Part shown: positions 1-64,000 of the stretch, one piece after another
How positions within the stretch are numbered: the first letter of the stretch is position 1
Layout of the letters: each line of letters starts with the position of its first letter
Assembly (NCBI GenBank): GCA_947454235.1
Contig: CANGIY010000002.1
Location: forward strand, 248,001-312,000
Direction: 5' to 3'
Source of the DNA: Chitinophagaceae bacterium
GTDB taxonomy: Bacteria > Bacteroidota > Bacteroidia > Chitinophagales > Chitinophagaceae
Length of the DNA stretch: 64,000 nucleotides
Made by a program: the position numbers and the translations under genes
Notes under the pieces: model-generated
Told to the model about the DNA's origin: nothing
Database searches by the model: none
The model's input: the letters and a program-made list of their open reading frames with translations, nothing else

Positions 1-114
1 CAGCAAATGGGAATAAATTTTGGCATAAAGGAGTTTTAGATTGTTAAATATACATAACTCTTAAATAGACAGGTTGCATATTTGAAAAGGTTGGAAAACT
101 ATTACAATCTACAC

Positions 115-207
115 ACTGGCGCAGGAGTTATCGTAGCGCTCCTGTGTCTATGAATCCCGAGTTTACCTCGGGAGAGCGGGACTCCTGTCCCGAACTCGAC
201 CATATTA
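115..207. repeat. Dispersed hairpin-chain repeat, copy A
   Basis: This 93-bp segment recurs at 21274-21366 with four mismatches when aligned by eye. It is a chain of small inverted repeats: a caggag/ctcctg pair around an agcgct core, cccgag/ctcggg with a 5-base spacer, and cgggac/gtcccg with a 4-base spacer. The end motif cccgaactcgaccatat is also found at 43921. It lies in noncoding DNA downstream of the giant surface-protein gene. It resembles REP-type elements in layout, but no mobilising gene was seen nearby. Confidence 0.8.
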
Positions 208-560
208 AATATTAAATAAAGTTTACCGTAGAATCTTCTACGGTAGAAAGGTAGCAAGAATCAGTCTTGCCGCCTTGCAATGGCAGGTCGGTAACCTGCG
301 TCCACCCAAACTTAGGAGATTTTAACCTTAACTTTAAGGCAATATGCAAATCATAGTTTTCAGTTAATCATTTTCAATCATGCGTACCCCAATCACAGGT
401 CAGGAGTTCAATACAAGTCGAAGTGGTTTGCATGCGGATGCTTCCCCAGTGTGAAGACGAGACGAGAAGCGACTTCCAGAAATGTTATCATAGTTTTCAT
501 TCAATCAATAATAATCATAGTTCAGACAACGACCTATCATAGTTCAAACACCCCCCCCCA
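208..560. repeat. Second repeat block of the 5' intergenic region
   Basis: No gene is supported here. The segment 228-320 holds further short inverted repeats: gtagaa/ttctac, gcaaga/tcttgc and caggt/acctg. The same order occurs at 21568-21660. From about 485 to 550 there are repeated tcatagtt words that match the stretch 30505-30555, which also sits just before a terminator. A run of nine C residues lies at 551-559. Confidence 0.6.
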
Positions 561-594
561 CAAAAAAACAACCCGGTGAAAACACCGGGCTGTT
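561..594 (-). terminator. Rho-independent terminator of the giant surface-protein gene
   Basis: On the minus strand a GC-rich stem (cccggtg/caccggg at 572-578 and 583-589, extended by A-T pairs and one wobble) has a 4-base loop. It is followed by a run of seven T. It lies about 20 bases after the stop codon at 615, as expected for the end of that transcript. Confidence 0.85.
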
Positions 595-614
595 AGTATA
601 AACTCTATGAGGTT

Positions 615-3600
615 TTACTCTTTGATAAGCCTTTGAACGACTTTTTCTTTACCGGCAGTCACTTCAACCATGTACACGCCTGATGCATACTTATCAAGTG
701 GAATAGCCAAAGCACCGTTCGCAGTTGCACCAAGATCTTTTTCAAATACGCATACTCCAGTAACGTCCATCACTTTCACAGTTACATGCTCTTGTTGTGT
801 GCAAGCAAAGCTTATTTTCACATCTTCTGTAGCAGGGTTAGGAATAACTGAAACATGTACTCCCTTGCTGCTTGTGCCAGAGTTTTTACCTGTTACAAGT
901 TCGAAGCGGGCTTCTCCTTGTGTTTTCTCATCAGCAGTAATAGAGAAACGATATTCAGCACCCGGAGCTACTAATGTGTATTTTTCAAGCAATTTATCGT
1001 GCAAGAACAATGAAGCATCAGGAGCCATTTCTTGACCCACAACTTTGATAATAAAGTCCTGTGTATAAGCTGAAGTAATACCTAATGGAATCACTTTACC
1101 GGCTTTGTAGTCACGAACATCAATAGCCAGTTTTTGGTTGTCAGAAGACAAACTGTAGAATTTGAAATCAGTTCCTGATGGTTTTGTCGCATCTACGTCT
1201 TCTTCCTTATCGCTCGCAGCATCATCAAACTTAATGTTGAAGATATCCCAAGGGTGATAATTTGCATCATACACAACCATTGAAATATAATCAGGGTTTG
1301 CTTTAAACAAGTTCGTCGTAGCTGATGATGATTTATTAGATTCGGTAAAGTTCAATGAATCACCATTATGCGCCGCCCTCACCTGGAATGCATTATATGC
1401 TTGCAGGTAATAAGGAGTATTAGCAATGGTAATAGCCTGGAATTGTCCTGCCGCACCCATTGATGTATTCCAAACATAGAATGCAGAACCTACCAGATTA
1501 CCATTCATTTTAGCATTATAAATGACAGTACCAATGTCAACCGGAGAAGCATAAGGGTTACCCACCATGTTATATTCCTGACCTGAAACTGCTGCACCTT
1601 TTCGCAATGTAACTGTATGCGGACCAACATTCAATTGTCCCCACATAGAAATATTCACAGAATCAGGAGTGTAAGATGCATAGCCAAGTCCCTGACCTTT
1701 TGAGCCACGAATGAATAACCTGATACCCTGATCTTTTTGAAGTCTGTTACTGTCAGCAGTACCATAACAATCAGTGAATGGCATCCAACCCGGGTCTGAA
1801 GCTCTTGCGCTATTTGCGCGAGTTGGGTCATACCTGAATGCAGAAGGAGCATTTGAACCTGTAGTTACAAATCCATGAACTGAACCGCTATCACCAGTAA
1901 CATCAATGTAGTTTTGAATTTGCATTAACGGAATTGAGTTACTGAATGCGTGACTCCAGAACCTATATCTTCTGTAACCACCCTCTACATATTGCATAGT
2001 TTTCACATTACCAGAGATATTAGCACCACTAGCTGTTATAGATGCCACCCTTGCAGTTCCGGCTGATGTTGATGCCAACACTACGCTGTCGCCGGTATGA
2101 AGCACACCGTTAGTAACAGAAAGCACTTTATTAATCGTCATCAACGAACCTGAAGAAACAGTTGCACCCGCTGTATTGTTCAAATCAAAATTATTCACTA
2201 CACCAAATCCCGAAATAGTTTGCGCACTTGTTCCATTCATCGTGAGCGTACCTAAATCTCCAATTGTTCCATTATTAGAAAGGTCACCTGCAACGCTTAA
2301 TACGCCGCCTGATCCAATATGTAATGTTACTCCTGATGCAATTGTAATACCCTTCGTAGATCCACTTCCTGAAGCAGCGATATAAGGAGCGTATGTTGTG
2401 CCAGATGGAATGATAACATCATCAGTAGAGCCTGGTACAAATCCGCATGACCAGTTTGCTGCGTTATTCCAATCTGTATCTGTAATGCCTGTCCATGACA
2501 TTTGCAAAGGAGAAATAAGTATAACTGTGTCAATATAGTCAACACAAGTTCCATTGTCTACATTTACCAATGTCACATAATGCCCTGTTGACATTGCACT
2601 CAAAGTAACTGTATATGTTCCACCTGTAAGTGTTGTTGTAAGCAGCGTAGCACTATCAACCATATAGCCAATTGTTGCCCCTGTTGTACCGGTTATTGTA
2701 ACCAACCCGTCGTAACCCATACATGGGGTTGTTGAAGCTGTAATAGCGGCAGTTGCGTGGTTAATCACATTCAAGCTAAATGAATAGCTCGTACTGGTAC
2801 ATGAACCATTGCTCACAGTAATAGTACCTGCATAAGAACCTGCGGCCACTGCTCCCGGAACGGTTAATCCAATTGAACCTACAGAAAGAGTAGCACCAGT
2901 GACGTTTGCAAACCCTGCTGTAATCGCCGCCGAACTCCAATCTATCGAATAATTCGTAGGGCTATTTACAGCTCCCGAATACGAAATACTTGCTGAAGTT
3001 GCACCCGAACAAACAGATGGTGAACCGCCCAAAGTGATTCCCGGACGACCGTTCATGTCTACAGTTGCTGTTGCAGCCGTTGCAGTTGTACAACCTGTAC
3101 CTGAATATGCAACTGAAACACTGTAAGAACCACTAGACACAGTTGGTGTAAATGCAGGAGAAATATTAGAACTACCCGTTGTTGTCGTAATTCCAGGCCC
3201 TGACCAAGTATATAAAACACTTCCTACACCACCAGTTGTAGTTGTTTCTGTAAGCGTCAAAGTATCACCTGAACACAATGTAGTTGCCGAAGGAGTTACG
3301 GTAACAACTGGTTGCGGTGCAATAGTATCGGTAGTTGAAGAAGCTGTTGCTGTTGTACAACCTGATGCCGCATACGATACGCTTACAGAGTATGCTCCAA
3401 TTGTTGTTGAAACTACTGAAGGATAAAATGCTGCAGGTGTTGGTGTAGAACCTGTTGTGGTTGTAATACCAGGTCCTGACCAAGTGTATGTTGGAGTTCC
3501 AACGCCACCTGAAGAGGATGCGGTCAACGTCATTGCAGATCCCACACACATTGATGTAGCAGAAGATGTCATTGAAATTGAAGGTACTGGCGATACACTA

Positions 3601-6600
3601 ATAGTCGTATTTGAAGATGCACCACTCGTACAACTACTGTAAGCATCTACAACTGAAACACTATATACTTGAGTAGAAGACAAACCTGTTGAAGTTGGAT
3701 TCGACACGGCGGTGCTACTTAATGCAGTAGCCGGAGACCATGAATAGCTATAGCTTGGAGTTGCAAAACGCCATCCTTGATAACCAACACCAGTCACTGA
3801 GTAAGCAACGTTGTTTTGTCCGGGAGGAGTTAAAGCTTGAGTACCGCCACTGTTTTGAACACCGCAAGTTTTGGTGCCAGTGTTCGTGTGACTAACCATC
3901 ATATCAATCACATTAGAACCCTCATAAAGTATAATCTGACCTGAGTTAACATCAGTTGCATCAGGTACTGCATTATAGCTGATAATGAATTTCCGGTTAG
4001 GAATAGTTCCGGTTGAACCATAAGTAATGCTACCTGCCGATAAGTTCATGTCGTGCCAGAACAATGCCACCATTCTCGAAGGAGCCGTCGCCGAAGGTAA
4101 AGTCAACGGAGTGGCACTGCCACTAGATACACCCGAACCAAACGTGATATAACCATTCGCATTTATATACACTGTAGAGTATGAAGTGCCATAGAAATTG
4201 AAAGAAAATCCTGATGGCAGAGATACAGCATAATAGCCATCATCATAAGTTGAAGTAAATGTCGATGCACTTGTCAATGTACCAGTTGGAGTAAACGAAG
4301 GCACAGAATAAGGAATCGAATAAACTGAATATGCTGACGGACTCAAAGTAGGTAATGTAAGATATGAAGTACCACCACTACAAATTGCCGATGGAGAAGC
4401 TGTAGCTGTAACCGAAGGAGTTACACCTACAACAACGTTCATTGTAGTATAAGTAGTACAACCACCTGCAACTGCAGTGAATGTGTAAGTTCCCGCTGCA
4501 TTCGATGTAACTGATCCGATTGACGGAGTTAATGACGACGACGAACTGTATGAGTTAGGTCCGTTCCAACTGTAAGAAGTCAATGATGTTGACGGAGTTG
4601 CTGTCATGTTTAAAGTACTTCCTGTACACGCAGGTCCGCTGTTTGATAACGCCACCGTTGCGCCATTTACTGTTACTGTAGTGGTAGCGTGCGGAGTACA
4701 GCCAGTAATGTAAGAAATTGTTACAGTACCTGCTGACACACCTGTTACATCACCTGTAGAAGCGTTTACAGTAGCGATTGTTGTATCAGCACTGCTCCAT
4801 ACACCACCTGTAGTAGCATCTGCCAACGTAGTAACACCACCTGAACATATTGATGAACCACCTGTAATAGCAGAAGGCCCGGTATTATTAACGTTCAAGG
4901 TTGTAGTTAAATAACAACCTGATGTAGTAGTGTACGAAATATTTGCAGTACCTACCGACATACTCGTTAAAGTACCCGAACTAGAACCAATAACAGCAAC
5001 TGAAAGTGGAGATGCACTCCATGAACCTGTAGATGAGCCGTCAACTGTCACAGAATAAGTTGGGTAACCTGCAGTTACACAAATTGTAGAAGGACCCGTG
5101 ATTGCTGTTGGTGTAGGGTTAACTGTAAATGATTGTGTTGCAGTCAATCCGCATGGGCTGAGGTAACTGATTGTCGCCGTACCTGCATGAACACCTGTAA
5201 CAACTCCTGTTGTGGCATCAACCGTTGCAACACTCGTGTTTGAACTACTCCATGTGCCGCCTGTTGGTGTTACCGACAATGTTTGTGAAGCAGCAACGCA
5301 AGCACTGAATGTACCTGTTATAGTAGGCGTAGTTGCAGTGTTCACAGTTACATAAGTTGAAACCGGAATACTAGTACAACCTGTTCCAGGATATGTTACT
5401 GTGAGACTATAATAACCACTTACTGGTGTCACAGTTACACTACCTACTGAGGTGGCCGTGGCCGATGACGAATAACCTGAAGGACCAGTCCAAGAATATG
5501 AACTCATTGTAGCACCGATATATGGAGGCACAACAGAACCTGATTCAGACAATACAGTTGTACTACCAGAGCAAATTGATGCCGGAGTTGCGCTTACAGC
5601 ACCAGCATCAGGAACAGAGTAAACTGTTGCAGTAACTGCCACTCTTGGCGAACTCATGACAGGAGAAATAACGCTCCAATTATAGAATATTTCATAATAG
5701 TTGCTTACCTGCGGTCCAGTTATAGAAATAGTATTCGGTACAACTGTATAAGGGTACGAAGTGAAGAAAGTATTCATCCACATAAAGTTACCCGAAGCTA
5801 GAGAGCTGAATCCAATCTTATAATTTCCAGGAGGTAAGGAGAAGTTCACCGGTACCGTTTGAGCTGTACCCGGCGTTGAAGTATTACTAACAGTTGTCGT
5901 TCCTGAATAAGTTGTTACCAATGAAGATGTTGAAGCATCCCAAATTGCTATGGTGAATGCTAATCCTGATAAGTAAGGATAGATATTTACACTATTGATT
6001 TTAATATCCTTATTCGCAGTAAAGAACAAACCATCACCAGCAGAACCAGTAGTTATAGAATAAAGGTTGTTTGTACCTGATGACAAGATGTCGGCTTTAC
6101 CAATGGTTTGTGCTCCATAAGTACCGAATGAGTCAGACACATAGAATGTAGTTGTTGCTGACACAGTAGGACTGTAAGATGCACCAGCCGCTAATGCTGA
6201 ACCACCAGTTGCATTTGCATACCAGTAATAGTTACTTCCGGTAGAACCTGTAGCAGACAATGTAACTGCACCCGTACCACACCTTGAACCACCAGTTGTA
6301 GAAAGTATCTGTGGAGTATAATCAGTTACTGAAGTTGCAGTAACAGTTGAAACCACACTCAAGTTACATGTCAATAGTGCCTGGAACGAAACGTTGTTTG
6401 AGGTTCCCGGTGAAGCCAATGCTGGTGAAGACGTAATATCAGGCATTGTAGCACTGTACCCGTTCGTAGTAGCGCCTGAAATACTAGCATAAGGTGTTGT
6501 ACCCGAAGTTGCTACATAGCTCATCTGCCACTGTAAACCTAAATCACTGTTTGATGGCGACAAGGTTAATGTTGCAGGATTTGACGAGCCATAATAGTTA

Positions 6601-9600
6601 CTTGGTGAAACCGAAATTGTAAATGATGGTAATGACGAGATATTGTAGCTATTTACAGTCGGGCTTGCAGTGGTAGGGAATGCTCCGCTACCTAAAGCCA
6701 CGCTTGAAGGACAATATCCTAACTGGAAACCAGCCGAACTGTAACCTACTAATGGCGAGCCACTATTGTCCTGAGCAATTACGAAATAATAAATTGTTGT
6801 GCCAGCCGAAACAGTGTGATTGAGTAATGTATAATCAGGTTGGAAAGTGAATGGAGAAGAACTGTTTGATGCTTCAACATACTTCCAGCCATCTGTTGTA
6901 TTGTCATTGGTTGCACCCAACGCATTCGCATCACCACTACCTCGGTAGTACATCCTTGGTTTAGTACCCGATGTTACATTAATTCCCGCTGATGAAGTTA
7001 TAACAGCCGACAAAGTAGGTGCGTTTGCTATACAATAGCTTGTAGCTAAAATTGGCGTATATGACAGCACAGGAGGTGCACCTGATGACGGAGCACTGCC
7101 ACTGAATTCTTTTGCACCACGACATGGAGGAGACAAACGTGTTGTACCTGATTGGTCGGTTGTGATTGAAGGACTAGTGATCGCAATACCATTGTTATAA
7201 GCAAATGAAGAACCACTAGGACCACAAGAACCCGTTGCAAAACCAGAAGATGTAAGGTTACACTCCGAATAGCTGTAAGTCTCATTACCACCACCTATAA
7301 AGGTTTTATAAGAGGTAGCATAGGTTGAACCTGGGCAAGAGTTGAAATTGGCATCATTCACAATATTATCAGTACCCGATGCTGTCAATCCGTTTGTTGC
7401 ATAACCATTTCTGATTGTGCCTGCACCACCTGTAAAATCATCAACATAAATGAAGTTATTTGGTGTTGCACCAGCTGAAGCACCTGAATTAGTGTAGTAA
7501 ATATTGTAGTTAGGTATAAACAAAGAACTAGAAGGTGCAGTACCTGCAGTACCTGTTGTATTCCTCTGTAAACAAGCAGCGATACCTGTCCCAGAAGGGT
7601 TGGCATTCACATACAGAATGTTATCAGTTAATGTAAGTACCGATGTAGTTGCAGGAGGGAATAACAAAGCTGCTACACCGAAGTTTGTACCTGAACTAGA
7701 TAAAGCTGTACCCGGACTTCCAACTCCCAAACCACCAAAAGCAATAGTGTTATGGTACAAGTTCCAGTAGTTGTTTGCCAAACTTTGCATTCTGATACCA
7801 TAAATACTATTCGGGTTATTCGCTGCAGGAGCAGTAAAATCCGTCATCGTATTATTGTAGATATTGAAATAACCTGCTGTATCAATACTTGATGCATTCT
7901 TACTTACCAGGTTGATACCGGTTACATTTGAAGATGTGCCCGTTGCGCTACCAGTTGATAAATTATAGAATAGATTATTCGAAACAGTCGCTGAGTCTAC
8001 CCAAGTGTAATAAAGACCGGTAATCGTAGCATTGGCAGTTGAATTGGTACATGTGAAGTCATGAAAAATTGAGTTTCTCACATTCGTAATCAGTTTGTAC
8101 AAATTCTGAGTTTTATACTCATACATACCATATATTGCTGGAGAAGTGCCACCAGTTACAGTTAAGTTGTAAGCTGTATCCTGATAGAAATCGAAAGTAG
8201 AAGTTGCTGTTGTTGTGTTGTACCACAGGTAATAAGGATAAATAACACCGGAAGCATTGCTGTTGGTAAAGTCGTTTACTTTATTGCCTTGGAAAGTTCC
8301 ACCAAATGCTGTACCGGTTACTGCGCTACCTGGTGCAGTACCTGTACCACCACTACCTACAGTCGAAATACATATGCCGTAAAGACCTGTTCCTGCACCT
8401 GTTACATTCGACATTCTGTTGTAGTTGAAGAGAGAACCAGATCCATAAGTCGAAGTCTGAATCATCACTGACGGGTTAGTGCCGCAAGTGATACTATCAA
8501 ATGTGTTATAACTGATGTTTTCAGGAATACCTGTGTTCCAACCAGCAATAATACCCCAGAAACTAACAGCATTGGTACTACCAACATTGATGTTTTTAAA
8601 TGAGTTGTTCGTGATTGTAGTATAACCAGTAGCCAATGTAATCGAACGGCTGTAGATACCATAAAACGCACCTCCATTTCCTGTTTTTGTGATAGCACCG
8701 GTAGTGTAGTTGTTCGTTATATTATTCGTAGAACCCGAATAGTTCAGATTCTCAATCATGTACAAGTTTCCGGTATTATTAGGAAAACCGGACGCCGATT
8801 TGAAATTATTGAAATTTATATTTTGAGTACCACCGGTTGCTGGTGCCGCAGAAGGACCATAGTAAATATAGTTGATAGCTGAAGCTGATGCTCCACTCAT
8901 AGATAAGTCAATCGTATTATAATTGATGTTCGGAGTGAGCATGCTTGCATCGAAACTTGTGTAAATACCATTTACTGAACCGGTTGTTGTCGAAGCTGTA
9001 ATTGTATTGTAACTGATTGTTCCGGTAGCAACCGCACCTGAAATTGATGCAATACCATATGCCGCACCACCACCAGTATATGTATTCAAAGTAACAGTGT
9101 TGTTGCTAATAGACTGCGTAGTCATCAATCCATTGTTGTTGTATATACCAATTGCCTGACCTGTACCAGCGGCTGTCATATTCACATTAATGACATTATA
9201 GTTGAATGAACCGGTCGCAGAGTTGGTTGTGTTAGCATTATAAATACCTGCCCCACTTGCATTATTAGCAGAGACGCTTATGGTATCGTAATTCGCAGAC
9301 AAACTCGTTGTTGCACCACCAATATTATAAATACCAGCAGGCGTACCACTATTCAACGAACTTGCTGTGATTGTGAAATTATTGTTGTTCGATTCTTGCA
9401 CTCCGTTAATACCTGAATTGGCAACACCTGAAATAATGGTACCTGTACTGGCAATACACGTAATGTTTGCTGTGTTGTTATTGATTTTCAACGTTGTTGC
9501 ATTGGTAGTATTACCGTAGCCGGCAAGGTTGTTTGTGGTATTTATGTTTGTACCTGTTGCAGTATTATAGTTCATTGTCAACGTACCGCCCGAACTTCCT

Positions 9601-12600
9601 GTTGTACGATAGAAAGTTGTAATACATGAATTTGCTGTACCGGAGTTAGTAATTGTTACCGTATTTGATTGAAACAATACAACCCCTGTTGAATTGCTGT
9701 AAATACCACTCAGATCATTTGAACCGCTGAGGCTCATGGTGATATTGATAATATTATTTTTTGCAGTCAGGTTATTTCCTACACTTGTGGCTGAAAAGAT
9801 ACCGTTCGTTGTTACGTTGCTACCTGATGTTTCATTAATGGTAATCGTGTTATTATTAGCGGTAAGGTTTGAACCGGCTGATTCAGCGTGAATGCCATTA
9901 CAGTAGTTAGATGTTGAACCACTCTGTTCATTCAAGGTAATAGTATTCCTATTTGCTGTAAATGTTGAATTGACACCTGAACAGTAAACGCCATAAAGCG
10001 AATTAATGTTTGTTGCACCACTACTCGCATTATCTAAAGTATTGTAAGAAGCGTTAGCATTGTTCTGGAAAATCAAAGTTACACCAGCTCCCATACCTGA
10101 AGGTCCGCCGGTTGCACCCCAGTTAGTTGCGTTGTTACCGGTACCAATGGCACTACCTCCAACATCATTATTTTGGTCATATAGTGAATACGGCGTGCTT
10201 GCATTATAACCAGCCAAATAAATTGGATACTGGCAATTTGAAATTGTATTCGTGTAAAACTTGTTGTTACTGTGTAAGTCAATCGTATCAGTTATTGTTG
10301 CTGTAGTACCGTTGGTGTCTTTATGTACCGAAGCAATACCGTATGTACTGTTCGTATTTGTGCGATCAAGAGAGATAATACAATTCTTCACCTGATCATA
10401 ACGACAACCATCAGCAGGTGTTGAAGTACGCAAGTTGAAGAAAGCATAACCATACTCCATTTTAGTTGTTGCAGTAGTATTTGATCCAGATTCCTGCAAA
10501 TCAATACCGTTAATCGTAACATAGTCGGAACCCAATACAGAGAATATACAGTCATTTGAACCAGTACCTGTAGGAGCAGTAATAACAGTATGAGCACCAC
10601 CAGGGTAACCATTAATTGTAAGTGTATTAACAGCATTCAACGATGAGTTCATGAGTGCACTACCAAGTCTGTAACCACCGGCTGGTGCAGTCTCTGTCCA
10701 ACCAGAAACAGCTGCATTCAAAATAATCGGACCACCAAAGTAAATTGTATCTAAAGCGGTGATGGCATCGGCCAATGTAGCAAACGTACCACCTGTTCCA
10801 TACGTAAATGTGCCGTAAGGATAAGGAATATTAAACGTATTCGAAACTACTGAAGTGAAACCGGAAGCACTGAAAGTAATAGTGGCACCTGTAGTGTAAA
10901 CCGAAGCGGCACCAGTTAAATCAGTATACGTTGCTACCCCACCACTCGTTGCTGCTGAAGTAGTGCCACCTAATGTCCAGGTTGCGCCTGAAGCTGCCGC
11001 AGAAATTGTTGATGATGAAGTTGAAGCCAGATTCTCATACTGGTCTTTTAATGAAACAACAGGTTGAGTATTCAGGTTACCCGGATTCGTCAAAGGTGCT
11101 GTTGGTTGTGTAGTAATTGCCAAATGTGTAGCCACACCCGGACCAATGTATTGAACAACCGGATCAGCGCCATAAGTTGTCGCTATAACAGTTATGGTAT
11201 AAGTACCTGCAGTTTGTAAAAATGCTGATGCAGAAGGATCAAGTGTTATTGTACCCGCACTGATTGAATATGCAGCACCAGGAAGCGTATTTGTACCAAT
11301 TTTAATGGCAGTAATAGCTGAACGCCATGTTGCATCATCAGTAAATGTGATCGAGAAAGGATTATCGACAGTTGCTCCACTCGCCGCAGTCAGCACCGGT
11401 GAAGGTGCAGGAACGTTGAATGACGCTGATGTAACAGGAGTCAACGACCCGCTTGAGAATGTAATTGTTGCACCAGTAACATAGGAAGCTGCGGTTGCGG
11501 TCAAACCAGAATAAGTTGCAACACCTGCAACACCTGCAACACCCGTTGTACCTCCAATAGTCCATGAACCTGCTCCAACAGTCGCTGTTACAGTTGCCGT
11601 ACTAGTTGTTACATTATTGTATTGGTCAAGTATTGAAACCACCGGTTGCGTACTCAAAGGCCCACCGCCATAAACAGCGTCACCCGGGTTAGTTACCATT
11701 GCTAAATGGGTTGCAACACCCGCAGCAATAGTTTGAGAAACTGTTGCATCAGCATAACCCGTTGCCAAAACTGTAATTACAAATGTACCTGCTGTTTGCA
11801 AATAAACTGATGCAGCCGGAGTGAGTGTGATTTGACCAGCCGTCGACACAGAATATGCGGCACCAGGCAATACATTGGTTCCTACTTTAACTGTAGTAAT
11901 TGCCGAACGCCAAGTAGCATCGTCAGTGAATGTGATATTGAACGGATTATCAACTGTTGCACCAGCCGCTGCAGTCAAACTTGGCGATACTTTTAATCCA
12001 ACAATATAATCGCCTGCAAAAGCACCAGAAGTAATGCCTGAAGGCATTGAAGTGTAAGGTGAAGCTGTATTAGTTGTAGAAAGAGCAGAACCCAACCAAG
12101 AACCAGTGAAATATTTTTGCGTAGAGAAACCGGTATTGCTACCACCAATGATATCAGCTAAATTATATGTAAACGTTGGAGTGATACCTGTAAGAGTTGC
12201 TCCGCCATTCGCCAACGTCCAATAATGAGAAGTATAATTTGACGTAGTGACACCAGATGTAGCTATTTGAGGGTGAGCACCTGTAGTTGATTTTGCAACA
12301 ATGTAACCAGCAGAAGCACCAGTCAAAGCAAGTGAAACAGGTGCGTAAGTAGCATCACCAACCTCAAAAACAACAGTTGATAAACCGGAAATAGTTTTTG
12401 CAAAATTACCGTTCACATAAGAAGATGATCCGGCACCTGTAACAGTTCCGCTACCCGACATTGCAAGTGTATAAGAACTAGTATTCAGAACTCCAGATGT
12501 AAGTGTCAATGTACCCGACAATGTATCATTCTGTGAAAGCGTCACTCCCGCTGAGTTACTGATAGTGAGTGAACCGGTATTTACTGGCATATATGTGCCA

Positions 12601-15600
12601 GTAACTTGCGCCGAACTGCCATTGAAAATAAAGTTAGCGTTTGATGCAATTGTTCTTACTGTGGTTGTTACAGAACCATTAACACCGGCAGTATTTGCCG
12701 TAGCCAAAGTACCATTCAACTGCAAACCGGTTGTACCTGATGCAGCACCACCGCTCACGGTGTATGTTGAACAATCTAATGTACCACCTGAATTAACAGT
12801 CATGATTGAATATGGCGATGTATTGATAGGCAAAGCAATATTTGATTGCAACTTCACATAAGTACCTGAGTTCACTACATAAATAGGTCCCCAGCTAGGC
12901 GTTACAGTTGATGAATATGACAAGAACTGTGGTGCACCAGAAGTGCCGGAACCATTAAATACAAAACCTAAGGGTTGAGTTGTACCTGATGTCATGGTAC
13001 CGCCACCAGAAAACGACAAGTTGCCGGTAACCCCAAAATAGTCACCCGTTGTAGTACCAGTACCCCAGTTCATATAAGTTCCTGAAGTACAGTTAAAAGT
13101 GGCATTTCCATTAACCTGGAAAACTGAAACGCCACTTGCGCTACCTCCCGACTCCATATTTATAGAAGTACCTGTACTTGTAGAACTGAAACTTCCTGCG
13201 CATGTAAAAGTTACATTTCCTGAGTTTACACTTGACATCAATGACATGGCAGATGTACCACTCATAGAAAGGCAGGAAGCAGAAGTATTATTAAAATTAA
13301 CACACTGTACTCCAAAACCGGCACCTCCATTAAATGTACCGCCAGATATAGTGGCCGTACCAGTAATGTTCATAGTATCATTTATTGTACCTGTTACCGA
13401 AGCTGAACTCATTCTGAACGTACCGGCGGACATCAAAAATCCTCCTGCCAGATTCAATTTATTCACCAAAGTTGGTGTGGCTGTAGTTGAGGCACAAACA
13501 TTGAATACAGCAGTGCCACTTAATGTCATACATGGCGATGCTGCCGAATTAATGAACATTCCGTTTGTTGCTCCCCCGCCAGTATTTGCACATATCGAGT
13601 TAGTACCTGCCGATTGTGCGTAGGTTCCACCAATAATAAGGGTATTATTCGATGACGGGCAGTTGTTGGCACTTACAACCATGTGAGTAGCCGATGTTCC
13701 GGTTAATACAACATTACCTGTAATAACCAAGGAGTCTGTAGCACTGCTTGTAGCACTTGTTACATTACAAACGCGCACACTACCAGTACTGGTGTTGGTG
13801 TAGTTTCCTCCAATTGTAATTTTCGCCCTTGGTGTTGTTGCTCCCGCCGCAGCGTTTACATTCATTTGTCCAGAACTGGTCATGTTTACATTTCCACCTA
13901 TTGCAATTAATGCTGTTGGAGTTCCTGCAGTAGCTGCGGAAGAAATACCGTTCATTTGCCCGGTAGTAATACCAACATTAGTAGCTATATTTAATGTAGA
14001 TGTAGTCGTACCACCGGTAGCTGTAATCGCATTCAACGTACCTGATGCTAACGCTACTGAATCGCCAACACTCATATAAGAAGTAGCAGTACCATTTGTA
14101 CCGGAGTTCAAAGTAATAGAACCTGTACTGGTATATGTTAGACGACGACCAATCAAAAATGCAGCATTCGAAGTATTTGTTGACGATGGTTTATTGAGTG
14201 AAAATACACACGTACTTATTGAAACGTCACCTGTTGCAGAAGTTACACTGATGGTATCGTTAAAAGTACCGGAAGTAGCAGAAGCAAATCCACCATTGAA
14301 TGTTCCGGAAGTAAGTGTCATTGCTGTACCACCCGAACCGTTAATCGTTAGATAGTTATTTGAACTTCCCGCCGTTTGGTTACACATATTAAATGTACCT
14401 GTCGAAAAAGTAAATGTTGTGCCACAAATAAAACGGTTGATTGCCGATGTGCCGGTACCTGTGCCAATATTTGTGGTTGTATTACTAATCGCAACTGCAC
14501 CAGCCACATCAATGGTATCAGCAGGCGTAGTAGCTGTACTATTACCAATTGAAACAGCCACAGAACCACTTGTAGTATACGTACTCAAACAACGTAGTCT
14601 TCCCACAGGAGAAGTACCCCCTGACGCTCCATTAATTGTAAGAGTACCCAACGAAGCTGAAAACGCTCCGGTAACATCGAGCCGAGCGTAGTTATTACTA
14701 CCGCCTGATGCAACTTGAATTGCTAAAGTTCCCGATGACGTAAGACCGTAAGTTGTACCAACAGACATAACTGTTGTTGTTGTACCAGCACTGGCAGAGT
14801 TCAGCCTTACAGTAGTGGTAGTATGTGATACCGCACCTGCTACCGAAATAGTATTTGTATTTGTACCGCCCGTTGCTGCTCCACCATTAAAAGAGCCGGA
14901 AGTAAAGGTTAAAGCATTTACAGACATGACGTTTGAACCTGTTCCTGCTGAGTTTGAACCAACATTTAGGGTACCGGTACTTAATGTCAATGTAGCTGAT
15001 GTTGCAGTAAATACGTTTGTATTGTTGGTTGCTCCGCTGGCACCTATATTAAATGTACCACCTGTTATGCCAACGGTAGCACCTGCTACACTCAACGTAT
15101 CATACGCGTTTGTCGTCACTCCCGATGTTGCTGATCCAACTGTTACAGTACCGGCGCTCATAGAGTAAGTACTACTAAAAGTTAACCTGCCTACAGGGGT
15201 ACCGCCTGTTGCTTTATTCACATTAATGAACGCAGCAGTAGTCATACTAAATGCAGGAGTTACAGTTAATCTTGCATACGTTGTACCACCTGAACAGTTG
15301 TTGATATTTAAAGTACCCGTACTCGAGAATGAAGTTGTTCCCGTTACCGCCATAACAGCATTAGCCGTACCTCCGCTACTTGCATTCACGTTGAATGTAC
15401 CTGTACTTGAGATTGAAAATGTACCGGTAACATTTAATGTTGCATTGGCTGTGCCAGTGCTTACATTACAAACATTGACCGTACCCGCAGACGAAAACAA
15501 CAGATTTCCAGCAACAGCCCACGTTGAAGTGGCTGCGGAATTCATAAACGTAGTTGTACCTGTACTTGAAATTGTAAGATTGCCATAAGTGGCTGCCGGA

Positions 15601-16082
15601 ATTACATGGTTAATACTTGTACCGGCAAAATTTACAGTTGTGGTACTGGCTATCGTATTAAAGGTAGGATACCCGGTAGCAACATTGTACACCAATGAGG
15701 CGGTACCTGTCATATTAAAAGTGCCCGAAATAGCAGCATTGGCAGTTACTGTTGAAGCTGTACTCATGGAAATAGTAGGCGCTGATAATGCAGCATTTAC
15801 AGTCAATGCAACTGTCGTACCATTACCAATTGTAAGTGTACTACCCGATCCAGAAATATTCAATGTACTGGAAACAACAAAAGATGTTGCATTTTGGACT
15901 ATAAACGCATCACCTGCCGTTGTGAAATTGGACGGCGAAGTTCCTCCTGATCCCGAGGCTGCCGTTGTCCAGTTGGCTGTGTTACTCAAGTCTAATCCGG
16001 CAGTGTTCCGGGAATAGTAGGTCGTGGCAAAAACGACATTCGTAGCGAAAAGTAAGGCTAAGGTTTGGATAATTCTTCTCAT
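615..16082 (-). CDS. Giant secreted multidomain surface protein, T9SS substrate (5155 aa)
   Basis: A signal peptide (MRRIIQTLALLFATNVVFA) is followed by about 1,100 residues of Thr/Ser/Gly-rich tandem beta-type repeats, period roughly 35-40 residues, each with phrases like GTLNINGASGGT. Two copies of a domain resembling PF07550 (hemoglobin-interacting/DUF1533, motif TDDATWRSAIT) lie near residues 1370 and 1560, each followed by an Ig-like module. A long parallel beta-helix region rich in NN-[TS]-I repeats spans roughly 1760-2990. Ig/PKD and Big_2-like modules fill 3000-4500, with a nidogen-like segment around 3910-4100 (INANGYITFGSG, ALFWHDMN). The last ~75 residues are a type A T9SS sorting domain (VIPNPATEDVKISF ... 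ASGVYMVEV). It should be exported to the cell surface or medium and act as an adhesin or matrix protein; no enzyme motif was recognised. It is transcribed alone, with a terminator at 561-594 and a pentanucleotide repeat just before its ATG. Confidence 0.9.
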   Translation of the reverse strand: MRRIIQTLALLFATNVVFATTYYSRNTAGLDLSNTANWTTAASGSGGTSPSNFTTAGDAFIVQNATSFVVSSTLNISGSGSTLTIGNGTTVALTVNAALSAPTISMSTASTVTANAAISGTFNMTGTASLVYNVATGYPTFNTIASTTTVNFAGTSINHVIPAATYGNLTISSTGTTTFMNSAATSTWAVAGNLLFSSAGTVNVCNVSTGTANATLNVTGTFSISSTGTFNVNASSGGTANAVMAVTGTTSFSSTGTLNINNCSGGTTYARLTVTPAFSMTTAAFINVNKATGGTPVGRLTFSSTYSMSAGTVTVGSATSGVTTNAYDTLSVAGATVGITGGTFNIGASGATNNTNVFTATSATLTLSTGTLNVGSNSAGTGSNVMSVNALTFTSGSFNGGAATGGTNTNTISVAGAVSHTTTTVRLNSASAGTTTTVMSVGTTYGLTSSGTLAIQVASGGSNNYARLDVTGAFSASLGTLTINGASGGTSPVGRLRCLSTYTTSGSVAVSIGNSTATTPADTIDVAGAVAISNTTTNIGTGTGTSAINRFICGTTFTFSTGTFNMCNQTAGSSNNYLTINGSGGTAMTLTSGTFNGGFASATSGTFNDTISVTSATGDVSISTCVFSLNKPSSTNTSNAAFLIGRRLTYTSTGSITLNSGTNGTATSYMSVGDSVALASGTLNAITATGGTTTSTLNIATNVGITTGQMNGISSAATAGTPTALIAIGGNVNMTSSGQMNVNAAAGATTPRAKITIGGNYTNTSTGSVRVCNVTSATSSATDSLVITGNVVLTGTSATHMVVSANNCPSSNNTLIIGGTYAQSAGTNSICANTGGGATNGMFINSAASPCMTLSGTAVFNVCASTTATPTLVNKLNLAGGFLMSAGTFRMSSASVTGTINDTMNITGTATISGGTFNGGAGFGVQCVNFNNTSASCLSMSGTSAMSLMSSVNSGNVTFTCAGSFSSTSTGTSINMESGGSASGVSVFQVNGNATFNCTSGTYMNWGTGTTTGDYFGVTGNLSFSGGGTMTSGTTQPLGFVFNGSGTSGAPQFLSYSSTVTPSWGPIYVVNSGTYVKLQSNIALPINTSPYSIMTVNSGGTLDCSTYTVSGGAASGTTGLQLNGTLATANTAGVNGSVTTTVRTIASNANFIFNGSSAQVTGTYMPVNTGSLTISNSAGVTLSQNDTLSGTLTLTSGVLNTSSYTLAMSGSGTVTGAGSSSYVNGNFAKTISGLSTVVFEVGDATYAPVSLALTGASAGYIVAKSTTGAHPQIATSGVTTSNYTSHYWTLANGGATLTGITPTFTYNLADIIGGSNTGFSTQKYFTGSWLGSALSTTNTASPYTSMPSGITSGAFAGDYIVGLKVSPSLTAAAGATVDNPFNITFTDDATWRSAITTVKVGTNVLPGAAYSVSTAGQITLTPAASVYLQTAGTFVITVLATGYADATVSQTIAAGVATHLAMVTNPGDAVYGGGPLSTQPVVSILDQYNNVTTSTATVTATVGAGSWTIGGTTGVAGVAGVATYSGLTATAASYVTGATITFSSGSLTPVTSASFNVPAPSPVLTAASGATVDNPFSITFTDDATWRSAITAIKIGTNTLPGAAYSISAGTITLDPSASAFLQTAGTYTITVIATTYGADPVVQYIGPGVATHLAITTQPTAPLTNPGNLNTQPVVSLKDQYENLASTSSSTISAAASGATWTLGGTTSAATSGGVATYTDLTGAASVYTTGATITFSASGFTSVVSNTFNIPYPYGTFTYGTGGTFATLADAITALDTIYFGGPIILNAAVSGWTETAPAGGYRLGSALMNSSLNAVNTLTINGYPGGAHTVITAPTGTGSNDCIFSVLGSDYVTINGIDLQESGSNTTATTKMEYGYAFFNLRTSTPADGCRYDQVKNCIISLDRTNTNSTYGIASVHKDTNGTTATITDTIDLHSNNKFYTNTISNCQYPIYLAGYNASTPYSLYDQNNDVGGSAIGTGNNATNWGATGGPSGMGAGVTLIFQNNANASYNTLDNASSGATNINSLYGVYCSGVNSTFTANRNTITLNEQSGSTSNYCNGIHAESAGSNLTANNNTITINETSGSNVTTNGIFSATSVGNNLTAKNNIINITMSLSGSNDLSGIYSNSTGVVLFQSNTVTITNSGTANSCITTFYRTTGSSGGTLTMNYNTATGTNINTTNNLAGYGNTTNATTLKINNNTANITCIASTGTIISGVANSGINGVQESNNNNFTITASSLNSGTPAGIYNIGGATTSLSANYDTISVSANNASGAGIYNANTTNSATGSFNYNVINVNMTAAGTGQAIGIYNNNGLMTTQSISNNTVTLNTYTGGGAAYGIASISGAVATGTISYNTITASTTTGSVNGIYTSFDASMLTPNINYNTIDLSMSGASASAINYIYYGPSAAPATGGTQNINFNNFKSASGFPNNTGNLYMIENLNYSGSTNNITNNYTTGAITKTGNGGAFYGIYSRSITLATGYTTITNNSFKNINVGSTNAVSFWGIIAGWNTGIPENISYNTFDSITCGTNPSVMIQTSTYGSGSLFNYNRMSNVTGAGTGLYGICISTVGSGGTGTAPGSAVTGTAFGGTFQGNKVNDFTNSNASGVIYPYYLWYNTTTATSTFDFYQDTAYNLTVTGGTSPAIYGMYEYKTQNLYKLITNVRNSIFHDFTCTNSTANATITGLYYTWVDSATVSNNLFYNLSTGSATGTSSNVTGINLVSKNASSIDTAGYFNIYNNTMTDFTAPAANNPNSIYGIRMQSLANNYWNLYHNTIAFGGLGVGSPGTALSSSGTNFGVAALLFPPATTSVLTLTDNILYVNANPSGTGIAACLQRNTTGTAGTAPSSSLFIPNYNIYYTNSGASAGATPNNFIYVDDFTGGAGTIRNGYATNGLTASGTDNIVNDANFNSCPGSTYATSYKTFIGGGNETYSYSECNLTSSGFATGSCGPSGSSFAYNNGIAITSPSITTDQSGTTRLSPPCRGAKEFSGSAPSSGAPPVLSYTPILATSYCIANAPTLSAVITSSAGINVTSGTKPRMYYRGSGDANALGATNDNTTDGWKYVEASNSSSPFTFQPDYTLLNHTVSAGTTIYYFVIAQDNSGSPLVGYSSAGFQLGYCPSSVALGSGAFPTTASPTVNSYNISSLPSFTISVSPSNYYGSSNPATLTLSPSNSDLGLQWQMSYVATSGTTPYASISGATTNGYSATMPDITSSPALASPGTSNNVSFQALLTCNLSVVSTVTATSVTDYTPQILSTTGGSRCGTGAVTLSATGSTGSNYYWYANATGGSALAAGASYSPTVSATTTFYVSDSFGTYGAQTIGKADILSSGTNNLYSITTGSAGDGLFFTANKDIKINSVNIYPYLSGLAFTIAIWDASTSSLVTTYSGTTTVSNTSTPGTAQTVPVNFSLPPGNYKIGFSSLASGNFMWMNTFFTSYPYTVVPNTISITGPQVSNYYEIFYNWSVISPVMSSPRVAVTATVYSVPDAGAVSATPASICSGSTTVLSESGSVVPPYIGATMSSYSWTGPSGYSSSATATSVGSVTVTPVSGYYSLTVTYPGTGCTSIPVSTYVTVNTATTPTITGTFSACVAASQTLSVTPTGGTWSSSNTSVATVDATTGVVTGVHAGTATISYLSPCGLTATQSFTVNPTPTAITGPSTICVTAGYPTYSVTVDGSSTGSWSASPLSVAVIGSSSGTLTSMSVGTANISYTTTSGCYLTTTLNVNNTGPSAITGGSSICSGGVTTLADATTGGVWSSADTTIATVNASTGDVTGVSAGTVTISYITGCTPHATTTVTVNGATVALSNSGPACTGSTLNMTATPSTSLTSYSWNGPNSYSSSSSLTPSIGSVTSNAAGTYTFTAVAGGCTTYTTMNVVVGVTPSVTATASPSAICSGGTSYLTLPTLSPSAYSVYSIPYSVPSFTPTGTLTSASTFTSTYDDGYYAVSLPSGFSFNFYGTSYSTVYINANGYITFGSGVSSGSATPLTLPSATAPSRMVALFWHDMNLSAGSITYGSTGTIPNRKFIISYNAVPDATDVNSGQIILYEGSNVIDMMVSHTNTGTKTCGVQNSGGTQALTPPGQNNVAYSVTGVGYQGWRFATPSYSYSWSPATALSSTAVSNPTSTGLSSTQVYSVSVVDAYSSCTSGASSNTTISVSPVPSISMTSSATSMCVGSAMTLTASSSGGVGTPTYTWSGPGITTTTGSTPTPAAFYPSVVSTTIGAYSVSVSYAASGCTTATASSTTDTIAPQPVVTVTPSATTLCSGDTLTLTETTTTGGVGSVLYTWSGPGITTTTGSSNISPAFTPTVSSGSYSVSVAYSGTGCTTATAATATVDMNGRPGITLGGSPSVCSGATSASISYSGAVNSPTNYSIDWSSAAITAGFANVTGATLSVGSIGLTVPGAVAAGSYAGTITVSNGSCTSTSYSFSLNVINHATAAITASTTPCMGYDGLVTITGTTGATIGYMVDSATLLTTTLTGGTYTVTLSAMSTGHYVTLVNVDNGTCVDYIDTVILISPLQMSWTGITDTDWNNAANWSCGFVPGSTDDVIIPSGTTYAPYIAASGSGSTKGITIASGVTLHIGSGGVLSVAGDLSNNGTIGDLGTLTMNGTSAQTISGFGVVNNFDLNNTAGATVSSGSLMTINKVLSVTNGVLHTGDSVVLASTSAGTARVASITASGANISGNVKTMQYVEGGYRRYRFWSHAFSNSIPLMQIQNYIDVTGDSGSVHGFVTTGSNAPSAFRYDPTRANSARASDPGWMPFTDCYGTADSNRLQKDQGIRLFIRGSKGQGLGYASYTPDSVNISMWGQLNVGPHTVTLRKGAAVSGQEYNMVGNPYASPVDIGTVIYNAKMNGNLVGSAFYVWNTSMGAAGQFQAITIANTPYYLQAYNAFQVRAAHNGDSLNFTESNKSSSATTNLFKANPDYISMVVYDANYHPWDIFNIKFDDAASDKEEDVDATKPSGTDFKFYSLSSDNQKLAIDVRDYKAGKVIPLGITSAYTQDFIIKVVGQEMAPDASLFLHDKLLEKYTLVAPGAEYRFSITADEKTQGEARFELVTGKNSGTSSKGVHVSVIPNPATEDVKISFACTQQEHVTVKVMDVTGVCVFEKDLGATANGALAIPLDKYASGVYMVEVTAGKEKVVQRLIKE

Positions 16083-16090
16083 AAAAAAAG

Positions 16091-16112
16091 AGTTTAGTTT
16101 AGTTTAGTTTAG
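16091..16112. repeat. Pentanucleotide tandem repeat (agttt, about 4.4 copies)
   Basis: Four perfect copies of a 5-bp unit plus a partial one lie 9 bases upstream of the start codon of the giant surface protein, within its probable mRNA leader. A second short run of the same unit (on the opposite strand) lies at 16716-16726. Copy-number change here could alter the leader, though the repeat is short. Confidence 0.7.
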
Positions 16113-16671
16113 TATGATATTATTTTGTTTTAAGCAGAACAGGGTCGACCTTGACCAATAATTCTCAGAAAAACGATCAACGTAGTTAACTTTCGAAGCG
16201 ACAAAAAATGAAACAATTAATGTTGAATATTTTCACTCAAAAAATTAACAAACAACTAAAAATGCAGTACACAATCATAATAGTTGATTAATATATTCCC
16301 TATTTCTAGTGGTTAGGTCACATTAAATTTAAGGCATTTTGAACCATTTATCAAATTTTTCTACATTTTTTTAGATATCCCTAACTTATAGAAATGCAAC
16401 TTTTGTTTGCTTTAGGTCGATCATTTGAGTCTGTCATAAAATTGCAATATTGCTAATCTATTAGCTATCGTCGCATTACATATTGTATTTTTTTAAAACA
16501 TTTAAACAAAAACTGTGGGTTATGTGTTAAAAAAATATTTTTCAACTGATTAAACTTTTCGTGAAAAATATCGACTACAATGTGTCCATTTGTAGAGATG
16601 CAAAAATTTGACTTCTACTAGTCATGTCAGTTCAGTCAAAAAAAGTGCTGCGATTTTTTAACAAATACCAA

Positions 16672-16700
16672 TAAAAAAATCCGAAGCACCTGCTCCGGAT
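16672..16700 (-). terminator. Rho-independent terminator
   Basis: On the minus strand the stem atccggagc/gcttcggat (one G-U pair) with a 3-base loop is followed by seven T. It lies 27 bases beyond the stop of the lipoprotein gene at 16727. Confidence 0.8.
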
Positions 16701-16726
16701 TTTTGAATATCGTAGGTTAAACTAAA

Positions 16727-17353
16727 CTAAAGACTTTCAAAGTAAATGTGATATCTCAAACTGTCGTCTCTGTAAATCGGATGGTTTTGGTTGCCACCAG
16801 TTGTATCAGCATAAACAGCTTTATGTGCAAAGAATAATTCAAAACCTGTAGTGGTCGGGTTTACTACCCTGCCATTATAAATATTCAATGTATTACTCCT
16901 GTACGCATTAAATTTCATAGGCCATACCGTATCTAACACCAATGGGCTCACAGAAATCGTATCAAGTTGTGGAGGGTCAAAATAATTCCACAAAGAGTCA
17001 ATCAGATAGAATCCATTGTAAATATCCATGTTCTGCTCGTTGTTATACAACTTCCAAACAAAACCTGTAGAGTCAGGTTCTCCGAAATTACATTTGGTTG
17101 AAGCACCATACACATAACCCCTCAACAAAGAATCGAAACGCAGATAGTCATCAACATGGCATGAGGGTATGTAGTTGAAATAATCTAATGTTGTATCGCG
17201 GAGTTTATTTGGCAGCCTTACAGAAATAGTTGCAGACTTAATTTTCCATCTGCCTGTTTTCAAAATACTGGTTACAGACACTGAGTCGCTTGATTTGGTA
17301 CAAGATGCAACAAACAGAGCCATGGCTGCAAGGGCGTATAACAATTTTTTCAT
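16727..17353 (-). CDS. Putative lipocalin-like lipoprotein (208 aa)
   Basis: The N-terminus MKKLLYALAAMALFVASC is a lipoprotein signal peptide with a lipobox ending in Cys18. The mature protein has an opening like the lipocalin-like family of Bacteroidota lipoproteins (GRWKIKSATISV, then beta-rich sequence with YLRFDS and a C..G.YVYG segment), but the assignment is weak and no ligand can be given. It is probably anchored in the outer or inner membrane facing the periplasm. A TACCTTTG promoter element lies 56-63 bases upstream and a terminator lies 27 bases downstream, so it appears to be a single-gene unit. The preceding acyl-CoA dehydrogenase gene has the same orientation but is separated by 90 bp that contain this promoter. 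Confidence 0.7.
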   Translation of the reverse strand: MKKLLYALAAMALFVASCTKSSDSVSVTSILKTGRWKIKSATISVRLPNKLRDTTLDYFNYIPSCHVDDYLRFDSLLRGYVYGASTKCNFGEPDSTGFVWKLYNNEQNMDIYNGFYLIDSLWNYFDPPQLDTISVSPLVLDTVWPMKFNAYRSNTLNIYNGRVVNPTTTGFELFFAHKAVYADTTGGNQNHPIYRDDSLRYHIYFESL

Positions 17354-17408
17354 CTTCGATCAGAAGGTTTGGTTCTTTGGGATAAAACTACAATAAATTT
17401 CGATGTTA

Positions 17409-17416
17409 CAAAGGTA
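17409..17416 (-). promoter_or_regulatory. -7 promoter element TACCTTTG for the lipoprotein gene
   Basis: On the minus strand TACCTTTG exactly matches the Bacteroidota -7 consensus TAnnTTTG. The start codon is 56 bases downstream. A clear -33 TTG was not identified. Confidence 0.6.
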
Positions 17417-17443
17417 TAAGATTTCCCCTTTGGCTGAGTACAA

Positions 17444-19225
17444 CTAAAGAAAATACGCTCCTTTTTCTAAAAGTCTGGCTGCTATTCTGCGTCTTGTATC
17501 CTTCGTATTTACCGGTTCTGTCTTCGTGAATCGCTTCATACCCATCAGCATCATGCGTTGTTCGTCGCCTTCTGCAAATGAATTGATGGCTGTTTTTCCC
17601 GCATGATTGATTCTATCGGCAGCATCGTAAATGAAGGTTTTCGCAATATCTGTAGCAACACCTGCCTCTTCATGACCCGTACTTACCATTTTCATGGCCC
17701 TCATTAAAACACACTCACACTGGAAGGTGTCAATCACCATATCGGCTAAATTCATCAGCACCTCCTGTTCGTGTTCCAGGCGCATCATTAGTTTTTGTAC
17801 AGCACCGCCCGCACACATCAAAATGGCTTTCTTGAAATTAGCGATATACTTCAATTCAGCCGCAAACGGAGCATCATCAGTACTGAAGTCAGGAATGCTC
17901 ATGAGTTCTTTTTGAACCGCCATTGCCGGCCCCATCAGGTTAATCCTTCCCTTCATGCCGCGTTTGAGGTACATATCCATTATCAGCAAACGGTTGATTT
18001 CGTTCGTACCCTCAAATATCCTGTTAATACGGCTATCACGGTACGACCTTGAAATGTTGTATTCGTCGCTGTAACCGTTACCACCATGCACCTGTACGCC
18101 TTCATCAACCACATAATCAAGGCATTCTGAACCCAACACTTTGAGCATTGCACACTCAATAGCATATTCTTCCGCTGCACCGAGCAATGCATTTTCACCT
18201 TCACCCTTCGCCTCTAGTTGTTTTTCCTTGGTATCAATCCAGTGCGCAGTACGATAAAGTGCGGCATCTGATGCAAACAGCCTGATCACCATTTCGCCCA
18301 GTTTGTGTTGTATTGCACCGAACTTAGCAATTGGTGTTTTGAACTGCTCGCGGGTACGGGCATATTCAACCGTAGTTTTGATGGCGAGTTTTGCGCCGCC
18401 ATTTGCTGCTGCACAAAGTTTGAGCCTGCCTATGTTCAGAATATTGAAAGCGATAATATGCCCCTTACCAGCCTCACCCAGCAAATTTTCTTTAGGGATT
18501 GCGCAGTTTTCAAAAAAGAGCTGGCGCGTGCTGGAACCTTTGATACCCATTTTATGTTCTTCTTCACCAAAGCTCAGCCCTGGCGTGCCACGCTCAACAA
18601 TAAAACCGGTAAAATGTTGTCCATCGATTTTAGCAAATACTGTAAACACATCAGCAAATCCGGCATTCGTGATCCAAATCTTCTGTCCGTTCAAAATCCA
18701 TTGAGTACCGTCGGCACTTAATGTTGCAGTAGTCTTCGCACCCAGCGCATCACTTCCTGAACCCGGTTCTGTAAGTGCATAAGCACCCTTCATTTCACCC
18801 GTCGCAAGTTTAGGAATGTATTTTTCTTTTTGTGCTTCAGTGCCAAAGTATAAAATTGGCAAGCTGCCAATACCATTATGTGCAGCCATAGCCACCGCAA
18901 ACGAATGCCCTGCACCCAATGACTCATTCACCAATGTTGCAGTCACAAAGTCTTTGCCCAATCCACCATATTGTTCAGGGAACGCAGCACCCAGCAAACC
19001 CAGTTCACCCGCTTTATTGAGCAACGAGGGCATGATATTGTCCTCCTGCCTGTCAATAGCAGCAAGATGTGGATGAACGTCTTTTTGTAAGAAATCGCGG
19101 CACATATCCGCAATCATGTGATGCTCTTCTGTGAAGTCCTCAGGAGTAAAAGTGTTTTCAGGCACCGACGCCTCAATAAGAAATCCCCCACCCTGAATAG
19201 TATGATCGTTTGCTGTAGTTTCCAT
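17444..19225 (-). CDS. Acyl-CoA dehydrogenase (593 aa)
   Basis: This FAD-dependent enzyme introduces the 2,3 double bond in acyl-CoA, the first step of beta-oxidation. The family signature YALTEPGSGSDALG lies near residue 150. The C-terminal signature with the conserved EGTNEINR lies near residue 410 and is preceded by VQVHGGNGYSDEYN. The length (593) exceeds the ~380 residues of short- and medium-chain enzymes. The extra ~160-residue C-terminal region matches the longer very-long-chain-type layout common in Bacteroidota. The start METTANDH gives a short N-terminal extension before the family domain. It is transcribed alone as far as can be seen; a terminator at 19251-19286 separates it from the gene upstream. 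Substrate chain length cannot be read from sequence. Confidence 0.92.
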   Translation of the reverse strand: METTANDHTIQGGGFLIEASVPENTFTPEDFTEEHHMIADMCRDFLQKDVHPHLAAIDRQEDNIMPSLLNKAGELGLLGAAFPEQYGGLGKDFVTATLVNESLGAGHSFAVAMAAHNGIGSLPILYFGTEAQKEKYIPKLATGEMKGAYALTEPGSGSDALGAKTTATLSADGTQWILNGQKIWITNAGFADVFTVFAKIDGQHFTGFIVERGTPGLSFGEEEHKMGIKGSSTRQLFFENCAIPKENLLGEAGKGHIIAFNILNIGRLKLCAAANGGAKLAIKTTVEYARTREQFKTPIAKFGAIQHKLGEMVIRLFASDAALYRTAHWIDTKEKQLEAKGEGENALLGAAEEYAIECAMLKVLGSECLDYVVDEGVQVHGGNGYSDEYNISRSYRDSRINRIFEGTNEINRLLIMDMYLKRGMKGRINLMGPAMAVQKELMSIPDFSTDDAPFAAELKYIANFKKAILMCAGGAVQKLMMRLEHEQEVLMNLADMVIDTFQCECVLMRAMKMVSTGHEEAGVATDIAKTFIYDAADRINHAGKTAINSFAEGDEQRMMLMGMKRFTKTEPVNTKDTRRRIAARLLEKGAYFL

Positions 19226-19250
19226 ACAATAATTTGTATAAAGTTAATCG

Positions 19251-19286
19251 GAAAAAGAAAACGGAGTACTGACCGCACTCCGTTTT
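19251..19286 (-). terminator. Terminator (bidirectional) between the 19476 gene and the acyl-CoA dehydrogenase gene
   Basis: A perfect 8-bp stem aacggagt/actccgtt with a 9-base loop is flanked by T-rich runs on both strands. It follows the minus-strand gene ending at 19476 and precedes the next gene on that strand. Confidence 0.7.
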
Positions 19287-19475
19287 TTAAAAAAATAAGG
19301 AACGTTGAATCAAAAAAGGGAATCAAATTACGCAGTTATTTGCCTTTTTTGCAAGGCGAAAAATCTGCCAATAGTGGGCTATTTAAAGACTTTTTCAACA
19401 AAGCAGAAATGGGGAAAGAACAAGTAAGATGGTTTACTTTATTTATTCATCGTTCCTAACAAGGTTGTTATGAAA

Positions 19476-21032
19476 CTAGTCTTTTACTATTTTGTAGATG
19501 TATTCGCCATTCACAGTAATGTTATATATACCATGCTGCAAACCCGAAACATCAACTCTTTCTTTATTCGAATTCAATTGTTTCCTCAGCACTTCCTTAC
19601 CCGAAGGGTCGGTGATAACCACAACCGGCTTAGCTGCCTGCGGTGGGCACTCCACTTCAAACTCTTCTGATTGTGGTATAGGTGTCACTTTAATTTTTTG
19701 AATCTCTTCTTTAGCTTCAGGTATATTTTCAGCAATTATATTTTTCTTACTCACTTCAATTTCCTGCACCACCTTACGGTTGACAGCCGGAAAAAGCACA
19801 TTGTTCAAAATCAACCGATAGCCAGGGGAAGCATTGTAAAAGCCAAGATTAGTAGGTGGTGCACCCACTGCATGTTGATAAGATTCAGGGTCGTGACCGC
19901 CATAAAAAGTCCAGGTGCCCTTGCCTAAATCTCCGTGGATATACCTTGCTTCCTTAAGGTCTTTGTTTTCAGCCAGCACCAATACCGATGGTTTTAAAAA
20001 CTCATTCCTGAAGGCAGTCGTCTGCCCCATAAAGCCCTTTACGGTTTCAGTATGGTTTTGCACCAACATGGTAGGAACCGGGTCAACACTCACCGAAAAA
20101 TGATTGAGCGTAAAAACGTCATGCGCCTGATCTATCTTCCTGAAATTGGTGTTATCGATATCAGAATACTCATATTCATAAGGACTTGTCGATAATTTAA
20201 AATTCCTGAACGCAAGGCATTTGTTGAATTTCAGTTTCGATTGCGCTTCCGCATCCATTGGGTCATTGTCAAATTGGGTCTCACAAATATCAATACTATC
20301 TGCTGCAAGTGCAATATCGTAAGTATCTGTAGCAGAACACATTGCAAACATATTTCCACCCGACTTTACAAACTCCCTTATTTTCTTCACCACCGCCACC
20401 TGCATTTGCTGCACCTTCTTAAATCCCGTTTTTCTTGCAAGCCTTTCAGCCGATGCCTGGTCTTTCTGGTACCAATCTGCTGTACGGAACTGCGCCCAAA
20501 ACTTACCATACTGACCCGTAAAATCTTCGTGGTGCAAGTGCAGCCAGTCGTACTTATCGAGCGCACCATTCAGCACCTCTTCAGCATAAATTTTATCAAA
20601 AGGTATTTCGGCATAAGTGAGTGCCAGCGTTACGGCATCATCCCACGGTTCTTTATTAAGGGGCGTATAGACTGCAATGCGAGGAGCTTTTTCCAGCTTC
20701 ACCACCTTGCCGTCATACTTCAGTCCGCTTACCTCCTTGGTTATGTCTTTGTATTCGCCGTCCTTAAGTTTTTGGTACTTGACACCACGCTCGTCACAAG
20801 CTGCTGCCACCGTTTTATTGAACTCCATCCCAAATGAACCGCCTTTATAGTTCAGCATCCAGTCAACACCCACGCCACTTTTCAATGCCATGAATGCAAT
20901 ACCGTATGCCTTCAAATGGTTTGGCTGCCCTTCCGCATCCATGGGTATGAACATCTTGGTCGCAAACACACTTGGTACCACCAAGGCAAACGCCACCACA
21001 AGCACCCACACCTTTGTTTTAAAACCCTTCAT
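19476..21032 (-). CDS. Exported GATase1-like protein, often annotated 'asparagine synthetase B' (518 aa)
   Basis: The ATG at 21032 is preferred over one 17 codons upstream because it opens a proper signal peptide (MKGFKTKVWVLVVAFALVVP ending SVFA). The body resembles a family found across Bacteroidota that databases label asparagine synthetase B. No class II glutaminase Cys2 or PP-loop is present, so that name is doubtful. A class I GATase/ThuA-like fold is suggested by PRIAVYTPLNKEPWDDAV, by FVKSGGNMFAMCSATDTYD around residues 215-240 and by GKGTWTFYGGHDPESYQH. The C-terminal 60 residues (VVVITDPSGKEVLRKQL ... HGIYNITVNG) look like a beta-sandwich similar to T9SS sorting domains, but without the usual PNP motif. 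It acts in the periplasm or outside the cell. Substrate unknown. Confidence 0.75.
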   Translation of the reverse strand: MKGFKTKVWVLVVAFALVVPSVFATKMFIPMDAEGQPNHLKAYGIAFMALKSGVGVDWMLNYKGGSFGMEFNKTVAAACDERGVKYQKLKDGEYKDITKEVSGLKYDGKVVKLEKAPRIAVYTPLNKEPWDDAVTLALTYAEIPFDKIYAEEVLNGALDKYDWLHLHHEDFTGQYGKFWAQFRTADWYQKDQASAERLARKTGFKKVQQMQVAVVKKIREFVKSGGNMFAMCSATDTYDIALAADSIDICETQFDNDPMDAEAQSKLKFNKCLAFRNFKLSTSPYEYEYSDIDNTNFRKIDQAHDVFTLNHFSVSVDPVPTMLVQNHTETVKGFMGQTTAFRNEFLKPSVLVLAENKDLKEARYIHGDLGKGTWTFYGGHDPESYQHAVGAPPTNLGFYNASPGYRLILNNVLFPAVNRKVVQEIEVSKKNIIAENIPEAKEEIQKIKVTPIPQSEEFEVECPPQAAKPVVVITDPSGKEVLRKQLNSNKERVDVSGLQHGIYNITVNGEYIYKIVKD

Positions 21033-21817
21033 TTTCGTTCTGTTATGAACAACGAAAGTAGATTGTTTCAGTGGAAGTGGCAAGGGGAATAACTATAAAT
21101 ACCCTTCAAAATAAGGATCTGTCGTTGAGCGCAGTCGAAACGAAAACAACAATGGCTTAGGCTTCGCTCGCCAGCGGAGGGCAGCCTTTTCGTCCACCTC
21201 TTCCCCAACCCTTCTCCGCCAGCGGAGAAGGGTGCATTGATGCCTGCGGCATCAATGACGTTGAGTTCAAGTAACTGGCGCAGGAGTTAGCGCAGCGCTC
21301 CTGTGTCTAAGAATCCCGAGTTTACCTCGGGAGAACGGGACTCCTGTCCCGAACTCGACCATATTAAGTAAGAATCAGTATTTTCAGGATTCAATTTGAA
21401 CACTAACGCAGGTTTGGGGCGTGAGCCATGTGCGCTGCAACCTGCGTTGGGCAGTTTCATCGGTTTGCAACCGAATATAGCCCAAAGTGTCTTAAATTTT
21501 AGATGGTTGAGACACAGGGCGAAAGCCATTCGCCTCTACTACTTGGTATATAATTTGATTGTTAACTGTAGAATCTTCTACAGTTGCGCGGCGGCAAGAA
21601 TCCGTCTTGCTGCTGCGCATTAGCAGGTCAGATACCCACAACCACCCATGTGTAGAAGATTCAATGCTTAGCTACTTTTGTGACCAGCAAGCGAGACGCT
21701 TGCACAGTATTAGGACGAGGCGGGACGCCTCGACCAGAGTTGAAATTGCATATTATTATTGATGCCAACGGCATAAATACACCCTTCTCCATTCATGGAG
21801 AAGGGCCGGGGATGAGG
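21033..21817. repeat. Hairpin-repeat block (intergenic, about 700 bp)
   Basis: No gene is supported; the short ORFs here are accidental. From 21119 on the sequence is almost continuously small inverted repeats: a gtcgttgag...gtcgaaacga motif (21121, also at 24101), cccttctcc/ggagaaggg twice (about 21210 and 21782), ttgatgcc/ggcatcaa, copy B of the 93-bp repeat (21274-21366), aacgcaggtt/aacctgcgtt (about 21406-21445), gtagaa/ttctac, gcaaga/tcttgc, caagcg/cgcttg and gaggcg/cgcctc. Stems are 6-10 bp, with spacers from 3 bases to about 20. Confidence 0.75.
21274..21366. repeat. Dispersed hairpin-chain repeat, copy B
   Basis: Same 93-bp unit as at 115-207, in the same orientation, with four differences counted by eye. 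Three internal inverted repeats are conserved, including the spacer lengths. Confidence 0.8.
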
Positions 21818-23656
21818 TTAATCCTTAAGCCACTTCCTCACTATACAACCATTAATGCGCAACAAGTACATTCCTTTTGGTAGGTCGCCAATCGTGATTT
21901 CAGTTTGTTTTGCTTGTGGGGTTGTATTTCTTAGCTGCTGCCCTACAACATTCAATATCTCCAGTTGATCTATTGGGTAGTTACTTGTAACGCCTAGTGT
22001 ACTTTGAGCAGGGTTAGGATATATTTCTACGTCAGGCATTGTAACAGTTGCTATGCCTAAAACGGAATCACGTACCACAATTCTATTACTTGTTGCAGAA
22101 TCTGTACAATCGGTGTGGTTATAGATGAGCGTTGCCGCTATTGTATCTATACCCGCAGCCTTTATGTAGGTGTAGCGCGGTATGGCTGTTGTTGTGGCAT
22201 AAACACTGTGGTTATACCATTTATAAGTACAACTAGCAGTGTCGCTGCCTGTTATTGTTGCAATAGCTGTAACGTTTGTACCTACAATACCCCATGGTGG
22301 CGCAGCGATGGTAATACCTAGGTTACGAGGCACCATGTGCACCACATTGCTACTGACCACAGGCGGCACAGCGCAGGGCGAACTACTGGTGAGCACACAC
22401 CAAACACTATCACCTGCTGTAGGTATATACGTAAAACGGCTGCTGCCGCTATCGCGGGCTATACCATTAACATACCATCTATAACCGGGTGTAGCACCAC
22501 CCAGCGCTATTGTGGCATCAAAAAGCACAGGCATACCGGGGCATACAGTATCGCTGGGGCTGGCTGTGATGCTTATTGTGGCATTTGTAGTACCGGGGTA
22601 GGTGACTTTGCGGATGCGGTAATTGCTGTTATCACAAATAAAAACATTACCACATTGATCGACTGCAACTCCCCTTGGCACACTAAAGGTGGCAGAATCC
22701 GATCTGCCACCATCTCCACTAAAACCCAAACTTCCAGTGCCTGCTATGGAATGCATTATTTGGAAAGTGTCAACCATTCTTACATTGTTGTATTGCATGT
22801 CGCATATATATAGGTTGCCAATTGCATCAAATGCCAAAGCAACAGGAGTACCCAAACCAGCAGTATCAGCTCGACCTCCATCTCCTCTTAAACCACCAAT
22901 GGTGTCACCGGCAAATGCACTAATTATCCCAGTTGATAAATTCACTTTCCTAACTCGCCCACTGATACAAGCAAATAAGTTGTCATGCATGTCTATTCCT
23001 AGACCTGTTGGTTCGATTACACATGCTGAAGTAGAAGGTCCTCCATCTCCTGAAAAACTCGTATAACTTCCTGTACCTGCTATTGTTGAAATAATTCCAT
23101 TTGTATCGACTTTTCGAATTCTATTATTGCCGTAGTCAGAAAAATACATATTATTATGACTATCAAAAACGATTCCATAAGGGGCATAAATCTGAGCAGC
23201 AGTTGCGGCTCCTCCGTCACCACCAAATCCTGCGGTTCCTGTCCCAACTACAGTTTCTATTACGCTCGTAATCCTATTTATTCGTCTGATTCTGTTGTTG
23301 TTTAAATCTCCAATGTATATATTCTGTCGCCTGTCAAACGCAATATGGCTTGTATTATGAAAAATTGCTGAAGATGCGGGACCGCCATCGCCGCTAAAAC
23401 CAGAAACAAGTCCTCCAGTTACCCTGGAAATAATTCCAGTAGGCGAAACTTTTCGTACGGCACTGTAAGCTGAAAAATAATAATCTCCTAAAGAATCAAA
23501 AACAACAAATGCATTTGCGCCTATTGATGCTGCAGTTGCTAAACCACCATCTCCTGCAATTCCGGGGCTGCCAGTACCTGCAACTGTGTACACGATACCA
23601 ACTTGAGCTTGGGAACAAAAATGAAAAAATAATATTGATAAAAATATTAACCTCAT
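21818..23656 (-). CDS. Secreted NHL-repeat protein with T9SS sorting domain (612 aa)
   Basis: A signal peptide (MRLIFLSILFFHFCSQAQ) is followed by about six NHL-type beta-propeller repeats, residues ~20-350. Each has a loop of the form GTG..GF.GDGG and a strand such as GNLYICDMQYNNVRMVD. Ig-like/PKD-type sequence follows (~355-530, Cys-containing). A C-terminal type A T9SS sorting domain closes the protein at ~540-612 (VEIYPNPAQSTLGV ... LPKGMYLLRINGC). The product should be secreted or displayed on the surface. NHL propellers usually bind proteins or glycans; no catalytic motif was recognised. The downstream side is the hairpin-repeat block. The gene remnant 7 bp upstream has the same orientation. 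Confidence 0.88.
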   Translation of the reverse strand: MRLIFLSILFFHFCSQAQVGIVYTVAGTGSPGIAGDGGLATAASIGANAFVVFDSLGDYYFSAYSAVRKVSPTGIISRVTGGLVSGFSGDGGPASSAIFHNTSHIAFDRRQNIYIGDLNNNRIRRINRITSVIETVVGTGTAGFGGDGGAATAAQIYAPYGIVFDSHNNMYFSDYGNNRIRKVDTNGIISTIAGTGSYTSFSGDGGPSTSACVIEPTGLGIDMHDNLFACISGRVRKVNLSTGIISAFAGDTIGGLRGDGGRADTAGLGTPVALAFDAIGNLYICDMQYNNVRMVDTFQIMHSIAGTGSLGFSGDGGRSDSATFSVPRGVAVDQCGNVFICDNSNYRIRKVTYPGTTNATISITASPSDTVCPGMPVLFDATIALGGATPGYRWYVNGIARDSGSSRFTYIPTAGDSVWCVLTSSSPCAVPPVVSSNVVHMVPRNLGITIAAPPWGIVGTNVTAIATITGSDTASCTYKWYNHSVYATTTAIPRYTYIKAAGIDTIAATLIYNHTDCTDSATSNRIVVRDSVLGIATVTMPDVEIYPNPAQSTLGVTSNYPIDQLEILNVVGQQLRNTTPQAKQTEITIGDLPKGMYLLRINGCIVRKWLKD

Positions 23657-23663
23657 ATAGCAA

Positions 23664-23993
23664 CTACACTATCATTAAAAATTTGCAGGCATTGTAAGGT
23701 GAGGGCAAGACTGACACGGTTTGAAAATAAACAGTGCCAAATGGAAGACCGGCTGAACAAGGGCCACACATCATATTAGCCCACAGCCCATTGATGTGTA
23801 GCGCATTTGGTATCGCAGCTGCAATACCATTACCCGCAATCATAACAGACGACAATCCAGCATCGTTATTAAATGAGCCACCTAAAATAGCGTTATCACC
23901 TGTACCTGGATTTATCACGTTGTTGGTACCCCCACCAATGGTGGCAATTTTGAACAAAGAAAAAGCGACTGAATATATTATGACTCGTCTCAT
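23664..23993 (-). pseudogene. Probable remnant of a surface/tail-fibre-like repeat protein (109 aa)
   Basis: The ORF starts MRRVIIYSVAFSLFKIA and immediately enters a Gly/Asn-rich pattern (IGGGTNNVI ... NAILGGSFNNDAG ... VMIAGNG). This resembles the repeats of trimeric adhesin heads or fibre proteins, followed by a short tail (HINGLWANMMCGPCSAG). It is far shorter than such proteins. The upstream part looks fused out of context and no promoter was seen. It may be the 3' end of a decayed gene, or a small intact gene of a family I do not recognise. It ends 7 bp before the start of the NHL-repeat gene. Confidence 0.4.
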
Positions 23994-24100
23994 AGAGATA
24001 TTTACCAGAACAAATATACTCTTTTTTTAGTGAATGTAATTTGTGCAAGCACCAACCACAAAAATTAAATCACTGAAGAAAGAAAAAGTCACATTTCACG

Positions 24101-24125
24101 GTCGTTGAGAGGAGTCGAAACGACA
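24101..24125. repeat. gtcgttgag...gtcgaaacgac intergenic motif
   Basis: A 6-bp inverted repeat gtcgtt/aacgac with a conserved interior (gag-ggagtcga) matches the motif at 21121-21143, apart from two interior bases and the loss of the last stem base. It lies just downstream of the L,D-transpeptidase gene and may serve as its transcript end. Confidence 0.55.
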
Positions 24126-24130
24126 ACCAA

Positions 24131-24976
24131 CTACTTATAAAATGTCTTAGTACTATCAACAGTACTCCCGTGGGTGTACTCTACTATGTATTTTACTTTG
24201 CCAGGCTCAATAGGTAACTGCATTGTACTCAACAAATTCACCGCATTGTCTTGCGGATTTTTGTTCAACCAATACGACTTTTCGAGGTAGTCTTTTTGCG
24301 GGAAATAGATAAACAAACACGTACCACCCTGAATGGCATTTATGATTGGTATCTTTAGTTTATCGGGCACAGCAGGGCAACCCCAGCTTCTACCCAACCT
24401 GATGTTACCAGTCACAAAATCTTCGTTCACATAACTAGCACCGTGTACCACAATACCCCGCGGACGGGCAGCGCTGTTAAAGCCCTCATCAACACCTTCA
24501 AGCCTTAACGATAAACCATGCTCACCGTTGTAGGTATCTCCTGTCACATAAAACCCAACACTGCTTTGGTGCGAATTGAATTTATTACTGAATTTTTCAG
24601 CACAGTCTTCACCTGTCCCCTGCCCATGCGCAACGTAAGTATTAAACAAAACCTTGTGCGTGGCAAGGTCTATTATCCACATGCGGTTTTCAGTTGAAGG
24701 AAGATCGAAATCACACACCGTAAGTGTTTCATTTTCAGCATTCAATCTACCTTCACTTTTCAGGTTGTAATACCCCCTGTATGCCTTCTCAAATACGTAA
24801 AATGGCAGCCTGTCAACGTTTTTAAAGTCAATGGAATTATAAATAACCCTAACTTGTTTGTTCCATTGCCTTTCATCCTGCGATGCTTTTGATCCATCGG
24901 GCAAGGCAAACACTGTCATGCTCATGATGCACAACCCAATTGCCGTTAAAATGATATTTTTTGCCCTTAAAAACAT
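24131..24976 (-). CDS. Murein L,D-transpeptidase catalytic domain protein, YkuD_2 type (281 aa)
   Basis: The ATG at 24976 is preferred over one 21 codons upstream because it begins a signal peptide (MFLRAKNIILTAIGLCIM ... FA). The catalytic region has the YkuD_2 pattern: THKVLFNTYVAHGQGTGED, then HQSSVGFYVTG. The active-site segment is GIVVHGASYVN ... GRSWGCPAVP, with His and the nucleophilic Cys. Enzymes with this fold make or edit 3-3 cross-links in peptidoglycan or attach proteins to it; which of these applies is not known. It acts in the periplasm. Transcribed alone, with the 24101 repeat just downstream. Confidence 0.85.
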   Translation of the reverse strand: MFLRAKNIILTAIGLCIMSMTVFALPDGSKASQDERQWNKQVRVIYNSIDFKNVDRLPFYVFEKAYRGYYNLKSEGRLNAENETLTVCDFDLPSTENRMWIIDLATHKVLFNTYVAHGQGTGEDCAEKFSNKFNSHQSSVGFYVTGDTYNGEHGLSLRLEGVDEGFNSAARPRGIVVHGASYVNEDFVTGNIRLGRSWGCPAVPDKLKIPIINAIQGGTCLFIYFPQKDYLEKSYWLNKNPQDNAVNLLSTMQLPIEPGKVKYIVEYTHGSTVDSTKTFYK

Positions 24977-25131
24977 GCTCAGTCCTGAAAAACGCTGCGA
25001 AATTAGGAAATTAAATTCCACCACAATCGTTAGACTCAAGATTTAACGAAAAATGACACACGAAAAATAAATTTACCGCAAATAGATGATTTACAATAAA
25101 TTAGAGCAATCAACTAAATAATCTATTGAAA

Positions 25132-27285
25132 TTATCGCTCAGTTTTCAAGTATTCCAGCACCCATTTTATCTGGCTGTAAGATATATTATCACCCACCAG
25201 ATCTTTAATTGGTTTGAGGGCATTGGGGTTTTTCAACATACCAACTGCATTCTTAATGGCTTCGTAGTTTTCCAGACTCACCAGATTGAAAATGTCAATC
25301 TCACCCGTTGTAATAAAATACGTCAGGTGCCCCTCAATCGTTTGTTCCGACATGCCCCTCATTTCTGCAATAGCTGCCAACGAGTAACCATCTTTAAACA
25401 ATTTAAACGAAGCCGTTTTAGTATCCGACAGCTTAGGCGCCGATGGTGTTACTTCCTTCTTGGTTCGCTTTTGGTTGATTTTCGAAACGAGATTATACCT
25501 GCGGCAATGCTCCCTGATGTCCTTCAAAAACTCCGCCCCAAACTTCTCTACCTTGTAATCACCAAAGCCCGATATCATCCTCAATTCACTGTTATTTGAT
25601 GGCAGATAGGTCGCCATTTCAAGCAAGGTGTTATCTGATACAATGTTATAGGCAGGCACATGCTCGAGTTCGGCGTAGTACTGACGGGTAGCCTTTAACA
25701 ATTTCAGCAAATCAGCATCAAATGGCATTTCTTCAGTCACCTGCGGTGCTTTTGGTTTTTGCTTCACCAGCATTATCTCGGTTTGCCCCCTGAGTACCGC
25801 ATGGCTTTTTTCGTTCAACCTCAATTGGGGAAACTTATCATCGGTACGGTCAATAAAACCATGTACCAGCAGTTGATTAGCAATCCACTCCCATTCTTCC
25901 TTTTTATGGTGTTTGCCAACACCGTAAGTTTTTAGTTGCTTGTGCTCAGGTAATATCTTTTCACTCGCCGACCCACGCAACAAATCAATCAGGTAACCAA
26001 CTCCATATCGCTCGCCAGTGCGCACCACTGCTGAAAGGAACATTTGCGCATCGATGGTGGCATTTGTTTGCTCAAGCTCACTTTGGCAATAGTCGCAACT
26101 ACCACAGTATGGAGGAAACTGCTCACCAAAGTAATTCATTAAAAACTGACGGCGACAGGTATCAGCTTCGCAAAACTGCTGCATCATTTTCAGCTTGCTC
26201 ATATTGATGCTGGTTTGCTCGGGGTTGCCGTCAACCTGTGCAAAGTTGCGCAGCTTCATAAAGTCGCCCGCCGAATAGAATAGAATCGCCTCACTAGGCA
26301 AACCATCCCTGCCTGCCCTACCCGTTTCCTGGTAATATCCTTCAATGTTTTTAGGCATATCGTGGTGAATCACAAATCGCACATTCGATTTATCAATCCC
26401 CATACCAAATGCAATGGTCGCCACAATCACCTGCACTTCATCTTTCTGGAAAGCCTCCTGCACCTTCGCCCTTTTCACAGGGTCGAGTCCCGCGTGGTAG
26501 TGCGCCGCTTTTATTCCTGCCTTCAGTAATTTCCCGGCTATTTCTTCGGTAGAATTGCGCGAAAGCGTATAGATGATACCCGAGCTTTCACGGTTCTTGA
26601 TAATATAGTTGGTGATATGAAATATCGGATTGTCCTTCGGGCGAATGAAGTAAGAAATATTAGGTCTGTTGAAACTCGAAATAAATTGCTGACACCCTCT
26701 TATAGCGAGTTTATCTACAATATCGTTTCGGGTAGTTACATCGGCACTGGCAGTAAGTGCCAGCACAGGTATGTTCGGAAATGCCTGTTTGAAAACTGCC
26801 AGTTTCAAATAATCGGGTCTAAAATCGTGTCCCCACGATGATATACAGTGCGCCTCATCGATGGCAAACAACGATGGGTTGAGCGTTTTCAGAAAATCGA
26901 TGAATGGCTGCGGGTTAGCAGGAATGCGCTCGGGAGCCACATATACAATCTTAATATTACCTGCCCTTATGTCACCAATAATCTCCCGTTGCTCATCTGG
27001 CGTTTGGGTTGAATTCAGAAACGCAGCATAAATACCATTCGCTTTCAACGAATCAACCTGATCCTTCATCAAAGCTATAAGCGGAGAAATAACAACAGTG
27101 AGCCCCGGCAACAGCATTGCAGGCAACTGGAAACATATACTTTTTCCACCACCTGTAGGCATAATAGCCAACACGTCCCTACCCGCAAGCACTTGCTCAA
27201 TAATGGGTAGCTGATTCATGCGGAACTGGCTGTACCCGAAAAAATGATTCAGCGCACCTTCCAGGTTTTCCCGGGTGTATTCCAT
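25132..27285 (-). CDS. recQ: ATP-dependent DNA helicase RecQ (717 aa)
   Basis: RecQ unwinds DNA 3'-5' and acts in recombination and fork repair. Visible motifs are Walker A TGGGKS (residues 44-49), the DEAH box with the RecQ-specific DEAHCISSWGHDFR (143-156), and motif VI QETGRAGRDG near 315. Zn-binding cysteines follow around 375-400 (C..CRRQF, CGSCDYCQ), then an RQC winged helix. An HRDC domain lies at ~525-600 (ISGFGDYKVEKFG). The last ~100 residues hold an HTH_40-type domain (GYSLAAIAEMRGMSEQTI), common in Bacteroidota RecQ. It starts 3 bp after the pyrG stop codon, so the two are surely co-transcribed. Confidence 0.96.
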   Translation of the reverse strand: MEYTRENLEGALNHFFGYSQFRMNQLPIIEQVLAGRDVLAIMPTGGGKSICFQLPAMLLPGLTVVISPLIALMKDQVDSLKANGIYAAFLNSTQTPDEQREIIGDIRAGNIKIVYVAPERIPANPQPFIDFLKTLNPSLFAIDEAHCISSWGHDFRPDYLKLAVFKQAFPNIPVLALTASADVTTRNDIVDKLAIRGCQQFISSFNRPNISYFIRPKDNPIFHITNYIIKNRESSGIIYTLSRNSTEEIAGKLLKAGIKAAHYHAGLDPVKRAKVQEAFQKDEVQVIVATIAFGMGIDKSNVRFVIHHDMPKNIEGYYQETGRAGRDGLPSEAILFYSAGDFMKLRNFAQVDGNPEQTSINMSKLKMMQQFCEADTCRRQFLMNYFGEQFPPYCGSCDYCQSELEQTNATIDAQMFLSAVVRTGERYGVGYLIDLLRGSASEKILPEHKQLKTYGVGKHHKKEEWEWIANQLLVHGFIDRTDDKFPQLRLNEKSHAVLRGQTEIMLVKQKPKAPQVTEEMPFDADLLKLLKATRQYYAELEHVPAYNIVSDNTLLEMATYLPSNNSELRMISGFGDYKVEKFGAEFLKDIREHCRRYNLVSKINQKRTKKEVTPSAPKLSDTKTASFKLFKDGYSLAAIAEMRGMSEQTIEGHLTYFITTGEIDIFNLVSLENYEAIKNAVGMLKNPNALKPIKDLVGDNISYSQIKWVLEYLKTER

Positions 27286-27288
27286 TTG

Positions 27289-28932
27289 TTAAACTGCGCT
27301 CGCTGCTACTTTTTTGCTTGATGAGTTTTTAAGTTCCTGCGCTTCCTTGGCAGCCTTTACAAATGCAACAAACAATGGGTGCGGGTTCTCTACTGTACTC
27401 TTATATTCTGGGTGGAATTGAACACCAATGAAGAACGGATGATTTTCAAGCTCAACTACTTCAACCAATCCGGTAGTAGGGTTTTTACCAACAGGTACTA
27501 AACCATTATCTCGGAAGGCATCATGGAAATCACTATTGAATTCATAACGGTGCCTGTGGCGTTCCTGAATAAAGTTAGACTGATATATTTCGTATGCCTT
27601 TGATTTTTCATCGAGCGTACAATCATAAGTACCAAGACGCATTGTACCACCCTTTTTCGTGATGGTTTTTTGTGCCTCCATCATACATATTACCGCATCT
27701 TCAGTATCAGGGTCCATTTCTGTAGAATGCGCCGTTTTATGTCCGAGTACGTTTCGGGCAAACTCAACACAAGCCATTTGCATACCCAGGCAAATACCTA
27801 AGAATGGAATCTTTTGTGTTCTAACTATTTTAATAGCTTCTATTTTACCTTCAATACCCCTGCTGCCAAAACCCGGTGCCACCAAAACTGCATCCAGATT
27901 TTTAAGTTTTTCATCAACATTCTGAGGAGTAAGGTCTTCACTGTGAATATCTTTCACCTCAACCTTGCACTCGTTCACTGCTCCGGCATGAATCAAGGCT
28001 TCAAGTATCGATTTGTAAGCGTCTTGTAATTCAACATATTTGCCTACCAAACCTATAGTTACTTTACCCTTAGGGAAACTCAGTTTATTCAGGAATTCTT
28101 TCCACTTAGTGAGTTCCGGCTCCTTACCTCTACCCATTTTGAGTTTAGTCAAACAAATCTGGTCGAGTTTCTCACGCATCATTTCCAATGGAACCCTATA
28201 AATACTTTCGGCATCCTTTGCTTCAATAACCGCATCCATCGTTACGTTGCAGAACAAAGCAATTTTACGCTTAATATCGTCGTTCAAAGAATGCTCAGTA
28301 CGGCAAACCAATACATCAGGTGAGAGTCCGTTTTCTGAAAGTAATTTTACCGAGTGTTGTGTAGGTTTTGTTTTCAATTCTTTTGCCGCACTCAGGTAAG
28401 GTATCAACGTAAGATGCACGACAAGGCAATCATCAGGCATTTCCCATTTCAACTGACGTACAGCCTCAATGTATGGCAACGACTCAATATCGCCCACAGT
28501 ACCGCCTAATTCAGTAATAATAATATCAAACTTATTATCCTCACCCAGCAACAACATTCTGCGCTTAATCTCATCAGTAATGTGCGGAATGACCTGAACC
28601 GTTTTTCCTAAGTAAGCACCTTCGCGTTCGCGGGTAATTACATATTCATATATTTTACCGGTAGTAACGTTATTGGCCTGAGAAGTAGGAGTGTTCAGGT
28701 AACGCTCGTAGTGCCCTAAATCCAAATCTGTTTCAGCACCGTCATCGGTAACATAACATTCACCGTGTTCGTACGGGTTCAAAGTACCCGGGTCGACATT
28801 GATGTACGGATCAAATTTTTGGATTGTTGTTTTGTAGCCCCTCTCCTGTAGCAATTTTGCCAAAGAAGCTGCAATAATTCCCTTTCCGAGAGAAGAGGTA
28901 ACACCACCGGTAACAAATATGTATTTACTCAT
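27289..28932 (-). CDS. pyrG: CTP synthase (547 aa)
   Basis: CTP synthase makes CTP from UTP, ATP and glutamine. The N-terminal amidoligase domain begins MSKYIFVTGGVTSSLGKG with its P-loop, and has the DPYINVDPGTLNPYEHGE signature. The C-terminal class I glutaminase has the nucleophile Cys in FLGICLGMQ and the His-Glu pair in FHPEYKS. The ATG at 28932 is chosen because it gives the universal family N-terminus; an upstream in-frame ATG adds 11 unrelated residues. A TAACTTTG promoter element lies 54 bases upstream. recQ follows 3 bp downstream. Confidence 0.97.
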   Translation of the reverse strand: MSKYIFVTGGVTSSLGKGIIAASLAKLLQERGYKTTIQKFDPYINVDPGTLNPYEHGECYVTDDGAETDLDLGHYERYLNTPTSQANNVTTGKIYEYVITREREGAYLGKTVQVIPHITDEIKRRMLLLGEDNKFDIIITELGGTVGDIESLPYIEAVRQLKWEMPDDCLVVHLTLIPYLSAAKELKTKPTQHSVKLLSENGLSPDVLVCRTEHSLNDDIKRKIALFCNVTMDAVIEAKDAESIYRVPLEMMREKLDQICLTKLKMGRGKEPELTKWKEFLNKLSFPKGKVTIGLVGKYVELQDAYKSILEALIHAGAVNECKVEVKDIHSEDLTPQNVDEKLKNLDAVLVAPGFGSRGIEGKIEAIKIVRTQKIPFLGICLGMQMACVEFARNVLGHKTAHSTEMDPDTEDAVICMMEAQKTITKKGGTMRLGTYDCTLDEKSKAYEIYQSNFIQERHRHRYEFNSDFHDAFRDNGLVPVGKNPTTGLVEVVELENHPFFIGVQFHPEYKSTVENPHPLFVAFVKAAKEAQELKNSSSKKVAASAV

Positions 28933-28985
28933 AAAATATTCAATTTGCCGACCGTCCACTGACATAAAATACCGCAGCGGTCAAA

Positions 28986-28993
28986 CAAAGTTA
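28986..28993 (-). promoter_or_regulatory. -7 promoter element TAACTTTG for pyrG-recQ
   Basis: Minus-strand match to TAnnTTTG, placed 54 bases before the pyrG ATG. No clear -33 element was seen. Confidence 0.5.
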
Positions 28994-29036
28994 AGTGAAA
29001 AAGATCTAATTAAAAACGGTTGATTTTGCCTAATTA

Positions 29037-29450
29037 TTAAGGTATAACAGCGATACACTTCAACTCAATAGCAATGGCAGTGGGCAACGAATCGATACCT
29101 ACTGTAGTGCGACAAGGCTGATTATCCTTAAAATATTCGGCATAGATTTTATTGTAGGTGTGAAAATCCCTCTGCATATTGGTGAGGAATACAGTCACAT
29201 CAACCAGGTGATCCCAACTGCTGCCACTTTCTTCTAATATCGTTTTCACATTCTGAAATACACTATGACACTGTGCGGCGAAGTCGTAACTCAAGTGGTT
29301 GCCGTGTTTATCGGCTACCAGTCCGGGAATTTCGTCAGTACCTGCTTTGCGTGGCCCAACACCCGACAAGAACAACAAGTTGCCTACTTTCCTGGCATGC
29401 GGATACAAACCGACCGGTTTGGGAGCTTTATCAGTGGAAATCTGCGACAT
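29037..29450 (-). CDS. RidA family enamine/imine deaminase (137 aa)
   Basis: Rid proteins hydrolyse reactive enamines and imines such as 2-aminoacrylate, releasing ammonia, and protect PLP enzymes in the cytoplasm. Family landmarks are NLLFLSGVGPR, the segment NVKTILEESGSSWDHLVDVTVF, and the C-terminal PCRTTVGIDSLP containing the conserved Arg. The ATG at 29450 gives the usual ~135-residue length. An ATG 35 codons upstream would add an unrelated extension and place the promoter inside the gene. TACCTTTG lies only 6-13 bases before the chosen ATG, so the mRNA should be almost leaderless. Divergent from the transaldolase gene at 29618. Confidence 0.88.
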   Translation of the reverse strand: MSQISTDKAPKPVGLYPHARKVGNLLFLSGVGPRKAGTDEIPGLVADKHGNHLSYDFAAQCHSVFQNVKTILEESGSSWDHLVDVTVFLTNMQRDFHTYNKIYAEYFKDNQPCRTTVGIDSLPTAIAIELKCIAVIP

Positions 29451-29455
29451 GGCGA

Positions 29456-29482
29456 CAAAGGTAGGCAATAAACCCCTTTCAA
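29456..29482 (-). promoter_or_regulatory. Promoter of the ridA-like gene (TTG-16-TACCTTTG)
   Basis: The -7 element TACCTTTG is at 29456-29463 (minus) and a TTG for -33 is at 29480-29482, with a 16-base gap. The predicted start of transcription falls at or next to the ATG at 29450. Confidence 0.6.
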
Positions 29483-29590
29483 TTATTTTAAAAATAACCA
29501 CCTGCCAATGATTGATAACATCAAAACCCATTTTATGCACATAGTTATCACCCACTGCACCCTACCCCAAAAGGGATATCGTAAAAAATG

Positions 29591-29598
29591 TACCTTTG
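29591..29598 (+). promoter_or_regulatory. -7 promoter element TACCTTTG for the transaldolase gene
   Basis: Exact TAnnTTTG match 20 bases before the ATG at 29618. It lies downstream of the earlier in-frame ATG at 29588, which rules that start out if this promoter is used. Confidence 0.65.
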
Positions 29599-29617
29599 TA
29601 GCCCTCAATTTAATAAC

Positions 29618-30271
29618 ATGAAATTTTTTATTGATACCGCCAACCTCGCTCAAATTCAAGAGGCTAACGAATTAGGTATTCTTGATGGTGTAACTACCAA
29701 CCCTAGCCTGATGGCAAAAGAAGGCATCAAGGGCACTGATGCTATTATGAAACACTACCGCACCATTTGCGAAATGGTTGATGGGCCTGTGAGTGCAGAA
29801 GTATTAAGCACTACTTTTCGTGAAATGGTTGAGGAGGGCGAACAACTCGCTTCTATCCACGAGAATATTGTTGTGAAAATACCAATGATTAAAGATGGTA
29901 TCAAAGCAATCAAATGGTTTTCTGATAACGGTATTGCAACAAACTGCACATTGGTATTCTCTGCTGGTCAGGCAATTTTGGCAGCAAAAGCTGGTGCTAC
30001 ATTCGTTTCTCCGTTCATTGGTCGCATCGATGACAGCAGTTGGGATGGAGTTACTTTGATTGAGCAAATTGTAAACATCTACAATGCACAAGCATTCGAT
30101 ACAGAAGTATTGGCAGCATCAATCAGAAACCCATTGCACATTGTTCGTTGTGCTGAAGCCGGTGCCGATGTATGCACGTGCCCACTCCCTTCAATCCTTG
30201 GTTTGTTGAAACACCCACTCACCGACCTCGGTCTTGAACAATTCCTTAAAGACGCAAAATCAATGCAATAG
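29618..30271 (+). CDS. Transaldolase / fructose-6-phosphate aldolase family protein (217 aa)
   Basis: Small transaldolases of the TalC/FSA group transfer or cleave three-carbon dihydroxyacetone units in the pentose phosphate pathway or related sugar metabolism. Family landmarks are [13 protein letters not shown] at the N-terminus, [14 protein letters not shown], and the Schiff-base lysine region [20 protein letters not shown] and the C-terminal [16 protein letters not shown] complete the pattern. The length of 217 is normal. Whether it is a true transaldolase or an FSA cannot be settled from the motifs read here. It has its own promoter and a terminator 20 bases after the stop. Confidence 0.93.
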
Positions 30272-30290
30272 CATTTTTTCAAAATCATAG

Positions 30291-30327
30291 AAAAAGCCTT
30301 GGTAGTTGCGACTGTCAAGGCTTTTTT
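30291..30327 (+). terminator. Rho-independent terminator of the transaldolase gene
   Basis: Stem agccttg/caaggct, extended by A-T pairs, followed by six T. It is 20 bases after the stop codon. Confidence 0.85.
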
Positions 30328-30350
30328 GTTTCTAGTGTGGTAAGTTAAAA

Positions 30351-30555
30351 TCAAGATTTTCAGCATTACAGAATTTTCAAGATAGAAGTTTGATAGAACC
30401 ACTGGCGCGGGGAGTTAGCGAAGCGCCTTTTGCCTGAATCAAGATTTACAGAATTACAGAATTTTCAAGATAGAAGTTTGGTAGAATCTTACAAGTCCTT
30501 CCAAAAATCACAGTTTTCATTGAATCAGACAAAATCATAGTTCAAGACAACCCCA
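30351..30555. repeat. Intergenic repeat block with a 28-bp direct repeat
   Basis: Two identical 28-bp copies, attacagaattttcaagata plus gaagtttg, lie at 30365-30392 and 30453-30480. Between them is a partial copy (30401-30435) of the start of the 93-bp hairpin repeat (actggcgc ... ggagttagcg). The stretch 30505-30555 matches the tcatagtt-containing segment at 485-550. No gene is supported. Confidence 0.7.
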
Positions 30556-30559
30556 CCAA

Positions 30560-30600
30560 CAAAAAAGGCTTAGCGGTTTCAAACCTACTAAGCCTTTTCT
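30560..30600 (-). terminator. Terminator of the small T9SS protein gene
   Basis: Perfect 11-bp stem aaaaggcttag/ctaagcctttt with an inner ggttt/aaacc pair, followed by a T run on the minus strand. It is 27 bases beyond the stop at 30625. Confidence 0.85.
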
Positions 30601-30624
30601 TCAGCGTTATAAAACGCCAAAAAA

Positions 30625-31503
30625 TTATTCAACTATAAATTTTACAAATCCGGTGCTATTTTCTCCGCACAATTTAGCAATGTGCATGCCGGGTGTGAGA
30701 TTTTGATTCTCTAATATGTAGTTATTGAAACCAGTTTTGGTATCAATGTTTGTAACTGTCTCTTCCCTACCCAGCAGGTCGGTAACCACCAGTTTGTATT
30801 GTCCGGGGTCAATAATATTAAAATTAAAGCGCACTCTATCAGAAGTAGGTGAACCAATAACAGTGACAGGAATAGTTTCTTTCACCGCATCGTTAATACC
30901 CTCACCCCAAGGTGTCGTATAAACATTATCAATAGTCCATGTTCCGCCAACGCTGGTTGAAGACACGAATTTGAAAGCAACGTAAAGTGGAGTTGTTTTA
31001 AAAGCAGTCAAATCAATCCAGTGTGTTACCCATACAGCCGAATCACCTGAATTATCAATAACCGGTGCCGAAGAAGCTGTTCTGTCATCCCATTCAATAC
31101 CTATTGAATCAGGATTGCCATTGCGAACAAAATTGCTGGAAACCAACACACGCAATCTATTGGCAGCATGTTGATATTTCGCATCAAACCTAACGTAAAC
31201 AGTACCGGGATATCCAACCAAATTAAGTTGAGGCGTAAATAACCACGCAGTATCTAAATAGTTCCTTCCATCATGAAAGCTGGAAACCTCCATGCCTGTT
31301 GTTCCGAAACGCCCCTCGTTGGGTGCGCAATACCAACCCAAAGAACCTATTGGCTCAATGTTGTTGTATTCCGACCAGTTGGTTGGGTATGCGTAGCCTA
31401 TTGTAGTGCATGTTGACTCAAATTGCTCAGTCAATGTAGTCACTTGAGCTGATGCACTACCGCCAACCACTACAGCAAGTAAAAATGTAAAAGCAAATTT
31501 CAT
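30625..31503 (-). CDS. Secreted choice-of-anchor J-like protein with T9SS sorting domain (292 aa)
   Basis: After a signal peptide (MKFAFTFLLAVVVGGSASAQ) comes a ~170-residue beta-sandwich resembling the cleaved-adhesin/choice-of-anchor J family: LTEQFESTCTTIGYAYP at the start, AWLFTPQLNLVGYPGTVYV in the middle and GGTWTIDNVYTTPWG at the end. The last ~80 residues are a T9SS type A-like domain (VIGSPTSDRVRFNFNI ... LTPGMHIAKL). In that domain the usual PNP is replaced by a less typical motif. The product should be surface-exposed or released. It is divergent from the sigma factor gene, sharing a 167-bp intergenic region, with a terminator just downstream. Confidence 0.85.
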   Translation of the reverse strand: MKFAFTFLLAVVVGGSASAQVTTLTEQFESTCTTIGYAYPTNWSEYNNIEPIGSLGWYCAPNEGRFGTTGMEVSSFHDGRNYLDTAWLFTPQLNLVGYPGTVYVRFDAKYQHAANRLRVLVSSNFVRNGNPDSIGIEWDDRTASSAPVIDNSGDSAVWVTHWIDLTAFKTTPLYVAFKFVSSTSVGGTWTIDNVYTTPWGEGINDAVKETIPVTVIGSPTSDRVRFNFNIIDPGQYKLVVTDLLGREETVTNIDTKTGFNNYILENQNLTPGMHIAKLCGENSTGFVKFIVE

Positions 31504-31559
31504 GGACAGCAGCTAAATATTTTAATATCAATCAATATATTAGTGGCGTACAAAAGTGG

Positions 31560-31567
31560 TATCTTTG
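31560..31567 (+). promoter_or_regulatory. -7 promoter element TATCTTTG upstream of the sigma factor operon
   Basis: Exact TAnnTTTG match about 100 bases before the sigma gene. No obvious -33 TTG is present. If the sigma factor autoregulates, a second promoter may exist nearby. Confidence 0.5.
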
Positions 31568-31670
31568 TAACATCCCACATCACTATTTGACGAGTACAAA
31601 ACACAAAATGTTAGAAAAGAAAAAAAATTTTTTTTGACTCTAACATTTTGAACTCACTGTGCGTCAATAG

Positions 31671-32315
31671 TTGAGAGGTTTACTCTACTTTGTTAAAGGT
31701 AATCATTTTTTTGAACAATTGACAGAATCGTTGGACATAAGAAAGTTCATATCTTACTCAGATAGCAACGCATCAAAAGATGGTGAGTTGCATCTATTGA
31801 TTAAGGACTGCCTTGCCAACTCACGCACCGCTCAAAAGAAACTGTACGAGAAATATTCACCCGCTGCATACGGCACCATTAAGCGCTATATGTTCAATGA
31901 CGAGAACGCAGCAATGGAAATTCTCAACGATTCGTTTTACAAGGTTTTTACAAAACTGGGGCAGTACACTTTCCAGGGCGCATTTGAAGGTTGGATTAGG
32001 AGAATTGTCGTAAACACCATTACCGACTACCTGAGGAAGAACATTAAAGATGCACCACACATTAAAGAAGTGCAGCCCGATGACGGTTTTGTGGAAAATG
32101 ACACTGTAGGCAACCTCAACTATAAAGAATTGATGCAGTTGGTACAGTCATTACCCGAAGGGCAATTAGCTGTATTCAACTTATTCGTGTTTGAAAATTA
32201 TTCGCATAAAGAAATAGGAACCTTACTCAATATCACGGAAAATAACAGCAGATGGTATCTCAACGATGCCAGAAGGAGACTTAAAGAAAAAATAAACAGC
32301 ATGTCCAAACACTAA
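31671..32315 (+). CDS. ECF-type RNA polymerase sigma factor (up to 214 aa)
   Basis: Region 2 is recognisable from LIKDCLANSRTAQKKLYEKY through the -10 recognition helix (AMEILNDSFYKVFTKL ... FEGWIRRIVVNTITDYLRK). Region 4 runs from LMQLVQSLPEGQLAVFNLFV through the helix-turn-helix HKEIGTLLNITENNSRWYLN. It directs RNA polymerase to a set of promoters, presumably under control of the next gene, which starts 8 bp downstream. The start is uncertain: an in-frame stop directly precedes TTG 31671, and no in-frame ATG exists before region 2. The candidates are TTG at 31671, 31719 or 31731, or another rare codon. Confidence 0.9.
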   Translation: MRGLLYFVKGNHFFEQLTESLDIRKFISYSDSNASKDGELHLLIKDCLANSRTAQKKLYEKYSPAAYGTIKRYMFNDENAAMEILNDSFYKVFTKLGQYTFQGAFEGWIRRIVVNTITDYLRKNIKDAPHIKEVQPDDGFVENDTVGNLNYKELMQLVQSLPEGQLAVFNLFVFENYSHKEIGTLLNITENNSRWYLNDARRRLKEKINSMSKH

Positions 32316-32323
32316 GAAAAACA

Positions 32324-35300
32324 ATGGGAGACAATTTAAAACATATTGATAACGTATTCAGGGAAGGGCTGGGTGACTACACCGAGCTTCCACCTCCTGC
32401 CGTATGGGAGGCCCTGGAAAAAAGGCTTGACGACGACAAGCGAAAGGGCGGGTTCTTGTTCCGCAAAAGCTGGGTGCTCCTGCTTTTACTTGCATTTATT
32501 ACTACCACAGGCGGGGTAACTTACTTCCGCATGCACAATAGCGGTAATGCAAGCCTTGCAAACAACACCAACGAAAATACAACTACCAAAGGCATTGCTG
32601 AAAATACGGACCATCAGAATGCAACACCTGAAACTTCTACTTCAACAGTTCAACAACCTGTTGCTCAAAACAAAACATCAGTAAAACAACCTGCAAATAC
32701 CGGCGCCTCCCATAGCCGCGTTCACCATGTTGCTACTTCGCATAACGCTATCAAACATGCTGCAAATACCCACTCAGAAACTGTAAAAGCAACTGAGCCA
32801 AACTCCCAAAATTACAACGCCTCTGCTGTTGAAGAAAAAACTGTAACTCCTATCGCTGCATCTTCTGAAACCCCTACCAATTACAAACAACCTGAATTGC
32901 TTTCTGACCCTACCGATGGCGAAACAGTTGTTGCTACAAAGAAAAATCAAGAGAAAGCAACAAAACACCCAATTCAGACAAATAGATATGCAATTGTAGA
33001 ACGTTCAGGAGCTAACAAACCTGCTGCACACCGTTCAAGAACCAATGGTTCAAAACATGTAAAGGCTACAAAAACTGCAATTGCTAAAGCCAACAATATC
33101 AATTTCAACCCTAACATTCCGGTTGAAGAAAGAAAGAAAAACGCAACCCAATCGGCAGCCAACAATACCAATGTTGCTTCAACTAAAAAAACTGAAACAC
33201 CTAAGCCTACTACCAATAAAACTAGTGGAACACGAACGGCGACAACGGTATTAGCATCTAACAGTACGAGTGCATCAGGTAATAAAAAACCTGTTGCAGC
33301 AACCGGCAAACCGGAAACTACTGCAAAAGCAACTGTAGTTGATACAAAAACTACTACTACAGAACCAGCGCAGGCAATTGCTTCTAGCTCAACAAACAAT
33401 ACTTCTAGTCCGGTAAACGCAGCCGGTGCGCCAAAAAGTACAAGGCACCCACGCAATAGAAAACCGGTAATAGCAACTGCTTCAACTAGTACGACAACAT
33501 CAGCATCATCTAGCGTAGAAAATTCAAACAACCCTACACAAATTGGTGCAACTAAAACTATAGGGCAGCAAGAAGCTCCTAATGTTGCTACTGCGCCAAC
33601 ACATGCTAAATCTGGTGCTAAACACACTGGCGTCGCATCGACAAACGGAGGCACAAAAACCACTGTTGCTGCAATTGCAAATTCTGTAGCTACCAATAAC
33701 CAAAAAGGCACTACTACCCACCAATCAACCGCTGCAAAAGCCACTAACACAACCTCTACTGTTGGGAAAGGTGATGCGATTGCTTCAACAAAACATGTGG
33801 GTATTAAAACAAATACTACATCTAACAAAAGTGGAATTTCAACTAAAACAGTTGCGGCTACTTCTAATTCTGTTGCAGCGAGCAATAAAGTAGAAAATAC
33901 TTCAAACGCCATTTCTAAAACAAAAGCTACAAATACCCCTACCAACCGCGCCCTTGCGTTAAACAGTGCGCCTTCAAAAAACAATGCTTCGGCTCCAAAA
34001 AAAGCAGAAAGTACACAATCAAAAGAAGCAAAAGAAGTGGCTACAAATCAGCCAAAATCTGCTAAAAGCGATACAAAAATTGCTGTAGCTGCTTTCAAAG
34101 GCAACACAACCAATACAATCAAAAAGGCTTCCCTTTCTTCTGTAACAAAATCAACTGTTGCCACAGAAACAGGAACACCTAAAACAGCTTCAAGCATTAA
34201 AAAGCCATCACAACAAAGCGCAAAAACTATTGACAAAAATAAGGGTATCGCAGCTACTGCGGCTTCGCCAAAACCAGTAAAAGCAACTGGCATTTCAAGC
34301 CGTCGCAGAAAACACAATCAGCCAGCCGCTGGTTCAAAAGTAGCAGAACAAACTGCTACCGATGTTGCCATCAATGCACAAAAAAATAAACCTTCTAAAA
34401 CAACTAACAAACAAACTTCAGGAACAGGAAATGCTTCAACAGCACCTACTACCAACACCAATGTATTTGCTAGCAAAACAGGAGCATCAAGCACTCCAAT
34501 AGCTACAACAGCAACAAATCCGGTAACACCAAACGCAAGTACCACTGCTAAAGCTGACCCATTGAAACCAATGGAGACTTTCAAAAAAATAGATACAGTC
34601 GCTAAATCTGCTACTGCACAACAAACTCCTGCTGTTGCAACAACCGACTCAAGTAAGAAGAAACCTAAATTCCACCTCAACCTTGGCAATAACAATACAG
34701 TGGGCGTGAAGGTTGGTTTTGAAAGTGGCTTTAGCGCAACTGCTGCTAACAAAATGGTGTTCTCTCCGTTTATCGAACATTTATTCAATGATAAGTTCTC
34801 GGTTATGTTCCAGCCTGCAATAAAATCTTCGCGGTTTGGCACACAACACCTTTCCGGTAGTCAAAGTTTCTATGGCACCGATAAAGGCGTTATTGATACA
34901 TCTAATGTTTACATTTTGTTGGTTCCAAACTCCAATGGCGGCATGGATACTTACAATCGTGTGAACTACATCTGTACTCAAAGCCACGACAGTATCTCAA
35001 AAACTTACGCTATTGGCGGTCAATACTGGGAGTATGAATTCCCGATTATGGTGAAATACAAAGTGCACAAAAATCTCTCAATTCTGGGCGGTGTAAGTAT
35101 CAACTATAGTAAATACCTCGCTATTCAGGAATTGACTTATAACTCAGCATGGACACCAGAAACGAAGAGTACAATGGTGGTATTCCAAAAAGGTGCTGCA
35201 ATACCTCCAATGCCGGTTGCCTGGAATAAATTGTTCAACTACGGCAATAATCCTATTACTGGCTACCAAGGTCCTTTGTATCGCAACAAAGAAGGAGCTT

Positions 35301-35476
35301 CTATGAGGTATGGTATTACTTTAGGTGCCAGCTACGAATACAAAAGCAAGTATCTGTTTGACATATCAATGCAGCAGTCTTTCACCGACAAAAACGTTTT
35401 GGGTGGTGTAGACGTTAATAAGCCTTTCAGCAGCACCTATTTCAGGGTATCGCTGGGGTACAAATTGTTCCAGTAA
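32324..35476 (+). CDS. Putative dual-membrane-spanning anti-sigma factor with C-terminal outer-membrane barrel (1050 aa)
   Basis: Three parts are visible. Residues 1-48 are a charged, probably cytosolic segment (HIDNVFREGLGDYTELPPPA, VWEALEKRLDDDKRK). Residues ~49-67 are a single membrane helix (WVLLLLLAFITTTGG). Residues ~70-782 are a low-complexity linker of Thr, Ala, Asn, Lys and Ser. Residues ~783-1050 form a beta-barrel-like domain (FHLNLGNNNTVGVKVGFESG ... YFRVSLGYKLFQ) of the outer-membrane beta-barrel type. There is no cleavable signal peptide. The parsimonious reading is one chain anchored in the inner membrane, crossing the periplasm and ending in the outer membrane, with its N-terminus able to bind the ECF sigma factor encoded 8 bp upstream. 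This matches the concept of dual membrane-spanning anti-sigma factors described in Bacteroides. An alternative is a barrel protein with an unusual uncleaved signal anchor. Confidence 0.75.
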   Translation: MGDNLKHIDNVFREGLGDYTELPPPAVWEALEKRLDDDKRKGGFLFRKSWVLLLLLAFITTTGGVTYFRMHNSGNASLANNTNENTTTKGIAENTDHQNATPETSTSTVQQPVAQNKTSVKQPANTGASHSRVHHVATSHNAIKHAANTHSETVKATEPNSQNYNASAVEEKTVTPIAASSETPTNYKQPELLSDPTDGETVVATKKNQEKATKHPIQTNRYAIVERSGANKPAAHRSRTNGSKHVKATKTAIAKANNINFNPNIPVEERKKNATQSAANNTNVASTKKTETPKPTTNKTSGTRTATTVLASNSTSASGNKKPVAATGKPETTAKATVVDTKTTTTEPAQAIASSSTNNTSSPVNAAGAPKSTRHPRNRKPVIATASTSTTTSASSSVENSNNPTQIGATKTIGQQEAPNVATAPTHAKSGAKHTGVASTNGGTKTTVAAIANSVATNNQKGTTTHQSTAAKATNTTSTVGKGDAIASTKHVGIKTNTTSNKSGISTKTVAATSNSVAASNKVENTSNAISKTKATNTPTNRALALNSAPSKNNASAPKKAESTQSKEAKEVATNQPKSAKSDTKIAVAAFKGNTTNTIKKASLSSVTKSTVATETGTPKTASSIKKPSQQSAKTIDKNKGIAATAASPKPVKATGISSRRRKHNQPAAGSKVAEQTATDVAINAQKNKPSKTTNKQTSGTGNASTAPTTNTNVFASKTGASSTPIATTATNPVTPNASTTAKADPLKPMETFKKIDTVAKSATAQQTPAVATTDSSKKKPKFHLNLGNNNTVGVKVGFESGFSATAANKMVFSPFIEHLFNDKFSVMFQPAIKSSRFGTQHLSGSQSFYGTDKGVIDTSNVYILLVPNSNGGMDTYNRVNYICTQSHDSISKTYAIGGQYWEYEFPIMVKYKVHKNLSILGGVSINYSKYLAIQELTYNSAWTPETKSTMVVFQKGAAIPPMPVAWNKLFNYGNNPITGYQGPLYRNKEGASMRYGITLGASYEYKSKYLFDISMQQSFTDKNVLGGVDVNKPFSSTYFRVSLGYKLFQ

Positions 35477-35481
35477 AAACT

Positions 35482-36156
35482 TTAGAAAACATAAAGAAAA
35501 CGGGCGGTGACCACATTATTGTGTTCATCGCCTATTTCGTTAAAAGAACCGTAAGGAATGCGTGTTATTGGTCTAATCGTAGTAAATGAATACTGATACC
35601 GCATGTTGATAAACAAGTTCATGTACAGTTTTTTAGTTACCCCCACGAACCAGTCGACATCTACCTTTTCAAATCGGTTCCGATCTTCGTCAATATATAC
35701 CGGGTAATCAGCAGCCATTGATTCGTATGTTCTTACAAGATATGCCGCCGAAAGCCCTGCTTCTAGGTCATACTTATCCAATACTATATAATGAAAAGCC
35801 ACAGGTACTTCCACGTAATTGAGCCTGAGCAGGTAAGTAAGAAAGTAAGTACCCACAGTTACCGAATTAGCTGTGGTAACTGCATTACTCCCCTTTTGGG
35901 TATATAGCAACTCCATACTCGCACCTATTTTATCAGAGAAATGAGCATAGCTAAAAAGCCCAGCTTGCAACCCTAATTTGTGGTAACCCGCATAGCTATC
36001 GCCATCAACCTGAGTGAAATTAGCACCAATTGCAAGCCCGCCGTCAAAGGTCTTGCGATCTCTGTTCCCAATTTGGTACATGTTTGTTTGCGCACACACC
36101 AATCCCGTCGATAGTGCACAGCCAATTGCAAAAAATGATGTCTTGAAAAATCTCAC
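35482..36156 (-). CDS. Outer-membrane beta-barrel (porin-family) protein (224 aa)
   Basis: A signal peptide (MRFFKTSFFAIGCALSTGLVCAQ) is followed by alternating aromatic/hydrophobic strands typical of the small PorT/OmpA-like barrels of Bacteroidota: GGLAIGANFTQVDGD, KLGLQAGLFSYAHF, GASMELLYTQKGS, LSAAYLVRTYES, and a C-terminal VVTARFLYVF ending in Phe. It probably sits in the outer membrane; no substrate can be read. It converges on the sigma/anti-sigma operon with only 5 bp between the stops, so the two transcripts may overlap. Whether it is functionally tied to that operon is unknown. Confidence 0.8.
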   Translation of the reverse strand: MRFFKTSFFAIGCALSTGLVCAQTNMYQIGNRDRKTFDGGLAIGANFTQVDGDSYAGYHKLGLQAGLFSYAHFSDKIGASMELLYTQKGSNAVTTANSVTVGTYFLTYLLRLNYVEVPVAFHYIVLDKYDLEAGLSAAYLVRTYESMAADYPVYIDEDRNRFEKVDVDWFVGVTKKLYMNLFINMRYQYSFTTIRPITRIPYGSFNEIGDEHNNVVTARFLYVF

Positions 36157-36204
36157 GCTATCAAAACAACGATAAAAACATGAAAAAATTTTGCCTCCTT
36201 GTAA

Positions 36205-36228
36205 AACTGCAACATAAGCCTTGCAGTT
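36205..36228 (-). terminator. Weak terminator candidate after the CoA-binding protein gene
   Basis: An 8-bp inverted repeat aactgcaa/ttgcagtt with an 8-base loop lies 11 bases past the stop at 36239. The T run after it is short, so termination is uncertain. Confidence 0.4.
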
Positions 36229-36238
36229 GCAGCAAAAA

Positions 36239-36601
36239 CTAGTACTGCCTAGTGCTTAGCATCACTAGTGTGCAGGCTTCAATGCAACTTATACCATTTT
36301 GAGAAGCAAGCAGTTCCAATTCCTCATTTTCAGTACCAGGATTAAAAATGATTCTACGAGGGTGAAGCGAAATAATATAATCGTAGTAAGGGCGTTGGTT
36401 CAGTGGATTCAGATAAAGCGTAACAGTATCAACTTCGTCGGTGGCTATGTTGTTTTTCACAATTGGTACCTGCCCAACTGCTCCTTCCTTGTTGCCAATC
36501 GCCAGTACTTCATGGCTGTATAGCCCCAACTTTTTAATTGCCAAATTGCTATAACGAGCCGGGTTTTCAGACGCACCAAGTACCAACGTTTTGTTCTTCA
36601 T
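36239..36601 (-). CDS. CoA-binding domain protein, Rossmann fold (120 aa)
   Basis: The whole protein is one CoA_binding_2-type Rossmann domain: TLVLGASENPARYSNLAIKK with the nucleotide-binding loop, then VLAIGNKEGAVGQVPI, VDTVTLYLNPLNQ and the C-terminal IIFNPGTENEELELLA ... CIEACTLVML. Such stand-alone proteins bind CoA or a nucleotide; the biological role is not established. It begins 13 bp after the stop of the Fe-S protein gene and is probably co-transcribed with it. Confidence 0.85.
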   Translation of the reverse strand: MKNKTLVLGASENPARYSNLAIKKLGLYSHEVLAIGNKEGAVGQVPIVKNNIATDEVDTVTLYLNPLNQRPYYDYIISLHPRRIIFNPGTENEELELLASQNGISCIEACTLVMLSTRQY

Positions 36602-36614
36602 ACCTACTAATTAT

Positions 36615-37391
36615 TTAAATAGACAATGCGATCATCTCAGCAATATCCATCACTTTAACCTGATCTTCTTTCTCTTTATTCTTGATACCGTCGGTGAGCA
36701 TTGTTGTACAGAACGGACAGTTGGCTGCAACCACAGTTGCACCTGTTTCCAGCGCTTGCTCTGCCCTATCAAAGTTCACGCGGTTCGTGCCTTTTTCTTC
36801 TTCCTTAAACATTTGCGCTCCGCCTGCACCGCAACACATACCGTTGGTACGGCATTTCTTCATTTCTACCAGTTCAGCATCCAATAGCTGAAGCACTTCA
36901 CGAGGTGCTTCATAGATATTATTACCACGACCAAGGTAGCAGCTATCGTGATAAGTTATTTTTTTACCCTTGAACGCACCACCATCTTTGAGTTTAATTT
37001 TTCCCTCATTAATCATTTGTTGAAGGAAAGTGGTGTGGTGAATCACTTCATAATTACCACCCAATGCAGGATATTCATTTTTTAAAACATTGAAACAATG
37101 CGGACAAGCTGTTACAATTTTCTTCACTCCATAGGCATTCATCAGGCTGATGTTGTTATATGCCATCATCTGGAACAAAAACTCGTTACCTGCCCTGCGT
37201 GCAGGGTCGCCTGTACATGTTTCTTCTTTACCTAAAATGGCAAATGACACATTAAGCTTATTCAGGATTTCGGCAAATGCACGCGTCACTTTTTGGGCGC
37301 GTTGGTCAAAACTACCTGCGCATCCTACCCAAAACAAAACTTCCGGACTAGTACCTTCTGCGGCAAACTCCGCCATTGTCTTTACTTGCAT
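36615..37391 (-). CDS. (Fe-S)-binding protein with two cysteine-rich CCG domains (258 aa)
   Basis: The two CCG domains (heterodisulfide reductase B/LldE/GlpC type) are visible. The first runs from VLFWVGCAGSFDQRA through CTGDPARRAG to ACPHCFNVL. The second runs from TYHDSCYLGRGN through GMCCGAGGAQM to ANCPFCTTML. These cysteines bind an iron-sulfur cluster and transfer electrons or reduce disulfides, usually together with a larger ferredoxin-type partner. That partner is not encoded next to this gene. It is cytoplasmic, with no membrane segments. It heads a two-gene unit with the CoA-binding protein. Confidence 0.88.
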   Translation of the reverse strand: MQVKTMAEFAAEGTSPEVLFWVGCAGSFDQRAQKVTRAFAEILNKLNVSFAILGKEETCTGDPARRAGNEFLFQMMAYNNISLMNAYGVKKIVTACPHCFNVLKNEYPALGGNYEVIHHTTFLQQMINEGKIKLKDGGAFKGKKITYHDSCYLGRGNNIYEAPREVLQLLDAELVEMKKCRTNGMCCGAGGAQMFKEEEKGTNRVNFDRAEQALETGATVVAANCPFCTTMLTDGIKNKEKEDQVKVMDIAEMIALSI

Positions 37392-37470
37392 AATCGGCTA
37401 TTGGAAAGTAAAAGTACATATTTGCACCTGAACGAAAAAACGCAGATTCCTTGATTGGTATGTTGTGTGA

Positions 37471-37501
37471 ACAAAAAAAGGCGTAGGTTGACCCTACGCC
37501 C
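37471..37501 (-). terminator. Terminator of the yceI gene
   Basis: Perfect 8-bp stem ggcgtagg/cctacgcc with a 5-base loop, followed by seven T on the minus strand. It is 27 bases after the stop at 37528. Confidence 0.85.
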
Positions 37502-37527
37502 TTATAAATTGATAAAAATGAAATCAA

Positions 37528-38106
37528 TTAGTCTTTAGTGAACTCAGCGTTAGCTACAATTTCAACTTCTTCACCAAGCATAGCACCACCTGCGCCACCA
37601 ACGTTGAAATCAGTACGCTTGATTTTACCAGTAATTTTGAAACCGGCAGTTTCTTTCTTAGTGTAAGGGTTAGTACCTGTTTTAGCAACTGCATTCAATG
37701 TAACGGTTTTCTTAACACCGTGCATTGTAAGTTCACCGGTTACAGTGTAGTTATCGCCTTTACCTTTTTTGAAAGATGTGCTTTTAAAAGTGATTTTCGG
37801 ATATTTCTCAGCATCAAAGAAATCACCTGTTTTCAAATGCGCATCGCGTTTTTCATTGTCAGTATTTACACTCGCAACATCAGCAGTCATTTCAACTGAA
37901 GCGTTAGCAAAATCTTTACCGTTTGTATTGATTGAAGCATCAAAGTTTTTGAAGCTACCGTCAACGTCAGAAACCATCATGTGCGTGATGGTGAAACCCA
38001 ATTTAGCATGAGCTTTGTCTAAAGACCATTTTGCAGCTTGCGCGTTAGCGTTCATACCAGAAAGCAATGCAGCAGCCAACGAAGCGATTACCGTAATTTT
38101 TTTCAT
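37528..38106 (-). CDS. YceI family protein, secreted (192 aa)
   Basis: The ATG at 38106 starts a signal peptide (MKKITVIASLAAALLSG ... ANAQ); the longer frame upstream crosses the promoter region and is not used. The mature part shows the YceI/lipocalin-like fold: AKWSLDKAHAKLGFTITHMM, the DVDGSFKNFDASI segment, DAEKYPKITFKSTSF and YTVTGELTMHGVKKTVT. Family members bind polyisoprenoids or other lipophilic ligands in the periplasm; the ligand here is unknown. It is divergent from the HxlR regulator and shares an operator with it (38162-38202). A -7 element TACTTTTG lies at 38148-38155. Confidence 0.92.
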   Translation of the reverse strand: MKKITVIASLAAALLSGMNANAQAAKWSLDKAHAKLGFTITHMMVSDVDGSFKNFDASINTNGKDFANASVEMTADVASVNTDNEKRDAHLKTGDFFDAEKYPKITFKSTSFKKGKGDNYTVTGELTMHGVKKTVTLNAVAKTGTNPYTKKETAGFKITGKIKRTDFNVGGAGGAMLGEEVEIVANAEFTKD

Positions 38107-38147
38107 TGTAGTTTTATTTTTTAAAAAATCTATTTTGTTGTACAGGG

Positions 38148-38155
38148 CAAAAGTA
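38148..38155 (-). promoter_or_regulatory. -7 promoter element TACTTTTG for yceI
   Basis: Minus-strand TAnnTTTG match with a TTG at 38171-38173 as a possible -33 element (15-base gap). The -33 region lies within the left arm of the inverted repeat at 38162-38202. Confidence 0.65.
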
Positions 38156-38161
38156 CATAAC

Positions 38162-38202
38162 TTTGCTATACAAAAGATACCACTATACTTTTGTATAGCA
38201 AA
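38162..38202. promoter_or_regulatory. Operator: 15-bp perfect inverted repeat between yceI and the HxlR regulator gene
   Basis: The left arm tttgctatacaaaag (38162-38176) and right arm cttttgtatagcaaa (38188-38202) are exact reverse complements, with an 11-base spacer. The right arm covers the -7 element of the regulator's promoter and the left arm covers the -33 of the yceI promoter. It is the obvious binding site for the adjacent HxlR-type repressor. Confidence 0.8.
38186..38193 (+). promoter_or_regulatory. -7 promoter element TACTTTTG for the HxlR regulator gene
   Basis: TAnnTTTG match with TTG at 38163-38165 as -33 (20-base gap) and the ATG 31 bases downstream. It overlaps the right arm of the operator. 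Confidence 0.65.
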
Positions 38203-38223
38203 AACAGCGTAAAAAACTATAGA

Positions 38224-38598
38224 ATGATAGATAAAAAAAATCACGGCAGGTGTCTTAAAGCATTGATTCCCATTCGCGATGCGCTTGATGTCATTAATGG
38301 CAAATGGAAATTACAGATCATCATCGCACTTTCAGCGGGCAATAGCCGCTTCAAAGATATAGAGCGCCAAATACCTAAAATCACAGCCCGTATGCTTTCA
38401 AAAGAGCTCAAAGAGCTCGAAAACCACCATTTGGTAAAGCGTACTGTTTACGATTCACAGCCGGTAACGGTTGAGTACACTTTAACGCCCTACGCCGATA
38501 CGCTCGATGATGTCATAAAAGCCCTTCACGACTGGGGTGCCCAACACCGCAAAAAAATGAACGTCGACCCCGCCGAAAAAGTAACTGAACTGCTGTAA
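38224..38598 (+). CDS. HxlR family winged-helix transcriptional regulator (124 aa)
   Basis: HxlR/DUF24 regulators are dimeric winged-helix repressors or activators, some of which sense electrophiles or oxidants through an N-terminal cysteine. Here Cys10 (HGRCLKAL) is in the conserved place. The family core follows: IRDALDVINGKWKLQIIIAL, then RFKDIERQIPKITARMLSKE with the recognition helix and LVKRTVYDSQPVTVEYTLTP forming the wing. The ATG at 38224 is chosen; the TTG 33 bases upstream lies inside the promoter/operator. The gene probably represses itself and yceI through the 38162-38202 repeat. An SRPBCC gene follows 106 bp downstream. Confidence 0.93.
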   Translation: MIDKKNHGRCLKALIPIRDALDVINGKWKLQIIIALSAGNSRFKDIERQIPKITARMLSKELKELENHHLVKRTVYDSQPVTVEYTLTPYADTLDDVIKALHDWGAQHRKKMNVDPAEKVTELL

Positions 38599-38704
38599 AG
38601 AATAAAGATCTTTTGCCACAACCGTTCAGGCAGAAAATCTTCCGCTCAACACCTAAAAAACTCAAATTAACCCCCTAACTTCATCCCCTTCAAAACCAAC
38701 AACC

Positions 38705-39187
38705 ATGACCTACAATTTTTCAATCGATCTAGAAAACCAAACCGTACACATAACCCGAGAATTTAAAGCTACTCTAGAACTTGTTTGGGATGCCTGGACA
38801 AAAGCCGAAATCCTGGACAAATGGTGGGCTCCAAAGCCATTTGCATCTGTTACAAAAGTGATGAACTTCAAGGTGGGTGACCGCAGATTTTATGCCATGG
38901 TGGGCACTGAAGGATTTGAACGTTGGGCTATTCAAAAATACACTTCTATTACACCTAAAACCAACTTTAAATTCACCAGCGTTTTTGCCGATAAAGACGA
39001 AAACCCCGACATGTATGGTTCTGATTGGGATTTATCATTCACTGAACAAAATGGCTGTACAACATTGAGTATTTCTATCAGAAACGAATCACGCGAACGA
39101 ATGGAAAAAATGCTGGAAATGGGCTTCAAAGAAGGGTTTGAATTTTGTCTTCAACAACTCGATGAACTGTTAGCTTTGGGTAAATAA
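38705..39187 (+). CDS. SRPBCC (AHSA1/START-like) domain protein (160 aa)
   Basis: The sequence [21 protein letters not shown] followed by [19 protein letters not shown] is the hallmark of the AHSA1 (activator of Hsp90 ATPase homolog) branch of the SRPBCC fold. [20 protein letters not shown] and a long C-terminal helix ending [13 protein letters not shown] complete it. This hydrophobic-cavity fold binds lipids or small molecules; the bacterial members mostly have no known function. It is cytoplasmic. It follows the HxlR gene in the same direction and may share its transcript, although the gap is 106 bp. Confidence 0.88.
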
Positions 39188-39209
39188 TTACTACGGCTAA
39201 GAAAGATAA

Positions 39210-41042
39210 CTATTCACTTTGTTGGATATTGAACTCACGAAAAACTTTGTCGAATTTACTGACATCGTAGTTGTGTTCTTTATATAAACCAATGTAAAAC
39301 TGAAATACTTTAATCCAGTTACTTTCGGTGCCTATTTTGTCATTGATATGGGCTTTGAAAATTGTAAACGCTTTATCATACTCATCGTTAAATACGTACA
39401 TATTAGCCAAATTCAAAAGCATCTCCCTATCCTCCGGGTACAATTTTACAGCCGCCTGTAAGTACTTGATCGCTTCAGAATACTTTTTATTATCGAGTAA
39501 AAACAAGCTTATTTCATGCAAACTCATCGCCGAAAGATCTAGCCCTTCCGGTTCATATACCTTTTTCGCAGGCGGGTAGTTTGTACCATCAACAGTACGT
39601 GTGTAACCATTTATGTTACCTGTCTTATCGTAGGTAAACTCTTTTATTGCTGCAAATTCTTCATTAAAAAAGCATTTTGGGCTGGTGAAGTACATCTTTA
39701 CACTGTTGCCATCTAAGTAAAAATTATACTCATTTCCGTTTTTATAAACTGCTGCCCATTTCTGTTCATAAACATAAATACCTTCATATTTCATCATGCT
39801 ACTATCGGGTACAGTAACACACTTTTTTCTTTTTGGGGCCTGATAGTAGTTTTTCCAGTTGTATGCTTTCGCAACACTGTTGATTATTTCTTGTAAAAGT
39901 TTCGGGTCTTCACTGTTCATAAACACCACACATCCATAACCTCCAACCATACTTGCGACAAAATCCCCACAGAATCCGTCGTTCCCTGCCCCATGTTCAA
40001 AATATTGAGCTCCATTTTTATCAATTAAAAACAAACCCATGGAGGTGGGCCCATCTTTATATTGCGTCAAGTGCAGCTTAATCATATCGCTGTTCAACAC
40101 CTTTGAATGACCGCCACGGCCTGCTCGCTGCAAATCAATGATGTATTTACTTAAATCAGTCGGATTCGTCCATAGCCCTGCTGCTGCTTGTTCGGGGTAA
40201 ACATGAAACTTCCCTGGAATCTCTACCCCATTTTTTGTGTAACCTGCTGCACAAAGCGCGCGTTTATCTAATGGTGGTGGCTGGCTAAAAAAACTGTTTG
40301 CCATACCAAGTGGTTTCAATACATTATTCTGCATCCAAACATCGTACTTTTCATGTGTAACATCTGTAAGCAGCAATTGAGATATGGTTACTCCTCCACC
40401 CGAATACATATACCCTAAATCAGGCTCCATCATGCTACGTACCGGAAGTGTAAGTGCGGGCTTTTTACCATCTAAAACATCAGTGACGCAGGGGATTTTT
40501 CCATTAATATTATGACCGGGAAAGCCATGAACACTTAGACCAGCATAATGACTTAAAATATTCGCCAAACTAATCTTCTTCCCTTGTGCCACAGAATCAT
40601 AAGGAAACTTCCAGCTAGTGAGGTAGTTATTTACATCTTCATTCATTTTTACCTTACCCTCCTGTGCCAACTTCAATATACCAACTGCATTCAATGCCTT
40701 ACTTATTGACCCCGGTTCGAACAACGTTTCAGGAGTTACAGGTCGTTTTTCTCCTTCATCAGCCCATCCGTACCCTTTTGCCCAAGCAACTTTATAATTT
40801 TCAATAACGGCAATACTCACTCCTTTGACCTTGTAGTATTTCATTCTCTCCAAAATACTGTAAGGACGCTCATCGTTTACAAGAATATTGCCGCAAATAT
40901 TACCCTCAACTTGTTTTATCTTTTTGAGTACCTCAGGAGCATACTTTACCTGGCTGATAGCAATATCTCCCGTTAGAGTTAATGCAATAAGCAAAAATGA
41001 AAAAAACTTCACTGGTGCATTGGCGATAGACATAGAACTCAT
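39210..41042 (-). CDS. Serine hydrolase (class C beta-lactamase fold) with C-terminal TPRs (610 aa)
   Basis: The ATG at 41042 gives a signal peptide (PVKFFSFLLIALTLTGDIA). The beta-lactamase/PBP-like domain has the SxxK nucleophile motif in FEPGSISKALNAVG, a Tyr motif in MYSGGGVTISQLLL and FEHGAGNDGFCGDF late in the domain (HxG triad). After ~400 residues comes a lipocalin-like middle part. TPR-like helices follow near the end (EAIKYLQAAVKLYPEDREML, YDKAFTIFKAHIND). Such proteins act as D-aminopeptidases, esterases or peptidases in the periplasm; the exact reaction cannot be read. Its 5' side faces the divergent TPR-PAS protein gene. Confidence 0.88.
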   Translation of the reverse strand: MSSMSIANAPVKFFSFLLIALTLTGDIAISQVKYAPEVLKKIKQVEGNICGNILVNDERPYSILERMKYYKVKGVSIAVIENYKVAWAKGYGWADEGEKRPVTPETLFEPGSISKALNAVGILKLAQEGKVKMNEDVNNYLTSWKFPYDSVAQGKKISLANILSHYAGLSVHGFPGHNINGKIPCVTDVLDGKKPALTLPVRSMMEPDLGYMYSGGGVTISQLLLTDVTHEKYDVWMQNNVLKPLGMANSFFSQPPPLDKRALCAAGYTKNGVEIPGKFHVYPEQAAAGLWTNPTDLSKYIIDLQRAGRGGHSKVLNSDMIKLHLTQYKDGPTSMGLFLIDKNGAQYFEHGAGNDGFCGDFVASMVGGYGCVVFMNSEDPKLLQEIINSVAKAYNWKNYYQAPKRKKCVTVPDSSMMKYEGIYVYEQKWAAVYKNGNEYNFYLDGNSVKMYFTSPKCFFNEEFAAIKEFTYDKTGNINGYTRTVDGTNYPPAKKVYEPEGLDLSAMSLHEISLFLLDNKKYSEAIKYLQAAVKLYPEDREMLLNLANMYVFNDEYDKAFTIFKAHINDKIGTESNWIKVFQFYIGLYKEHNYDVSKFDKVFREFNIQQSE

Positions 41043-41264
41043 TTTACTTATCAAGCAACTGCAAATTAATCCTATTTCATTACTTGTTAGTACTAATAAC
41101 TCATCGTATTTTTTGTTTTTACATTCTGCTTTCAAATTGAGGGAGTACTTAAATACCGGGGAGCGAATCCAAGATTCACTAATTAACTTTTTTGTTATTT
41201 TTTTACTATTTGTAGTGATACATAGGGACTTAGCTACCTCTACCTTGCGCCACTATTTCGAAAA

Positions 41265-43271
41265 GTGAGAGTTAACTGTACAATAAGACAAGTATTAGCG
41301 ATGATATTGTGTCTGCAATTATTGGGATGCCAATGGTTGCAAAAAGACGGGCCTTTAACCGGCAATTATTATAAAAATATAAACCAGACTCTGGATAGTG
41401 TCAGGATAAAATACAATCATGACAGCGCAAAATTCATTTACGAAATCAATAAACTTGCTGATGGCAAGCCGATTTCCGATGATGAAAAATATGCCATTTG
41501 CAGAGCAAAGTTTCGGCTGTATACAAACAGTTTTAATAATTCAGACAAGGCACTACTATACGTTGATACATTATTACAGCTTTCAAAATTACATGGAATA
41601 ACAGACAGAGTTAATAAAGAGTTTGAAGCATTTAATAGCCGGGCAAATATCTTGTATAAAACTGACAGATTTGATGAAGCGTTTAAAAATTACGGTAAAG
41701 CACAACTGATAGCCGATACAACTAAAACACCGCACATAAAATCGCGTTTTTTCCATACGCTCGCAATGGCTTGTTATTCAGGGGAAGATTACCTACAGGC
41801 GGCTCGTTTGTTTAAATCGGCATACAAAGCAATAGAGCACGATTCAAACATTCAAACTAATCGTCGTCATGCTTATGTGCAGGAAGTATTAGATAATACT
41901 GGGCTTTCATACTACAAATGTGGAATGTTTGATAGCGCAATGTTCTACTACAGATCGGCTAGAAACAAAGTAATTGAATGGGGAAGCGAGAAAAACAATA
42001 CCGACAGTATTGGCCTCGTAATTGACCGGTCTATAATTGAAGGCAATCTGGGGGCACTATTTGCTGAAACCGGAAAGCTCGATTCCGCAGAACACTACTT
42101 CAAATCCTCCATTCAACTTAACCACGATTACATGCTTCGCGACAAGGAGTTTAACGAGATAAAACTCTCTGCCCTGCTTATAAAAATGGGAAGAACGAAG
42201 GAGGCATTCAGCATTTTAGAAAATACACGACAACTAAAAAGTTTAGAATCAAGCAATAATCGCCACGGAGATAGTTTGGAATTAGTCAACCGCCTCGCTG
42301 AGGTTATGTATCAATACTATGAATCTATTGGCGATTACAAGAGTGCGATGAAAGAAATGGAAACTCACCATTTACTGGAGGAGTCAAAATGGAAACAAAA
42401 TGCAAAATTAAAATTACATACCGTTGAAAACGGATTGGAACATGCCCTGAATGAAGTTCAAATTGATGAGCTTCAGCAAAATAAGAAAATTCAAAATTTG
42501 CAAATCATCATACTTGTGCTTGTAGGCGTTTTAGGTTTTGGAATTTCTTATTCACTGAACAAGCGTAAGAAAAGAAAAATTAAGCAGTTGGTCGATGCCC
42601 ACGATGAAGTTGTAACACAAAGCTCGGCGAAAGAACAAGAACTCATACAAAAAAACAAACGGGACCGGGACAATTATCTGTCGCTACTCGAAAATACTGA
42701 CGCATGTTTATGGTCTATCGACAAAGACTTAAATCTACTTGCATTTAATAAAATGTACAGAAAGCACATGGCAGCTCTTACCGATATTTCACCTGCTGTC
42801 GGGCAAAAAGATTTGATTTTGAATCTCCCGAAAAGCTTTTCAGAGAAAGTAATCGAAGGATATAAAGTCGCCATGGGCGGTGTAACGACACAACTATTGG
42901 ATAAAGGATTTGAAGAAAACGGCGAACAAACAGACATAGCGATGGTATTTATTCCTTTTTTTGATGCACAGGGAAATGTCGTTTCGGTATCTTGTTCAAG
43001 AAGAGATATATCGCAGTTTACCAAGCTGAAACAATCACTAGAACAGAATAACGAGCAATTTAAAAATATTGCATGGCTTCAGTCGCATAAACTCAGGGGG
43101 CCATTATCTACTGCAATGGGCATCGTACAGTTACTCTCAGAGCCTCAGGCACTCATCATTGAAAAAAACTGGGACGAACTAATAACTGGACTTAAATTAA
43201 AACTAACAGAACTAGATGCAATTATTCATGAAATCGTCGGACAAACTTATACCAGCAAACACGACTTATAG
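41265..43271 (+). CDS. TPR-TM-PAS protein ending in a histidine-kinase DHp without ATPase domain (668 aa)
   Basis: The GTG start gives an Arg-containing n-region and a lipobox (LQLLGC, Cys22); the ATG at 41301 would leave a signal too short. Residues ~60-390 are TPR helices, presumably periplasmic. A transmembrane helix is at ~412-432 (NLQIIILVLVGVLGFGISY), then a short coiled coil, a PAS domain at ~470-590 (SLLENTDACLWSIDKDLNLL) and a DHp-like helix with IAWLQSHKLRGPLSTAMG, His at about 608. The protein then stops. No HATPase (N, G1, G2 boxes) follows in any frame. It could be phosphorylated by another kinase or sense and transmit without phosphorylation. It is divergent from the serine hydrolase. 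Confidence 0.85.
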   Translation: MRVNCTIRQVLAMILCLQLLGCQWLQKDGPLTGNYYKNINQTLDSVRIKYNHDSAKFIYEINKLADGKPISDDEKYAICRAKFRLYTNSFNNSDKALLYVDTLLQLSKLHGITDRVNKEFEAFNSRANILYKTDRFDEAFKNYGKAQLIADTTKTPHIKSRFFHTLAMACYSGEDYLQAARLFKSAYKAIEHDSNIQTNRRHAYVQEVLDNTGLSYYKCGMFDSAMFYYRSARNKVIEWGSEKNNTDSIGLVIDRSIIEGNLGALFAETGKLDSAEHYFKSSIQLNHDYMLRDKEFNEIKLSALLIKMGRTKEAFSILENTRQLKSLESSNNRHGDSLELVNRLAEVMYQYYESIGDYKSAMKEMETHHLLEESKWKQNAKLKLHTVENGLEHALNEVQIDELQQNKKIQNLQIIILVLVGVLGFGISYSLNKRKKRKIKQLVDAHDEVVTQSSAKEQELIQKNKRDRDNYLSLLENTDACLWSIDKDLNLLAFNKMYRKHMAALTDISPAVGQKDLILNLPKSFSEKVIEGYKVAMGGVTTQLLDKGFEENGEQTDIAMVFIPFFDAQGNVVSVSCSRRDISQFTKLKQSLEQNNEQFKNIAWLQSHKLRGPLSTAMGIVQLLSEPQALIIEKNWDELITGLKLKLTELDAIIHEIVGQTYTSKHDL

Positions 43272-44026
43272 ACACATCACTACAACTTTCCCCCACCACA
43301 AAACAACATTCTCAATTTGCTATAAAAGTAAAAATCGCACCCATGTCAGGCTTGACCATTAACAACCTACATCCATAAACTATCGCCGTTCAATCTCACC
43401 ATGAAACCGGGATGAACGCTCAACCATTTATAACCATCATCTAAAACACAAAAAATCGCGTTTTAAAACCACAACAAAAACCACCCTGTGTGTTTCAAAA
43501 CAATCTATTTCAAACATGCTTCTGCTTTTTATTTTTATCATTTTCATTACCCGCTACGATTTCAAAAAATTCCCAAAAACAGAAAACCCAAAAGAAAAAC
43601 TGAATTGATTACGAAATATTAGATACCCACAACTAACGCAGTTTGAGGCGCAGGCCATGTGCGCAGCAACCTGTGTCAGTGGGAAATCTCGACCATAAGC
43701 GCGTGGCCTCGGCGACCTTGGCGCGGCGGAGCCGAAATTATGGGCGCCTTGTCCCGAACTTGCTTCGGGATTGCCGCGCTTTTTTGTCAAGAAAAAAGCG
43801 CGAACAGATGTTCAGATAACACTCGTCAAAGTGCTTATGAGGCCCAATTATACTCTTCATTCAGTTATTAAAATCAAATACATCCCTACGGTAGATAGTT
43901 CAAGACAAATAGGCAAACCGCCCGAACTCGACCATATCAACCAACATACACCTCTCTTAATCCCTCACACAACGAATTCAAACCACCCTCTCTTGCCAAT
44001 CCACTAATTTCCTTTACTTTAGCGTT
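43272..44026. repeat. Intergenic region with hairpin repeats
   Basis: No gene is supported. 43630-43680 matches the stretch 21402-21450 (acgcag ... gccatgtgcgc ... caacctg). 43751-43769 contains the inverted repeat cccgaa/ttcggg. 43775-43802 is a perfect 11-bp inverted repeat (cgcgctttttt/aaaaaagcgcg) with a 6-base loop. cccgaactcgaccatat at 43921 is the shared end motif of the 93-bp repeat. The mltG promoter is at the right end. Confidence 0.65.
43993..44022 (+). promoter_or_regulatory. Candidate mltG promoter (TTG-19-TACTTTAG)
   Basis: TTG at 43993-43995 and TACTTTAG at 44015-44022 have a 19-base gap. The -7 element deviates at one position from TAnnTTTG and lies 5 bases before the ATG at 44027, so the leader would be very short. 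Confidence 0.45.
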
Positions 44027-45052
44027 ATGGCGAGAACAAAAAAGAAAAAGTCAGCTTTACCCAAAATAATACTGGTTACAATTGTACTATTGGCTGCAAT
44101 TGTGGGTTTTCTGGCTTTCGGACCCAATACAACGCGCGACAAATACATATTTGTTCATACAGGCAGTACTTACGATAAACTCATCGAAGAACTCAAAGAC
44201 GAAGGCGTAATTACAAGCACTTTCACCTTCAATATACTAGCAAATGTTGCCCAATTACCTAGCCACATCAAGCCGGGCAGGTATCAGGTAAAACGCTTCA
44301 TGAGCAATTACGAACTCGTAAAAATGTTACGCCAGGGCAGGCAGACGGAAGTAAAACTCGTGCTCAATAAATACCGACTCAAACGCGATTTAGCACATTT
44401 CATGGGTACAAACCTTGAAATCGACAGCACCGAATTACTCACAAAACTCAACGACCCTACATTTTGCGCGCAATACAACCTTGACACCAACACTATTCTG
44501 GCATTGTTCATCCCCAATAGCTATGAATTTTACTGGAACACCAATATCGAAAACGTACTCAAAAAAATCTCTAAAAACTACCAGCATTACTGGAGCGAAG
44601 AGCGCAAACAAAAAGCACAAAAATTGGGTCTAAAACCCGAAGAAGTAATTACTGTTGCGTCTATTATAGAAGAAGAAACCAACTCCAGCGAAGACAAACC
44701 CAACATAGCCAGTGTGTACCTCAACCGACTGAAAAAAGGCATGAAGCTACAAGCCGACCCAACCGTAAAATATGCGGTGGGTGACTTTAACATTCGCAGA
44801 ATTGGTGGCGCAATGTTGGGTAACCAGTCGCCATACAACACTTACCAACATCAGGGATTACCTCCGGGACCCATTTGTACTCCCTCTCCGGCAACCATCG
44901 ATGCGGTTTTAGATGCACCACAAACTAAATACATCTTCTTTTGTGCGGCCCCCGACTTAAAAGGAGGTAGCGTATTTGCCGCAACCGATGCCGAGCACCT
45001 CAAAAATGCACGCGCCTATCAAAAAGCCCTCAATGAACGCGGTATTCACTAA
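44027..45052 (+). CDS. mltG: Endolytic murein transglycosylase MltG (341 aa)
   Basis: MltG cleaves nascent glycan strands at the inner membrane and helps set their length. An N-terminal cytosolic Lys-rich segment and one membrane helix (IILVTIVLLAAIVGFLAF) are followed by a LysM-like domain (IFVHTGSTYDKLIEELKDEG). The YceG catalytic domain has ASIIEEETNSSEDKPNIA with the catalytic Glu, LQADPTVKYAVGD and SPYNTYQHQGLPPGPI. The length fits the family. It stands upstream of the proline dehydrogenase gene, from which it is separated by 88 bp with a new promoter. Confidence 0.95.
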   Translation: MARTKKKKSALPKIILVTIVLLAAIVGFLAFGPNTTRDKYIFVHTGSTYDKLIEELKDEGVITSTFTFNILANVAQLPSHIKPGRYQVKRFMSNYELVKMLRQGRQTEVKLVLNKYRLKRDLAHFMGTNLEIDSTELLTKLNDPTFCAQYNLDTNTILALFIPNSYEFYWNTNIENVLKKISKNYQHYWSEERKQKAQKLGLKPEEVITVASIIEEETNSSEDKPNIASVYLNRLKKGMKLQADPTVKYAVGDFNIRRIGGAMLGNQSPYNTYQHQGLPPGPICTPSPATIDAVLDAPQTKYIFFCAAPDLKGGSVFAATDAEHLKNARAYQKALNERGIH

Positions 45053-45115
45053 CCATTACCCACAAGTGTGAATCACTCATAACCAATATCATTAGTTTCT
45101 AAAAGATGCGGGCAT

Positions 45116-45123
45116 TACCTTTG
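45116..45123 (+). promoter_or_regulatory. -7 promoter element TACCTTTG for the proline dehydrogenase operon
   Basis: Exact TAnnTTTG match 17 bases before the ATG at 45141. A canonical -33 TTG was not found. Confidence 0.6.
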
Positions 45124-45140
45124 CATCGAATTTCAAAGCT

Positions 45141-46307
45141 ATGTTACCACAATTCGACAATACTGAAATCGCATTCAAATACAGGTCAAATGCCGAAATG
45201 AAACGTGCTAATTTCCTGTTTTCTTCTATGAGCTCCCCAACCATTACCAGTGTTGGCATGAAGCTCACTCAGTTTGCAATTTCCTTTAAGTTACCGGTGA
45301 AAGGCGTAATCAAAAAGACCCTCTTCCAACATTTTTGTGGTGGTGAAACTATGGATGAAGCCGCACAAACTGCCGCAAACATCGGTCGTTTTGGTGTAGG
45401 TACAATCCTTGATTATGGCGTTGAAGGCAAGGAATCGGAAGCTGAATTTGACAAAGCTGTTCCTGAATTCATTAAAGCCATTAAGTACGCGGCAGGCAAT
45501 AAAAACATTCCATTCATTTCTATGAAAGTGACGGGTTTTTCGAGATTCGCACTTTTAGAGAAAATGCATGCCAAAATTGAGCTTAGCGAAACTGAAAAAG
45601 CTGAATGGCAACGCATATATAATCGCATTGATCAGGTGTGTAAAGCCGCATCTGATAACAACATTATGGTATTGGTTGATGCCGAAGAAAGCTGGATCCA
45701 ACAGCCGGTTGACGACCTTACCGATGCCATGATGGAGAAATACAATACTTCAAAAGTCATTGTTTTCAATACATTCCAGTTATACAGGCACGACCGTTAC
45801 GAGTTCCTCAAAGTGTCTTCCGACAGGGCAAAATCAAAAGGCTACTTGTTGGGCGCAAAACTGGTACGTGGTGCATACATGGAAAAAGAACGCACTCGTG
45901 CAGCCGAACTCGGTTATCGTGACCCAATTCAACCTACTAAAGAAGCGACCGACAAGGACTACGATGCTGCTGCACTGTATTGCTTACAAAACCTCGACCA
46001 TCTTACCGTGTTTATAGGCACCCACAACGAAAACAGTTGTTTGAAAGCTGCTAAATACATGATTGACAATAACATCGATGCCAAAACCGACAAGGTTTAT
46101 TTCTCTCAGCTTTTCGGCATGAGCGATAATATCTCTTTTAATCTGGCACACGAAGGCTACCATGTGGCTAAGTACTTACCTTATGGTCCGGTGTACGATG
46201 TAATTCCATATCTCATGCGCAGGGCTCAGGAAAATACTTCTGTAGCAGGTCAAACAGGCCGGGAATTAGGCTTGATTCAAAAAGAACTTAAACGCAGGGG
46301 CATTTAA
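45141..46307 (+). CDS. Proline dehydrogenase (388 aa)
   Basis: A flavin enzyme oxidising proline to pyrroline-5-carboxylate. The TIM-barrel (PRODH) motifs are IMVLVDAEESWIQQPVDDL, VFNTFQLYRHDRYEFLK, GAKLVRGAYMEKERTRA, FIGTHNENSCLKA, QLFGMSDNISFNLA and the C-terminal IPYLMRRAQENTSV with the substrate-binding RRxxEN. It is a stand-alone monofunctional type without the aldehyde dehydrogenase half of PutA. Co-transcribed with ade, which starts 5 bp downstream. Confidence 0.95.
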   Translation: MLPQFDNTEIAFKYRSNAEMKRANFLFSSMSSPTITSVGMKLTQFAISFKLPVKGVIKKTLFQHFCGGETMDEAAQTAANIGRFGVGTILDYGVEGKESEAEFDKAVPEFIKAIKYAAGNKNIPFISMKVTGFSRFALLEKMHAKIELSETEKAEWQRIYNRIDQVCKAASDNNIMVLVDAEESWIQQPVDDLTDAMMEKYNTSKVIVFNTFQLYRHDRYEFLKVSSDRAKSKGYLLGAKLVRGAYMEKERTRAAELGYRDPIQPTKEATDKDYDAAALYCLQNLDHLTVFIGTHNENSCLKAAKYMIDNNIDAKTDKVYFSQLFGMSDNISFNLAHEGYHVAKYLPYGPVYDVIPYLMRRAQENTSVAGQTGRELGLIQKELKRRGI

Positions 46308-46312
46308 TCAAA

Positions 46313-47944
46313 GTGCAAAAAACGGTTTCAGGCAGGCTCATAGATGTTCATAGCAGGACAATTTATCCTGCCACCATATCTATTGAGCAAGGCAAAATAA
46401 CATCTATTGTGCCATGTGACAATGCACCTGAAACATACATTTGCCCCGGCTTTGTTGATGCCCATATACACATCGAAAGTTCAATGTTGCTGCCTGCAGC
46501 ATTTGCACATAAAGCGGTGCAACATGGCACTATCGCCACCATCTCTGACCCGCACGAAATAGCCAACGTGTGTGGTATAGAAGGCGTGCAGTACATGATT
46601 GACAACAGCAAGAAAGCACCACTAAAAATATTCTTTGGAGCACCTTCATGTGTGCCTGCCACCAGCTTTGAGACCGCAGGTGCCACACTCAATGCCGCCG
46701 ACACTGCCCAAATGCTGTCTAATAAAGACATCTGGTATCTTTCAGAAATGATGAATTACCCTGGTGTATTGTTCAACGATAGCGAAGTAATGGCAAAAAT
46801 CGCGGCAGCGCAAAATGTAGGCAAACCCGTTGATGGACATGCGCCTGGCTTACGTGGCGCCGACGCTCAAAAATATTGCAGCGCCGGTATCACTACTGAC
46901 CATGAGTGTTTTACCCTGGAAGAAGCAGAAGAAAAAATAGCCTTGGGGATGCACATTCTTATTAGGGAAGGAAGTGCTGCAAAAAACTACAATGCCCTAC
47001 ACCCGCTTATTGCAAAACACCCTGAAAAAGTAATGTTTTGCAGCGACGACAAACACCCTGATGAGTTAATGTTGCACCACATCAACGAGACTGTAAAACG
47101 CTCGCTGAAACTGGGCTACGATTTATTTGATGTCCTTAGAATTGCTTCTTGTAACCCCATCAACCATTATAAAGTTCCGGTTGGGCAATTGCGCGTGGGC
47201 GACCCTGCCGACTTCTTGATTATCAACAATACTACCGATTTTCAAGTTCGTGAAAACTGGATTAACGGTACATGCGTTTTCAGCAAAGGAGAAACGCATT
47301 TCGAAATTCCAACAGAACAAGCCATCAATAGTTTTAAAGTACAACCTTTAGATGTCACTCAGTTTAAAGTCTTTTCCAATCAAAATACCACTTCAATTAA
47401 TGTAATTGAAGCCATTGAAGGTCAGTTAATTACTAATAAAATAGCAGCAACGCCGCTTGTAAAAAATGGGGAAATTGTAAGTGATACCGAAAACGACATT
47501 CTAAAAATTGTAGTCGTAAACCGTTATACCCCAAACCCTACTCCAGCCGTTGCTTTCATTAAAAATTTCGGACTGAAACATGGCGCAATCGCTTCAACTG
47601 TTGGTCACGACTGCCACAATATCATTTGTGTTGGTGTCGACGATGATGCTATTTGCAAAGCTGTCAATTTACTCATTGCACACCAGGGAGGTATCTCAGT
47701 AGTGGGCAACCAAAACAAAGTGCTCCCCTTGCCAGTTGCCGGACTGATGTCTTTAGAAAGATGCGAAACAGTGGGTTCCCTCTACGCAGAAGTGGATGCT
47801 GAGGCAAAAGCATTAGGCTGTACCTTACACGCGCCATTCATGACTTTGTCGTTTATGGCATTGCTTGTAATACCTTCCCTCAAACTCAGCGACCTTGGGC
47901 TTTTTGATGGTTCAGCATTCAAATTCGTTGATGTTCAGGCATAA
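46313..47944 (+). CDS. ade: Adenine deaminase (543 aa)
   Basis: Converts adenine to hypoxanthine and ammonia in purine salvage. The amidohydrolase metal motif VDAHIHIESSM is followed by TIATISDPHEIANVCG, the GKPVDGHAPGLRG segment and the metal Asp/His region FCSDDKHPDELM. The C-terminal half carries the Ade-specific VGHDCHNIICVGVDDDAI. The start codon is GTG, 5 bp after the proline dehydrogenase stop. The length is slightly short of typical (~570-590). Confidence 0.94.
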   Translation: MQKTVSGRLIDVHSRTIYPATISIEQGKITSIVPCDNAPETYICPGFVDAHIHIESSMLLPAAFAHKAVQHGTIATISDPHEIANVCGIEGVQYMIDNSKKAPLKIFFGAPSCVPATSFETAGATLNAADTAQMLSNKDIWYLSEMMNYPGVLFNDSEVMAKIAAAQNVGKPVDGHAPGLRGADAQKYCSAGITTDHECFTLEEAEEKIALGMHILIREGSAAKNYNALHPLIAKHPEKVMFCSDDKHPDELMLHHINETVKRSLKLGYDLFDVLRIASCNPINHYKVPVGQLRVGDPADFLIINNTTDFQVRENWINGTCVFSKGETHFEIPTEQAINSFKVQPLDVTQFKVFSNQNTTSINVIEAIEGQLITNKIAATPLVKNGEIVSDTENDILKIVVVNRYTPNPTPAVAFIKNFGLKHGAIASTVGHDCHNIICVGVDDDAICKAVNLLIAHQGGISVVGNQNKVLPLPVAGLMSLERCETVGSLYAEVDAEAKALGCTLHAPFMTLSFMALLVIPSLKLSDLGLFDGSAFKFVDVQA

Positions 47945-48010
47945 TCTTGTGTCAATCTATTCATAGGCACATTTATTTCAAGAATCGCCACCCCATTGAT
48001 TTGTAACTCG

Positions 48011-48018
48011 TATTTTTG
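48011..48018 (+). promoter_or_regulatory. -7 promoter element TATTTTTG for mutS2
   Basis: TAnnTTTG match 23 bases before the ATG at 48042. No well-spaced -33 TTG was seen. Confidence 0.5.
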
Positions 48019-48041
48019 CGCCCTATTGGTGAATTAAACGC

Positions 48042-50168
48042 ATGATGTTACTATATCCTTCCAATGCCGAAGAAGCTTTGGAATTCAATAAGGTAAAACA
48101 GTTACTTGTTGGTAAATGCCGCACAGATATTGCCCGTGAAAAGGCAGCTTCTATCCGCATACATACCAATAAAGACCACATGCAGCGCGAACTGGAACAA
48201 ACCCATGAATTCAAAATGGTGTTACAATCCGGCGACCAATTCCCCAACGATTTTACCCGCAACATAACGCGTGAAATAAAGCTATTGGGCATAGCAGGTA
48301 GCGTACTTTCGGCCGACCAGCTTTTAGACATGATGAAGCTGTCATTGAACATGCGCGACATTCTCGTATGGTTCAAAAAGCAAAACGACCTGTTCCCGCA
48401 CTTGCAGGGCATCTGCAATAAAATTGTGTATGAAAAAGCCATCGTTGAACTCATCAGCAGCGTAATTGACGACACCGGAACCATCAAAGACACTGCTTCA
48501 AAAGACTTGATGGCGATTCGCACCGAACTAGGAAGAGCGCGCCATGCATGCAGAAGGATATTTGAAAACGTTTTAAAAAAATTAGGTAAGGCTGGCTACC
48601 TCGCTGATATAGGCGAAAGCTTTTTTAACGGGCGCCGTACAGCGGCAGTACTTGCCGAATACAAACGCATTGTAAAGGGTATACACCATGGTGAAAGTGA
48701 CACTCAAAAAACGGTGTTCATTGAACCAGAGGAAACAATAGACCTCAACAACGAAATTTTCTCACTCGAGCGTGAAGAGCAACGCGAAATTCACCGCATA
48801 CTGGTACAAACAACAGCATCGCTTTCAGCATACCAACACCACCTCGACGGCTACTATTACATCAGCGGTATTTTCGATTTCATTAGGGCAAAAGGCTTAC
48901 TGGCAATAGACATGGATGCCAATATGCCTGCGATCAGCCCCCACCCCGGCACTCAGTTAATTAAGGCATATCACCCGCTGCTGTACCTTAAAAATAAATC
49001 GCTGCAAAAACCAATTGTTCCCCTCAACCTTTTGCTCGACCGAGCCAACAGAATACTCATCATCAGCGGCCCAAATGCCGGTGGTAAGACAGTATCCATG
49101 AAAACTGTGGGTTTGCTGCAACTGATGGCACAAGCCGGCATGCTGATACCTGCTGCTCCAAATTCTGAGGTAGGTATTTTCAAGCAAATCATGGTGCAGA
49201 TAGGTGATACACAATCTATTGAACATGAATTAAGTACCTACAGTGCCCACCTGCGCGACATGAAGTATTTCATGGATTTTGCGAACGGTAAAACACTGTT
49301 TTTTATCGATGAACTAGGTAGCGGCTCTGACCCTAACTTAGGAGGCGCATTCGCGGAAGCGATCGTTGAAGACCTGGCTGCAAAACACGCCTTGGGTATC
49401 ATCACCACACACTACCTCAACCTAAAAGTAATGGCAGGCAAAGTACGTGGTATTTTCAATGGTGCTATGGCATTTGATGAAGATAAACTCGAACCATTGT
49501 ACCAACTGACTGTAGGTAAGCCTGGTAGCTCGTACACATTTGCTATTGCACAAAGAAGTGGACTGCCCAATAAAGTAATTGAAAGAGCGAAGGAACTAAC
49601 TCAAAGGGAGCACTTCAAACTCGATAAAATGTTGCTGCAAACCGAACAACAATCTGTTCGTTTGTCAGATAAAGAAAAAGAACTCGATAGACTTTTAAAG
49701 GAAAACGAGCGACTTAAAAAGCAGTTTGAAGAACTCACCGACAAAGAAAAATTGCGCCAACAACGCACTACCCTTCAACTTCAAAACAAAATCAAGAAGG
49801 AAGAACTGGACTATTTGCGCGACACTGAGCGCAAGTTCAAACAGATTATACACGACTGGAAAAAGGCTGAAAACAAACAGGAAGTGATTAAAACCGCTGA
49901 AAACTTGCTGTTCAAACGCAAACAAATTGACCAGAACGTTGCTGCAGCTAAAAAGGCCGATAAACTCTATGAAACCTCTGCAGGCATACCAAAAGTAGGC
50001 GACCTTGTACGACATAAATCCAATCATCAGGTAGGCACACTCACCGAATTAAAAGACAAAAAAGCGGTGGTTAAAATCGGCAACCTTCCGTTTACATTTA
50101 ACCTCGATGATTTGGTTTTGGTTCATATTAAGAATGCAAACGACGGAAAAGGCAAACAAAAAAAGTAG
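48042..50168 (+). CDS. MutS2 family protein lacking the Smr domain (708 aa)
   Basis: MutS2 proteins act on recombination intermediates or stalled ribosomes rather than in mismatch repair. The core helical domain (residues 1-320) leads into the ABC-type ATPase: Walker A ISGPNAGGKTVSMKTVG near 345, the signature HELSTYSAHLRDMKYFM, and Walker B TLFFIDELGSGSDPNLGG. A long coiled coil with Lys/Glu/Gln follows (~520-640), then a short KOW-like beta segment (VGTLTELKDKKAVVKIG). There it ends: the C-terminal Smr nuclease domain seen in many MutS2 is absent. ATG 48042 and 48045 are adjacent, and the choice is immaterial. Confidence 0.92.
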   Translation: MMLLYPSNAEEALEFNKVKQLLVGKCRTDIAREKAASIRIHTNKDHMQRELEQTHEFKMVLQSGDQFPNDFTRNITREIKLLGIAGSVLSADQLLDMMKLSLNMRDILVWFKKQNDLFPHLQGICNKIVYEKAIVELISSVIDDTGTIKDTASKDLMAIRTELGRARHACRRIFENVLKKLGKAGYLADIGESFFNGRRTAAVLAEYKRIVKGIHHGESDTQKTVFIEPEETIDLNNEIFSLEREEQREIHRILVQTTASLSAYQHHLDGYYYISGIFDFIRAKGLLAIDMDANMPAISPHPGTQLIKAYHPLLYLKNKSLQKPIVPLNLLLDRANRILIISGPNAGGKTVSMKTVGLLQLMAQAGMLIPAAPNSEVGIFKQIMVQIGDTQSIEHELSTYSAHLRDMKYFMDFANGKTLFFIDELGSGSDPNLGGAFAEAIVEDLAAKHALGIITTHYLNLKVMAGKVRGIFNGAMAFDEDKLEPLYQLTVGKPGSSYTFAIAQRSGLPNKVIERAKELTQREHFKLDKMLLQTEQQSVRLSDKEKELDRLLKENERLKKQFEELTDKEKLRQQRTTLQLQNKIKKEELDYLRDTERKFKQIIHDWKKAENKQEVIKTAENLLFKRKQIDQNVAAAKKADKLYETSAGIPKVGDLVRHKSNHQVGTLTELKDKKAVVKIGNLPFTFNLDDLVLVHIKNANDGKGKQKK

Positions 50169-50197
50169 GCATCCTTCGTTCGCTTTTTTCCTAAAAA

Positions 50198-50226
50198 TTG
50201 AAATTGCCACTCGCCGCCTAATTTTG
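50198..50226 (+). promoter_or_regulatory. Promoter of the GT4 gene (TTG-18-TAATTTTG)
   Basis: TTG at 50198-50200 and TAATTTTG at 50219-50226 with an 18-base gap. The ATG at 50262 is 36 bases downstream. Confidence 0.65.
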
Positions 50227-50261
50227 AGTAACTTAGTACCAAACAACAATTGTCCCGAGTA

Positions 50262-51509
50262 ATGCAGGGCTTACATATTTTCTGCTTTCCGTCGTTTTAT
50301 CCATACGAATATCCCGGCATGTCGGGAGCCGGAATATTCATGCACAGGCAGTTTAAGGCATTGCAGGAATTAGGTGCTAAAATCACTGTCGTTGTTCCTG
50401 TGGAAGATCACCCACCATTTCCTCTTTCAATACTACATGCCGATTGGAGTCAGGCACAAAAAATGAACTACCCCGCCGAGCGAGAGTATGACACTGTTCT
50501 TGTACTGCATCCTCGTATCAGCAACCCCAAGCCGGGCAAAATATTCAGGAAAAACTACGAACAGCGGTTCATTGATGACTTAGCGCGATACTTCACCGAT
50601 AAAAAGCTAATCACCACACCAAATAAAACTATATTCTTCGCTCAGTGGATGCCTTCGGCATACAAGGTGACAAAACTCGCAAAACGCCTAAATGTAAAGA
50701 CAGCAACAATGCTAATTGGCGACGATGTCAACGTGTGGCCATTCGCATCCGATACTAACAAGCAACAGTTTGTAGAAGGTTGGCGTTCTACCGATTTAAG
50801 ACTATCAGTAGCCAATTACCTGGCAGAACAAGCCAATAAAATTGTTGGCGATGCGCTCCCATACCATAGCATCTACCGCGGTACAGATACCAGTATTTTC
50901 AAACCCGTGGGCGCTATTGAAAAACAGGCGCTTAGAAGTAAATTAGGTTTCAACACTGAGACACCTCTGATACTATGTATAGGCACTGCAATTGTAGCCA
51001 AGGGTTGGCTCAATTTATTGGAGGCTTTAAAAGACATAGCGGCACAAGGCATAGCTTTTAAGCTTGTTTGCATTTATTCTGGAGAAAATAATATTAACAT
51101 TATTGAAGAAGCAACAACAAGAAATGCCAACGAATACATTATAGATATTGGCGAAGTGCCCAGCAAAGATATAGCCCAGTACATGCAAGCGGCTGATGTT
51201 TTTTGCCTTCCTTCTCATCGTGAGGGAATAGCCAACGCAGTTGTTGAGGCTATGGCATGTGGACTGCCCGTTGTCACGACCAACATTTGCGGACACCCGG
51301 AGCTAGTTGCAAATGAAGAAATAGGGCTGCTGATACCCATGCAAAATATCGAAGCACTTACGGATAAAATTAAGATTTTACTCAAAGATAAAAACCTTCG
51401 TGCATCCATTGGGGCTAATGCCGCCAACTATATCAAAAACGTTTGGGGGAATACACTTACGAACAACCGGAAACTCCTAGACTTGTTTGAAAGGCTGTGC
51501 AGCGACTAG
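50262..51509 (+). CDS. GT4-family glycosyltransferase (415 aa)
   Basis: A GT-B-fold enzyme that moves a sugar from a nucleotide donor to a glycan, most likely for surface or exported polysaccharide. An N-terminal domain (GLHIFCFPSFYPYEYPGMSG, with the GAGIF loop) is followed by the GT4 domain. That domain has PLILCIGTAIVAKGWLNLLE and the EX7E motif in HREGIANAVVEAMACGLPVV. ATG 50262 is preferred over TTG 50250, which starts 12 bases earlier. Its stop overlaps the convergent asnB stop within one ctag at 51506-51509. Acceptor and donor unknown. Confidence 0.9.
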   Translation: MQGLHIFCFPSFYPYEYPGMSGAGIFMHRQFKALQELGAKITVVVPVEDHPPFPLSILHADWSQAQKMNYPAEREYDTVLVLHPRISNPKPGKIFRKNYEQRFIDDLARYFTDKKLITTPNKTIFFAQWMPSAYKVTKLAKRLNVKTATMLIGDDVNVWPFASDTNKQQFVEGWRSTDLRLSVANYLAEQANKIVGDALPYHSIYRGTDTSIFKPVGAIEKQALRSKLGFNTETPLILCIGTAIVAKGWLNLLEALKDIAAQGIAFKLVCIYSGENNINIIEEATTRNANEYIIDIGEVPSKDIAQYMQAADVFCLPSHREGIANAVVEAMACGLPVVTTNICGHPELVANEEIGLLIPMQNIEALTDKIKILLKDKNLRASIGANAANYIKNVWGNTLTNNRKLLDLFERLCSD

Positions 51510-53353
51510 TTATCGCCAAAACAGCCGAGGAATACCAATGCATAAATAATATCGCTCCTATACCCTGAAAGGTTACCGGATATTTTAGTAATCATTTCTT
51601 CATTCAAATACGGTATTCGCCCCGCTTTTACCAATTGGGCTCTCACATAACTAATTGATTTTTCATCACTTTCAAGCCACGACTTAAGCGGCGAGTTAAA
51701 GCCGGTTTTCTTTCTGTAAGCGAGTTCTTTTCCAAGTTTCTTTTCAAGCAAATCACGAACAATTAATTTACCAACTCCATTTTGTCTTTTTAATGCGCCG
51801 GGCACTCTGAATGCGAACTCAACCATTCTGTGATCTAAAAATGGCACCCTACCCTCTATTCCATTCATCATGGTCATGCGATCGGCCTTGGTAAGCATCT
51901 CATTAATCAATGTCGTTTTCATATCAACATACAACAACTGATTAAGGCGATCAATGTCGCTCCTGGAATCAAACAGACGATCTACATTTCTAATGTATCG
52001 CTGCATTTCAACTTTGCTTTTAAACTCATTTGAAAACAACGACTGAACATCAAAGCTGGCATCAAATGCTACTTTTGAACTAAAAATCTGCCCCTTTGTC
52101 TTCAATAATTCCTTGCGCAATGTTTCCAGCCCTTTATTACCGGTTGCTATTGCTCCAATTTTTAGAACAGTGTTTTGTAATAGTTGAGGAATTAATTTAA
52201 AAAATCCTGGATACTGCGCAAAATCGTGTCTGTTGTAACCACCAAAAAGTTCATCACTGCCATCACCGCTTAATACAACCTTTACATGCTGTCGCGCCAT
52301 TTTAGATATACGCCCAAGCGACAAAGAACTTTTGTCGGCATAAGGTTGATCCATATTGACGAACTGATTTTCAAAATCATCAAAGAAATTGCTGGTGAGT
52401 TGGTACGAATGGTGCGTCGTTTTAAGTCGTGCAGCCGTCATTGACGCAATAATATCTTCATCTTCATCAGCACCCGGAAACGCAGCAGTAAATGTATTTA
52501 TACCGGGGTGGCTCTCGACAGCAAATGCTGTAATGAGCGAAGAGTCAACTCCTGCAGATAAGAAAGTACCAACCGGAACATCTGCTATCAGATGGTCTTT
52601 TACAACGGTCGCAAACAATGCTTCCAGTTCCTCGTCAAATTTCTTTTTATCGTACGAGTAGTTGGTGCATAGCGGTATATCATAATATCGGCTGAATTTT
52701 GCTTTTCCTTGTTGATATTCAAGATAATGCCCTGGCTCCAAACATTTTATTTCATTGTAGTATGAATCAGGACCGGGAATTGTACCGTATGTAAAATACT
52801 CAAATACCGATGTTAAATCACGAGTATAACTACCGAAACCTGAATGAGTCAAAGGCTTTACCTCCGAAGCAAACAGGAAACAATTGTTTTGAATGGTATA
52901 ATAAAGTGGTTTAATGCCTATTCTGTCTCTTGCAACTATTAACTTATCTCGTGAAGAATCGTAAATAGCAAAAGCAAACATACCAGTAAGGCGTTCGAGC
53001 ACTTTACCAATATTATCTCTGTTCTCTTCGTATAAATGTAAAATTACCTCGCAATCAGAATGGCTTGCAAACTGGTGCCTTTTCTCCAAATCGGCTCTAA
53101 CTTCAAGGTAATTATAAATTTCGCCGTTGCACACCAACACAACAGTGTTATCTTCGTTGTACATAGGCTGGTTGCCGGCAGCACTTAAATCAATAATCGA
53201 TAATCTGGCATGTGTTAACCCTACATTGTCGCCTACATAAAACCCTTTACCGTCTGGTCCTCTATGGGTCAAAGCCCCTACCAGATTCTCAAGTATCAAA
53301 CGTCGCTTTTCAACTTCAAAACCTCCACCAATAAAACCGGCAATTCCACACAT
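51506..53353 (-). CDS. asnB: Asparagine synthase, glutamine-hydrolysing (615 aa)
   Basis: AsnB amidates aspartate using glutamine and ATP. The N-terminal class II glutaminase begins MCGIAGFIGG with catalytic Cys2, plus LVCNGEIYNYLEVRADLEK. The synthetase domain has the ATP PP-loop FLSAGVDSSLITAF and VVLSGDGSDELFGGYNRHDF. Proteins of this subfamily are often found in polysaccharide or amide-transfer clusters. The convergent glycosyltransferase neighbour is consistent with that, but a plain biosynthetic role is equally possible. A TAGTTTTG element lies 70 bases upstream of the ATG. Confidence 0.93.
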   Translation of the reverse strand: MCGIAGFIGGGFEVEKRRLILENLVGALTHRGPDGKGFYVGDNVGLTHARLSIIDLSAAGNQPMYNEDNTVVLVCNGEIYNYLEVRADLEKRHQFASHSDCEVILHLYEENRDNIGKVLERLTGMFAFAIYDSSRDKLIVARDRIGIKPLYYTIQNNCFLFASEVKPLTHSGFGSYTRDLTSVFEYFTYGTIPGPDSYYNEIKCLEPGHYLEYQQGKAKFSRYYDIPLCTNYSYDKKKFDEELEALFATVVKDHLIADVPVGTFLSAGVDSSLITAFAVESHPGINTFTAAFPGADEDEDIIASMTAARLKTTHHSYQLTSNFFDDFENQFVNMDQPYADKSSLSLGRISKMARQHVKVVLSGDGSDELFGGYNRHDFAQYPGFFKLIPQLLQNTVLKIGAIATGNKGLETLRKELLKTKGQIFSSKVAFDASFDVQSLFSNEFKSKVEMQRYIRNVDRLFDSRSDIDRLNQLLYVDMKTTLINEMLTKADRMTMMNGIEGRVPFLDHRMVEFAFRVPGALKRQNGVGKLIVRDLLEKKLGKELAYRKKTGFNSPLKSWLESDEKSISYVRAQLVKAGRIPYLNEEMITKISGNLSGYRSDIIYALVFLGCFGDN

Positions 53354-53423
53354 AACTTTTCACTTTAATTTAAATGAGCAACCGCAATCAGCTGGCTTAG
53401 CTATTTTCGCCTGTTGTTATAGG

Positions 53424-53431
53424 CAAAACTA
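53424..53431 (-). promoter_or_regulatory. -7 promoter candidate TAGTTTTG for asnB
   Basis: Minus-strand TAnnTTTG match about 70 bases before the asnB ATG. No correctly spaced -33 was found. Confidence 0.4.
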
Positions 53432-53574
53432 AACGATTTAGCCAAGGTTTTTGAGTAAAACTAAAACATAGAAACGACGACAAATTCAGTTAGATATTTC
53501 CAAACCCGTTTACATTTAAATCAAAAGCAGCTACCCCGAAAACGAAATAGCTGCTTTCAAAAACAAAATTTTCC

Positions 53575-55596
53575 TTATATTTTCTCAAATCGAATTGAGG
53601 TAATATTTTGTCCGTTTTGTGCTTTTAAGATATAGATTCCTGGTGCATAGTTCGCCATATTTACGTGGAAACTATTTTCTCCCTGATGTACGTCTTTAAC
53701 CGATTCAGCAAATACTTTACCATCAACACCCACGATGCTTAGGGTTATTTGCCCGTCTGCAATTGTAGTTAAATTGATATTCAAATCGGTTTGTACTGGA
53801 TTTGGAAAAACGTTTAACGCCTTCACCAATACTACCTGTGGCACATCTAAATGCGAATAAGTTACGGTAGCACTATCAGAAATACCAAGACCTTGATTGT
53901 AGTAGGCGCCCGATGGTGTACTTTGTAGTTTCACAGGGCGAACCATATAAAATTTCAGACCATCAGCACCTGTAGTATCCTGATAAGTTGTACCTGTTAC
54001 GTACGTCCGATTCAATATTTTGTATTCACCATATTCGCCTGTATCGCTGCGATAAACATAGTAGCCTATTACTCCGGCATCAGGCGAAGCAGTCCATGAA
54101 ATAGTAGCACCATGACGAGAAGTTGGGGTAATTACTAAGTTAGAAGCGCGTTTAATATAATCTTGACGTAACGATAAGTCGCCCATAAGTGCTTGGTGAA
54201 CCCATTGTTGCATACCATAAATATTAGGCGGTCCATAAAGGTTTCCATCGTTATTTTGAGACAACCACGCACCGTAGCCAATGTTTTCACCTAATGCCAT
54301 GTGGTGAAAGAACCAGTAAGGACGACCAGCCCAACAGTTAGTAAGAATAGGCGTAGGCGAACATAACGGAGCTCTTAAGAAGCTGTTTGTAACATTCCAG
54401 TCTCCAAAATAACTGCCAAAAAGCATGGTGAATATACCATCAACTCCTGCCGCTGCGAAAGAATCGGTAGTACCAACACCACCCGCGCCTTGGTACCACC
54501 CACCACCGCAGCCGTACGACCATAAATAACTACCTGTGTACAACGATCTGAAATACGGAGCAACTGCAAAACTATCCCGACTCAATAATGGCGGGAAATT
54601 CCTCCAGCCGCATGATGCAAAAGCTTCATAATATGTTGCTGTGCCCGAAGTCTGGCTCAATACTCCAAAATTATCATTGATGATAGCACGACGCCTGATG
54701 TTCAATGAATCCATTTTAAACTGATGGGCACGATCGAAATAATTGATCATTCTTGTGGCCTCAGAAGTTGAGAATGCAGGCATGTTCGACAAATCAATTC
54801 TGCTTATTTGCAATGGAGCAAAAGACGTAATCACTTTCTGATCCCATTTCCCATCTCCAATTCTGTTCTTGTTAAGATCTGAACTGGCAACAGTATCATT
54901 AATAGTAACATCGGTAAATGTTGCAGTAATCTGAGCGTAGTAAACATCAGCCGGCCAAGCACCTAAATGGTCGGGGTGGCCATCGGGGTTGAGATCACCG
55001 CTGTACGGAACCGCAACATGCCCAACAATTTGTACTGCTTTCAAATTAGGGTAACGATTGTAATCTCTTATCACAAGCCCACGAACACCTGTATCTTTCA
55101 TACTTGGGCTAATATCGTGGCGCAACACCTGCCAGCCATCAGCACTTAAATCTTTCATGTAGGTGTGTAATGCCGCTGAACATGAATCGGCAATCATACT
55201 ATCAACCATCAACACAATGGCACCTTTAGTAAATGTAGCCGGACACTTAATGCCCGCATATATATAGCCATGGCCTACCCAGCGGCTTGCTCCATTTTGA
55301 TACTGACTTACAATTCGATATTCATACGCTGAATCTGCAATCACTGCGTTGTCAATGTAAGTACTGTCACTGGCATGCAACACCGCCAAAGAACCCGATG
55401 TCCAATAGAGTTGATTCTTGGGCTTTTTATACAAAAAGAAAGTAGTTGTATCAGGTCGCTTTTTCCATTCCAGCGTAATACGAGGAGGGGAAACTTGAAC
55501 TCTTGCTGAAAGTTCTACAGCAAAATCTTCGCATACTTGAGCTTTTGTTTCAGCGAAACCCAATAACGCTAATGCAAGTGTAAAAAGTTTTCTCAA
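53575..55596 (-). CDS. Secreted T9SS protein, possible gingipain-like (C25) fold with Fn3 (673 aa)
   Basis: The start is TTG (MRKLFTLALALLGFAETKAQ gives a clear signal peptide); no in-frame ATG is nearby upstream. A beta-rich N-domain (~20-115) precedes a ~350-residue domain. That domain resembles peptidase C25: NLKAVQIVGHVAVPYSGDL, HLGAWPADVYYAQI, LQISRIDLSNMP and a Cys in LWSYGCGGGWYQGAGG (residue ~363). A catalytic His was not identified with confidence. An Fn3 module spans ~482-570 (ATISWTASPDAGVIGYYVYR). The C-terminal ~75 residues are a T9SS type A sorting domain (LNVFPNPVQTDLNINL ... APGIYILKA). Expected location is outside the cell. A TACCTTTA element at 55614-55621 could be its promoter. 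Confidence 0.82.
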   Translation of the reverse strand: MRKLFTLALALLGFAETKAQVCEDFAVELSARVQVSPPRITLEWKKRPDTTTFFLYKKPKNQLYWTSGSLAVLHASDSTYIDNAVIADSAYEYRIVSQYQNGASRWVGHGYIYAGIKCPATFTKGAIVLMVDSMIADSCSAALHTYMKDLSADGWQVLRHDISPSMKDTGVRGLVIRDYNRYPNLKAVQIVGHVAVPYSGDLNPDGHPDHLGAWPADVYYAQITATFTDVTINDTVASSDLNKNRIGDGKWDQKVITSFAPLQISRIDLSNMPAFSTSEATRMINYFDRAHQFKMDSLNIRRRAIINDNFGVLSQTSGTATYYEAFASCGWRNFPPLLSRDSFAVAPYFRSLYTGSYLWSYGCGGGWYQGAGGVGTTDSFAAAGVDGIFTMLFGSYFGDWNVTNSFLRAPLCSPTPILTNCWAGRPYWFFHHMALGENIGYGAWLSQNNDGNLYGPPNIYGMQQWVHQALMGDLSLRQDYIKRASNLVITPTSRHGATISWTASPDAGVIGYYVYRSDTGEYGEYKILNRTYVTGTTYQDTTGADGLKFYMVRPVKLQSTPSGAYYNQGLGISDSATVTYSHLDVPQVVLVKALNVFPNPVQTDLNINLTTIADGQITLSIVGVDGKVFAESVKDVHQGENSFHVNMANYAPGIYILKAQNGQNITSIRFEKI

Positions 55597-55774
55597 TGTC
55601 TGAATATTTGGTTTAAAGGTAGCAAAATGACTTCAAAAAAATACCGACTATTACATAAATAAAATTGGTATAAATTATTTTTCAAACACAATAAGTCTTA
55701 CTCCCTCTTTAAAAGCCATGCTAGTTCAGGTTTAAACTTACTGAGCGTCTGATAATAGTGTAACTCCCCCATTT

Positions 55775-56509
55775 TTATTTGCGAAATTCTGGTGGGCATT
55801 GGTCTATTGAGAATGGATTCTGGAATACCATACCCTCATAGATATTCGCTTCTACGGGCAAATCACTCATTGGAGGCTTTCCAATTACAATTTCTGGTTT
55901 CTCATCTTCTTTATTTGTGGTCTTCGTCAGGTCGCCTGCAGTTTTCTGAATTTCGAAGCTTTTTGTCACGCTTCTTAGTTGCTCAAATGCTTTAATAATT
56001 TTTAAAAGCTGTGGCAACAGTTTTAATCGTTTTTCCGGTGTGCTTAGCTGAATTTCCTGTTGCAACTCAACAATGTTTTTTTCCACAAACTTGGTTGCAT
56101 TGAGCGTTGAAACACCCGACTCAGGGGAATTGACGGCGTTCAAATCGCTGATCTTTTGTAACAAGGCTTCAAAAAAGGGCTTGTAAAAATGTAACAAATA
56201 CTCCTGTTCATTGTCATTTTCTAAGCCTATTTCCTTACAATATTCAATGATGTGTTCGGCAATAAATTCTAGTTGTTTCGTAGCCAATTTTGATTGCTCA
56301 ACAAAAGATTCATATTGCTCCAAAAACGAAAAAAACCGCGATTTATGCGTTTCAATGAAGCCACACACAGTACTGAAGATGCGCATGGCATCATAATCTT
56401 GCTCGAAAATTCCAGCAGTTTTATTGTCTAGAAAAACTTTGAAGCAATGTTCGTTTAATTTGTCGTTGGCTGACGTAATCAGCGCGTTCATTTCAGATAG
56501 ATGATTCAT
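55775..56509 (-). CDS. Uncharacterised helical cytoplasmic protein (244 aa)
   Basis: I do not recognise this family. ATG 56509 is chosen (an ATG seven codons upstream is also possible). The sequence is mostly helical and acidic, without signal peptide or membrane segment: NALITSANDKLNEHCFKVFL, SKLATKQLEFIAEHIIEYCK and QLSTPEKRLKLLPQLLKII. A Pro-rich, probably unstructured stretch precedes a short C-terminal motif NPFSIDQCPPEFRK. It sits between a T9SS gene and a divergent esterase gene; the intergenic space offers no clue to function. Confidence 0.6.
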   Translation of the reverse strand: MNHLSEMNALITSANDKLNEHCFKVFLDNKTAGIFEQDYDAMRIFSTVCGFIETHKSRFFSFLEQYESFVEQSKLATKQLEFIAEHIIEYCKEIGLENDNEQEYLLHFYKPFFEALLQKISDLNAVNSPESGVSTLNATKFVEKNIVELQQEIQLSTPEKRLKLLPQLLKIIKAFEQLRSVTKSFEIQKTAGDLTKTTNKEDEKPEIVIGKPPMSDLPVEANIYEGMVFQNPFSIDQCPPEFRK

Positions 56510-56628
56510 AGGATATATTTTGAAACACAAAGCTACACCCGAACCTTCCCATTTGATTCATACAGGTGGATAAGTCGCATTTCAACAAAATAAAACAAAC
56601 CAAAAATGCGTTAAACTGTAAATATTTT

Positions 56629-57486
56629 ATGAACCGCACCATAACCCTCACCATAGCCCTATCAGCTATTATTTTCACTGTTAGTTGTAGCAAGAAACAC
56701 ACAACTCCCCTTGTTGTAACATCCGATTCAGTGCATTTAGATAAACTACACAATCAGCTTTACGGAACCGATTCGGTGTACCAGATTATGGATATTTTAT
56801 ATCACCCTAATTCCGACAATTCCAGACCATTGATTATTCTAATTCATGGTGGCTCGTGGGTAAGGGGCAGTAAAGATGATTTTAGCTACACCGGCGTAGA
56901 TACTTTCTTTGCACAAAACGGCTATGTTGTTGCGTCAATCAATTTTAGACTTTTTAATACTTTTACATACACCAATGAAATTGAAGATATTGGTAATGCT
57001 ATTAATTACCTGATAACTAATGCTGCTACGTGGCATATTGACACTAATAGAATAAGTTTACTAGGCAGAAGTTCCGGCGCTCATTTGGCAATGCTGTATG
57101 GGTACAAAATGAACGTGGGAATGAAAATAAAATCAATTGTTGACTGCTACGGACCGACAGACCTCACTGACACTTCAATACGCAAACGCTCATTTGACTC
57201 AAGTGTCTCCTACGTTTTTGGCGACTACACCGCAAACCAATTAAATTGGCGCAACAACAGCCCATCGTATTTTGCAGGTGCAGCGATTCCCACTTTAATT
57301 ATGCATGGAACTACCGATACCTTAGTACCATTTACACAAGCTAAGTTATTGGCCGATTCATTAATTGCAAAAAACGTACCCTGTACCTTCATACCCTGGG
57401 AAAACAGCGGGCATAACTGGAACGCCGATTACTGGACCCGGGACCGAAATACTGTGCTTGCTTTCGTAAATAAATACGGCAAATAG
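56629..57486 (+). CDS. Lipoprotein alpha/beta-hydrolase, esterase-like (285 aa)
   Basis: The ATG at 56629 gives a lipoprotein signal (TIALSAIIFTVSC, lipobox Cys); an upstream GTG in the same frame was rejected. The BD-FAE/carboxylesterase pattern is complete. The oxyanion-hole motif is ILIHGGSWVRG, the nucleophile elbow GRSSGAH with Ser, the acid MHGTTDTLVPF with Asp, and His in WENSGHNW. Such enzymes hydrolyse acyl or feruloyl esters; substrate unknown. It is probably anchored in the envelope and transcribed alone. Confidence 0.9.
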   Translation: MNRTITLTIALSAIIFTVSCSKKHTTPLVVTSDSVHLDKLHNQLYGTDSVYQIMDILYHPNSDNSRPLIILIHGGSWVRGSKDDFSYTGVDTFFAQNGYVVASINFRLFNTFTYTNEIEDIGNAINYLITNAATWHIDTNRISLLGRSSGAHLAMLYGYKMNVGMKIKSIVDCYGPTDLTDTSIRKRSFDSSVSYVFGDYTANQLNWRNNSPSYFAGAAIPTLIMHGTTDTLVPFTQAKLLADSLIAKNVPCTFIPWENSGHNWNADYWTRDRNTVLAFVNKYGK

Positions 57487-57489
57487 TAG

Positions 57490-57534
57490 CAAAAAAAGGT
57501 GGGCAATCTCACCTTCGAGACGCCCACTCTTTGC
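57490..57534 (-). terminator. Terminator of the ABC/GntR operon
   Basis: Stem gtgggc/gcccac with an inner tctc/gaga pair, followed by seven T on the minus strand. It is 19 bases after the stop at 57553 and also follows the convergent esterase gene. Confidence 0.75.
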
Positions 57535-57552
57535 ACTTCAACACATACTTAA

Positions 57553-58254
57553 TTATTTCTTCATCATTTGCTTTTGCACTTTACCTGAAATATTAACAAA
57601 CGCAGAATCGTCCATATTCAAATTCAAATCAGGAATAAATGTATTAAGTATCAACACATTGTTTTTTGACAACCGAATATCAGCCCCGGCAATTTGATTG
57701 TCTTCAGAAATTTGAACTTCAGCGTCATAGCCATGTAAGTTTTCTGAATTTAATTTCAGATACTTGAATTTATTACCCTCTAGCTGAATATTTGACCTGT
57801 TTCTTAAATTCAATGAAACAGTGTCGTCAGAAAAACCAGAAAGAAAATAACTGCCATTAAAATTTAATTTGTCGTCCATTGATTTTACGGTATCAGCAAC
57901 CTCAATTGACGCAATGGTTGGGCAATGAACAACAGTTCTTCCACCAAAATAATTGTCTCCCGATTTAGAAAAATCAATAATCAAGGTATTGTCTTTCACT
58001 TCGTAAGATAAATAATCTTTATAGTTATCATCGAAGAACAACGCAGGACTACCCTTGATAATTTTCAAATTACCATAGAAGTTATTTATAATCCTAATCT
58101 GTTTGAAAGACCCGCAGGATATTTGTGTTAGTCCCGCTTCTTCGGTGGCGGGTACTCTATTTGAATATGCTTTTTTTACACCCACAACCGACATAAACGA
58201 TGAAAGTGTGGCGACTAAAAATGCCGTTGCTACAACTATATTACTCTTTTTCAT
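57553..58254 (-). CDS. GIN-domain-like (DUF2807-type) exported protein (233 aa)
   Basis: An N-terminal hydrophobic segment (IVVATAFLVATLSSFMSVVG) acts as signal or anchor. The rest is a beta-helix-like succession of short strands resembling the GIN/DUF2807 autotransporter-adhesin-head domain (KQIRIINNFYGNLKIIKG, SYEVKDNTLIIDFSKSG, LKLNSENLHGYDAEVQISED). Function unknown; probably periplasmic. It is the last gene of the four-gene operon, 4 bp after the GntR gene. Confidence 0.65.
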   Translation of the reverse strand: MKKSNIVVATAFLVATLSSFMSVVGVKKAYSNRVPATEEAGLTQISCGSFKQIRIINNFYGNLKIIKGSPALFFDDNYKDYLSYEVKDNTLIIDFSKSGDNYFGGRTVVHCPTIASIEVADTVKSMDDKLNFNGSYFLSGFSDDTVSLNLRNRSNIQLEGNKFKYLKLNSENLHGYDAEVQISEDNQIAGADIRLSKNNVLILNTFIPDLNLNMDDSAFVNISGKVQKQMMKK

Positions 58255-58258
58255 TGTA

Positions 58259-58624
58259 TTATTTTTTATTGATGAATAGGTTATACTTTTCCTGAATTTC
58301 CTTAAGCTCTATGCGTAACAACGCAATCTCTTTAAACAGTTCGGGAAGTTTCACTTCAAAAAAATGTGCTTTTCTATTTTCTAACACTTTTTCCAACCCA
58401 TCGGGTGCAACAAAGAAACCCAGACCTCTTTTATTGTAAATGATTTCCAGCTTTTGCAAATGCTCATATGAGCGCATCACCGTATTGGGATTTACTTGTA
58501 GGTCGACTGCCATGTCGCGAACTGACGGAATTTTCTGTTCGGCTTCCCATTTGCCCGACAAAATGTAATCGCTTACGTGGTCGGCAATTTGTATGTATAT
58601 CGCTTCGTTTTCTCTGAATTCCAT
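58259..58624 (-). CDS. GntR family regulator, YtrA subfamily (121 aa)
   Basis: A short GntR protein with the winged helix at the N-terminus: AIYIQIADHVSDYILSGKW, IPSVRDMAVDLQVNPNTVMR (recognition helix) and the wing YNKRGLGFFVA. The small ~50-residue C-terminal helical domain is diagnostic of YtrA-type repressors, which control ABC transporters encoded beside them. That is the case here: it lies 3 bp after the permease gene. The operator AGTGTA-N12-TACACT at 60241-60264 is its likely target. Confidence 0.92.
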   Translation of the reverse strand: MEFRENEAIYIQIADHVSDYILSGKWEAEQKIPSVRDMAVDLQVNPNTVMRSYEHLQKLEIIYNKRGLGFFVAPDGLEKVLENRKAHFFEVKLPELFKEIALLRIELKEIQEKYNLFINKK

Positions 58625-58627
58625 TAT

Positions 58628-59395
58628 TTACCTCACTTGTTTTTCCTGCAACCTGAAATAAGCTGCTACCCATAATAAAATTGTAACTATTACACCCGCA
58701 AACAGCATCTGATGGAAGTAAAACGGATCCATTTTATAAAAGAAATTCCCATCAGACCTTGTATTAAACAGTTGTAAACCATCCCTGATTTCCGGCACCA
58801 TAATGTGTTCCGCCACCTCGGTAATCTTTTCAATAATAATCATGAAACCAAGAACGGCAAATGCTGTTTTAATAAAATGCACCTTATTACTGAAGTAAAT
58901 AGCACCGTAAAAGAAAACCGAATGAATGAGCAAGAACAGCATATAAACGTATGTTGGTAAATCCAACAGATTCAATACCCCTTCATATTGCCCAGAATAG
59001 CTTTTCGGGTGATAAGACTTAACGAAAACACCATAGGTAAGGTAAAATTCGGCCACCATTACGACCAGAAAAATCACAAAAGAATACATCCACTTAACAA
59101 AATATTTTTCAAACTGTGTTGCCGGTAGCGAGATTGCATAACTGCAGGTGCGCGGCTTTGCATATTCTGAAAATATTGTGCTTGTGAAAATTGCACCACC
59201 CGCAAATAGGAAGAAAATAAATTCTGAAATCTGTTCTGTTAGAGAAATTGGGGAATGCTCCATGATATGGATGAAGAAGATAAACAGCTCAGACCCAACA
59301 ATTATAGACAAAGACATCAGATATATCTTGTAGTTTTCTATGAACTGCTTCTTGAACAGTTGCTCGACACGTGCTAAACTAAATGATGTGTTCAT
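58628..59395 (-). CDS. ABC transporter permease (255 aa)
   Basis: Six or so membrane segments are visible, for example IYLMSLSIIVGSELFIFFI, EFIFFLFAGGAIFTSTIF, SFVIFLVVMVAEFYL, VYMLFLLIHSVFFYGAIYF, TAFAVLGFMIIIEKI and MLFAGVIVTILLWVAAYF. It is poorly conserved, like other permeases linked to YtrA-type regulators. It starts 2 bp after the ATP-binding gene stop and forms the inner-membrane part of the transporter. Substrate unknown; relatives are linked to cell-envelope stress or peptide antibiotics. Confidence 0.8.
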   Translation of the reverse strand: MNTSFSLARVEQLFKKQFIENYKIYLMSLSIIVGSELFIFFIHIMEHSPISLTEQISEFIFFLFAGGAIFTSTIFSEYAKPRTCSYAISLPATQFEKYFVKWMYSFVIFLVVMVAEFYLTYGVFVKSYHPKSYSGQYEGVLNLLDLPTYVYMLFLLIHSVFFYGAIYFSNKVHFIKTAFAVLGFMIIIEKITEVAEHIMVPEIRDGLQLFNTRSDGNFFYKMDPFYFHQMLFAGVIVTILLWVAAYFRLQEKQVR

Positions 59396-59397
59396 AG

Positions 59398-60237
59398 TTA
59401 TTTTTTCGTTTTAAGGTTTTCTAATATTGTTTGGTTACCTGTAGTAAGGGCGTTGAAGAGTAATTCTAACTCTACTTTTGAGTAAGCGCCTGTCTTGTTT
59501 TTGATGATTGCATTGCGCCCTATCATACCCTCTTCTTTATAAAGAATATCATGGGCACTGTAATCGTCGGCGTTTGCAAAAATCAATTGTTCAGAAAGCG
59601 AATCGACTGATTCATTCATAACAATGTTGCTGTTGTGCAACACCAACACCGTGTCTATCAGGGAGTCAAGGTCGCGTACCTGATGCGTGGATATAATGAT
59701 GCAACGATCTTCAGTAAGTACTGATGCCATCAATTTTCTGAACTGAACTTTCGAAGGAATATCCAATCCATTAGTTGGCTCATCAAGAACCAGCAACGAA
59801 GTGTTGGTTGCAAGTGCAAAGGCAATCATCGATTTTTTTTGTTGTCCGTGCGATTGCTTGTTCAGCGTAACATCCTTTTCTATTTCCAACATTTCCAGGT
59901 ATTTGAAATACTGGTCGCGATTGAATTTAGGATAAAAAACGCCCGTACCTGCTGCATAAGCCGACGCAGTAATAGAAGGCAAATAAATGTCTTCAGGCAA
60001 GAAATAGATGTCTGCCATTGATGCAACCGAACGTTTTGAAACGTCGATATTTTTAAACAGGCATTTTCCTGAATTTGGAATTGCCAGCCCAGTCATATTG
60101 CGCAGCAGAGTTGATTTGCCTGCTCCGTTTTTGCCAAGCAGTCCATAAATATGCCCTTGCTTGAGGTTCAGACTTAGGCTGGTGAACAGCGGCTTTTTAG
60201 GCTTGTAGCTGTAGCTGAGTGATTGAATGTCTACCAT
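59398..60237 (-). CDS. ABC transporter ATP-binding protein (279 aa)
   Basis: A full ATPase domain is visible: Walker A YGLLGKNGAGKSTLL near residue 36, the Q-loop region PEDIYLPS, a signature-like SHGQQKKSMIAFAL (weaker than LSGGQ), Walker B SLLVLDEPTNGLD and the H-loop STHQVRDLD. The remaining C-terminal ~70 residues are unassigned. It drives the adjacent permease and heads the operon. The operator at 60241-60264 lies 4-27 bases upstream of its ATG. Confidence 0.92.
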   Translation of the reverse strand: MVDIQSLSYSYKPKKPLFTSLSLNLKQGHIYGLLGKNGAGKSTLLRNMTGLAIPNSGKCLFKNIDVSKRSVASMADIYFLPEDIYLPSITASAYAAGTGVFYPKFNRDQYFKYLEMLEIEKDVTLNKQSHGQQKKSMIAFALATNTSLLVLDEPTNGLDIPSKVQFRKLMASVLTEDRCIIISTHQVRDLDSLIDTVLVLHNSNIVMNESVDSLSEQLIFANADDYSAHDILYKEEGMIGRNAIIKNKTGAYSKVELELLFNALTTGNQTILENLKTKK

Positions 60238-60240
60238 AAC

Positions 60241-60264
60241 AGTGTATTAGTTAATTAGTACACT
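60241..60264. promoter_or_regulatory. YtrA-like operator AGTGTA-N12-TACACT
   Basis: The outer 6-bp arms are perfect. The inner 12 bases are close to symmetrical (ttagttaattag). The site lies between the -7 element at 60266-60273 and the ATG at 60237, and so covers the predicted transcription start. Bacillus subtilis YtrA is reported to use AGTGTA-N13-TACACT (from memory). Confidence 0.75.
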
Positions 60265-60265
60265 A

Positions 60266-60273
60266 CAAATGTA
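60266..60273 (-). promoter_or_regulatory. -7 promoter element TACATTTG for the ABC/GntR operon
   Basis: Minus-strand TAnnTTTG match 28 bases before the ATP-binding gene's ATG, directly abutting the operator. Confidence 0.65.
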
Positions 60274-60381
60274 GAAGTATTTTTTTGAAAACACCAAATA
60301 TTTTTGAAAAAATTTGGGATTTGTGAATCAGGATTACTGAATTGTGTGTTTTGGAAATACATGCTTCCAAAACGCAAACCC

Positions 60382-60477
60382 GCTCTCAAGCGTAGCGCCG
60401 CTCTCGCTCTCTTTCCCGCTCCTTAATTTGCTCCCAAGCGTAGCGCCGCTCTCGCTCCCTTTCCCGCTCTCTTATTT
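60382..60477. repeat. 48-bp tandem repeat, two units
   Basis: Two units at 60382-60429 and 60430-60477 differ at five positions by eye. Each contains agcgtagcgccgct and C/T-rich blocks. It lies in the 450-bp gap between the ABC operon and hsdM and resembles part of the hairpin repeats (agcgtagcgc). The rest of the gap shows no gene and no clear promoter for hsdM. Confidence 0.75.
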
Positions 60478-60689
60478 GCAACCCTGTAAAAAATACCGTT
60501 TAAAAAAGGGTGTTTTCAACGTACCACAGGTTAAATATTATCGCTACTTTTCAGGCGCGAATTTTTCAAATTTTAAGGAAGTAATTTGCTTGCAAAAACA
60601 AAGCCTCCTACACCCCGCAAGTGAACGATAGGTTTCTGTTTTAATAAATTGATGCATCAAAATTGCGCAACCCAACGATCAATTAAAGA

Positions 60690-62252
60690 ATGGCAAAAAC
60701 AGCTAAAGAAAAGAACACAAAAAGCATCGAAGTAACTCTTTGGGATGCTGCAAATAAATTGAGAGGTAGCGTTGAGCCTGCTGAGTACAAGCACGTGGTT
60801 CTGGGGTTGATTTTCTTAAAGTTTGCCAGTGATAAATTTGAAGATCACCGTGAAAAACTCATTGCTGAAGGCAAGCAAAAGTATATAGAAATGCCTGAGT
60901 TCTACAATATGAACAATGTGTTCTTTTTGGAAGAAACCAGCCGTTGGAATTACCTCATTAAAAAATCTAAACAGAATGATATCGCACTACTCATTGATAC
61001 CGCTCTTCATACCATTGAAAAAAACAACAAAGCGCTAAAAGGGGCTTTGCCTGACAACTACTTTTCCCGTATCGGTTTAGATGTCACCAAACTGGCTTCT
61101 TTGTTGGATACCATCAATGATATTGATACCATCAAAGACCCCAAACAAGATGTAGTAGGCAAAGTGTATGAATACTTCCTCTCAAAATTTGCATTAGCGG
61201 AAGGTAAAGGCAAAGGAGAATTTTATACACCGAAAAGTATTGTTAATCTTATTGCTGAAATGATAGAGCCATACAAGGGCATTATCTATGACCCTGCGTG
61301 TGGTTCAGGCGGTATGTTTGTGCAGAGTATTAAGTTTATTGAAGCGCACCACGGCAATAAAAAAGAAGTCTCTATTTACGGACAAGAATACACCAATACC
61401 ACCTACAAGCTGGCAAAGATGAACCTTGCCATCAGGGGGATAAGTGGCAACCTTGGAGAGAAAGCAGCCGATACTTTTCTTGACGACCAGCACAAAGACC
61501 TAAAGGCAGATTTTATAATGGCAAACCCTCCTTTTAACCAAAAGGATTGGCGAGCCGAAAACGAATTGATCGATGATGCACGCTGGAGGGGTTACGACGT
61601 GCCACCCAAAAGCAACGCCAACTACGGTTGGATTTTGAACATGGTAAGTAAACTTTCAGAAAATGGTATTGCAGGGTTTATCCTCGCAAATGGAGCATTA
61701 AGTGGCGGCGGAGAAGAATATAAAATACGCAGAAAGTTGATTGAAAATAACTTGGTAGAGGCAATTTTAGTATTGCCGCAAGATATGTTCTATACCACGA
61801 ATATTAGTGTGACTGTCTGGATATTGAATAAAAACAAAAAGGCACATAGCCGAAGAATTGGAGACCAGGAACGCCATTACCGTGACCGTGACAAGGAAAT
61901 CCTTTTTATGGATTTGCGACAAATGGGAGAGCCATTTGAGAAAAAATACGTACAGTTTTCGGAAGAAGATATATCCAAGATAACAAGCACATACCACCAG
62001 TGGCAGACCAAAGAAATTGAAAACGTCCCTGAGTTCTGTTATTCAGCGTTGCGTGATGATGTGGCTAAAAAAGACTTTTCGTTAGTCCCAAGCAAATACA
62101 TTGAATTTGTAAACCGAGACGAGAATATAGATTTTGACGAGAAAATGCAAACTCTGAAAAATGAGTTTGCAGATCTTTTGAAAGCAGAATCGAAAAGCAA
62201 AAATGATTTACTTAATGTATTCAAAGAACTGGGTTATGAAATCGAATTATAA
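60690..62252 (+). CDS. hsdM: Type I restriction-modification system DNA methyltransferase subunit HsdM (520 aa)
   Basis: HsdM transfers methyl groups from SAM to adenine at sites chosen by HsdS. The N-terminal HsdM helical domain (VVLGLIFLKFASDKFEDHRE) precedes the N6-adenine methylase with motif I DPACGSGGMF (residues ~201-210) and motif IV NPPF (~279). FYTPKSIVNLIAEMIEPY lies just before the methylase motif. The length is normal. Its 3' end overlaps hsdS by 17 bases. A promoter was not identified upstream. Confidence 0.97.
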   Translation: MAKTAKEKNTKSIEVTLWDAANKLRGSVEPAEYKHVVLGLIFLKFASDKFEDHREKLIAEGKQKYIEMPEFYNMNNVFFLEETSRWNYLIKKSKQNDIALLIDTALHTIEKNNKALKGALPDNYFSRIGLDVTKLASLLDTINDIDTIKDPKQDVVGKVYEYFLSKFALAEGKGKGEFYTPKSIVNLIAEMIEPYKGIIYDPACGSGGMFVQSIKFIEAHHGNKKEVSIYGQEYTNTTYKLAKMNLAIRGISGNLGEKAADTFLDDQHKDLKADFIMANPPFNQKDWRAENELIDDARWRGYDVPPKSNANYGWILNMVSKLSENGIAGFILANGALSGGGEEYKIRRKLIENNLVEAILVLPQDMFYTTNISVTVWILNKNKKAHSRRIGDQERHYRDRDKEILFMDLRQMGEPFEKKYVQFSEEDISKITSTYHQWQTKEIENVPEFCYSALRDDVAKKDFSLVPSKYIEFVNRDENIDFDEKMQTLKNEFADLLKAESKSKNDLLNVFKELGYEIEL

Positions 62253-63363
62253 AACCATTGGAGAGTATATCAGGCTTGTTGACGAGCGAAATAAAGGTCT
62301 AAGAGTGCAACAACTCTTAGGTTTAAGCATTTCAAAACAATTTATTCCATCAGTAGCCAATATTATTGGAGCAGATATGGAAAACTATAAAATAATTCGC
62401 AAAAATCAATTTGCATGTAGCACAATGCAAGTTAGGCGAGATAAAAAGATGCCGGTTGCGTTATTGAGAGATATTGATGAAGCTATAATTTCTCAAGCCT
62501 ACCCTATTTTTGAGGTAAAAGATGAAAATGCACTCTTGCCTGATTATTTAATGATGTGGTTTGAACGGTCAGAATTTGATCGGGAAGCATGTTTTCATGC
62601 AGTTGGTGGAGTTAGGGGGAGCCTAGAATGGGAAGATTTTGAAAATTTGCAATTACCCATCCCCCACATCGACAAACAACGTGAAATAGTAAAGGAATAC
62701 AACACCATACAAAACCGCATAGACCTTAACCAACAACTGATTCAAAAACTTGAAGAAACCGCGCAAGCGATTTATAGGGAGTGGTTTGTGGAGAGAATTG
62801 ATATTGAAAATTTGCCTGATGGGTGGAAGGTTGGAAAACTATCTGATGTTTCAAAAATCATTATGGGACAATCACCAGAAGGTGAAAGCTACAATGGTAT
62901 TGGAGAAGGTTGTCCATTGATTAATGGGCCCGTTGAGTTTGGTGAATATTTTGCATTAAAAACAAAATGGACCGTCGACCCGAAGAAATATTGTAAGAAA
63001 GGAGATTTGATATTTTGTGTTAGGGGCAGTACAGTTGGGAAACATGTAATTGCTGATGACAAATATGCCATAGGAAGAGGCGTTTGCGCAATTAGTTCCA
63101 AGTATCAGAACCATTTAGTTCAACTGGTTAAAACAAATCTGGGCGAAATACTCAAAGATGTTACAGGTTCTACTTTCCCAAATATTGATAGAGTAACATT
63201 AGAGAATTTTCCTGTTGTTATTGGCAATGATGAAATACTGTACGAATTTGAAAAGACAGCAACGCCAATCAGTGAATTGATATGGATTAAATCAAAAGAA
63301 AACCAAAAACTAACCGAACTAAAAGAATTGCTTCTTTCTAAATTAGCGACTGTAGAAAATTAA
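62236..63363 (+). CDS. hsdS: Type I restriction-modification system specificity subunit HsdS (375 aa)
   Basis: HsdS carries two target recognition domains that read the two halves of a split DNA site. TRD1 spans roughly residues 1-145. The central conserved helix follows (LPIPHIDKQREIVKEYNTIQ, LNQQLIQKLEETAQAIYREW). TRD2 begins LPDGWKVGKLSDVSKIIMGQ and has the GEVKNGD-like stretch PKKYCKKGDLIFCVRGSTVG. A second helix ends the protein (ENQKLTELKELLLSKLA). ATG 62236 is favoured; two upstream in-frame ATGs (62203, 62215) lie deeper inside hsdM. The recognition sequence cannot be predicted. Confidence 0.95.
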   Translation: MKSNYKTIGEYIRLVDERNKGLRVQQLLGLSISKQFIPSVANIIGADMENYKIIRKNQFACSTMQVRRDKKMPVALLRDIDEAIISQAYPIFEVKDENALLPDYLMMWFERSEFDREACFHAVGGVRGSLEWEDFENLQLPIPHIDKQREIVKEYNTIQNRIDLNQQLIQKLEETAQAIYREWFVERIDIENLPDGWKVGKLSDVSKIIMGQSPEGESYNGIGEGCPLINGPVEFGEYFALKTKWTVDPKKYCKKGDLIFCVRGSTVGKHVIADDKYAIGRGVCAISSKYQNHLVQLVKTNLGEILKDVTGSTFPNIDRVTLENFPVVIGNDEILYEFEKTATPISELIWIKSKENQKLTELKELLLSKLATVEN

Positions 63364-63367
63364 GGAT

Positions 63368-64000
63368 ATGAAAAAAAACATTAACGAAAAGACTTTTGAA
63401 TTAAATATCACAAATGAACTATTAAATCTTAGTAAGTCGTTCATCTGGTATTTAGACCATTCTCCTTTATTTTGGTTACTACCTAGAACTACATGGTCGC
63501 AATTTCTGAATCAATCAACTTTATTTGCTGTTGGCTTAACGCAAGACGAGGAAAGTAACCCATTAACGGGAGGCTATGATGTATCTATTAATTATTCACT
63601 ACCCAACGGACAAGATGGGCGATTGATGTTTTTACAGTATAAGGCGGGTGTCAGAAAAAATTATTGCAATGCTAATGTTTCACAATTTTATGGACAAACC
63701 GCACGAAATAATAAACGATCTTCTGAGCACGTCTCATTCACTTTTAATGATGCGGCTAATGGCACTCAGCATTCTACGCTACGATTCTTGGCAAATAATA
63801 TTGACATACAGTCTCAGTCGGTGATGTATGTTTTTCCTCGCATTACTGAAAAAGCTGAACTTAAGAGCAAAATTGGCAGTCTTAGTTTTAATTCATCATT
63901 TGTGCCTGTTTTGGAATTGGACAGGCAGGCATCCAATCAAACTCCGCCACTTTCAATTAACAATGGCGTTAGCCATAAATATAGAACCTCTTACGATGGG
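63368..64000 (+). CDS. Unrecognised gene in the type I RM locus, truncated by the window end
   Basis: An open frame of 211 codons starts at ATG 63368, 4 bp after the hsdS stop, and is still open at position 64000, so it is real and co-transcribed. I do not recognise the family. It begins MKKNINEKTFELNITNELLN, has FIWYLDHSPLFWLLPRTTW, then GGYDVSINYSLPNGQDG and RLMFLQYKAGVRKNY, later QSVMYVFPRITEKAELKS. Asp71, Gln90 and Lys92 fit the spacing of a D...(E/Q)xK nuclease core (Mrr-like QxK form), but this is only a suggestion. No membrane segment or signal is visible. It may be an accessory defence gene placed between hsdS and hsdR. Confidence 0.8.
   Translation, partial: MKKNINEKTFELNITNELLNLSKSFIWYLDHSPLFWLLPRTTWSQFLNQSTLFAVGLTQDEESNPLTGGYDVSINYSLPNGQDGRLMFLQYKAGVRKNYCNANVSQFYGQTARNNKRSSEHVSFTFNDAANGTQHSTLRFLANNIDIQSQSVMYVFPRITEKAELKSKIGSLSFNSSFVPVLELDRQASNQTPPLSINNGVSHKYRTSYDG

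Follow-up and report, generated by a model that had tools for sequence, protein, structure and literature searches.

The window analysed here, a stretch of 64,000 nucleotides from a Chitinophagaceae bacterium, contains a forward-strand pair of genes, the first of which encodes an ECF sigma factor (31719..32315), recognised by Pfam and NCBIfam and matching the domains Sigma70_r2 (3.2e-9) and Sigma70_r4_2 (1.4e-10), with ENNSRWYLNDAR as its region 4.2 motif within the same coordinates. The first-pass annotation had begun this gene at 31671, but that position is merely the start of the longest ORF; the homologues, which begin where TTG 31719 stands, point to this codon as the likely start and to a product of 198 aa. 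A start at 31671 would also fall at or before the start of the transcript, since the predicted promoter has its -10 element at 31662-31667. The second ORF (32324-35476, forward strand) begins 8 bp past the end of the sigma ORF at 32315 and is predicted from the ORF itself, its homologous loci and AlphaFold2 models to encode a dual-membrane (Dma-type) anti-sigma factor of 1050 aa. Divergent from the pair lies a gene (30625..31503, reverse strand) for a 292-aa choice-of-anchor J protein, a predicted target of the sigma factor, whose T9SS sorting domain scores slightly under the cut-off (20.9 bits against 23).

The full 1050-aa protein recovered no Pfam or NCBIfam match at E <= 1. The ORF is not a chance one, because its N- and C-terminal domains are conserved in relatives with a sigma gene in front. 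Twenty of 25 named homologous loci are readable up to the N-domain, and an ECF sigma gene stands in front in all 20; four of the other five are cut by contig ends and one (L089) has an internal stop. Together with the Pfam matches and the 8-bp gap, this bears out the earlier claim of an adjoining ECF sigma factor. Many of these loci belong to close kin, so that the counts given here are not independent. A search of 195 family genomes with an N-domain profile counted matching N-domains, whatever the protein's C-terminus, in 171 at E <= 0.01, and the profile also finds matches in class-level relatives. Among the relatives with a locus of this kind is the cultured Flavipsychrobacter stenotrophus RB1R16 (NZ_PPSL01000004, L071). 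Two loci considered as fusions of the N-domain to a TonB receptor (L203 and L204) were rejected, as their C-termini look VWA-like by eye.

The protein begins with a predicted cytoplasmic N-domain (residues 1-45; 32324..32458, forward strand), typified in alignments by a conserved IDxxFRxxLxxYxExPPxxxW motif. Its low-confidence model (pLDDT 60) suggests two short helices, at residues 8-16 and 25-37. There follows a single predicted membrane helix (residues ~47-69; 32462..32530), hydrophobic in sequence and modelled as a helix over residues 45-75, with basic residues more numerous on its N-terminal side. The 45 mostly polar residues and the conserved motif ahead of this helix make the N-terminus appear unlike a cleaved signal peptide, in keeping with the topology first proposed. 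With a length of about 45 residues and no Pfam match at E <= 1, the N-domain falls by sequence outside the class I anti-sigma domain (ASDI, >50 residues). Its conservation and the adjoining sigma gene predict that it is a sigma-binding anti-sigma domain. It would be very surprising if the two genes were only co-transcribed and the N-domain had no such role: the weakness of the model and the failure to find a solved relative of the N-domain leave some room for this, but the strict pairing with a sigma gene and the conserved motif, which in some relatives is repeated in two or three tandem copies ahead of the helix, argue against it. So does the class II anti-sigma factor CnrY, the partner of CnrH, which has a short two-helix sigma-binding part (PMC7406223) and resembles the N-domain in size and helix number alone; unlike the protein with its predicted barrel described here, CnrY is not described in that source as having an outer-membrane part.

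The C-terminal domain (residues ~781-1050; 34664..35473, forward strand) is predicted to be an outer-membrane beta-barrel. The AlphaFold2 model is a barrel made up nearly entirely of strands (pLDDT 87.0, pTM 0.68), and Foldseek searches with it recovered FapF, NalP, OmpA and Ail, although the TM-scores on the query among the PDB structural matches listed are low (0.16-0.38). A sequence search of the PDB with a profile of the barrel recovered nothing up to E 1. The Pfam domain OMP_b-brl is matched by 19 of the 25 aligned C-domains at E <= 0.1 (best 4.4e-7), the C-domain of the window itself not being among these. Model, homologue matches and structural hits thus favor the barrel that had been proposed for this region.

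Between helix and barrel lies a net positive linker rich in Thr, Ala, Ser, Lys and Asn (residues ~70-780; 32531..34663, forward strand). Residues 73-780 comprise 127 Thr, 109 Ala, 80 Ser, 78 Lys and 68 Asn, with 92 Lys and Arg against 37 Asp and Glu and no Cys, and a search for tandem repeats found none; composition and length suggest that this region is disordered. The first-pass annotation had considered it anomalously long, giving about 250 nm, but that figure is a contour length (255 nm), whereas a relaxed chain of 708 residues would span ~14-26 nm end to end by standard polymer scaling. Such a coil is of periplasmic size, and the length of the linker presents no paradox. Across 20 complete homologues the linkers range from ~159 to 684 residues, falling into groups of ~159-267 (13 proteins) and 556-684 (7 proteins), and the idea of the linker as a ruler was rejected on this ground. 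Given the dimensions of the relaxed coil and this approximately four-fold variation among orthologues, the linker reads as a slack tether. Alternatively, the same variation, as if exact continuity were unneeded, and the very long and basic nature of the linker might indicate that it is cut soon after export, giving a stub with the anti-sigma domain in the inner membrane and, apart from it, a barrel in the outer one, with no chain spanning both membranes at steady state. We consider this unlikely, since each of the 20 complete homologues keeps N-domain and barrel in a single frame, which would be needless for a cut product, and since Reo of Phocaeicola vulgatus and Dma of Bacteroides thetaiotaomicron are described, mostly from prediction, as one envelope-crossing chain (PMC13114119, PMC13088901).

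An uncut chain of this kind, with a 45-residue N-domain, one helix, a ~710-residue linker and a predicted barrel, agrees with the dual-membrane plan and the likeness to Dma suggested by the initial reading. As described in PMC13088901, Dma1 and Dma2 of B. thetaiotaomicron, with the sigma factors Das1 and Das2, likewise combine an N-terminal anti-sigma domain, a membrane helix, a long disordered tether and a C-terminal barrel with an adjoining ECF sigma gene. The EcfO-Reo pair of P. vulgatus and Bacteroides fragilis similarly comprises a predicted cytoplasm-to-surface anti-sigma factor with a C-terminal barrel and a sigma gene upstream (PMC9308784, PMC13114119). The likeness to both is one of described architecture. 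Published proteins of this plan are reported to behave genetically as anti-sigma factors (PMC13088901, PMC9308784). The plan itself is therefore already known; what is new here is a motif and a predicted target set.

The motif, CTAAC[A/G]TT-N14-CGTC[A/T] or a close form of it, stands ahead of the sigma gene at constant spacing in 20 of 21 loci. In the window it is exactly matched at 31640..31667 (forward strand) by CTAACATTTT (-35 type) and CGTCAA (-10 type), the predicted promoter of the sigma/anti-sigma operon. Alignment of the loci and genome search revealed a mirrored copy (31587..31614, reverse strand), present in 13 of the 21 loci and facing the divergent gene, which, where identified, encodes a secreted choice-of-anchor J protein. 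The motif is observed as a conserved sequence, and its function as a promoter is a prediction from that conservation. In 11 genomes of the genus a tight pattern gave 13 matches against 0 for the reversed pattern, and a looser one 55 against 9, six other spacings together giving 12. In the organism's own genome the looser pattern gave 4 matches against 3 reversed, and a search permitting one mismatch gave 5 against 5. Matches with 3 mismatches are uninformative, as a scan of the window found 8 against 7.79 expected. Three genomes with the pair yielded 7 motif matches, against 2 in 15 genomes without the barrel, neither of which lies ahead of an ORF.

The 55 sites comprise 31 before ORFs of at least 150 aa with a hydrophobic N-terminus, 9 at the sigma operon, 8 at a second sigma gene and 7 before nothing; such ORFs lie behind only 473 of 9687 random positions (4.9%). 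Of the 31 targets, 30 were scanned for the T9SS sorting domain (TIGR04183), the remaining one running off its contig; 21 scored above the cut-off, 2 fell barely under it and 7 lacked the domain. One of these seven, L170, is probably no gene. The tight matches in the organism's own genome precede the operon itself, the divergent gene and two further genes, whose products, a reprolysin-like metallopeptidase and a protein with Big_2 repeats, bear clear T9SS tails; such tails are common here, numbering at least 150. In 8 of the 11 genus genomes the motif also lies 153-189 nt upstream of the second sigma gene, which encodes 192 aa, and a variant of the motif precedes that gene in the window's own genome. 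This might imply that another regulator, such as the 192-aa sigma factor, owns the motif and that the linked sigma gene is merely one of its targets, which we regard as quite improbable. Across genera the motif tracks both whether the linked sigma factor is present and which type of region 4 it has, occurring with 22 of 26 of the xNN[SC]RW type against 0 of 17 of the GTSK type; where a paralogous pair has a GTSK-type sigma, CCCAAC..GTC stands instead, at similar spacing. This co-variation suggests that the motif is read by the linked sigma factor and not by the 192-aa one.

The predicted targets, mostly T9SS cargo, differ from the effects described for Dma1 and Dma2 on NigD, PUL genes and vesicles (PMC13088901), and from the EcfO-Reo regulon of nigD genes with a change in O-antigen length (PMC9308784, PMC13114119). 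A search of the open-licence PMC literature found no link between a dual-membrane anti-sigma factor and T9SS. An ECF sigma factor is likewise tied to T9SS in PorXY-SigP of Porphyromonas gingivalis, where SigP (193 aa) is close to the second sigma factor here (192 aa) in length only; as described, that system involves two-component activation and control of T9SS components, two points on which it differs from the system predicted here (PMC4800418, PMC7712824).

Thus, the pair probably represents an ECF sigma factor with a Dma/Reo-type anti-sigma factor, in which a change at the barrel frees the sigma factor to act on its own operon and on mostly T9SS secreted genes. In the proposed mechanism the N-domain would hold the sigma factor at the inner membrane, with the linker as a slack tether across the periplasm and the barrel placed in the outer membrane. 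The barrel might report a change there, either failed assembly or the binding of something, upon which the anti-sigma factor would lose its activity, with proteolysis, rather than pulling, the most likely means. The freed sigma factor would then recognise CTAAC[A/G]TT-N14-CGTC[A/T] upstream of its own operon and of a few genes for secreted proteins, most of them T9SS cargo; in relatives it would also act on the second sigma gene. That a single chain should sense from cytoplasm to outer membrane in this manner, with failure or occupancy of the barrel releasing the sigma factor onto all these targets, is put forward more tentatively. Failed barrel assembly is a candidate signal at least as good as a surface ligand. 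Sensing of a specific external ligand instead of assembly, a possible though less probable role, is consistent with a long stretch between strands at residues 181-216 of the barrel model and with the glycan sensing proposed for Dma2 (PMC13088901). Against this, EcfO-Reo is induced by envelope-active toxins (PMC9308784, PMC13114119), being the most induced pair under BcpT and Bd-A (PMC13114119), and BamA is inhibited by bacteroidetocin A (PMC9308784), both of which fit assembly stress.

Of the ECF sigma factors of Bacteroidetes, only 6% are reported to have a class I anti-sigma gene nearby (PMC7406223). Given its matches across most genomes of the family, the N-domain type may go far to explain how the remaining ones are controlled in Chitinophagaceae. 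The paralogous pairs with the other motif offer a natural set for the study of sigma specificity, and the predicted promoter, with its list of targets, allows a link between the state of the outer membrane and T9SS cargo to be tested directly. If true, the proposed mechanism would let the outer membrane feed back directly on the transcription of the type IX secretome and would control the surface content of Chitinophagaceae cells.

The ECF sigma ORF of the window, in which a Pfam/NCBIfam search detected both regions 2 and 4, ends at 32315 on the forward strand, and the ORF calls bear out the 8-bp gap described in the first-pass annotation between it and the downstream ORF for a 1050-residue protein (32324-35476, +). 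The sigma start, previously placed at 31671, is here replaced by a TTG at 31719, because that is where the homologues begin and because the predicted promoter extends as far as 31667. The 1050-residue protein is without any Pfam/NCBIfam match at E <= 1. By sequence, it comprises a mostly polar N-terminal part (residues 1-45), a hydrophobic membrane segment (about 47-69), a linker rich in Thr, Ala, Ser, Lys and Asn (about 70-780) and a C-terminal domain (C-domain; 781-1050). Just behind its gene lies a convergent gene for a small outer-membrane barrel (35482-36156, -; OMP_b-brl_2, 5.8e-16).

An AlphaFold2 model of the C-domain, computed from 25 sequences (the window and 24 of 25 homologous loci, L089 being excluded for a stop), is nearly all strand (mean pLDDT 87.0, pTM 0.68). 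Foldseek searches with this domain recovered the outer-membrane barrels FapF, NalP, OmpA and Ail with E-values down to 1.8e-6, and since the TM-scores on the query are low (0.16-0.38 among the 50 matches listed), the outer-membrane barrel class is clear but the exact barrel is not. At E <= 0.1 Pfam found OMP_b-brl in 19 and OMP_b-brl_2 in 18 of 25 C-domains, and neither in that of the window. The model, the Foldseek matches and the homologues thus agree with the C-terminal barrel proposed earlier, as a prediction. The model of the N-domain (residues 1-90, 20 sequences) is weak (pLDDT 60), with helices at 8-16, 25-37 and 45-75. Basic residues mark the cytoplasmic side of a membrane helix under the positive-inside rule; here they sit on its N-terminal side, which fits a cytoplasmic N-terminus.

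A genome scan with the C-domain alignment yielded the 25 loci, and the domain is matched at E <= 0.01 in 11 of 39 genomes, namely the source genome, eight of ten of the same genus, G015 and G021. The gene is readable back to the N-domain at 20 loci, with an ECF sigma gene directly upstream in all 20; of the other five, four are truncated by the end of their contig, and L089 contains an internal stop. The N-domain alone is matched in 25 of 39 genomes at E <= 0.1 (the source genome and all ten of the same genus among them), although the match in G001 is of paralogue level only (35% identity). Of the 195 family genomes, 171 hold a match to its profile (E <= 0.01), as do 58 of 247 genomes sampled from the phylum (E <= 0.001); the latter include 56 of the same class or closer, the source genome among them. 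Many of the matched proteins are shorter. Among ten full N-domain proteins, four pass the Pfam cut-off for OMP_b-brl, two more have a match below it, and four, including the own-genome paralogue, lack a barrel match. Three tandem N-domain copies precede the membrane helix in L199 (G156:C6, ORF 407-2470, -) and two in L200 (G067:C14, 375-2387, -); both have a C-domain similar by eye and an upstream sigma gene of NN- or SN-CRW type, and might possibly act as multivalent sigma traps. L201 and L202 encode proteins of 363 and 301 residues with two N-domain-like copies behind GTSK-type sigma genes, while L203 and L204 encode long proteins with an N-domain-like start, a membrane helix and a C-terminus that is VWA-type by eye. 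Taken together, prediction and conservation support well the dual-membrane architecture originally proposed.

The linker (residues 73-780) has 92 Lys and Arg against 37 Asp and Glu, no Cys and no tandem repeats. Its 708 residues would measure 255 nm fully stretched, a length that had seemed puzzling. The puzzle dissolves, however, as a relaxed coil would, under the usual polymer scaling laws, measure about 14 to 26 nm from one end to the other, the periplasm being some 20-30 nm wide, and linker lengths vary four-fold among the 20 complete homologues (159-267 residues in 13, 556-684 in 7; 713 in the window by the same rule, protein length less 72 and 265, accurate to about 10 residues, some starts being uncertain). 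Both points favor a slack tether over a spring or ruler. As such a chain would hardly transmit an outer-membrane pull to the inner membrane, we favor a signal that exposes the anti-sigma chain to proteolysis.

Upstream of the sigma gene, TAAC is followed 21 bases on by CGTC or CGCC at 20 of 21 loci (the window and the 20 complete ones), the exception being L082. The CGCC form occurs in exactly the seven whose sigma region 4 is of QNNCRW type, which could stem from common ancestry. At 13 of the 21 loci the opposite strand bears a mirrored copy (one further hit at L090, at different spacing, was left out), and each of the 13 has a divergent gene starting 176-323 nt from the sigma gene (30625..31503, -, in the window). 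By eye the divergent N-terminus is of choice-of-anchor J type in 11 of these, those printed for L081 and L091 being too short for typing, and in none of the eight loci lacking the mirrored copy. NCBIfam recovered the domain in the window, L153 (= L075), L080, L212 (= L082), L155 and L172.

The motif precedes 22 of 26 xNN[SC]RW-type sigma genes with an N-domain gene behind and 0 of 17 of the GTSK type, many loci in these counts being close kin; not counted were five with other region-4 forms (one with the motif) and seven behind which no N-domain gene was recognised. The four misses are L199, L078, L082 and L011, the L078 form being accepted by the looser TAAC..CGTC/CGCC rule. The own-genome paralogous pair (L043, on C28) and its relatives show by eye a CCCAAC..GTC form, and five GTSK-type loci pass this as a pattern. 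This pair has long linkers (L043, L046, L050, L051, L052), with a Pfam barrel in L050 and none in L043, L046 or L051. G015 and G021, which carry the barrel, and G056, which has only sigma gene and N-domain, together hold seven motif matches, each before a sigma operon or secreted-type ORF, against two for the reversed pattern; 15 genomes lacking a C-domain match (11 from the family and 4 from the order) hold two, neither with an ORF behind, against 14 for the reversed pattern. The evidence is good but indirect that the motif belongs to the linked sigma factor. Alternatively, it may be read by a second, conserved ECF sigma factor of 192 residues (L062 on C5 of the own genome, L144, L145, L167, L168, L178, L150, L182, L154); its own-genome counterpart has a variant form, CTAACTATTT with CGTCTTA, 222 nt upstream of the gene. 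In 8 of 11 genus genomes the motif stands 153-189 nt upstream of this second sigma gene, whose product is near P. gingivalis SigP (193 residues) in length.

The tight pattern CTAACRTTT-N13-CGTCWA has four exact matches in the source genome (4.17 Mb, 47 contigs) against none reversed. Two lie in the sigma/divergent intergenic region, a third lies 136-191 nt (start uncertain) before a gene for a 775-residue reprolysin-like metallopeptidase, and the fourth is located 157 nt upstream of a gene for a Big_2 repeat protein; the metallopeptidase and the repeat protein each have a type IX secretion system (T9SS) tail. Allowing one mismatch gives 5 against 5, and the looser CTAACRTT-N14-CGTCW 4 against 3, so that within a single genome no form but the tight one stands out. 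Over the 11 genus genomes the counts are 13 against 0 (tight) and 55 against 9 (looser); six other spacings give 12 together against 42 for their reversed forms, which makes reversal the more stringent control. The 55 sites are followed by 31 target ORFs (at least 150 residues, hydrophobic N-terminus, within 320 nt), nine sigma operons, eight 192-residue sigma genes and, in seven cases, nothing; random positions in the window and 25 loci have a target-type ORF behind in 473 of 9687. A T9SS sorting domain exceeds the cut-off (23 bits) in 21 of 30 scanned targets, the remaining target running off its contig. The window divergent protein (20.9 bits) and L155 (21.0) score just below it, and the domain is absent in seven (L165, L170, L177, L179, L180, L183, L185). 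Judged by eye, several of these begin like lipoproteins, and L170 is probably not a gene. As the genome encodes at least 150 such tails, single cases prove little. The window also encodes a 5155-residue protein with this domain (615-16082, -; match at G000:C2:248618-248848).

The likeness in plan to the Dma family that the first-pass annotation had suggested is borne out: the four-part plan, the adjacent sigma gene and the restriction to Bacteroidota agree with the description of that family (PMC13088901). The pair is likewise comparable by described plan to Reo of P. vulgatus, which is reported to span all five compartments and whose pair reportedly shows the strongest induction by BcpT and Bd-A, bacteroidetocin A being a BamA inhibitor (PMC13114119, PMC9308784). 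On these accounts the window protein is read as the same kind, and by analogy with Reo induction and BamA inhibition outer-membrane assembly stress would be the favored signal. A search of open-licence articles found no paper joining a dual-membrane anti-sigma factor to T9SS. Thus, the architecture is of a known kind, while the predicted regulon, which differs from those of Dma and Reo in being mostly T9SS cargo, is a new and testable sequence-based prediction backed by several controls.
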